Virus record (IMG/VR): IMGVR_UViG_3300020183_000304
Span: 1-31,616 of that record
Direction: 5' to 3' (one strand)
DNA: 31,616 nt
From: a virus
A program made the position numbers and the translations under genes. Below the pieces are notes generated by a model. That model had not been told where the DNA came from, made no database searches, and saw only the letters and a program-made list of their open reading frames with translations. Shown piece after piece: positions 1-31,616 of this stretch (the stretch's first letter is position 1; every line of letters starts with the position of its first letter).

Positions 1-3000
1 ATTACACCAAAAATACCCGCTGACAGATTTGGCTGGGACAGTGCTGCCGCGGATGCCACATAAATCATATCTGCAGTGGCAGACAATGGTTGTTCAAGCG
101 TGGTAGTTTCTGAACCCAATATACGATAAGTTGTTTGATATCCTCGCATGTCTTGGAATATGCGGAAAGCGATTTCTCCCGGAATCACAGAATTGGTATA
201 CAGCGTGATCGCCACTACATCGATGGCACCGATAGGAGGACCTAATATGATCACTTCGGTTCCGTCGATCACATAGTTGATGTCTTCAAAATAACGAAGT
301 CCATTGAAATAGACTTCGATTCTTTCTCCCGTGGCTCCAGAGATGTCTCGACCGGTATCAAAGCGATTGGTCTGGATCACAGTACCCGCAGATTCATCAA
401 AGGTCGATACTGCAAACGGAGCACCTTGATCGTACAGCGTGGTGTCATAGTCTACCGTGATCGCGGTACCTTTTATAGTTGGTCCGACAAATACTTCAGT
501 GACTATGTCTTGCTGATAGGTATCATTGAAACTGATGATTTGGATCACGTCTCCCAGCAACGGAATCAACGGACTAGTTGCACGCCAGATTAGGGTATTT
601 CCACTAGAGATATAGTAGTCTGCCTTGGTGCTCACGGATATCAGGATGCGTGTGCCAGCGGCCGGAAGTTGGGCCAGCGTGATAGTACGTTCAGTGGCAC
701 TGACCGCAGGATCTACCACAAAGTCCACTCCCAAGATTAGACTCTGGTCATCGATGTACACACTGACTTCATTGTCGGCCACTAGATTAAGATTGTACCC
801 GCCACGATTGGGCAGAGCATAGGTCAGACTGCTTCCGTCGGCGATGACTTGCAGACCTTCAGGCGGTCGGGCACGTATACCATTCTTGGTCACTATGAGA
901 TTGGCTTGATTGGTACCGCCCATGTAGTTGTCGAGCGTGTAGGCCAGTGTGCTTCCGTCGGCTATTTCGATCTGCTTGATCGGGGTGCTCCACGACACTG
1001 ACTGCGATTGTTCCAGCCCAAACGCTACCACAAACACATATTGAGACGCAATCAGCGGCGTTGTAAATGTCAACTTGGTACTGTATGTCGCATCGACGCT
1101 GTAAGTGTAATCGGTGGTCAGTTCACCGTTGACGAAAACCGCCATCTGATTGATGAGGCTGAACTGTACTGGTATGACCAATTGGCTTCCTATGTCGGCA
1201 CCGTTGTAACTTTCGCGGAAAATCTGATTGCCGCCGCCCAGTCCGTACACACGGATACGTAGGGCCTGGCCTGCAGAAACACCGCTGGTGATGTTCACGG
1301 TCAGATTGACCCAATCGATGGTGAACTGTTCCTCAACTGTGAGTTCTACATTGATGGTCTGATTCCACACACGAATCTGGGCAGGGAATTCCATGAGATC
1401 CGCAAAACTGTAGGTCGACTGCGTGGTTGAATATTCGTAAGACACACCTTTGATATTGAATCCGTGACCGTCGCCGATCCAATCCGCACCTGCCGTGGTG
1501 TAAACACGCAGATCCAGTGTGTCAAATATGGCACCGGGCACTAATTCTTCAGGAGCATGGCTAGAGAAAGGATCAACAAACTCGCCGCCGTCGACCACGA
1601 TGGGATTGGGCCCAGTATCGGGTGGGTTGCCGTTGTAGGCCGGAGCAGGTAGAGTTCCTAGATAAGGATCTGCGAAATCGCTTTCGTAAATGGCATCTAG
1701 GATGGCCGGATCGTAACTGGGGCGTCCTTCTGGTCCATAACTGATATTATCAAACGGATTGATGTCAAAGTTGCCCACATCAAATCCAGTGTTCTGATTG
1801 AAATCCGGAGCTGCCACTTGCACGCCCGGATACGCCACACCGGATATCAATTGTGCGAGATCTAGTCCGGGCTCATTCACTGTGGGAACATAAAGTCCCA
1901 TGGTACGATCTACACCTGTAAGTGTAGCGGCATCGACCAGAGTCCATTGATCCAGTTCAAATATTGGACTCAATACACCGGTGCTGTCGTCGCTGTTGGC
2001 CTGCCATACTCTATTATCAAATCTCACTCGGTCACCGTTGTTGTAGTTGACATTGGGTTGCCAATTCGTGATCGTGGTCTCGTATTGATATCGGTCATAT
2101 TTGATCGTGGTGTTTATATTCCGGACCAGGCTGTTGCCCATGACCGGTACTGCGATAGCACCAGATCCGTTACCACCTTCTATCGAGATCACCGGCGTGG
2201 TGAGATATCCTTGACCGGGGTCTATCACGGTGATAGCAGCGACCTGACCGGCACTGTTGATCCTGGCTACTAGTCTGGCTTCTACCTCTGCGTCTCCGGT
2301 CACTATCACTTCCGGAGCCACAGTGTATCCGGATCCGCCATCGACCACAGTCACTGACGTCAGTTGTTGCAGATAGTTCTGATACCATTGGCTGTAGGGA
2401 AAAGTTTGCCATATCGGTGCGGTACTAGGCACACTGCTGGTACTGCTCAATATGGGAGGATTGCTGTTGTCCAACACCGGGCTTACAAAGATACCTTGGG
2501 CAGGATCCCAGTAGGCCGGCAAGTCAAAATCAGTGGCCGATCCCTGATATTCATCTTGCCCCTTGTAGATCAGATTGAATTCTCGTATTTGTGTATGATA
2601 TGGCTTGACTTCTTGGATGTATTTTTCCACGAAATCTTGATTGTCTCTACGATAGATCTGAAATGGCTCCAGTTCTCGTATCACGTGATCTACGTCGATC
2701 AGAGAAGTCTTTGTGAGCCACAAAGGAGCCTGTTGCTCTTGCAGTATAAAATTGAACATCAAGACCAGGAGATTATTGCGTTCAATGGCCAGGTCGTCGA
2801 TGAAGATCTCTTCGTTAAGACTCTGTATGATCTTGCGTGTTTCTTGCACAGGTTCTTGATCAAAATACTGTGCATCAAACACTTCGATGTCAAAGCCAAA
2901 GCGTGCAGAGTTGGCTTGGTAGTTCCAGATAGATTCTTTGATCTGTATGGTACCATCTTCTACCTCTACCCTGGTCCAGGTATCCCCATTTCGTCGATAG

Positions 3001-6000
3001 ACTTCAAACTTGCCCTGGGCATTGGCAGTGACTTTGACCGAGCTACCTTCGGGCACAGAGATGGTATCCAAGGCCGACACCGTAGGAACCTCTTGGTAGA
3101 TCACTGTGAATGGATCGTATCCGGGCAGATACCAATCAATGAATTCCCAATAGAGATTGGTGTCATAGGTCTGAACCCTTGACAGGAACAGAGATTTGGC
3201 TCCTAGAGCATCTTCCTGTACTTCGTATATGGTCCAGAGACCGTTGTTGCTGGAATCGCTGACCACGAGATAGAGATAGCCGTCTGGAACTATGACTAAA
3301 TTCTGGAAACCAAGCTCTTCAAGATTGGCCACACGCTTGTTCCAGGCACCGGAACTCACTGAAGGTTCGGGTTCTTGGCTGCGTAGTAGACTAAATCTAC
3401 GGCTTTCTGCTATGGGATACTGACTCATCACAGCATTGGCTCGTACCAGATAATTCTGCAGGGCAAGGAATCTATTGACGAACATGCTCTGTCTTGGGCG
3501 GAATTCAACGCCATATTGTTCGCTGGGTTTCAGGAACGGGTCCGGCACCGGACTACCCACGGTGTCAACACCGGAGAATGAATCTTGCAATTTACGATAC
3601 AGTCCTGCTGTTAGGAATCCGTCGGCACGACCTTGAGCTATCAATTGATATTCAGTGTGTATTGTGTCATCATTGGCTTCAAGGTCGTACTCGATATGGA
3701 GCACAGTGTCCTGTACTGAAATATAAGGCAATGCGTTATAGATGGCCACTGTGCTGGCATCGAGTGGTGCCACATAAGCGATGCCACTGCTACGAGGACT
3801 CTCGATGTATCTGGCCAGAGTGTCAATGCTGAGAGTTTTCTTGGCTTTGCGATCAACGGTGCGTAAACCAGTGACCCAGAAGAAATAAGTGGCAGCGAAC
3901 AGTCCCTGTGAGGTCAGCGTGCTGATCACCGAGTAACTGTTGGGATCTCTGACCTGTCCCGATCCTTGATACTGAGATGGAGGAACATCGCTGGATATCC
4001 ATTGATAGACATCCACACTGCTTCCTGGGAACAGTTGTCCCCAGCGTCGGCTGGCGTAGACAATGTCATCTTGGTTGGGGTCGATGAATCTGGCTTCGGT
4101 AGTATCCCACCAGATCTGCCCCACACGCTCGAATCCCCATTTCTGTCCGTAATTGTTGATGTCACCGGCGTTGTAGGCTGCAGGATCTATGGCACCGATA
4201 TAGTCAAGATTCTGTCTCACTGCGCCCAACAGACGGCCTTGCAACGGATTGAAGAAATCAAAGTACTGTTTGACATTGCCAGCCACACGATCGTACATGA
4301 AAACAGTGTTCAGTAATTCGTAGTTGACCACTGGTTGCTGTCTGCGTATTTCTCTCCAGGCTGGCTGGCGGCCGATGTTACGAAATTCAGCGAATCTACC
4401 ATAGTTGGCTCCGCTGTCGCCACTGTCTTCTCCTGGACTACCTACCAACAATACTCCCGTGGTGTAGTCTACAGCAGTTCCGAACTGATCTAATGTTGAA
4501 ATCTCAGAATCATAAAGTTGCTGTCCAAACACGAACTTGCCAGAGTTGGCTATGCTAGATGACGCCGCTGGCAACAGATCGTAGGTGTATACTGCTCCGG
4601 ATTGCGGCACGATGTCTGCGAATCCGGTGCTACGAGAATCAAAGTAAGTGGTTCCTGCATCAAATGTAGTGATGCCGATGGCCGAAGCATCCGGTGCACC
4701 CACGATCAAGTTCACAGTACTATCGCTGATGAACAACGACTTTCCAAAATGTGCATAAGATTGTGGCACAGGACTGCGTAGGGTCTGCACATAGACGTAG
4801 ATGTCCAGACCGAGATCGTCGAACAGAGTGCCAGATCCAGGCAATACTGTGAGTCTAGCTAGAGGTACAGTGGCATCAAGATTCTTGACTGTGATTGTGA
4901 TGCGACCACTGATCATCTTGATCACGCTCTCAGTCAATGGTGCTGTGACAAAATCCACGGTCTGATCTGTGGCATCGTAAGTGTAATCGACATTCAGTGT
5001 CTGTGCCACATCGTCTACTAGGACTCTTGGTGTGTATGAACTAGCCTGAGACCATAGATCTCCCACGGCGAATGATTTCGTGATCCCGTCGGCCACGTAC
5101 TCAATGTCCGGTGTTGATGCAGCCCGTATGTTGGGCAAGGCTGCTGCGTTGATGTCGTCCACGAGATCAGCGATGATGGTGCCAGTAGACTCTACCCAAT
5201 AGTTGTTGATGCGGATATACTCGCCCGACGATGAAATACTGGGATTGGCCACGGTCGACGTGATGGTACCATAGAATCTGGTCTGATTCAGCACGAAATC
5301 CACGCTGCCTTCTTGGCTCTGGGAGATAGAAGCAAAAGGCTGGCTGGCAAACAGGCTACAGTTATTCACGCACTGATCCACAGTGAATCCAAATTGATGC
5401 TCGCGTCCCGGTGTGGCCGCGACCACGGTCTGTGTCAATTGGAAGTAGTTGGTCTCTACTTCGATAGTGTCACCAATTTGCAAATCGACATCCAGAGTCA
5501 CTGTGGTCGGAAGAGATATCGTGTATTGGCCACCTATGTTATTTTCGGTAGATAGCAATCTCTGTCCATTGAGCATGACTGTTATAGGACCGTTGGTCAG
5601 ATTTTGTTCTGTTGAGTAACTGGTCACAGATGTGTCGGTGACTTGGAAACGCTGTGCTGAACGTGAATAGTAGTAAACTCGTCCTTCTTCGATGCCGGTC
5701 GGTCCGCTCACACCGGGTGCTCCGATCAACACTCCGGTACCATCGGTGGTGGTACTCACACTGTGTCCAAATTCTACCGCACCTGCTTCGGGCGAGTCGA
5801 TCTCGGCTACTTTTTTCCAGTGGGTAGTTGCACGGATCTGAACCGACACATCCGCCGGAGGAACAGTGGTGAATGTAAGGATGTCACCGACGAAAGTGTA
5901 ATCATAGAACGGTCTTGAAAGTTTTTCATCAACATATACACTAAAACTGTAGATGTCATCTACGGTATGTAGAGATCCCAAATCATACTTGATTTGGATT

Positions 6001-9000
6001 ATATCTATGTCATCACCGGCAGATGGCGTGGAAACAAATGTCACTGTGGCTACATTATCTGTTCTTGTCACAGTATAATCGGTGGTGATCGTTTGCAAGA
6101 TGCCGTTGACCTTGACCTGTATCTGATCGTTGGCCGTGATGTCTATCGAGCTGGTAAACACGTAGGCATCTTCTATGCCGTCGGCCACATAAGAAACACC
6201 GGCCACCTGATTGATCACCTGTTTTCTCAGGATGTTAACCGGTAATCCTTCGGCCGGTGCTGTAGCAAATGTGACTGCACCCAAGGCCACGATATAGTCT
6301 GTGCCTAAAATCTGCACTACTCCGTCTACTAATACTTGTAATTGATCTGACGATGCTATAGAAATATAGTTGTCGTAGTTAAAGGTCGTGATATTGGCAT
6401 CACCTACATATCGCACGATCTGATCTTGTACATCAACGCGGCCAAAACAGTACACTTTGTTGGCACCGGGTGCACCAATATACAGCCATCTCTCACCTCG
6501 ACTCATGGTCACCGAATAACCAAATCGATCAGCGGCCGTGACCAGGTCCCCGGGTGCCACACATAGCAGTTGCGTTTTCAGGAAACTGTTGCTGGACACC
6601 GGATTAAAAATAGTAACAGCGTATCCTTGGTCGCTGAGGCTGCGTACAGCCCCCACGATGGCCCATGTCTGGTCTCCCAGGTCTATAGAGTTACCAAAAC
6701 CGTCAGCACCGGTGGTACCTACTAGATCAAGCGTGATATTTTGACTGTAAGCGTCACTGGAATCTTTTACATAGGTATAGACTAGGCCGGTACTGCCGCC
6801 CTGTGGAGCACCAATCATGGCAGCAAGATTTTCAAATCCCTGCGAGATAGCTGTTCCGAATCCGCTGTTTTCTATAGGTTCTATGGGTTCGCGATCGTAG
6901 GCTACAGAAAACGGTTGTGTTTTTTCTAACACAGCCCAATGTCCTGTGCCATCATTGTCTACCCACACACGACTGCCGGCTGTGAGAAGATCTGCATAGG
7001 GCAAGGCATTCACATCGCTGGGTTGTGCTATCCTAGCAGATTCTAGCGTGTAAGCCACTCCTCGGCCCACTGCCTCTGTTTGCGTTCCACCAAATCGGAA
7101 TCCGATCAACACAGTGTATATCGACGGGATAGAGATTATTTCATAGGTACCGTTGATAGCTGGACCAAAATAGCGTATGATCAGTTTATCGCCAGCAGTC
7201 AACCCGTGTTGGGCATCAAATGTGACCAAACTCCTGCCATCGAGATTGTCGCTGACAGAGATTACCTGTGCCGGGACTTCTTGCACACGGTACACATTCC
7301 AATCGTAAGCGTTGCTCTTGGCTACCCAGATAGTGCTACCAATACCAAGGGTGTCGAGATCAACGTTCTCTAACGGAGTGCCCAGTCGTGAGAGATCAAA
7401 CACAGTGAAATCTACATCATCTAGGCTGACATAGCCCGCGGTAGGGTACGTCACTGATTCAAAACTATCTACCGTGGTCGGTAATATGTTGGGGCTGGTA
7501 GGAGGAATGCTAACTTTCCATACATTCTGTACCAGCACTGTTTGGTCAGCGTCGCTGACTTCTTGGCTGTTGATCACTTGTATGATACTGGGATCAGATA
7601 GTAATTTGCTCTGATCTAACAGCAATTCAAAGTAGTTACGATTGGCCGTGGCACCATAATTGGCACGTTGCATGGCCCAGTATTCATAAACATCGTATTG
7701 TGCGACTTCCTTACGCAGATCAGCGAACTGGAATATCTCCAGGGCTCCGATGGTACCTTTGCTGCCCAGGAACTGCTGGTAGAGATTGACCTGGCTGATA
7801 TCGTCCAGATTGAGATCTCGCATGTACTGTCGCGGACGGAAGCCAATCAGACCAAACGAGAAAAGATCCACGTCGGTCTGCAACGAAGCATCGTATACAG
7901 AATAGGCCTGGGCCAACTGATCCGAAGCGTTTGACGAGTTAGGCAACAGTCCTTTCTGTACCTGATTGTAGTCGCTGCGGATCCAGAGATTGTAGTTGAA
8001 TGCAGTACTGGGCTGGATGATGGTGCTAGACACCCAGTACTCGTTCTTGAACAGCACGATTTCGCCCTTGGTATAACATTGATTCGGTTTCCATTCTAGG
8101 ATATTGTCTTCGTTGATGACAAATCCAGGTGCGTTGATGGTGCCGTTCCAGTCGCCGGATATGGCACCACTGACCAGCACACGACTCTGTCGTGATCCTG
8201 TCACGGGTTCATAGATCAGATCCGCAAACACACTGAGATTGTCCAAGACCACGATATTTTCGTAGGCCGTAAAGGACAGGTTCAAGAAATTGATAGTATC
8301 ACTGGTAAGGCTGGTGGCACGGAATGTGTTATCCAATCTTTCGATGACCAAATTGCCGTCTTTGATAGGCTGGCGATTCTGATTGATTATGAGATTCTCA
8401 GGGGTAGGATCTGCTAGACTTTCTACCACAGCACCAGGGCGTGTCACACTGATAGATATCGCGGCTGGATTGAGGTTTATGATAGCACCAGCGGACCAGC
8501 CTTGGCCACTCCAGTAGAGGAACTCTTCGGCCATCTGTTTCCAGTTAATGATATAACCATTTTCCTGTGTTTCAAACACAAAGCCCTGGCGGTCCAGCAA
8601 CTGTCCATAACTGTACAAGAAATCGCAGACCGCATTTACATTGCTGAATGTGTAACCATAGGGGATCTGTACCACGGTATCGCTGTGATCCAGCGGGATC
8701 CGGGCCGTGGTGCCATTGGCCGTGAGCGTGAATAGGTTACCGTTGGGTATGCTGGCCAAGATGTTGAAATAAGGACGGGCCACATTGTATCCAAAAACTT
8801 GCCAACCGGTATCGGTGCTCTGGATGATCACTGAACTGTAAGTGATCTGCTCGAAGGGCTGATTCTTGTACAGCAGGATCTGATAACTCTCTTCTGGCAG
8901 CAACAAACTGGTATTGAGGCTGTTCGGGGTGCTACGGTCTGTGAAGATCTTGAGATAGCGTTTGTCAGTGAACGCACCCACCCTCCAGCACAGACGGACA

Positions 9001-12000
9001 CCGGTATTTTGTAGGGCATTTTCGAGATCCAGGGTGCTGGCACGGCCCAGCTGTCGATTGTAATCGATCAACCAGTTGATGTAGCTGGCTTTGGATACTC
9101 CGTCACCGTACAAGGGATTGATCTGCTTGGCATCGAGACGATATCTACTATCCCATAAGAACTGCCCCACTCCGTCATCGTACACATAGCGATCTCTGTC
9201 AGCGAACAGGCCAAAGAACTTGGCCGGCTTGGTCAGCACCAACAGTCTCATCACGGCAAAAGGCCAGGACGACGAAGTCCTCCAGGTGTTTTCTACCGGT
9301 CCATCGTCGCCCACTGCCCAGCTCCGTCGGAAACTGGTACTGTCAAAATTGCCAACCACGGATTCGAGTGGTGACAACAGCTGACCTTCTGAATCCGAAG
9401 GTATCACGGCTGTGAGATCCGGTCTGCGATAGCGAGGTATCACATATTCGCCTGCTGGATCTCTGACCAGGCCGTTGGCTAGATCATCCCAGAGCACCAA
9501 GTTACCAGAGGTATAAGGTGCAGGACCATAATAATCGCTCCACCAGGTGGGTTCTTGGCTGAATCCCAGCATCTCCCAAGGACGTGTGTTGGGTGCGGTG
9601 GTATCATAGAAATATTCATAGATACCTCGCCAGGCTCCCAGCAATGGCTGTCTGTTTAATTTGTTTTCACTCTGGCTGTAGTTGTAGGTAAACTGGTTGT
9701 TGGCCAGGTAGGTCTGTGCCGCATAGTCTAACTTGTTCCAGCCCACCCAGCTCAAGAAATCGGTGGACATCATGGTATTGATTTCTTGTAAAGTGTAATC
9801 GGTGGTGCGGAACTGACCAGGTATGACTTCATTTTCGGTCAGAGGAATTGGAGACACTATCTTGAGATTGTTGAAGATGCGAGTCTCGAATTCTAACAGT
9901 ACTTCATCTCGATAGTCTTCAAAGGCCACGGTAATGGATCCGTCGTGTCCTCGGATGACCAAGGTAGGATTTATGTAAGTGGTATCGAGATACATCTCCG
10001 GTTTGAAGGCTGGATACAAACCCATCTTGGTAGGAGTATTAGGGACATAGCTGCCATAGGTGGCGTTATATTCTCTTATCGCGACGCGATCGCCCACAGA
10101 CAACGGAACCGTGATAGTCAGCGTGGGTGCGTCATCGGACACAGTGTATTCATAACCACGCAACAGTATCCGGTCGTTGACATATACTGCAAGACCATGG
10201 AAGTTACTGCGAGTGAAATCATACACTCTCAACAGATCAAACGTGGGTGTGCTGATCGCCGAATACACATAGTTGTTTTCGGTGTAGTTCTGCTTGCTAG
10301 GCAGCATGTCACTCCAGTAGAATGGACTGGATTCGATGCGTCCGAGACAGATTTCCGTGATCACGGAATCGAGTATCTGTGTAGGAGTGTTGTTGACATA
10401 GTTGCCTTTGGCAGCCAGGTCTAACAATAGGGCTTTGTACTTTTCATATTCTCGACTGTTGAATTGTATGGACGAAATAATCTCAAACTGTTTCTGTCTC
10501 AGGAACATGCCGGTCAAGGCCAATGGACTGCTGTGCTGTACGATGTTGTCACCGTAGCGTAAGATGTTGCCGAGGTCGCGGGTGTTGTTGGCACCGTCGA
10601 TAGGACCTTGTATGTTTCTTAAATTCTGTCCTATGCTCTGGTAATGGGTACGGATAGTGCCCAAGGTAAACGCATTGGAGTTTTCGTTGAGTGCATTGTT
10701 TTCAAGGTTGAGAGGAACTTGATAATAGGCCACTTCACTGTCTGTGTTAGATATGGCTTGCACTTCAATCACTGTTCCTATCTCTGGAGGATTGGTCAGC
10801 GTGATCACAGTGTCGTTTCTAGAAACAGTGTAAGTATATCTGGTAGGATCGATGAATATCGATCCATCAAAAATCTGCAATGGAGCAAAGACCGATGTGA
10901 CATCGATGGGCACGTCAAGGATCAATGGTTCGCCGGCATAGGTGAATCTAAAAACCTGGCGACTACGATTTTCTTGAGCCGCGGTCTGCCATCCCAATAG
11001 TGAAGAAAAACTCACCCGGTCGATGTACTGACGCACGAACCCTTGACTGATAGACTCTTCTTGGCTCACACTGTCTCGCACATAGATGAAGGTGTCGGTG
11101 AACAGGTGATTTTCAAACAGGATATCGCCGATGTTGGTGATATTGAGATAACGGAGGCTGAATCCCAGCACTGGATCAGCGATGGCTGTGCCACCTTCGG
11201 CGTAGGCAAACAGTTTGGTACCAGTAAAAGTGGAACTGGGATACACTGATCTATCAGCGAGACTACGTCCATTTACATCAAATATATCAAACAAGATAGG
11301 TTGGTTGACACTGGTCTTTTGCTGTGCCAGGATCCAGCCACTGCCATCAAACCAGTAAGTCTTGCCCTGCTGTGTGTTGCCACTCAGGCAGACCACGGTG
11401 GTATCTATCTCTGTGTCTCGATCATAGACCGGTGTAAGATTGATGATCTTGGGGCTGCCTGGTACACCATCAGGATCGATAAACTCTACCTGATATACTC
11501 TGTTACGCACATCAGGATCTCGGTCGGCCGCAAAAATAATGCGGCTGCCGTCCTGCAGGATGTAACCATCTACACTGTAACCCAGGCTACCGTTGATGTC
11601 ACTGAAGGCATCGGTTTCAAAAAAGTCGATGATGTTAACCGGATCGATGGCCGATGTTCCATTGTTGAACAAATGGAGGTCGGCACGGAATTCGATGATG
11701 GGACGCTTTCCTCTACGGTCATTGTCCAAGACCGCGACCTGATTGTTGCGTTCGGCTGTGTAGTTTATAACGTCGATGTGAAACCACCGGTTGGATCTGG
11801 ACCAAGCGTTACGATCTCGGCTGGAACGATTCTGGGTGATATAGTCGACCACGGTGGGTGCGTTTAGATTGGCATCAAAATTGCCGTCATCATAGGCAGT
11901 ACTGTCGTAGGGCAGAGTTTCACTGCGAGTGTAAGTCTCTGGTGTTATCAGTTCAGACGTCGGAATCAATTTGATTCCGTTGCCTATGAGATATTCATCC

Positions 12001-13757
12001 ACGGGCTGTGTAGGCAGTGGTGCTCCTTCAGGACCACCTGTGCCACGATTGATGATGCTTTCGTAGACATCATCATAGATGAACTGATGGAACACATCTG
12101 GTGTATGGACAGCACCGGTCATTTTCTGATGGTGGTGCGTATGGAACGGTCCAAAATAGGCCTCGCCGTCCACGAACCCCACACGGGCATCGATGCCAGG
12201 ACCGGTACCCACCCCTTCCACATAGAATTCTTGGTTCTGATACTGCTCGGGCAGTATCACTCCTCGCAGTTGTACCTTTAGACCGTTGGTGAATACCACG
12301 CCATTGGGGCTGATGTAATTTTTAGCACCAATGATTTCATTCACGTCCAATGGTTGGATGCTGATCGGATCTATCAGTTTCAATCGACCGAACAGTTCAG
12401 GATTTTCACTGTCTTGATACCAGAGATCGTCCAGTACCGCGGTCAACAACGGTATCTGTTGGAAAAACCCCGAAGCATTTTTATACCATTGGGTGCTGGC
12501 ATACTGTGTTCCAAAGATGATACGGAATTTGCTGAGAACCGGTACTGCGGCGACCGATGTCAGTTTCATCTGTATCCGGCCTCCGATATTCACATATCTG
12601 ATCCGCCAGACTGTGTATCTACTGTCTGGCGGGATATCAACTGTAAGATCGTAAGGAAGGCTGTCATAACTGCCAGGCTGGCCGTCAAGGTTGTCGGGCG
12701 TGCCGCTGACCACCACATCTGTGATCGTGTTGTAAGGTAGGTCATCATAGGGCTGGCCAGTCACATCGTAACTCCAAGATTGTCCAACTTGGTTGGGTGC
12801 TGTACGGACCAGAGGATCAAATTCGCTCGTGATCTGCCAACCTCCATCTTGTGGATCTTGTTGTGTTTCTGTGAAAACTATGGTCCGACCATCGAAATCT
12901 CGGATGCCATCGATCCCATTGGGATTGGCTGCCAAAAACTGGTCGAGATAGATATTGTTGACTTGATTGAATTTCAGTGTCCGTGTCAGCAGATCTACGG
13001 TACCAATGTCGTTGAGGGTAAAAAAGAAATCTTGGGCATCTTTTAGCGGTACATTGAACGTAATGATTCCTTGGTCTTCGCCGTTGTTGATCACACCCAA
13101 TACATCGCGACTGCTGATGTTAGGAGTTCCAGGCATGGTTCCTGTGATGCCTGGAGCAGCCTGTATCCAGAATCTGGATCCTGGTTGATTGACCTGCCAA
13201 GTGTAGGTGCCGCCACGTACCAGAGTCAAGGTGGGATTATCGCCAGCAGTCTCAGAAAACTGGTAACCATCTGGAGTCCGGGTGACATCCCAGTCGTCTG
13301 TGAGTGGAACTTCGGTGATGCCAATGTCGACTGAGTCCGGACCTTGTGGCAACCAATAGTACTGACTGTAGTTTATAAACTTGTCAAGATCGCAGAAAGA
13401 ATCCCAGGTGTAATACTGACTCTGGAACAAGCGATCTTGTCGTCGTATGTTGGCACCTTGCAGAGACAAGGCATCGATCATGCCTGGATAAGTTATCGTA
13501 TCTCTGACGTCAGTGGTTTCTGGACGGAAAAATACCACACCGGGTTCCAACTGATAATCGGTTCGTGCAGGTGTGCTTTCAACCACATAGTTATCAGCAG
13601 GATTCACTCCGGGTCCGACCCGGCGACCAACGTAACCTTGTGTTTTGATGATCGATGGTTCTTGTGTGAGTTGATCCAGCGTGGCTGCCAGGAACTGTTT
13701 GTTGGTTCCGGTCTGGAATATTTCCGGCAGTAGATCTACTGTGCGACGACTGGCCAT
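1..13757 (-). CDS. Giant virion structural protein in the gp7 position (C-terminus beyond the left edge)
   Basis: Reading from the ATG at 13757, the frame stays open to base 3: 4585 codons with no stop, so the true protein is longer. It starts with MASRRTVDLLPEIF, a start I associate with large structural proteins of uncultured marine T4-like phages. Approximate regions: conserved N-terminus 1-150; His cluster 534-552 (GPFHTHHHQKMTGAVHT); tail-fibre-type beta repeats (pattern VxVDGxxQ...DYTV...TFxxxPxxG) near 936-1000, 1163-1225, 2440-2640, 2697-2773, 2883-2953 and 4176-4520; about seven FG-GAP-like motifs (FG...IGAPG) between 2299 and 3110; conserved KYIQEVKPYHT near 3710; GSGY/GQGY repeats 3806-3866; a WQPNVNYNNGDRV segment near 3899. 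A strong GGAGGT lies 5 bases before the ATG, inside the end of gp6. The ATG shares one base with the gp6 TGA. In T4, gene 7 (1032 aa) follows gene 6, so this is a positional gp7 counterpart. Homology to gp7 is not shown. A role in baseplate or host contact is inference. Confidence 0.8.
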   Translation of the reverse strand, partial: MASRRTVDLLPEIFQTGTNKQFLAATLDQLTQEPSIIKTQGYVGRRVGPGVNPADNYVVESTPARTDYQLEPGVVFFRPETTDVRDTITYPGMIDALSLQGANIRRQDRLFQSQYYTWDSFCDLDKFINYSQYYWLPQGPDSVDIGITEVPLTDDWDVTRTPDGYQFSETAGDNPTLTLVRGGTYTWQVNQPGSRFWIQAAPGITGTMPGTPNISSRDVLGVINNGEDQGIITFNVPLKDAQDFFFTLNDIGTVDLLTRTLKFNQVNNIYLDQFLAANPNGIDGIRDFDGRTIVFTETQQDPQDGGWQITSEFDPLVRTAPNQVGQSWSYDVTGQPYDDLPYNTITDVVVSGTPDNLDGQPGSYDSLPYDLTVDIPPDSRYTVWRIRYVNIGGRIQMKLTSVAAVPVLSKFRIIFGTQYASTQWYKNASGFFQQIPLLTAVLDDLWYQDSENPELFGRLKLIDPISIQPLDVNEIIGAKNYISPNGVVFTNGLKVQLRGVILPEQYQNQEFYVEGVGTGPGIDARVGFVDGEAYFGPFHTHHHQKMTGAVHTPDVFHQFIYDDVYESIINRGTGGPEGAPLPTQPVDEYLIGNGIKLIPTSELITPETYTRSETLPYDSTAYDDGNFDANLNAPTVVDYITQNRSSRDRNAWSRSNRWFHIDVINYTAERNNQVAVLDNDRRGKRPIIEFRADLHLFNNGTSAIDPVNIIDFFETDAFSDINGSLGYSVDGYILQDGSRIIFAADRDPDVRNRVYQVEFIDPDGVPGSPKIINLTPVYDRDTEIDTTVVCLSGNTQQGKTYWFDGSGWILAQQKTSVNQPILFDIFDVNGRSLADRSVYPSSTFTGTKLFAYAEGGTAIADPVLGFSLRYLNITNIGDILFENHLFTDTFIYVRDSVSQEESISQGFVRQYIDRVSFSSLLGWQTAAQENRSRQVFRFTYAGEPLILDVPIDVTSVFAPLQIFDGSIFIDPTRYTYTVSRNDTVITLTNPPEIGTVIEVQAISNTDSEVAYYQVPLNLENNALNENSNAFTLGTIRTHYQSIGQNLRNIQGPIDGANNTRDLGNILRYGDNIVQHSSPLALTGMFLRQKQFEIISSIQFNSREYEKYKALLLDLAAKGNYVNNTPTQILDSVITEICLGRIESSPFYWSDMLPSKQNYTENNYVYSAISTPTFDLLRVYDFTRSNFHGLAVYVNDRILLRGYEYTVSDDAPTLTITVPLSVGDRVAIREYNATYGSYVPNTPTKMGLYPAFKPEMYLDTTYINPTLVIRGHDGSITVAFEDYRDEVLLEFETRIFNNLKIVSPIPLTENEVIPGQFRTTDYTLQEINTMMSTDFLSWVGWNKLDYAAQTYLANNQFTYNYSQSENKLNRQPLLGAWRGIYEYFYDTTAPNTRPWEMLGFSQEPTWWSDYYGPAPYTSGNLVLWDDLANGLVRDPAGEYVIPRYRRPDLTAVIPSDSEGQLLSPLESVVGNFDSTSFRRSWAVGDDGPVENTWRTSSSWPFAVMRLLVLTKPAKFFGLFADRDRYVYDDGVGQFLWDSRYRLDAKQINPLYGDGVSKASYINWLIDYNRQLGRASTLDLENALQNTGVRLCWRVGAFTDKRYLKIFTDRSTPNSLNTSLLLPEESYQILLYKNQPFEQITYSSVIIQSTDTGWQVFGYNVARPYFNILASIPNGNLFTLTANGTTARIPLDHSDTVVQIPYGYTFSNVNAVCDFLYSYGQLLDRQGFVFETQENGYIINWKQMAEEFLYWSGQGWSAGAIINLNPAAISISVTRPGAVVESLADPTPENLIINQNRQPIKDGNLVIERLDNTFRATSLTSDTINFLNLSFTAYENIVVLDNLSVFADLIYEPVTGSRQSRVLVSGAISGDWNGTINAPGFVINEDNILEWKPNQCYTKGEIVLFKNEYWVSSTIIQPSTAFNYNLWIRSDYNQVQKGLLPNSSNASDQLAQAYSVYDASLQTDVDLFSFGLIGFRPRQYMRDLNLDDISQVNLYQQFLGSKGTIGALEIFQFADLRKEVAQYDVYEYWAMQRANYGATANRNYFELLLDQSKLLSDPSIIQVINSQEVSDADQTVLVQNVWKVSIPPTSPNILPTTVDSFESVTYPTAGYVSLDDVDFTVFDLSRLGTPLENVDLDTLGIGSTIWVAKSNAYDWNVYRVQEVPAQVISVSDNLDGRSLVTFDAQHGLTAGDKLIIRYFGPAINGTYEIISIPSIYTVLIGFRFGGTQTEAVGRGVAYTLESARIAQPSDVNALPYADLLTAGSRVWVDNDGTGHWAVLEKTQPFSVAYDREPIEPIENSGFGTAISQGFENLAAMIGAPQGGSTGLVYTYVKDSSDAYSQNITLDLVGTTGADGFGNSIDLGDQTWAIVGAVRSLSDQGYAVTIFNPVSSNSFLKTQLLCVAPGDLVTAADRFGYSVTMSRGERWLYIGAPGANKVYCFGRVDVQDQIVRYVGDANITTFNYDNYISIASSDQLQVLVDGVVQILGTDYIVALGAVTFATAPAEGLPVNILRKQVINQVAGVSYVADGIEDAYVFTSSIDITANDQIQVKVNGILQTITTDYTVTRTDNVATVTFVSTPSAGDDIDIIQIKYDLGSLHTVDDIYSFSVYVDEKLSRPFYDYTFVGDILTFTTVPPADVSVQIRATTHWKKVAEIDSPEAGAVEFGHSVSTTTDGTGVLIGAPGVSGPTGIEEGRVYYYSRSAQRFQVTDTSVTSYSTEQNLTNGPITVMLNGQRLLSTENNIGGQYTISLPTTVTLDVDLQIGDTIEVETNYFQLTQTVVAATPGREHQFGFTVDQCVNNCSLFASQPFASISQSQEGSVDFVLNQTRFYGTITSTVANPSISSSGEYIRINNYWVESTGTIIADLVDDINAAALPNIRAASTPDIEYVADGITKSFAVGDLWSQASSYTPRVLVDDVAQTLNVDYTYDATDQTVDFVTAPLTESVIKMISGRITITVKNLDATVPLARLTVLPGSGTLFDDLGLDIYVYVQTLRSPVPQSYAHFGKSLFISDSTVNLIVGAPDASAIGITTFDAGTTYFDSRSTGFADIVPQSGAVYTYDLLPAASSSIANSGKFVFGQQLYDSEISTLDQFGTAVDYTTGVLLVGSPGEDSGDSGANYGRFAEFRNIGRQPAWREIRRQQPVVNYELLNTVFMYDRVAGNVKQYFDFFNPLQGRLLGAVRQNLDYIGAIDPAAYNAGDINNYGQKWGFERVGQIWWDTTEARFIDPNQDDIVYASRRWGQLFPGSSVDVYQWISSDVPPSQYQGSGQVRDPNSYSVISTLTSQGLFAATYFFWVTGLRTVDRKAKKTLSIDTLARYIESPRSSGIAYVAPLDASTVAIYNALPYISVQDTVLHIEYDLEANDDTIHTEYQLIAQGRADGFLTAGLYRKLQDSFSGVDTVGSPVPDPFLKPSEQYGVEFRPRQSMFVNRFLALQNYLVRANAVMSQYPIAESRRFSLLRSQEPEPSVSSGAWNKRVANLEELGFQNLVIVPDGYLYLVVSDSSNNGLWTIYEVQEDALGAKSLFLSRVQTYDTNLYWEFIDWYLPGYDPFTVIYQEVPTVSALDTISVPEGSSVKVTANAQGKFEVYRRNGDTWTRVEVEDGTIQIKESIWNYQANSARFGFDIEVFDAQYFDQEPVQETRKIIQSLNEEIFIDDLAIERNNLLVLMFNFILQEQQAPLWLTKTSLIDVDHVIRELEPFQIYRRDNQDFVEKYIQEVKPYHTQIREFNLIYKGQDEYQGSATDFDLPAYWDPAQGIFVSPVLDNSNPPILSSTSSVPSTAPIWQTFPYSQWYQNYLQQLTSVTVVDGGSGYTVAPEVIVTGDAEVEARLVARINSAGQVAAITVIDPGQGYLTTPVISIEGGNGSGAIAVPVMGNSLVRNINTTIKYDRYQYETTITNWQPNVNYNNGDRVRFDNRVWQANSDDSTGVLSPIFELDQWTLVDAATLTGVDRTMGLYVPTVNEPGLDLAQLISGVAYPGVQVAAPDFNQNTGFDVGNFDINPFDNISYGPEGRPSYDPAILDAIYESDFADPYLGTLPAPAYNGNPPDTGPNPIVVDGGEFVDPFSSHAPEELVPGAIFDTLDLRVYTTAGADWIGDGHGFNIKGVSYEYSTTQSTYSFADLMEFPAQIRVWNQTINVELTVEEQFTIDWVNLTVNITSGVSAGQALRIRVYGLGGGNQIFRESYNGADIGSQLVIPVQFSLINQMAVFVNGELTTDYTYSVDATYSTKLTFTTPLIASQYVFVVAFGLEQSQSVSWSTPIKQIEIADGSTLAYTLDNYMGGTNQANLIVTKNGIRARPPEGLQVIADGSSLTYALPNRGGYNLNLVADNEVSVYIDDQSLILGVDFVVDPAVSATERTITLAQLPAAGTRILISVSTKADYYISSGNTLIWRATSPLIPLLGDVIQIISFNDTYQQDIVTEVFVGPTIKGTAITVDYDTTLYDQGAPFAVSTFDESAGTVIQTNRFDTGRDISGATGERIEVYFNGLRYFEDINYVIDGTEVIILGPPIGAIDVVAITLYTNSVIPGEIAFRIFQDMRGYQTTYRILGSETTTLEQPLSATADMIYVASAAALSQPNLSAGIFGV

Positions 13758-16700
13758 CAGTAACCTCCGCCGCCACCACCACCACCGCCACCACCACCAC
13801 CGCCACCACCACCACCGCCACCACCGCCACCACCACCGCCGATACTGCCACCGCCGATACTGCCACCGCCGATACTGCTGCTGCCTCCACTATATTCACC
13901 TGTCTGGCTTACAAGACTGCTCACACCACCATTGGCCGAAACCCCTGCCGGGTACAGACCCGATACAGTGGTCTGTGTTCTCAGATTGCTTTGTGTTAGT
14001 GCATCAATGACTTCTACGTCTGTGACCGTGGCAGCATTGACAAATATCTCGTTGGGTGCCGATCTGATTTCGTAGAGATCACCAAAGGTCTTGAGCGGAT
14101 TCAATGGCACCAAGACCACAGAAGAAATGATGGATCCCATCTGCTCGTGTAGATATGCTGCCAGTTCTGAGAAGAAGAAACTGTCACCAAAATCCCATTT
14201 GTCGATGCTGAAATAGTTGTTGAGATTGGCCACTACTTGGCTCTTGATCTCCGATACCGATGCGGTGGTCTTGGGTGCCCGCACCACTTTGATGATACCA
14301 CGCAGTTCGGGTGCGGCCTTGGCACCAAATAGGGGTTTGAACAGCACCGAGTTAAAAACCACGTTGTCAGAGATCATCTTGTAGTCATTGAGATTGCTGT
14401 AGGCTATGCTGAGTTCGTTTATGGTCGGAATCGCGGGCTCTAGCACAGAATCCGTGGTATCTTTGATGTAGTTCTGATACTGTGTGTAGTATTCTTGGGT
14501 GACCAAATAAAGATCGATGATGTTTGTGGCACCCGGATCGATCACGTTGGTCAACGGTGAATTATGACGATACTGGAAGTACAGGCCTTGTCGGCCTGTG
14601 CGAGATATGAAATCGTTGCGTTGTAAGAGAGTACGCTGGATGGTACCATTTACTATGGTGATGACCAATTCGTAGAACTCCAGGGCCTGGGTGGCATAAA
14701 AAATCTGTCCATTGGTGTATTCGGCCTTGACCAGTTCAATGGCATCTTTGGTAGTGTACAAAGTGTTGACCACACCAGCGGCCACGGGCAGATATCTTTC
14801 AAGATTATCAAAGTCCGTGGTCAGTTGTAAAAAAACCAGTTTGTTAGTGGGCGACACATTGGGGGCTACTATGGTTTCAAAAAAGTCAGGATCGTCAGCC
14901 ACGCCGTCAGCATCAGAGTCAGTGTAACTGACCACGACCTGATAGTCGTTGACATATCCATCGCTTTCCACCGGCTGTGCAGTGATATTCATGGTTATGT
15001 CCGAAGGCAAAGGTTCGTTGCTGTCTGGACGACTGTTGGTCTTGAGTACCCGGACGAAGTCATCGATGACCAGGCCAGTCTTACTGTCATAGACTTCTTC
15101 GTTTCCGTCAAAGAAGAATCTGGTCTGTATCACAGATGCGAATAGATATGCCAGTCCTCGATAGGTCACGGTATAACTGGCACCGTCGGTGATAAACTGT
15201 ATCAACCACGATGCATCCAACTGCAGACCATTTGTGTTCTGTGCGTTAGCCAGACTGAATGACGAATCCAGTGCGAGATTGGTGCTGGTAATCACATACC
15301 ATTCTCCGGCAAGATTGTTATAGCCAAGACCAAAATCGCGGAACAGTTCGATCTGCTGTATCATGGCCTGTTCGATGCTCAATGGCAGATCGGTCACGAA
15401 CTTGGGTACTACCAAAGCCGGAACCGCACCAGTGGGAACAAAATTATTCAAGACCACCGGCCCTTCCCCGTTGCTGAGGTTGCCCAGACCGCTGTTGGTT
15501 CCATCTAATATGACTTCTTGTGCCGTGGCCCAGATTACCAATTTCTCATCAGCACGCACAGGGACACCCGCGACCAGACGATTCTGTGCATCAAAGAAAA
15601 ATCCTGCGGGCGGCACAAATTTGATCAAAGAACCCTGGGTAACATACTTCATGTTGTTAGTGGTATAGATACCAATGGGTTGAGGTGCACGCAGAGCACC
15701 GCCATAGAAATAACCTGTGGTTTCATTGAGCAATCGTGTGCTCTGTTGCCAACCATAGTTCAATATAGCCAGATTAGGTCTGGGGAAGTTCTGATAGTAA
15801 AACTGTGTGAGTGCCCGGGTGACCAACAACGGTTCGATGTCGTTGTTGAGCACATCCACGATCTCGTTGCGATCGATCCAGTCAAAGTCAAAGGTGGGCA
15901 ACACGTTTTCGCGATAGAGCACACCGTCACTGGAGAAAATGTTGGTAGAAGAATACTTGGCCGTGACGTCGGTGAGATCAAGATATCTGCTGGTACCTAT
16001 AGACGATCTGGCCACGGCCTTGGATTTGATGATAGAATTGAATTTGGTGAACGGAAAAAGATTGTAGTCTTCGCCGTTGACCATCCTGTTCTGGGTATAA
16101 TAGCGTGCCGGGGCCCGCTGTTTGATCTCTTCTATGGTTTCGCGGGCTTGGGCGTTGCTCACCGGCTCCGTGATACCACAGGTAAACGATGCTGTCTCCA
16201 CACGACCGTAACGACTGATATAACTGATATCGAGCACTATGCTCTGCATCTCTTCAGGGTTAATGATGTACTGTAATCCATTGGAGGCACGCACATAGGT
16301 GCGGAAGAAACCCACAGGTATCTCAGCAAACACCCCGTCACCAAAGGTCAGGGTGATCTCGTCGTTGGCACGACTGGTGATGGAATAGATCTGACGTTGA
16401 TCCGGGGCCAATTGTTCTACTGCACCGGCATAGATAGATTCTGCGTATTCCCATTCGCCTGCGATAGATCCCACATCGTCTAGCTTGTACAACCAATGGT
16501 CTTCCTGGTTACAGCCTTCGATGTTGATGTTTACTGTGCGGTTGGGCAGGGCCTCGGCCAGATTGAAGTCTTGGTTCTGGAGCACACCTTGTTTGAACAG
16601 GAAAAAATAGCCGGTATTATCGCTACCGAACCCCAACTGATCGTTGCGGTACAGCACATTAAATACGCCCGAGGGACGTGGTGCGGGTTCGTACACATAG

Positions 16701-17368
16701 TCTCGGCCTTCGCTGGTAGAACTGACCGCTTCAAACGGCATGTTTACTCCATCTACCGTGGCCGCATAAGGTATCACGGGCAAGAATCCCGGAATCAAGT
16801 TTATGGCATATTCAGAGGTTTTCACACCCAATATGGTCTGTTCGTTGCCTGGTCGTCCAAATTTCTGACTGTCTACCAAGGCAGCATTGATGATCTGCGT
16901 GAACTGTTCTAACCAGTTGGGATTGGTAGGATCATTCCAGTCGATTGTGACATTGCTGAGATTGATGCCGTTGTAATCCGTGATATTTTCCGTGGTGCTT
17001 ATGGAAAACACTTTGAGATAACCCTGGGAGGCTTGGTTACGCTTGGGCGTATAGGAAACCAGATTAGCCAGACGCACCACGCTGTCGCGTCGTTCAGCGG
17101 TGTCCAAGAAGTTTTCACGTGCGTTTAAATCATTACGGAAGGCCAGACTCTGGCCCATGAACGCCATGACATCAAGCAAGGCGATAAATTCCGACGATTC
17201 GATGTAGTCATTGAAGGTCTCCGGATAGTACAGTCGGAGATAGTCCACGAAACTCTTGCGGAGAGTTTCAAAATCATAGGATTGGAAGTCGGCTTCTCGG
17301 AAGGTCTGATACAGTCTCTTCCAATCTTCTACACCAAATATCGCGGTCTGTCTTGCAGTCTTGGCCAT
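13757..17368 (-). CDS. 6: Baseplate wedge protein gp6 (baseplate J-like), enlarged, with poly-Gly C-terminus
   Basis: Homologue of T4 gp6, which forms the ring of the baseplate wedge and clamps neighbouring wedges together. Residues 1-115 (VEDWKRLYQTFREADFQSY, then DYLRLYYPETFNDYIESSE and LLDVMAFMGQSLAFRNDLN) are the typical gp6 start. Residues about 1027-1130 (KWDFGDSFFFSELAAYLHEQ, SSVVLVPLNP, APNEIFVNAATV) are the typical gp6 end. At about 1203 aa it is nearly twice the 660-aa T4 protein; the extra sequence is in the middle and at the C-terminus. The tail is Ser/Gly-rich, with SIGGG repeats, 26 consecutive glycines and a final Tyr. I prefer the ATG at 17368 (MAKTARQ); a GTG two codons upstream (17374) is in frame and could also start. 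A late-promoter-like CATAAATA lies about 20 bases upstream. The stop overlaps the start of the giant gene, so the two are probably translationally coupled. Confidence 0.93.
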   Translation of the reverse strand: MAKTARQTAIFGVEDWKRLYQTFREADFQSYDFETLRKSFVDYLRLYYPETFNDYIESSEFIALLDVMAFMGQSLAFRNDLNARENFLDTAERRDSVVRLANLVSYTPKRNQASQGYLKVFSISTTENITDYNGINLSNVTIDWNDPTNPNWLEQFTQIINAALVDSQKFGRPGNEQTILGVKTSEYAINLIPGFLPVIPYAATVDGVNMPFEAVSSTSEGRDYVYEPAPRPSGVFNVLYRNDQLGFGSDNTGYFFLFKQGVLQNQDFNLAEALPNRTVNINIEGCNQEDHWLYKLDDVGSIAGEWEYAESIYAGAVEQLAPDQRQIYSITSRANDEITLTFGDGVFAEIPVGFFRTYVRASNGLQYIINPEEMQSIVLDISYISRYGRVETASFTCGITEPVSNAQARETIEEIKQRAPARYYTQNRMVNGEDYNLFPFTKFNSIIKSKAVARSSIGTSRYLDLTDVTAKYSSTNIFSSDGVLYRENVLPTFDFDWIDRNEIVDVLNNDIEPLLVTRALTQFYYQNFPRPNLAILNYGWQQSTRLLNETTGYFYGGALRAPQPIGIYTTNNMKYVTQGSLIKFVPPAGFFFDAQNRLVAGVPVRADEKLVIWATAQEVILDGTNSGLGNLSNGEGPVVLNNFVPTGAVPALVVPKFVTDLPLSIEQAMIQQIELFRDFGLGYNNLAGEWYVITSTNLALDSSFSLANAQNTNGLQLDASWLIQFITDGASYTVTYRGLAYLFASVIQTRFFFDGNEEVYDSKTGLVIDDFVRVLKTNSRPDSNEPLPSDITMNITAQPVESDGYVNDYQVVVSYTDSDADGVADDPDFFETIVAPNVSPTNKLVFLQLTTDFDNLERYLPVAAGVVNTLYTTKDAIELVKAEYTNGQIFYATQALEFYELVITIVNGTIQRTLLQRNDFISRTGRQGLYFQYRHNSPLTNVIDPGATNIIDLYLVTQEYYTQYQNYIKDTTDSVLEPAIPTINELSIAYSNLNDYKMISDNVVFNSVLFKPLFGAKAAPELRGIIKVVRAPKTTASVSEIKSQVVANLNNYFSIDKWDFGDSFFFSELAAYLHEQMGSIISSVVLVPLNPLKTFGDLYEIRSAPNEIFVNAATVTDVEVIDALTQSNLRTQTTVSGLYPAGVSANGGVSSLVSQTGEYSGGSSSIGGGSIGGGSIGGGGGGGGGGGGGGGGGGGGGGGGGGY
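13763..13768 (-). promoter_or_regulatory. Shine-Dalgarno site of the giant gene inside the gp6 poly-Gly codons
   Basis: The last two glycine codons of gp6 (GGA GGT) form a GGAGGT ribosome binding site 5 bases before the ATG at 13757. The same bases therefore encode the gp6 tail and load ribosomes on the giant gene. Confidence 0.75.
13763..13840 (-). repeat. 26-codon glycine run (GGT/GGC triplet repeat) at the end of gp6
   Basis: Twenty-six consecutive glycine codons, mostly GGT with scattered GGC and one GGA, followed by Tyr and stop. Three SIGGG units precede the run. Triplet tracts like this are prone to length change by slippage; a change of whole triplets would leave the frame intact. 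The opposite strand reads as an artefactual poly-His frame. Confidence 0.95.
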
Positions 17369-17388
17369 GGTCACTCACTAATATCCAG

Positions 17389-17396
17389 TATTTATG
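17389..17396 (-). promoter_or_regulatory. Late promoter CATAAATA before gp6
   Basis: CATAAATA followed by C matches the T4 late consensus TATAAATA at seven of eight bases. It lies in the 49-base gap between gp25 and gp6, about 20 bases before the gp6 ATG. It would give the gp6 and giant-protein genes their own late transcript. Confidence 0.6.
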
Positions 17397-17417
17397 GTGC
17401 TGAAAAACTGGGTAGTT

Positions 17418-17792
17418 TTAGATGAAACTGGCCCGGCGAGATTCTTGATCAAAAAATATAGAGAGACGCTCGGCAGTTTCGCTGGGGACCACTTGGATCT
17501 GCAGTTCTATCAGCATTCCGTTGTCCTGTGGATAGATATCTATGTCGCTGAGATACACACGGGGATCGCCTCCGGCCACTCGTTGCAGTTCTTGCATGAT
17601 GGCTGCTTCTACCTCTGGAGTCTGATTCTCAAAGATGTAACTCCAGATCGTGGTTCCGTACCCAGGTCGGCCGGGCAGTTCTCCTTGCTGGATGTTGAAA
17701 GCATTGGAAAGATCACGCTTGATCAGTTCAAAATCCGTGAGCGTGAACTTGAAAAATTGATCCTGTGTGTTGAAACCAATGAATGTGGGCAT
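17418..17792 (-). CDS. 25: Baseplate wedge protein gp25 (GpW/gp25 family)
   Basis: A 124-aa protein, close to the 132 aa of T4 gp25, the small wedge component at the gp6-gp7-gp53 core that contacts the sheath and is conserved across contractile systems. The central part (GRPGYGTTIWSYIFENQTPE, then EVEAAIMQELQRV, DPRVYLSDIDI and LIELQIQVVP) carries the family pattern of a Gly-rich turn, an aromatic FE segment, a helix, and two strands for the beta hairpin. The start MPTFIGFNTQDQ matches what I recall of marine T4-like gp25 proteins, supporting the ATG at 17792. No clear Shine-Dalgarno sequence precedes it; instead TAAATAC ends only a few bases before the ATG. The gene lies 12 bases after gp5 and 49 bases before gp6. 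The order 5-25-6 keeps central baseplate genes together. The family is sometimes called lysozyme-like, but enzymatic activity is not expected. Confidence 0.93.
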   Translation of the reverse strand: MPTFIGFNTQDQFFKFTLTDFELIKRDLSNAFNIQQGELPGRPGYGTTIWSYIFENQTPEVEAAIMQELQRVAGGDPRVYLSDIDIYPQDNGMLIELQIQVVPSETAERLSIFFDQESRRASFI

Positions 17793-17796
17793 AAGG

Positions 17797-17804
17797 TATT
17801 TACT
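17797..17804 (-). promoter_or_regulatory. Late-promoter-like box AGTAAATA just before gp25
   Basis: AGTAAATA followed by C, six of eight bases of TATAAATA, between the gp5 stop and the gp25 ATG. It ends only 4 bases before the ATG, so a transcript starting at the usual distance would be leaderless or nearly so. That makes this the weakest of the three boxes. Confidence 0.3.
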
Positions 17805-20294
17805 CTATGTCAATCTTGCCAGTCTGGACCGCAGGGCGATCAGTTCTCTCTGGAGATCTGCGGCGTCCAGGCCTCGCTGTTGTCTCAGCCTGATGCGGGT
17901 TTCTACCGAGGATATTTCTCTGCCTAGTATTTCTGCTTCTGATTCCACAGCAGATTCTAAACTCGCACGACGCACAGTTTCTCCGCCCGCGACTGCCGGA
18001 GGCAGATTGCGTCTTGCTAACTCAGCATCGATGGCGGCGGAATTTTCCGACCTAGAAATCTCTGCGAGGTCGCTGGTAGGTAGTCCGCTGAATATGCCAG
18101 TGTCATAGTTAGGTGAAGGTACTTTGGGATTACCAATGATGTCCGAGACTGCCAAGTCCACGGCACCGCGTTCTACTGTGTTGGAAAATGCACCCAGACG
18201 TATACCACCGGTCTGTAGTTCCGTGGTCTTGGTATCCACGAAGTTCACGGCATACTGTGCATTTTTAGCCGTGGAATTGATCTCTGATACCAGATCAGCT
18301 GGTGCTGCCCCATTGACCCAGGCCACGGTATCGGCCACCCCAAACTTGGAAGCGGTCTGAACGAAACTGGCCAGTTCAGACGGTGATTCAGATCCGGTCA
18401 CTATGCCCGCGGATTTCAGCCCTTCGAGAGATGTGACCATGATTTCATTTTGCGTGATATTCTGCAAGGTCTCGGATCCCAGGAGATCTCCGAGATTGCT
18501 GACGCCGGCCTTGCCGGTCCATACTGTGCCAGAACTGAGCACTGTTTCTAACTGTGCAGGATCTTGCAGGAAGGTCTGCACCGTTCCGGGTTTGAGGAAC
18601 CCAGAAGATTCCAGCTGACCGGCACTGAGTCCAAACTTACCGATGCCTTTGTCCGCACTCAACATGTCAAAGGGCTGATTGACATCCACAGCGGTCTGGG
18701 CCAGCAGTCCGGTGACTTGGGCAGTATCCAGGCTGCCCACGCTGAGTTGTGCCGGTGCTTGGGCAGCAAATGTCGAGGCAGTGATACCGTTGGTCACTGG
18801 CAGATCGTCGATCTTGGCCAGGGTGGTGGCAGTCTGTTTGGTAAGATCCGCGGGCGGCTTCTCTGACAGTGTCGTGCTGGCATTCACACCTTGATTGTGA
18901 TAAGGATAAGGTTCGTGGGTGGGTGCTCGTGTGACAATGGTCTTGAGCTTGCCAAACTCCACGGTCCATCCTGATCCTTGCACGAACTTGGTATCGGCCA
19001 GCATGATGTCTTTGAGCGGCACTGGAGTAGATACCGGAGCGGCACCACCTGAATTGAGATTGATACAGCCGCCTTTGAGCGTGAGGGTGGAACCACCGTC
19101 CCAAGATCCTGCACTAGAATTTTTCAGGCTGAGGCTGCCGTCTGATTTGATACCGATGAGATTTTTGCTGTACAGTGTCATCTTGCCTGTGCCGATCAGG
19201 TTCATCTCGGCATCGGCCTCCATGGTCATCTTGGGAGTTTTCACATTGAAACTGCCGCCAGCGTACATGTTGATATCTTTGTCGGCATGCAGATTGATAG
19301 TGCCCTGTGTGCGTACATTCACAGAGTTGGTAGAGAACACATCCACAGTACCCTGCTTGCCAAACTCCAGCCAGGTCTGGCCATTGGCATGTATGATGTA
19401 GAAACAGTCGCCGTCGTCTGACATGGTGATCTGGTGACCTTTGGCCGTGCGGATGCGGACGAGGTTGTCTCGACCTTCGAGATCGCCGTCATCCATGACT
19501 ATGCTGTGGCCGCCGCGACGTGCTATGACCTGAACGTCTTGCAGTTTGATCTCGCCTCTTTCCAGCTTGAGTTTGATGTCTTTTTCGTCCAGGCCACCTT
19601 GATAGATGGCCTTGCCTGGCGTGCTGATACCAAACACAGCACTGGGGCTTTCACGCTGGCTGTTGGAAGTGATGGGGCCGCGGGTCTTGTCTTTGATCAG
19701 GCCCTGTTGCATCATGATACCGGCCAGATAACTGTGCACCGGTTTAATCTTGTCAAAGAATCTAGGATCTTGGCTGATCTCTAGGTTTTCATTGTTGATC
19801 TCTGTGACTGGGAGTTGGCTGGCACCTGCGAAATAGCTGTCCTGGGGTCCGTTCTGCAGTTGGAAACGCCGGCTGGCACCGATGGCTGGAATCATGTGGC
19901 TGATGCCCGGATCTGGTACTGCTCCAAGATAGTAACCTTGATTGGGATCGCCGGCCACGAAGAAACATATGACCTGCACTCCGATGTCTGGCGGTGTGAA
20001 CCACATGCCATAACTCTGTTGATTGCCGGTAAAAGTACCGGCACCTGCGTTGGTGCCCGAGTGAGGAGTCACTCCATAGAACGGCGGAATATAATTCACA
20101 GTACGCCACAGGCTTTCATCGTCTTTGTCGTCACCGGCAAACTGCTCGATGTACACCTGTAAGCGACCGCTGCGTGTGGGATCGATGTTGTTGCGTACTT
20201 CGCCTATGAATGGACCAAATTCAGATGGTGTTCCACCGCGATCAAATTTGTATCCTTGTGGACGACCTTTGGTTCTCTGTATATTATCAGGCAT
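17805..20294 (-). CDS. 5: Baseplate hub/spike protein gp5-like (OB-fold plus beta-helix, no lysozyme domain)
   Basis: Central spike protein of the baseplate that pierces the cell envelope. Residues 25-130 look like the gp5/VgrG OB-fold (FGPFIGEVRNN, SGRLQVYIEQF, then PPDIGVQVICFFVAGDPNQG YYLG). Residues about 260-415 form a repetitive beta-strand stretch (HQITMSDDGDCFYIIHANG, TINLHADKDINMYAGGSFNV) typical of the triple-stranded beta-helix of gp5/VgrG spikes. A conserved THEPYPYHNQG follows at about 459-469. T4 gp5 (575 aa) carries a lysozyme domain between OB-fold and helix; here the linker of about 130 aa has no recognisable lysozyme core, as I recall for cyanophage gp5. Residues 500-829 are an Ala/Thr/Ser-rich extension with motifs such as KFGLSAGQLESSGFLKPGT and a charged helical end. 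The start overlaps the upstream stop (TGATG). VgrG of a secretion system is the alternative, but phage neighbours rule in gp5. Confidence 0.88.
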   Translation of the reverse strand: MPDNIQRTKGRPQGYKFDRGGTPSEFGPFIGEVRNNIDPTRSGRLQVYIEQFAGDDKDDESLWRTVNYIPPFYGVTPHSGTNAGAGTFTGNQQSYGMWFTPPDIGVQVICFFVAGDPNQGYYLGAVPDPGISHMIPAIGASRRFQLQNGPQDSYFAGASQLPVTEINNENLEISQDPRFFDKIKPVHSYLAGIMMQQGLIKDKTRGPITSNSQRESPSAVFGISTPGKAIYQGGLDEKDIKLKLERGEIKLQDVQVIARRGGHSIVMDDGDLEGRDNLVRIRTAKGHQITMSDDGDCFYIIHANGQTWLEFGKQGTVDVFSTNSVNVRTQGTINLHADKDINMYAGGSFNVKTPKMTMEADAEMNLIGTGKMTLYSKNLIGIKSDGSLSLKNSSAGSWDGGSTLTLKGGCINLNSGGAAPVSTPVPLKDIMLADTKFVQGSGWTVEFGKLKTIVTRAPTHEPYPYHNQGVNASTTLSEKPPADLTKQTATTLAKIDDLPVTNGITASTFAAQAPAQLSVGSLDTAQVTGLLAQTAVDVNQPFDMLSADKGIGKFGLSAGQLESSGFLKPGTVQTFLQDPAQLETVLSSGTVWTGKAGVSNLGDLLGSETLQNITQNEIMVTSLEGLKSAGIVTGSESPSELASFVQTASKFGVADTVAWVNGAAPADLVSEINSTAKNAQYAVNFVDTKTTELQTGGIRLGAFSNTVERGAVDLAVSDIIGNPKVPSPNYDTGIFSGLPTSDLAEISRSENSAAIDAELARRNLPPAVAGGETVRRASLESAVESEAEILGREISSVETRIRLRQQRGLDAADLQRELIALRSRLARLT

Positions 20295-23200
20295 CAGTAG
20301 TCTCTCTTGGTGCGTTGTGCAGGGGCGGCCGATTGTGGTGAATTTGCCGCTTGCTGTTGTAAGGCCAGGGTTCTGCGGGCTGCCTGGGCTTCTCTGGTGT
20401 TGGCTTGACCGCTGCGGACCAGAGAATCTATTTCAGCATCGCTGGTCACGTTGCGTGCTCCGCCGTTGTTGAGTACCACGAACGTCTGCGGTGGTCCCAC
20501 ACGAGAAGGACCGGCTGCTCCACCTTGGCTACGCACCGCGGCTGTGTTTGATGCTGGACCCACGGTACGACCTCCGCTGGTGGGCGGGGCAGCTTCACTC
20601 AATCCCGGGGCTCGGTCATCGAATCCTTCTCTAAACGCGGCCAGACTGTTAGCAGTGAGCGGCCTCGGCGATTTCTTGTTGTCTAGCACTGTGCTGAGTG
20701 GAGTAGGCTTGTAGTTGATCGGACCGGTCTCGCCCATCTCGAGGCCCAAGAGTCCTGGGCTGGCTTCAGGCAAAGGTTCTTGCAAAGGCACCCGTGCCTT
20801 GCTCTGCTCGCGGAAGTTGGATACCTGTGCTTTTTCTTTATCTTTGTTTTCTTGCACTTCGGTCTTGGTCTTGAGAGGCCATGTCATGAGCACACCATTG
20901 AGTTCTTGATCAAAACGTCCGCGGCTGAAAGTGCTGATCACATCCACGGCCTTGTACACGAAATTCTGCACTGGCTGTCCGGCTTGGCCTGGTGCGAGAT
21001 TGCTCTTGTAAACCGCACGATTGGGATCTTGCAGACCGGTCTGCAGATCGTAATCCACCGGACTGTTAAATCCGACTTCAAACAGGATCTCCTGCCCTTC
21101 CTGATTGATGGTACCATCGGACAAGAAAGCGTTGTAATTGAAGTTGGGACCAGCGATGCCGGACCATACTTCGCCTTGGAAGATCCAGGCTGGGTCTCCG
21201 AGTATCTTGAGTTTGACCCGTGCCTGGTCGGCCGGCGAATACAGATAGTCCGCTGCGTTGGCTCCGGGCTCATTGACCTTGTCATCATCTTGGCCCTGGC
21301 TGCTCTGGTTGCTGTTGGGCTGGAAGGCCGCACGTTCAAGTTCGATGGCGTTGCTGGTCACGTTGCGAGGTTTGGCCGCAGAATTCTGCACGATATAGAA
21401 CAGATAATTGTAGTCCTGCGAGAATTCTAGTATCTGGGTGTTTTCTCCGGTGAACCAATACTTGTATCTCTTGACCGGTCCGCGATATTTGCTGGTAGGA
21501 AAGAAATCACTCTTGACATCGTTGACAGCATAGATGCTGATCTGATAGGTGATGTCATAGGCATAGTCGTTGCGTTTGCGATCGTACTTGCCCGGTTTAG
21601 GTTCGGCCTGTATGCCGATGCGATACCAAGCCAATGTCTCGGCCGGCGCACCATTGGGCTTGAGTTCGCCAGTCTTGGGATCGTAGACCTTGAGCTGTTG
21701 TTTGTAGATGTAATCGCTGCTCCGGACCACTTGATCCAAGAACTGTACCACGCTGGTACCGGCCATGATCTTCTGTGTCTTGCTGTTGTTGTCCACTTTC
21801 TGTGTGGCTGGATTTTTAGTTTCATTGGCCGTCTTGGCCTGGGTCATCGAAGTCTGTTTGAGATTGACCTGACCGGGAGGCACGATCTTGGCTTCTTTGA
21901 GCACAGAATCGATGATCTCGATCTTGTAGGTATCCGGCTCTTCGTAGATGCCTTTTTTGACCAAGTCGGCCTGATAGCCATTGAGTGCTTCTACCAGCCC
22001 GCTGACGATTTCTTTCTGTGGTGCGGCATTGGCCTTGGGTGGTGCTTTGTTCTGTGTGGGACTGGTTCCAGCATCCACGGGCTGTCCCAGTGCGGCCGCG
22101 ATGCCTTCGCCGGCACCGCTGCCACCAAATTCAAGATCCAGAGTACTTCCGGGTCCAGAAAACGAGCCAGGAGGTGGACCCGGAACTGCCACGGGCGGTG
22201 CGGCACTGTTACGCTGTCCCGGAACTGTTCCGGCAGTGGTTCCGCCGGTGCCGGCAAATTTGAGATTGCCCACCAAGAGATCGTTCAAGGTCTGGCTGTT
22301 CAGTTCCACGTTGTAAGGGATCACACCGCGGGCAGGGCCGGTCCCGATGATGTTCTGCGGACACACACCTTCACAGTCGTATTCTACCAGACGGTTCTGT
22401 ATGCGGAACTTGATCTGTTTGAACTGGAAAGGTATGAATTTTTCCACTATGGCGTCCGTGGTGGTTCCAGCCGAATCCGCACCGGTCTTGCCCACACGCA
22501 CCAGATTGCCCTGATCGTCGTAGCCATAGAATCTTATGACCAAGAGATAGTTCTGCGAGGCATAACTCTGCTGGCCCTTGCCACCTTGCTGTGCCACATA
22601 CTGTTGGGTGGCATCAAACAAACGGCCCAGCAGACTGATGCCGCTGGGTTCGATGATCTTGAAACTGACTTCTGACACATTGTGTGCGGCATTGGTGCCT
22701 TTGCCGTTGATGATGCTCTTGACCCGCACATCATCGAGATAGAAATCCAAAGGGAAGAACTGATTGCGGCCTAGACCTTGCAGGCTCTGAGTGATGAGAT
22801 CTGATTGCGTGACAAAATCTCTTTCTTGTCGCGACAATTGAGGAATATCTGTTGCGGTTCCAGCAGGTCCTGCTCCACCACTCTGCATCAGCAGTTGGAA
22901 TCCAGCCACGTTCTTGGACTTGCCGTTGATCATCCGTTTATAATCTGCCGGACTCATGAGATAAAGGCTGATGTTGTAGGTGTAACTGGCGAACCGATCC
23001 AAGAGATTGTCTTGCGGTATCACGCGAGTATTGGCACCTCCAAAAATCTGGTTCAGCCGGGCACGCACATTGTTGCTGCCGCCCTGTGCATCGTCATTGG
23101 GAGCGGCTGCTCCTCCGCTGACAGCAGCCACGGGTTCGGGCCTGGCCGGACGCACTGGGCCAGGCTGTGGCAACGATTGAGGAGTGCTCTGCGTGTCGGT

Positions 23201-23677
23201 GGCACGACGGCGTGGTGCATTGGTTCCGGAGGTGGGTTGAGGTTGGGCACGTTCAGCATTAGTAGGAGTGGGTGCCGAGGGTTTCTGATTGATGCGACCT
23301 TCGGCATCGATGGCCTGTTGTGAGGGCGGAGGAGAAGTGGTCGACGCGGCATCGTCTCTGGCAGCTTGTGCCTGTGCTGTGGTCTGGCCAGAACTCTGTA
23401 CTGGTCCTTGTTGTCGTTGTAGTTGGGCTATCTGTGCGTCAACTTCGGCCAGTTGCCGATTCAATCCTGCCAGTTCTCCAGCGTATGCTGCGACATCTTC
23501 TGAAAAATTTGCAATCTGGCCTTCTAACCTTGCTCTTTGGGCAGGATTGGTCGTGACAGCCAGGGTGCTTTCCGCCTGCCGCAGAGTACGCCGGCGGCTC
23601 TCAAGTGCCGCGGTGACCAGCGAGATCTTCTCGATCAACTGACCGCGGCGTGCTTGCAGAGCAGATAGGCTAGACAT
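20294..23677 (-). CDS. Large virion structural protein with N-terminal coiled coil (hub-associated candidate)
   Basis: 1127 aa. Residues 1-95 are a heptad-like, charged helix (RRGQLIEKISLVTAALESRR, then ELAGLNRQLAEVDAQIAQL) and probably a coiled coil. Residues 95-205 are a Pro/Ala/Gln-rich linker. A folded region at 205-470 includes SYTYNISLYLMSPADYK, FFPLDFYLDDVRVKSII and VSEVSFKIIEPSGISLLGRL. After a Gly/Pro linker at 475-560, a second folded region at about 580-900 includes RYKYWFTGENTQILEFSQDY. The last 180 residues are low complexity and end in KRDY. I recognise the folded parts from marine T4-like phages, where they are annotated only as structural protein. Directly before gp5, where a hub partner (gp27 in T4) would be expected and none is otherwise seen, it may serve as or with the hub. 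This is inference from position. Its stop overlaps the gp5 start; it begins 3 bases after the 99-aa gene. Confidence 0.8.
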   Translation of the reverse strand: MSSLSALQARRGQLIEKISLVTAALESRRRTLRQAESTLAVTTNPAQRARLEGQIANFSEDVAAYAGELAGLNRQLAEVDAQIAQLQRQQGPVQSSGQTTAQAQAARDDAASTTSPPPSQQAIDAEGRINQKPSAPTPTNAERAQPQPTSGTNAPRRRATDTQSTPQSLPQPGPVRPARPEPVAAVSGGAAAPNDDAQGGSNNVRARLNQIFGGANTRVIPQDNLLDRFASYTYNISLYLMSPADYKRMINGKSKNVAGFQLLMQSGGAGPAGTATDIPQLSRQERDFVTQSDLITQSLQGLGRNQFFPLDFYLDDVRVKSIINGKGTNAAHNVSEVSFKIIEPSGISLLGRLFDATQQYVAQQGGKGQQSYASQNYLLVIRFYGYDDQGNLVRVGKTGADSAGTTTDAIVEKFIPFQFKQIKFRIQNRLVEYDCEGVCPQNIIGTGPARGVIPYNVELNSQTLNDLLVGNLKFAGTGGTTAGTVPGQRNSAAPPVAVPGPPPGSFSGPGSTLDLEFGGSGAGEGIAAALGQPVDAGTSPTQNKAPPKANAAPQKEIVSGLVEALNGYQADLVKKGIYEEPDTYKIEIIDSVLKEAKIVPPGQVNLKQTSMTQAKTANETKNPATQKVDNNSKTQKIMAGTSVVQFLDQVVRSSDYIYKQQLKVYDPKTGELKPNGAPAETLAWYRIGIQAEPKPGKYDRKRNDYAYDITYQISIYAVNDVKSDFFPTSKYRGPVKRYKYWFTGENTQILEFSQDYNYLFYIVQNSAAKPRNVTSNAIELERAAFQPNSNQSSQGQDDDKVNEPGANAADYLYSPADQARVKLKILGDPAWIFQGEVWSGIAGPNFNYNAFLSDGTINQEGQEILFEVGFNSPVDYDLQTGLQDPNRAVYKSNLAPGQAGQPVQNFVYKAVDVISTFSRGRFDQELNGVLMTWPLKTKTEVQENKDKEKAQVSNFREQSKARVPLQEPLPEASPGLLGLEMGETGPINYKPTPLSTVLDNKKSPRPLTANSLAAFREGFDDRAPGLSEAAPPTSGGRTVGPASNTAAVRSQGGAAGPSRVGPPQTFVVLNNGGARNVTSDAEIDSLVRSGQANTREAQAARRTLALQQQAANSPQSAAPAQRTKRDY

Positions 23678-23680
23678 GGA

Positions 23681-23980
23681 TTAAAAGCCTAACACTGCTC
23701 GCAGTGTGGTAATCTTGGGCAGATATATGGTCTCGCCTGCGACAAAATCCCAGGGTGGAGCGGTCAAGGTATTGGGATTGCGGCTGTAGAACACCCACCA
23801 CAGTCCAGGATCGTCATAGAGGTCAAAGGCCAGCATGTCCGGACGATATTGATAGGTCTGATTGATCTTTAACAGCTGGTCGTCGGCTTCTTTGGGTATG
23901 GGTCTGTCCACCATGACGCCCAAGTAAAACTGCTGATACTGGGTGTCAAAATATGGACTGGTAGAATTGTAGTTGGCCAT
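23681..23980 (-). CDS. Small LysM-like / gp53-like baseplate protein
   Basis: A 99-aa protein. Its second half (YQYRPDMLAFDLYDDPGLWW, then VFYSRNPNTL, PPWDFVAGETIYLP) follows the pattern of LysM-like phage tail proteins such as the C-terminal domain of T4 gp53 and P2 gpX: a helix with a DLYxDPxLWW motif, then NPN, then a W-D-hydrophobic-Gly-hydrophobic-Y-hydrophobic-P segment. In T4, gp53 joins wedges at the outer rim of the central baseplate. At 99 aa the protein is shorter than T4 gp53 (196 aa) and resembles a stand-alone LysM-type adaptor. Its start has the strongest ribosome binding site in the operon (AAAGGAGG at 23990-23997, 9 bases before the ATG), and its ATG shares a base with the upstream TAA, so it should be made in high amounts. 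Family is fairly sure; gp53 identity is tentative. Confidence 0.8.
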   Translation of the reverse strand: MANYNSTSPYFDTQYQQFYLGVMVDRPIPKEADDQLLKINQTYQYRPDMLAFDLYDDPGLWWVFYSRNPNTLTAPPWDFVAGETIYLPKITTLRAVLGF

Positions 23981-26900
23981 TACCAGAATCCTCCTTTGAG
24001 CAGATCACCGTTGGCATACTGTTTGACGCTGAACTGCTTGCTGACCTGCTCTCGGCTCTGTATGGGATGCAAGATCACACCGATATCGATCTTGGTAGGC
24101 ACATAGGTAGGTCTGTTGGTGCCCAGCGTGGGCGGTGCCGGGGGTGCGGCCATGGCACCTTTCTTGGCACCGGCATTTTTCAGCCGGGTCCAGGCGGCAC
24201 TGAACGGATTGGTGGGTAGATTTTGACGATCGCGTTTTTGCAAGAGATTGGTACCGTTGATGTTGGGACTGCCTGCACGTATGTAGTCCACATCCGTGGG
24301 CAACACATAGTTAAATTGCGTGATCACGCAGGGATTTAGATTGAACTGATATTCGCCAAACCCTTGCAGGAACACCAAGGGCGGTGGTGCACCACGCTGT
24401 GGGTCCTGGCCGTAGAACATCTTGGTGGCCGAACGGAAAAAGTGTATCACGGCCAGGAGATAATTGGCTTCTGCCGAGTCTTGTGCCGTGAATGTGGCAT
24501 TGATCTGTATGTCCTCGACCTGGCTGCCTTGGTAAAAATAACCACGATAGTTGGAATGCGTGAGATCATAGGAATTGTAAGCCGCCTTGTAGGCCGTGGT
24601 TATCTGCGGAGTGTAGGGGAATACCACGCCGTCGGTCACGGCCAAGGGCTGCAGGATGCCGGGTTGTGCGGCACGATAGAGATAGTCTGCTGCGGGTGCT
24701 AGACGCAGTTTGACACGCCAATCACCGTCGTTGGCCTGTTTTCTTTGGGCTGCCAGTGCTGCCTGGGCCTGGGCACGTTGCTTGGCTGCTTCTGTGATCG
24801 CGGCTTTTTGTGCAGCTTCCTGGGCAGCGACTTGGTCTGGCAGCAGTCCCGGATCGGTCTGCAGATCGGCCAGGGTCTGTGTGGGCACACCTCCGGTGTC
24901 AGACACCTCTCCGGGTTCTGACAGTCGGTCCGACACTGGTACAAACCCTGTGTCACCGTCGATGTCGGCCAGACTTTCTGTGGGCACACCTCCGGTATCT
25001 GTGACTGTGAGATCTGCCAGAGTCTGGGTTGGTACTCCGCCGGTATCAGTACCTTCGCCAGCAAAGTCTGCTAGAGTCTCAGTCGGCACGCCACCGGTGT
25101 CTGTGACAAAAAGATCATCTTCGTCTTCACCAAATACATCGGTTGTAAATTCTTCGTCCTCGTCGAGATATTCTTCTACTTCATCATTAAAGGTATCTTC
25201 TTCATCCAGGAATTGATCGTAGTCTTCATCAAACTGTTCCTGTTCCTCTTCAAGATATTCTTCGTACTCGTCTACGAACTCGTCATAAGCCTCGGCCTGC
25301 TCATCTTCAAATTCTTCAAGATATTCGGCAGCATCATCATTAAAAGTATCTTCCTCGTCGAGAAACTGATCGTAGGCTTCGTCAAACTGTTCCTGTTCCT
25401 CTTCGAGATATTCTTCATAGGTATCAACAAATTCGGCGTCTTCCTGGAAGTCAGCACCACTGGTGATGATCGCATCTGCTTCCTGTGCTTGATATTCCGC
25501 TACTTCTTCGGCTGACAACGGAGTCGGTTCTACTTCTACCAGGTCAGTGCTAAAAATTTCTGTTTCTTCTGGTGCTTGCGGGTCTTCGACGATCAGTACA
25601 TCACCCGTGTCGGTATCAGCGATGCTGACCGGTTCGGGTTCCGCAGGCACTTCTGGGTCTTCGAAAGACGAGATTTCAGGTGGTGTGTCTTCTATATCAG
25701 ACACTGGTATTTCTTCGGCATCCGCAGGTACTTCTGGATCTTCAAAAGATGAGATCTCGGGTGGCGTTTCTTCTATGTCTGCCGCGGGCACTGTGTCAGA
25801 GACAGCGTCAGCGACTTCTGGATCCTCGGCAGGAGATACAGATCCAGGTTCAAATTCTGTGTTGTCAAGGCTGGGGAACTGGCCCAGGCCGAAAGGATCA
25901 TCGGCTTCGCTGTAGGTATCGACCTGGGGATCTTCACCGGGCGGTATCAAGGTAGGATCTTCGTCGGCCAGGGCCAGTTCGGCCTGGGCCAGTTCGGCGT
26001 CGGCCTGGGCCGTGATCTCGGCCTGCTGTCCCAGGGCCTGCGTTTCGCTCTCGGTCAGAGGTTCGCCGGCCAAGGTCTTCTCTTTGGCTGCGATGAGATC
26101 TTCTCGGAGTTTGATGTTTTCGGCGTTGGCTTCGGCATAGGCCTCGGCATAGGCCTGTTTGGTCTCGATAGAGGTGCGTGTGGATACTTCTATCTCACCT
26201 TCACCTACCTGTACTCCCGTGGCCGTGACTGTTTCTCCGGTCTCGGGATCCGAGGACAGTATGGTAGTGGCAGAGTTGACCACTTCGCCGCCGGCGACTT
26301 CGGTCTGTCTCAGCGTGGTGTCACCAATGGTATAAGAAGTGTCGGTGCTGATCAGTTCACCGTCTTTGCTGATGGTCCGGGTGGTCAGCGGACCTTGGTG
26401 GAAGTTCGTGACAGTGACACCGTCCGTGGTGGTGGTCACTGACACCCCGTTGATCGAGGGTGAAGTGTAGGAAGTCTCTTTGCCAGCGGCGTCAAATCTA
26501 AATGTACCGTCGCCGCCGGAAATCTCGTAGCTGCCATCGCGATTGATGGTCTCTCGGCGACCATCGCCGAGGTCTATGGTCACTGATCCGTTGGCCGGAT
26601 TGATGCCTTCGGGATTGGTGGCTGCTGCCTGCTGCCAGCGATTCTCCTGCTGGGCTTGCTCTGCCCGGAACGCCGCGTCGGGTGGCGGCGGCGGCATCTG
26701 GAAGTTGGATGTGGGCTGTGCAGGTACTTCTGGGTTGACTGCCGGAGACACTGCCGATGGGCCAACATCTATCTGGCTGACAGACAAGGGTGCAACATCA
26801 TCATCCGGATACAGTTCAGCCAAGGATCCCACCGGAGGTCTGGCATTGACCTGTTCGATCCTGTCTTGTTGTTCGGCCTGTTGGACTGCCGACAACAGTC

Positions 26901-27651
26901 CTTTCTGCTCCAGTTCGCTTTCTAATCGTTGGTTGTTTTCTTCCAGTCTGGTGACGAACTCCGCACGCTCTCCGGGATTGGCAACGAATGTGGCCCGATC
27001 GCCTTCTTCGACTGCAAACGTCTTTTGCACTGCCTCTAGCTCGGCTTTGTTCTGGAAATATTCAGCCACCGTGGGATCAGGGGCTGTCGACACGTCCGGC
27101 GGCAACGTGGCTTGAGGGTCTGTGGTTGGATTCACCCCCGACGATGTCAACCCTCGGACAGGCGAACTCACTATAGGTCCTGATGGCTCACCAAGACCGG
27201 GAATCGAAGTGTTCAAGGTACCAATCACCTGGCCGTCAGTGCCCTGCTGTTGAGGGACTGACACGCCCACTGTGCCCGGTGCTGTGGTGGGAGGAGGTGC
27301 GGACAGCTCTTCTCTCAGTGCTTCTCGGCTCAAAGGTGCGTTGGTATAAAGCTCCTGCTGTTCCTGATCGTAACGGACGGCGTAAGCCGACTTGTTGTCG
27401 CCGGCAGCGGCATCGGCATTGGTGCGTATGTTTGACAGTTCCTGGCGGAATTCCGGACTGACGTTGGTGGTTTCGCCCAAGGCGGCATCGCCCGCGGCCA
27501 GCTTGGTCACTGCTTGTTCTTTGGCCCTGGCAGCCGCGTACTGTTCGTAGGATCCGTCAGCGGGCGTGGAAGCCTGGCCGTTCTGGGTCAGGGCATCGTA
27601 TTCTGCCTGGCTGACTTCGCGTAATTCACCGTTGATCTGTATCTGTGGCAT
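23980..27651 (-). CDS. Large acidic-repeat virion structural protein with conserved C-terminal domain
   Basis: 1223 aa and first gene of the minus-strand operon. Residues 1-340 are Ala/Glu/Gln/Pro-rich and predicted flexible. Residues about 350-470 are short beta-repeats (GDGTFRFDAAGKETSY, TTTTDGVTVTNFHQGPL). Residues 490-560 are an Ala/Glu helix. Then come repeats: two EISSFEDPEVPA units, two 51-aa-spaced acidic units (EEYLEEEQEQFDEAYDQFLD type, about 745-835) and four DTGGVPTxTLAD units (about 850-930). Residues 971-1223 are a conserved domain (LRLAPAADYLYRA, THSNYRGYFYQGSQVEDIQI, VIHFFRSATKMFYGQDP, PCVITQFNYVLPTDVDYIRA) that I recognise from marine T4-like structural proteins without an assigned role. 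It could be a tube- or baseplate-initiating protein of the gp48/gp54 kind, but I see no clear match. The ATG at 27651 is preceded by a weak AGGA and by GGTAAATA, a late-promoter-like box. Confidence 0.8.
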   Translation of the reverse strand: MPQIQINGELREVSQAEYDALTQNGQASTPADGSYEQYAAARAKEQAVTKLAAGDAALGETTNVSPEFRQELSNIRTNADAAAGDNKSAYAVRYDQEQQELYTNAPLSREALREELSAPPPTTAPGTVGVSVPQQQGTDGQVIGTLNTSIPGLGEPSGPIVSSPVRGLTSSGVNPTTDPQATLPPDVSTAPDPTVAEYFQNKAELEAVQKTFAVEEGDRATFVANPGERAEFVTRLEENNQRLESELEQKGLLSAVQQAEQQDRIEQVNARPPVGSLAELYPDDDVAPLSVSQIDVGPSAVSPAVNPEVPAQPTSNFQMPPPPPDAAFRAEQAQQENRWQQAAATNPEGINPANGSVTIDLGDGRRETINRDGSYEISGGDGTFRFDAAGKETSYTSPSINGVSVTTTTDGVTVTNFHQGPLTTRTISKDGELISTDTSYTIGDTTLRQTEVAGGEVVNSATTILSSDPETGETVTATGVQVGEGEIEVSTRTSIETKQAYAEAYAEANAENIKLREDLIAAKEKTLAGEPLTESETQALGQQAEITAQADAELAQAELALADEDPTLIPPGEDPQVDTYSEADDPFGLGQFPSLDNTEFEPGSVSPAEDPEVADAVSDTVPAADIEETPPEISSFEDPEVPADAEEIPVSDIEDTPPEISSFEDPEVPAEPEPVSIADTDTGDVLIVEDPQAPEETEIFSTDLVEVEPTPLSAEEVAEYQAQEADAIITSGADFQEDAEFVDTYEEYLEEEQEQFDEAYDQFLDEEDTFNDDAAEYLEEFEDEQAEAYDEFVDEYEEYLEEEQEQFDEDYDQFLDEEDTFNDEVEEYLDEDEEFTTDVFGEDEDDLFVTDTGGVPTETLADFAGEGTDTGGVPTQTLADLTVTDTGGVPTESLADIDGDTGFVPVSDRLSEPGEVSDTGGVPTQTLADLQTDPGLLPDQVAAQEAAQKAAITEAAKQRAQAQAALAAQRKQANDGDWRVKLRLAPAADYLYRAAQPGILQPLAVTDGVVFPYTPQITTAYKAAYNSYDLTHSNYRGYFYQGSQVEDIQINATFTAQDSAEANYLLAVIHFFRSATKMFYGQDPQRGAPPPLVFLQGFGEYQFNLNPCVITQFNYVLPTDVDYIRAGSPNINGTNLLQKRDRQNLPTNPFSAAWTRLKNAGAKKGAMAAPPAPPTLGTNRPTYVPTKIDIGVILHPIQSREQVSKQFSVKQYANGDLLKGGFW
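23990..23997 (-). promoter_or_regulatory. Strong Shine-Dalgarno site of the 99-aa gene
   Basis: AAAGGAGG on the minus strand, 9 bases before the ATG and inside the last codons of the 1223-aa gene. It is the best ribosome binding site in the window and suggests high output of the small LysM-like protein. Confidence 0.75.
24865..25106 (-). repeat. Four DTGGVPTxTLAD repeats in the 1223-aa protein
   Basis: Four units of the form DTGGVPT-[E/Q]-[T/S]-LAD occur within about 80 residues, three nearly adjacent and one after a 30-residue gap. Codons differ between copies, so the repeat is maintained at the protein level. Function unknown. Confidence 0.85.
25181..25416 (-). repeat. Two 83-base direct repeats encoding Asp/Glu-rich units
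   Basis: Copies at 25181-25263 and 25334-25416 are offset by 153 bases (51 codons). They encode very similar acidic units of the type EEYLEEEQEQFDE-YDQFLDEEDTFND. With the residues between them they make a strongly negative stretch of about 90 residues, possibly metal- or surface-binding or simply a spacer. Confidence 0.85.
25643..25782 (-). repeat. Two 59-base direct repeats encoding ETPPEISSFEDPEVPA units
   Basis: Copies at 25643-25701 and 25724-25782 are offset by 81 bases (27 codons) and encode the near-identical units I/ED-TPPEISSFEDPEVPA. A degenerate third copy lies just to the right. Confidence 0.8.
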
Positions 27652-27675
27652 GGGGTATTGGTAGTCCTATCTCTG

Positions 27676-27683
27676 TATTTACC
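27676..27683 (-). promoter_or_regulatory. Late-promoter-like box GGTAAATA upstream of the 1223-aa gene
   Basis: On the minus strand GGTAAATA followed by C agrees with the T4 late consensus TATAAATA at six of eight bases. It lies about 24 bases before the ATG at 27651, a suitable distance for a start site and short leader. It shares TAAATAC with boxes before gp25 and gp6. Confidence 0.5.
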
Positions 27684-27709
27684 GGCGACAAAAACGGCTA
27701 TTTTTATGG

Positions 27710-27736
27710 TGTCAAAGGTTTGACAACTGTGTCAAA
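27710..27736. promoter_or_regulatory. Triple alternating TGTCAAA half-sites overlapping the -35 box (candidate operator)
   Basis: TGTCAAA (27710-27716), its exact complement TTTGACA (27719-27725) and TGTCAAA again (27730-27736) are separated by 2 and 4 bases. They form two overlapping perfect palindromes. The middle half-site contains the -35 hexamer, so a dimeric protein bound here would block polymerase. The binding protein is not in this window. Confidence 0.6.
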
Positions 27737-27747
27737 TCCTGTACAAT
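27720..27747 (+). promoter_or_regulatory. Sigma-70-type promoter for gp55 operon
   Basis: TTGACA at 27720-27725 is a perfect -35 box. TACAAT at 27742-27747 is a near-perfect -10 box. The spacer is 16 bases. Transcription would begin near 27754 and leave a leader of under 20 bases before the TTG start codon at 27772. Host polymerase could use this without phage factors, fitting early or middle expression of gp55. Confidence 0.75.
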
Positions 27748-27760
27748 AAGTAATCCACAA

Positions 27761-27764
27761 GGAG
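27761..27764 (+). promoter_or_regulatory. Ribosome binding site deciding the TTG start of gp55
   Basis: GGAG lies 7 bases upstream of the TTG at 27772. With no in-frame ATG nearby, this site is the main support for the TTG start. Confidence 0.7.
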
Positions 27765-27771
27765 AAATAGA

Positions 27772-28662
27772 TTGTCTGAAACACCAACAAGAACTCCACC
27801 CAAAGTCAATTATCTCAACAACAGAGATCTACTGAAAGAGATACACCTAAGTAAAAATACCTACTGTGCGTTCCGCGATCCTGTGCTGGACCATCAGTAT
27901 GATATCATACTATCTAGCGTGAGCAAGATCAATCAGCGTACCATAGCAGAAGCACGCCGTAATCGTGCGGACAGGCTCAGACGCGAAACCGGCCAAGAAG
28001 TCAACGAAAAAAAGATCGCCAACACAGATCTGGTGTTCCGCGTGATGACCTGGGAACACATACCCATGGCACCCAAGAAACAGCCCAAGAACCAGGTCAA
28101 GAAGAAAAAACTAGATGATATCCTGGGCTTCGACGAACTGCCGCCAGAAGATCCCTTGGCCGATCTAGTGGAGGAACCTGCCCTGGACCCTACACATGTG
28201 CGTGTGAATTTCCCTCCGTTTTTCCATTATCGGATCACCGATCACAAAGTGCCTTATCTCGTGGGCAAAAGTCACTGGCAAGGCGATGTAGACGCCGGTT
28301 CGTACTCGCGAGAGCACGGAAACATGACCCGCAAACTGGCCCAGATGTTCATGAAACTGTGTGAACGTTACGCCACACGAAGCAACTGGCGTGGCTATAC
28401 CTACAACGAAGAGATGCGAGGACAGGCCCTGTTACAACTCAGCCAGATCGGCCTGCAGTTCGACGAAAGCAAAAGCCAGAATCCCTTTGCCTACTACACC
28501 GCGGCCATCACCAACTCATTCACCCGGGTGCTCAACATCGAGAAAAAGATGCAAAACATCCGCGACGACATCCTGGAGATGAACGGACTCAATCCCAGTT
28601 GGACTCGACAGTTTTCTAATTCTGACAAAGCACCGGTCGCATCTGCCACTGAAGAGCAGTAA
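27772..28662 (+). CDS. 55: Late-transcription sigma factor gp55-like
   Basis: Homologue of T4 gp55, the sigma-70-family factor that directs host RNA polymerase to late promoters. Residues about 185-275 carry a sigma region 2-like pattern: LCERYATRSNWRGYTYNEEM, then SKSQNPFAYYTAAITNSFTR and IEKKMQNIRDDIL. T4 gp55 is 185 aa; this protein is 296 aa with an N-terminal addition of about 170 residues (basic PKKQPKNQVKKKKL near 100, then an acidic-Pro stretch). The C-terminus (SDKAPVASATEEQ) lacks an obvious hydrophobic/acidic tail of the kind T4 gp55 uses to bind the gp45 clamp. Start: TTG at 27772, with GGAG 7 bases upstream; the next in-frame Met is about 90 codons in, so TTG is the only good start. 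It leads the 55-47-46 operon behind a sigma-70 promoter and operator-like repeats. Confidence 0.88.
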   Translation: MSETPTRTPPKVNYLNNRDLLKEIHLSKNTYCAFRDPVLDHQYDIILSSVSKINQRTIAEARRNRADRLRRETGQEVNEKKIANTDLVFRVMTWEHIPMAPKKQPKNQVKKKKLDDILGFDELPPEDPLADLVEEPALDPTHVRVNFPPFFHYRITDHKVPYLVGKSHWQGDVDAGSYSREHGNMTRKLAQMFMKLCERYATRSNWRGYTYNEEMRGQALLQLSQIGLQFDESKSQNPFAYYTAAITNSFTRVLNIEKKMQNIRDDILEMNGLNPSWTRQFSNSDKAPVASATEEQ

Positions 28663-28671
28663 ACTAGATCA

Positions 28672-29688
28672 ATGGCTAATCTATTCAAGAAGGCCGTCGT
28701 TTTCACTGACATCCACTTTGGACTGAAATCGAACAGCCTGTTACACAACCAAGACTGCGAGAAGTTTGTGGATTGGATCATCAAGACCGGACGACAGAAC
28801 GGCTGCGAGACCGGCATGTTCCTGGGCGATTGGCACCATCATCGTGCGTCGATCAACCTGCAGACCCTGAATTTTAGTCTGCAGGCCCTGGAAAAACTGT
28901 CGGCTGCGTTCACCCAGTTCTTTTTCATCCCGGGCAATCACGATCTTTATTATCGAGATCGACGAGACATACACGGTGCGGCCTGGGCACGGCATCTGCC
29001 CAACATCCATATCTGCAACGACTGGTTACAAGAAGGTGATGTGATCATAGCACCTTGGCTGGTCGGAGACGATCACAAGCGTATACAAAAGATGTCGAGC
29101 AAGTACATGTTTGGGCATTTTGAACTGCCGCATTTCAAGATGAACGCCATGGTAGAGATGCCCGATCATGGCGAGATCGCGGTGGATCATTTTGGCGGAT
29201 TCGATCGCGTGTTCTCTGGGCATTTCCATCTGCGGCAAGAAAAGAAAAACATAACCTACATCGGCAACGCTTTCCCGCACAACTTCGCCGATGCCGGTGA
29301 TACCAATCGCGGATGCATGATCCTGGAGTGGGGCCAAGATCCCAAATACCTGGCCTGGCCGGATCAGCCGTTGTACAACGTATGGGATCTCAGTTATGTC
29401 ATGGATCATGCTGACGAGATCCTACGACCCAACCAGCATGTGCGTGTGCAGTTGGACATCGAGATATCCTACGAAGAAGCCAACTACATCAAAGAGACCT
29501 ACATAACCAAATACGGACTGAGAGAGATGGCACTGATGCCGAACAAACGGTCGGCCTTGGAAGAAGACATGGCACCCGGTGATGTGCGATTCGAATCGGT
29601 AGACCAGATCGTTGTGGACCAGATCACCAAGATCGAATCTGAATTCTACGATCCCAAACTGTTGTTACAGATATATCAGACCTTATGA
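28672..29688 (+). CDS. 47: Recombination endonuclease subunit gp47 (SbcD/Mre11-like)
   Basis: Nuclease subunit of the gp46/gp47 complex, which resects double-strand ends for recombination-dependent replication and host DNA breakdown. At 338 aa it matches T4 gp47 (339 aa). The metallophosphatase motifs are all visible: FTDIHFG (Asp13, His15), FLGDWHHHR (Asp53 with the His cluster 55-57), PGNHDLYYRD (Asn89, His90, Asp91), FGHFELPHF (His149) and FSGHFHLRQ (His184, His186). These residues bind two metal ions, usually Mn, in the Mre11 family. The C-terminal part, about 250-338, would be the capping and Rad50-binding region. The gene starts 9 bases after gp55; no strong ribosome binding site is visible there, so coupling to gp55 translation is likely. 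Its TGA overlaps the ATG of the SGNH-like gene (ATGA). Confidence 0.95.
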   Translation: MANLFKKAVVFTDIHFGLKSNSLLHNQDCEKFVDWIIKTGRQNGCETGMFLGDWHHHRASINLQTLNFSLQALEKLSAAFTQFFFIPGNHDLYYRDRRDIHGAAWARHLPNIHICNDWLQEGDVIIAPWLVGDDHKRIQKMSSKYMFGHFELPHFKMNAMVEMPDHGEIAVDHFGGFDRVFSGHFHLRQEKKNITYIGNAFPHNFADAGDTNRGCMILEWGQDPKYLAWPDQPLYNVWDLSYVMDHADEILRPNQHVRVQLDIEISYEEANYIKETYITKYGLREMALMPNKRSALEEDMAPGDVRFESVDQIVVDQITKIESEFYDPKLLLQIYQTL

Positions 29689-30434
29689 ATTTGTACTTCA
29701 ATGGATGTAGTTTTACTTACGGGGATGAATTGCAAGATCCAAAAAATTCTGCATGGCCTTCTTTAGTAGCAAAAACGTTGGGCTGCAACTCTTTCAATGA
29801 CGCGGCCCCAGGCGGATCCAACGAGCGGATCGTTTACAAAACTCTTTTTGCTTCAAACGATTTTGATTATTTCATAATTGCCTGGACTGACTACACTAGA
29901 TTTACGGAATACAATCCAGTTGATAATTTTGAAATAAACTTCAACGCTGCTCTAACTTTAGATGCATCTCTGCATTACAGCGACGATTTAAAAAACAATT
30001 ATAAAAAATACAAAAATTATGGAGATCTGTATTACAAATATTGGTTCAATGAGCTTTATCAATTTAAAAAATGGCTGCAACAAATCATATTACTGCAATC
30101 ATTTTTTGATGTTCACAAAAAAAAATATCTGATGTTGAACACAATGGAAAACAATCTGCATCGATGGCTACAGCCTCACAATTTATTCATTGAAAAAACC
30201 AGGCATCTGATATCTTTTTTTGATTATGCAGACGACCAACAATTATTAAACGAGCATGAACAGATACAAGCATTGACTTCTTTGATCGATAAATCAAAAT
30301 TTGTTGGATGGAATGAATGGTATATCTTATCGCTCAAAAATGATTATCCTTACGGACCCGGTGGACATATATTAGAAGACGGGCATCATGCTGTTGCAAA
30401 AAAAGTTCTAGATTACTACAATAAAACACAATGA
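29685..30434 (+). CDS. SGNH/GDSL-hydrolase-like protein inserted between genes 47 and 46
   Basis: 249 aa. The N-terminus FNGCSFTYGDEL matches SGNH block I (G-x-S-x-T-x-G type; nucleophile candidate Ser9). A Gly-rich segment, PGGSNERIVYKTL, could supply block II. Near the C-terminus, LEDGHHAVAKKVLDYY fits block V (DxxH; Asp232, His235). The family hydrolyses esters or acts on acyl groups of sugars and lipids; small SGNH-like proteins of this look occur in marine phages with no known role. The gene is much richer in A+T than its neighbours: the 60 bases at 30001-30060 contain only 14 G or C. It is also rich in AAA/AAT codons and aromatic residues. Both ends overlap the flanking genes by ATGA, so it sits seamlessly inside the recombination operon. 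Likely a later acquisition; the substrate is unknown. Confidence 0.85.
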   Translation: MNLYFNGCSFTYGDELQDPKNSAWPSLVAKTLGCNSFNDAAPGGSNERIVYKTLFASNDFDYFIIAWTDYTRFTEYNPVDNFEINFNAALTLDASLHYSDDLKNNYKKYKNYGDLYYKYWFNELYQFKKWLQQIILLQSFFDVHKKKYLMLNTMENNLHRWLQPHNLFIEKTRHLISFFDYADDQQLLNEHEQIQALTSLIDKSKFVGWNEWYILSLKNDYPYGPGGHILEDGHHAVAKKVLDYYNKTQ

Positions 30435-31616
30435 TCCAAATACGAGATCTCACAGTCAAAAACTTCATGTCGGTGGGTAACGCCACGCAGGCCATCAACT
30501 TTGATCGACAGGATCTTACTCTGGTCTTGGGCGAAAATTTAGACCTGGGCGGAGATGGCAGTCGTAACGGCACGGGCAAGACCACCATCATCAATGCCCT
30601 AAGCTATGCTCTTTACGGCCAGGCCCTGACCAACATCCGTCGCGACAATCTCGTGAACAAGACCAACGGCAAGAACATGCTGGTCAGCCTAGATTTTTCG
30701 ATCAACGGTCGAGACTATCGCATCGAGCGTGGTCGCAAACCCAACATACTGAAATTCTATGTCAACAACGAAGAACAGAGTGCCGAAGACGACAGCCAGG
30801 GCGATAGCCGAGAAACACAAGAAGCCATAGAATCCGCCCTGGGTATGACGCACGACATGTTCCGGCATGTGCTGGCCCTGAACACCTATACCGAGCCATT
30901 CCTCAGCCTCAAGGCCAACGATCAGCGGGCGATCATCGAGCAACTACTGGGCATCACCCTGCTGTCAGAGCGTGCAGAACGCATCAAAGAACTGAACCGT
31001 GTGACCAAGGATGCTATCAGCCAAGAGGAGATGCGTATCCGTGCTGTGCAGGAAGCCAACCGAAGGATCGAAGAACAGATCGAGAGCCTGAAAAAACGAC
31101 AGACCTTGTGGCTGGCAAAACAGCGAGAAGACTGCGACAAACTGACCGCGGCCATCGTGGAACTAGAACACATCGACATCGACGCCGAAGTACAGTCGCA
31201 TCGCGACCTTGACGCTTACTATGCCAAGAAAAAAGCCATAGACGAGCACCAGCGTTACATACGCCAGATTGACGCAGAGCAGACCAAACTGACACGGCAA
31301 CAGGACAAACTACGGCAAGAGATCGCGGATCTAGACAATCATAAGTGCTATGCCTGCGGGCAGGGCATCCACGATGACAAACAGTCCGAAATACGAGAAG
31401 ACAAACAGAAACAGTTACAAGAATCCGCCTTGCAGTATCTGGCCAATGACACACAGCGATCCGAACACGAAAACGAACTGGAAGATCTTGGCGAACTGGG
31501 TGTGGCACCTCGGGTGTTCTACGATACCCTGGAACTGGCACTGGATCACAAAAATAGCCTGGACGTGCTGAGAAAGGATCTCACGGCCAGGCGGTCAGAA
31601 TCGGACCCTTATGGTA
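30431..31616 (+). CDS. 46: Recombination endonuclease subunit gp46 (SbcC/Rad50-like), C-terminus beyond the right edge
   Basis: ATPase subunit of the gp46/gp47 end-processing complex. The first 395 residues are visible, of about 560 in T4. The start MIQIRDLTVKNFMSVGNATQ is typical of gp46. The Walker A motif is at 43-52 (GSRNGTGKTT) and a Q-loop-like segment around LALNTYTEPFLSLKANDQR. Residues from about 185 are a long charged coiled coil (EEMRIRAVQEANRRIEEQIE). Cys306 and Cys309 in HKCYACGQG form the zinc hook that joins two coiled coils; a second coil follows. The Walker B and signature motifs lie beyond the window. The ATG overlaps the stop of the SGNH-like gene (ATGA) with no obvious Shine-Dalgarno sequence, so translation probably depends on coupling. 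Confidence 0.95.
   Translation, partial: MIQIRDLTVKNFMSVGNATQAINFDRQDLTLVLGENLDLGGDGSRNGTGKTTIINALSYALYGQALTNIRRDNLVNKTNGKNMLVSLDFSINGRDYRIERGRKPNILKFYVNNEEQSAEDDSQGDSRETQEAIESALGMTHDMFRHVLALNTYTEPFLSLKANDQRAIIEQLLGITLLSERAERIKELNRVTKDAISQEEMRIRAVQEANRRIEEQIESLKKRQTLWLAKQREDCDKLTAAIVELEHIDIDAEVQSHRDLDAYYAKKKAIDEHQRYIRQIDAEQTKLTRQQDKLRQEIADLDNHKCYACGQGIHDDKQSEIREDKQKQLQESALQYLANDTQRSEHENELEDLGELGVAPRVFYDTLELALDHKNSLDVLRKDLTARRSESDPYG

Follow-up and report, generated by a model that had tools for sequence, protein, structure and literature searches.

T4 gp7 (phrog_964) is the initiator of the baseplate wedge. Core bundles formed by gp6 and gp7 hold each wedge together and relay the signal from the fibres to the sheath, as is generally known and has been described (PMC8894135). 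In the contractile injection system of Algoriphagus the protein Alg11 takes part in this conserved core bundle, its inserts include carbohydrate-binding modules, and the gp7-like part has been described as an evolutionary hotspot (PMC8894135). Very large proteins are also encoded next to the wedge genes of jumbo phages, where they have been labelled 'structural' or 'hypothetical' in database records and papers. CBB_236 was detected with 21 peptides in the virion beside the wedge protein CBB_237 (PMC5259590), and gp245 of phAPEC6, a protein of 381.88 kDa listed after the 'baseplate wedge' gp244, was detected with 17 virion peptides (PMC7247149). Here a linear IMG/VR record of 31,616 bases (IMGVR_UViG_3300020183_000304), which is probably a fragment and is called the window in the following, was analysed. 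It contains a giant reading frame of the same family, whose product is probably the giant wedge protein in the baseplate of a jumbo myophage of the RaK2/PA5oct type and most likely does the job of gp7.

The Giant Reading Frame

On the minus strand a frame starting with ATG extends from position 13757 to position 3, with 4585 open codons and without a stop at the left edge of the window, just as the uninterrupted frame of 13.75 kb had been described in the first-pass annotation. As the remaining five frames here contain one stop per about 21 codons, the chance of such an open run is about 1e-96. The base composition by codon position is uniform along the frame and no tandem-repeat array was found within it. 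Relatives with 50–65% identity could be aligned across 4,200–4,500 residues of the giant, each of them in one unbroken frame, which makes the frameshift or assembly join named at the outset as a possible refutation very unlikely. That the frame is an artefact, be it by a join, a frameshift or a chance opening, might be argued from the contig being a fragment with the stop of the giant out of view. This reading deserves practically no weight: it is refuted already by the relatives, since whole-length uninterrupted homologues occur on many independent contigs, and by the minute chance given above. The frame is a genuine gene. In four close relatives (L016, L017, L023, and L027) the protein extends 163–165 residues beyond the last residue seen here, so that the natural stop should lie just past the edge and a total of about 4,750 amino acids is to be expected. 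An overlapping contig at the left end was not found by an exact 30-base pattern, and a nucleotide search with 25 kb of the window against phage records yielded zero matches.

The encoded protein matched the model phrog_10938 ('virion structural protein', 3,324 positions) in four stretches with an E value of 2.4e-295. A profile scan of IMG/VR confirmed at least 595 relatives, and the homologues found there span the whole length of the giant. Complete genes among the loci analysed (n = 112) encode 2,944–6,510 amino acids, and the named homologues which were aligned range from 3,323 to 4,555. A size of more than four times that of T4 gp7, as had been pointed out initially, is therefore correct and normal for this family. 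The further statement that it is among the largest tail genes has to be tempered, as the family itself reaches 6,510 amino acids and huge-phage proteins as long as 7,694 amino acids are on record (PMC7162821). The first-pass annotation had also taken the protein for a phage structural protein and had suggested looking for it by virion mass spectrometry. This is borne out by its homologues: in addition to CBB_236, gp355 of PA5oct is a virion protein by ESI-MS/MS according to its record note, and gp245 of phAPEC6 is presumably the orthologue judging from its position and mass. The giant is thus real and ordinary for its phage group, a member of an already known family, for which the new part is the likely assignment as gp7. 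Such giants are common in metagenomes and represent the longest baseplate-region gene in most of the phages examined.

Gene Neighbourhood

Read leftwards on the minus strand, the genes for the phrog_12050 virion protein, gp53, a protein of 1127 amino acids, a gp5-like hub, gp25, and gp6 precede the giant (Table 1), and the stop of gp6 overlaps the start of the giant (TGATG). The plus strand carries genes for a gp55-like sigma factor, SbcD, a DUF6071 protein, and SbcC. The giant hence comes straight after gp6 in an operon of the order gp53-gp5-gp25-gp6, which is divergent from the sigma factor and SbcCD genes.

Table 1: Features of the window with their positions; residue numbers are those of the giant protein.
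Feature	Position	Strand	Evidence or remark
Giant virion protein, phrog_10938 family, gp7 position	1..13757	-	4585 residues present; ~164 C-terminal residues and stop beyond window
Constant N-terminal block, residues 1-150	13308..13757	-	Length mean 153, SD 9 (113 sequences)
Beta-sandwich module, residues ~870-1010 (mapped from RaK2 461-606)	10728..11150	-	Weakly TSP4/T4 gp10-like
Gp7-like core signature part 1 (putative), residues ~1700-1760, 'FL-YG-YLE' helix	8478..8660	-	Blocks 1601-1770 to signature positions 30-83
Gp7-like core signature part 2 (putative), near-invariant KG(T), residues ~1935-2060	7578..7955	-	Alignment and profile scan
FG-GAP beta-propeller (probable, seven-blade), residues ~2300-3110	4428..6860	-	PF14312 E 3e-10
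Constant C-terminal helical block, EVKPYHTKIR motif, residues 3613-3729	2571..2921	-	Alignment
G-GY-xAPxV beta repeats, residues ~3797-3880	2118..2369	-	
CBM_5_12-like carbohydrate-binding motif (predicted), residues 3898-3920	1998..2066	-	23 bits, just under Pfam cut-off 26.2
Gp6 baseplate wedge homologue, poly-glycine tail	13757..17374	-	phrog_10646 E 2.5e-278; phrog_219 E 2e-26
Gp25 baseplate wedge homologue	17418..17792	-	PF04965, phrog_43; hhalign to T4 gp25 87%
Gp5-like baseplate hub protein	17805..20294	-	phrog_13211, PF04717
Conserved virion protein between gp5 and gp53, 1127 aa	20294..23677	-	phrog_11190
Gp53 baseplate wedge homologue	23681..23980	-	phrog_7145; hhalign to T4 gp53 88%
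Virion structural protein, 1223 aa	23980..27651	-	phrog_12050

This arrangement is not restricted to the window. Among the metagenomic giants with enough upstream DNA a gp6 homologue was found directly upstream in all 181 loci, its best segment ending 39 bases (median) ahead of the giant; gp25 was present in 177 of the 181. In 64 loci the family of the 1127-amino acid protein was also encountered upstream. PA5oct, 121Q, GAP32, Hallingskeid, and Vibrio 2.275.O likewise show the order gp53-(structural)-gp5-gp25-gp6-giant, with the sigma factor and SbcCD genes diverging from it. PHA46 has the same operon with an unannotated gap at the expected place of the divergent genes, and Phosso and Atu_ph07 keep the order gp25-gp6-giant. 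The gp7 position proposed for the giant from the window alone is thus supported by its neighbour in every locus checked, as well as by the sensitive profile test described below.

Some further observations were made on the neighbouring genes. Gp6 of the window ends with a run of 26 glycines (13757-13880) before the tyrosine preceding the stop, the longest run in its relatives being 6 (177 sequences), and this run supplies a GGAGG just ahead of the overlapping TGATG start of the giant; the repeat may have expanded locally, or the run may stem from the assembly. The DUF6071 protein (29685-30434; Pfam E 1.5e-9, no PHROG match) is encoded between SbcD and SbcC, whose genes directly adjoin each other in PA5oct, 121Q, and GAP32. 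In the gp5-like hub an OB domain but no Pfam lysozyme domain was recognised; the record of its GAP32 counterpart cites Phage_lysozyme. For the 1127-amino acid protein no T4 counterpart was recognised. In Salicola phage SCTP-2 gp141 (L004:10633-19923), with 3,096 amino acids and located in the gp6 position directly upstream of the giant, is a second giant wedge-region protein.

A Putative Gp7-Like Core

The first-pass annotation had proposed a direct profile search against T4 gp7. A comparison by hhalign with the giant in 12 blocks, and likewise in narrower blocks, yielded nothing. The Pfam gp7 domains Gp7_helical, Gp7_5th, and Gp7_6th are present in T4 gp7 and absent from the giant; they are also absent from the proteins in the gp7 position of Rhizobium phage LG08 and of Menderavirus Yut3. 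A deep signature of T4 gp7, DFYSTKG(I/T)-x2-S-x3-LF, is common to the gp7-position proteins of Yut3 and LG08 (weakly), and is also borne by a protein of 6,273 amino acids which directly follows gp6 in the cyanophage S-CAM22. T4-type gp7 profiles matched the S-CAM22 and Yut3 proteins with no intermediates at 87–92%. Among the PHROG models T4 gp7 is linked to phrog_26741, phrog_2885, and phrog_17744, and those in turn to phrog_701.

The profile of this core signature was widened with metagenomic relatives, and the giant family was scanned with it as 112 overlapping blocks. For the main scan the T4-type rows were left out, and gp7-like core sequences from cyanophage-type phages were used. The six best of the 112 blocks were all located at residues 1601–2090. 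Blocks around 1700–1760 aligned to signature positions 30–83 and those at 1935–2020 to positions 54–128, in a collinear manner. The observed score of 29.2 was not attained in any of 200 column shuffles (maximum 20.4), and seven further families from this region, used as controls, scored at most 17.7. With the T4-type rows included the ranking of the blocks was similar, and the register of the signature was the same across the giant sub-families. The HH probability of the match was 20–50%; with the sub-family of the window alone it was only about 2%, the register being unchanged. The signature profile matched the T4 gp7 profile at 99.9%, a value obtained with the T4-type rows included in the former. 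A gp7-only profile of Straboviridae did not reproduce the core match, and when residues 1695–1765 and 1935–2060 were joined in one profile, the alignment still failed to reach the first part. A helix with the motif 'LPEIFQT' near the N-terminus had been considered as the first gp7 helix; this idea was abandoned, as residues around 1700–1760 come out higher in the sliding scan. As the HH probability is 20–50% and the Straboviridae profile is blind to the giant, the link to gp7 is a transitive one. That the giant holds a gp7-like core at residues of about 1700–2060 is therefore supported but not proven by the profiles, and the giant is most likely gp7 of the baseplate wedge in an enlarged form.

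The missing direct match to T4 gp7 and an HH probability of at most 50% would also suit a different protein in the gp7 slot, located at the baseplate periphery and anchoring fibres, for which the many beta-rich stretches of the giant with modules of the adhesion type might speak. Gp6 would then be partnered by the product of another gene, for example the 1127-amino acid protein, and the KG(T) likeness would be due to chance or convergence. This has to be considered rather improbable, since among the proteins of the operon the signature scan picks only the giant, and in it a single region, the 1127-amino acid family scores like background, and the adjacency to gp6 is universal among the loci checked.

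Modules and Structure Models

Across 113 sequences, residues 1–150, 1001–2080, and 3151–3720 of the window protein are of nearly constant length, and most of the differences in total length stem from the elastic regions 151–640, 2081–3150, and 3721 to the end. The region 2081–3150 comprises 199–1427 residues across the family. The size variation arises through beta-rich inserts, including the probable FG-GAP propeller, which is largely missing in RaK2-like members. Five of its blades were found by pattern, at residues 2300, 2412, 2663, 3004, and 3092, and two extra ones by eye near 2368 and 2766, which adds up to a probable seven-blade propeller. T7-fibre-like beta modules are inserted between the blades.

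Prediction of the fold had been suggested as a check from the beginning. Models of the RaK2 homologue could indeed be calculated with AF2, but a significant fold match in the PDB was not obtained. The model of residues 1–1200 is confident (pLDDT 87, pTM 0.83) and depicts the N-terminal block as helices followed by beta structure; a second one, of residues 1245–2444, is moderate (pTM 0.46). Foldseek of both models against the PDB gave no match at E <= 0.001, which is not proof of new folds, and against predicted viral proteins the top matches were mainly of the same family. When the whole protein or either of two core alignments was used as the query, sequence searches of the PDB gave chance-level matches only. 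By VIA-align the beta sandwich weakly resembled CBA120 TSP4 (Z 6.8) and T4 gp10 (5iv5, Z 4.8), in matches of 62–72 residues which are below the level excluding a common arrangement. In the weak structural matches of the moderate second model the KG(T) block and the block 3613–3729 pack together, resembling proteins from the baseplates of contractile injection systems (7aeb_G, Z 4.6; 7b5h_AH, Z 3.9). The length of 7aeb_G suggests that it is Alg11, which is gp6-like, and not a counterpart of gp7.

From its size the giant had been thought to replace gp8, gp10, and others in addition to gp7. Such a fusion of wedge proteins would account for the great length, for the lack of recognised gp8, gp9, and gp11 homologues in or beside the window, and for the weak likeness of a beta domain to T4 gp10. 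It is nevertheless very unlikely and remained unsupported: PA5oct, a sister phage which has the giant, carries a separate gp10-like wedge protein three genes downstream (phrog_958, E 1e-15), and the smallest family members, with 2,944 amino acids, do without most of the extra modules. Moreover, hhalign of T4 gp5, 6, 8, 9, 10, 11, 12, and 53 against the 12 blocks of the giant found nothing, which for gp8 to gp12 is a weak test as each query was a single sequence. Downstream of the giant, close relatives have a conserved protein of 201 amino acids (phrog_11259) and fibre-like proteins. In view of the weak resemblance to the docking fold of TSP4 and T4 gp10, the giant may still have some gp10-like docking role.

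A Proposed Model of the Wedge

With the giant regarded as the gp7 of its phage, its location, copy number, fibre docking, and signalling may be pictured as follows. In each of six wedges the gp7-like core would enter the core bundle alongside gp6, with gp25 and gp53 as neighbours, and the helical block 3613–3729 would probably be packed beside this core. From this constant core the beta-rich modules, that is the gp10/TSP-like sandwich, the FG-GAP propeller, the T7-fibre-like and CBM5/12-like modules, and the C-terminal beta structure, would reach outward and carry or contact the tail fibres. The signal of attachment would pass from these modules to the core bundle, whereupon contraction of the sheath would be released. 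The giant is informative mainly because it suggests that a family of giants with no assigned role is gp7. The assignment would offer a testable wedge model for jumbo-phage baseplates, in which the variable modules would be candidate sites of fibre or host contact.

Comparison with Known Systems

With T4 gp7 the giant has in common that its gene directly follows gp6 and, probably, the KG(T/I) core signature, the latter via intermediates only. It differs in being more than four times longer, in lacking the gp7 Pfam domains, and in the absence of a direct sequence match.

The giants of T4-like cyanophages (phrog_701, a model of 6,136 positions with the 6,273-amino acid S-CAM22 protein, and phrog_2885, a model of 4,179 positions) resemble it in that the S-CAM22 protein lies immediately after gp6 and carries the gp7 core signature. 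However, family scans gave no direct match between them and the window protein, and their signature is located at residue ~690 and not at ~2000. In the S-CAM22 genome (KU686209) the 6,273-amino acid protein (L212:3069-21890) is annotated only as 'baseplate wedge protein', and another gene (1,375 amino acids, phrog_708), the product of which has no match to T4 gp7, is annotated as gp7. As the signature is found in the former, the label has probably been put on the wrong gene. The chances are about even that gp7 serves T4-related phages in general as a hotspot of insertion, with gp7s of 3,000–6,500 residues in cyanophages and RaK2/PA5oct-type jumbo phages consisting of a small core-bundle domain embedded in exchangeable beta modules that amount to thousands of residues. 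If so, each baseplate wedge would possibly bear a large protein arm, and the annotated gp7 of S-CAM22 would be a different protein.

Alg11 and Alg12 of the Algoriphagus contractile injection system are likewise wedge proteins with large inserted domains; they are not of phage origin, and the structural similarity to the giant is only weak (Z 4.6).

Closest are the named members of phrog_10938, i.e., the RaK2 protein, 121Q gp582, GAP32 gp230, CBB_236, PA5oct gp355, Atu_ph07 gp180, Phosso gp294, and SCTP-2 gp140. The window protein has 22–27% identity to those which were aligned, and shares with them the family, the constant core, and the gene order after gp6. It differs from the RaK2-like members by its FG-GAP region.
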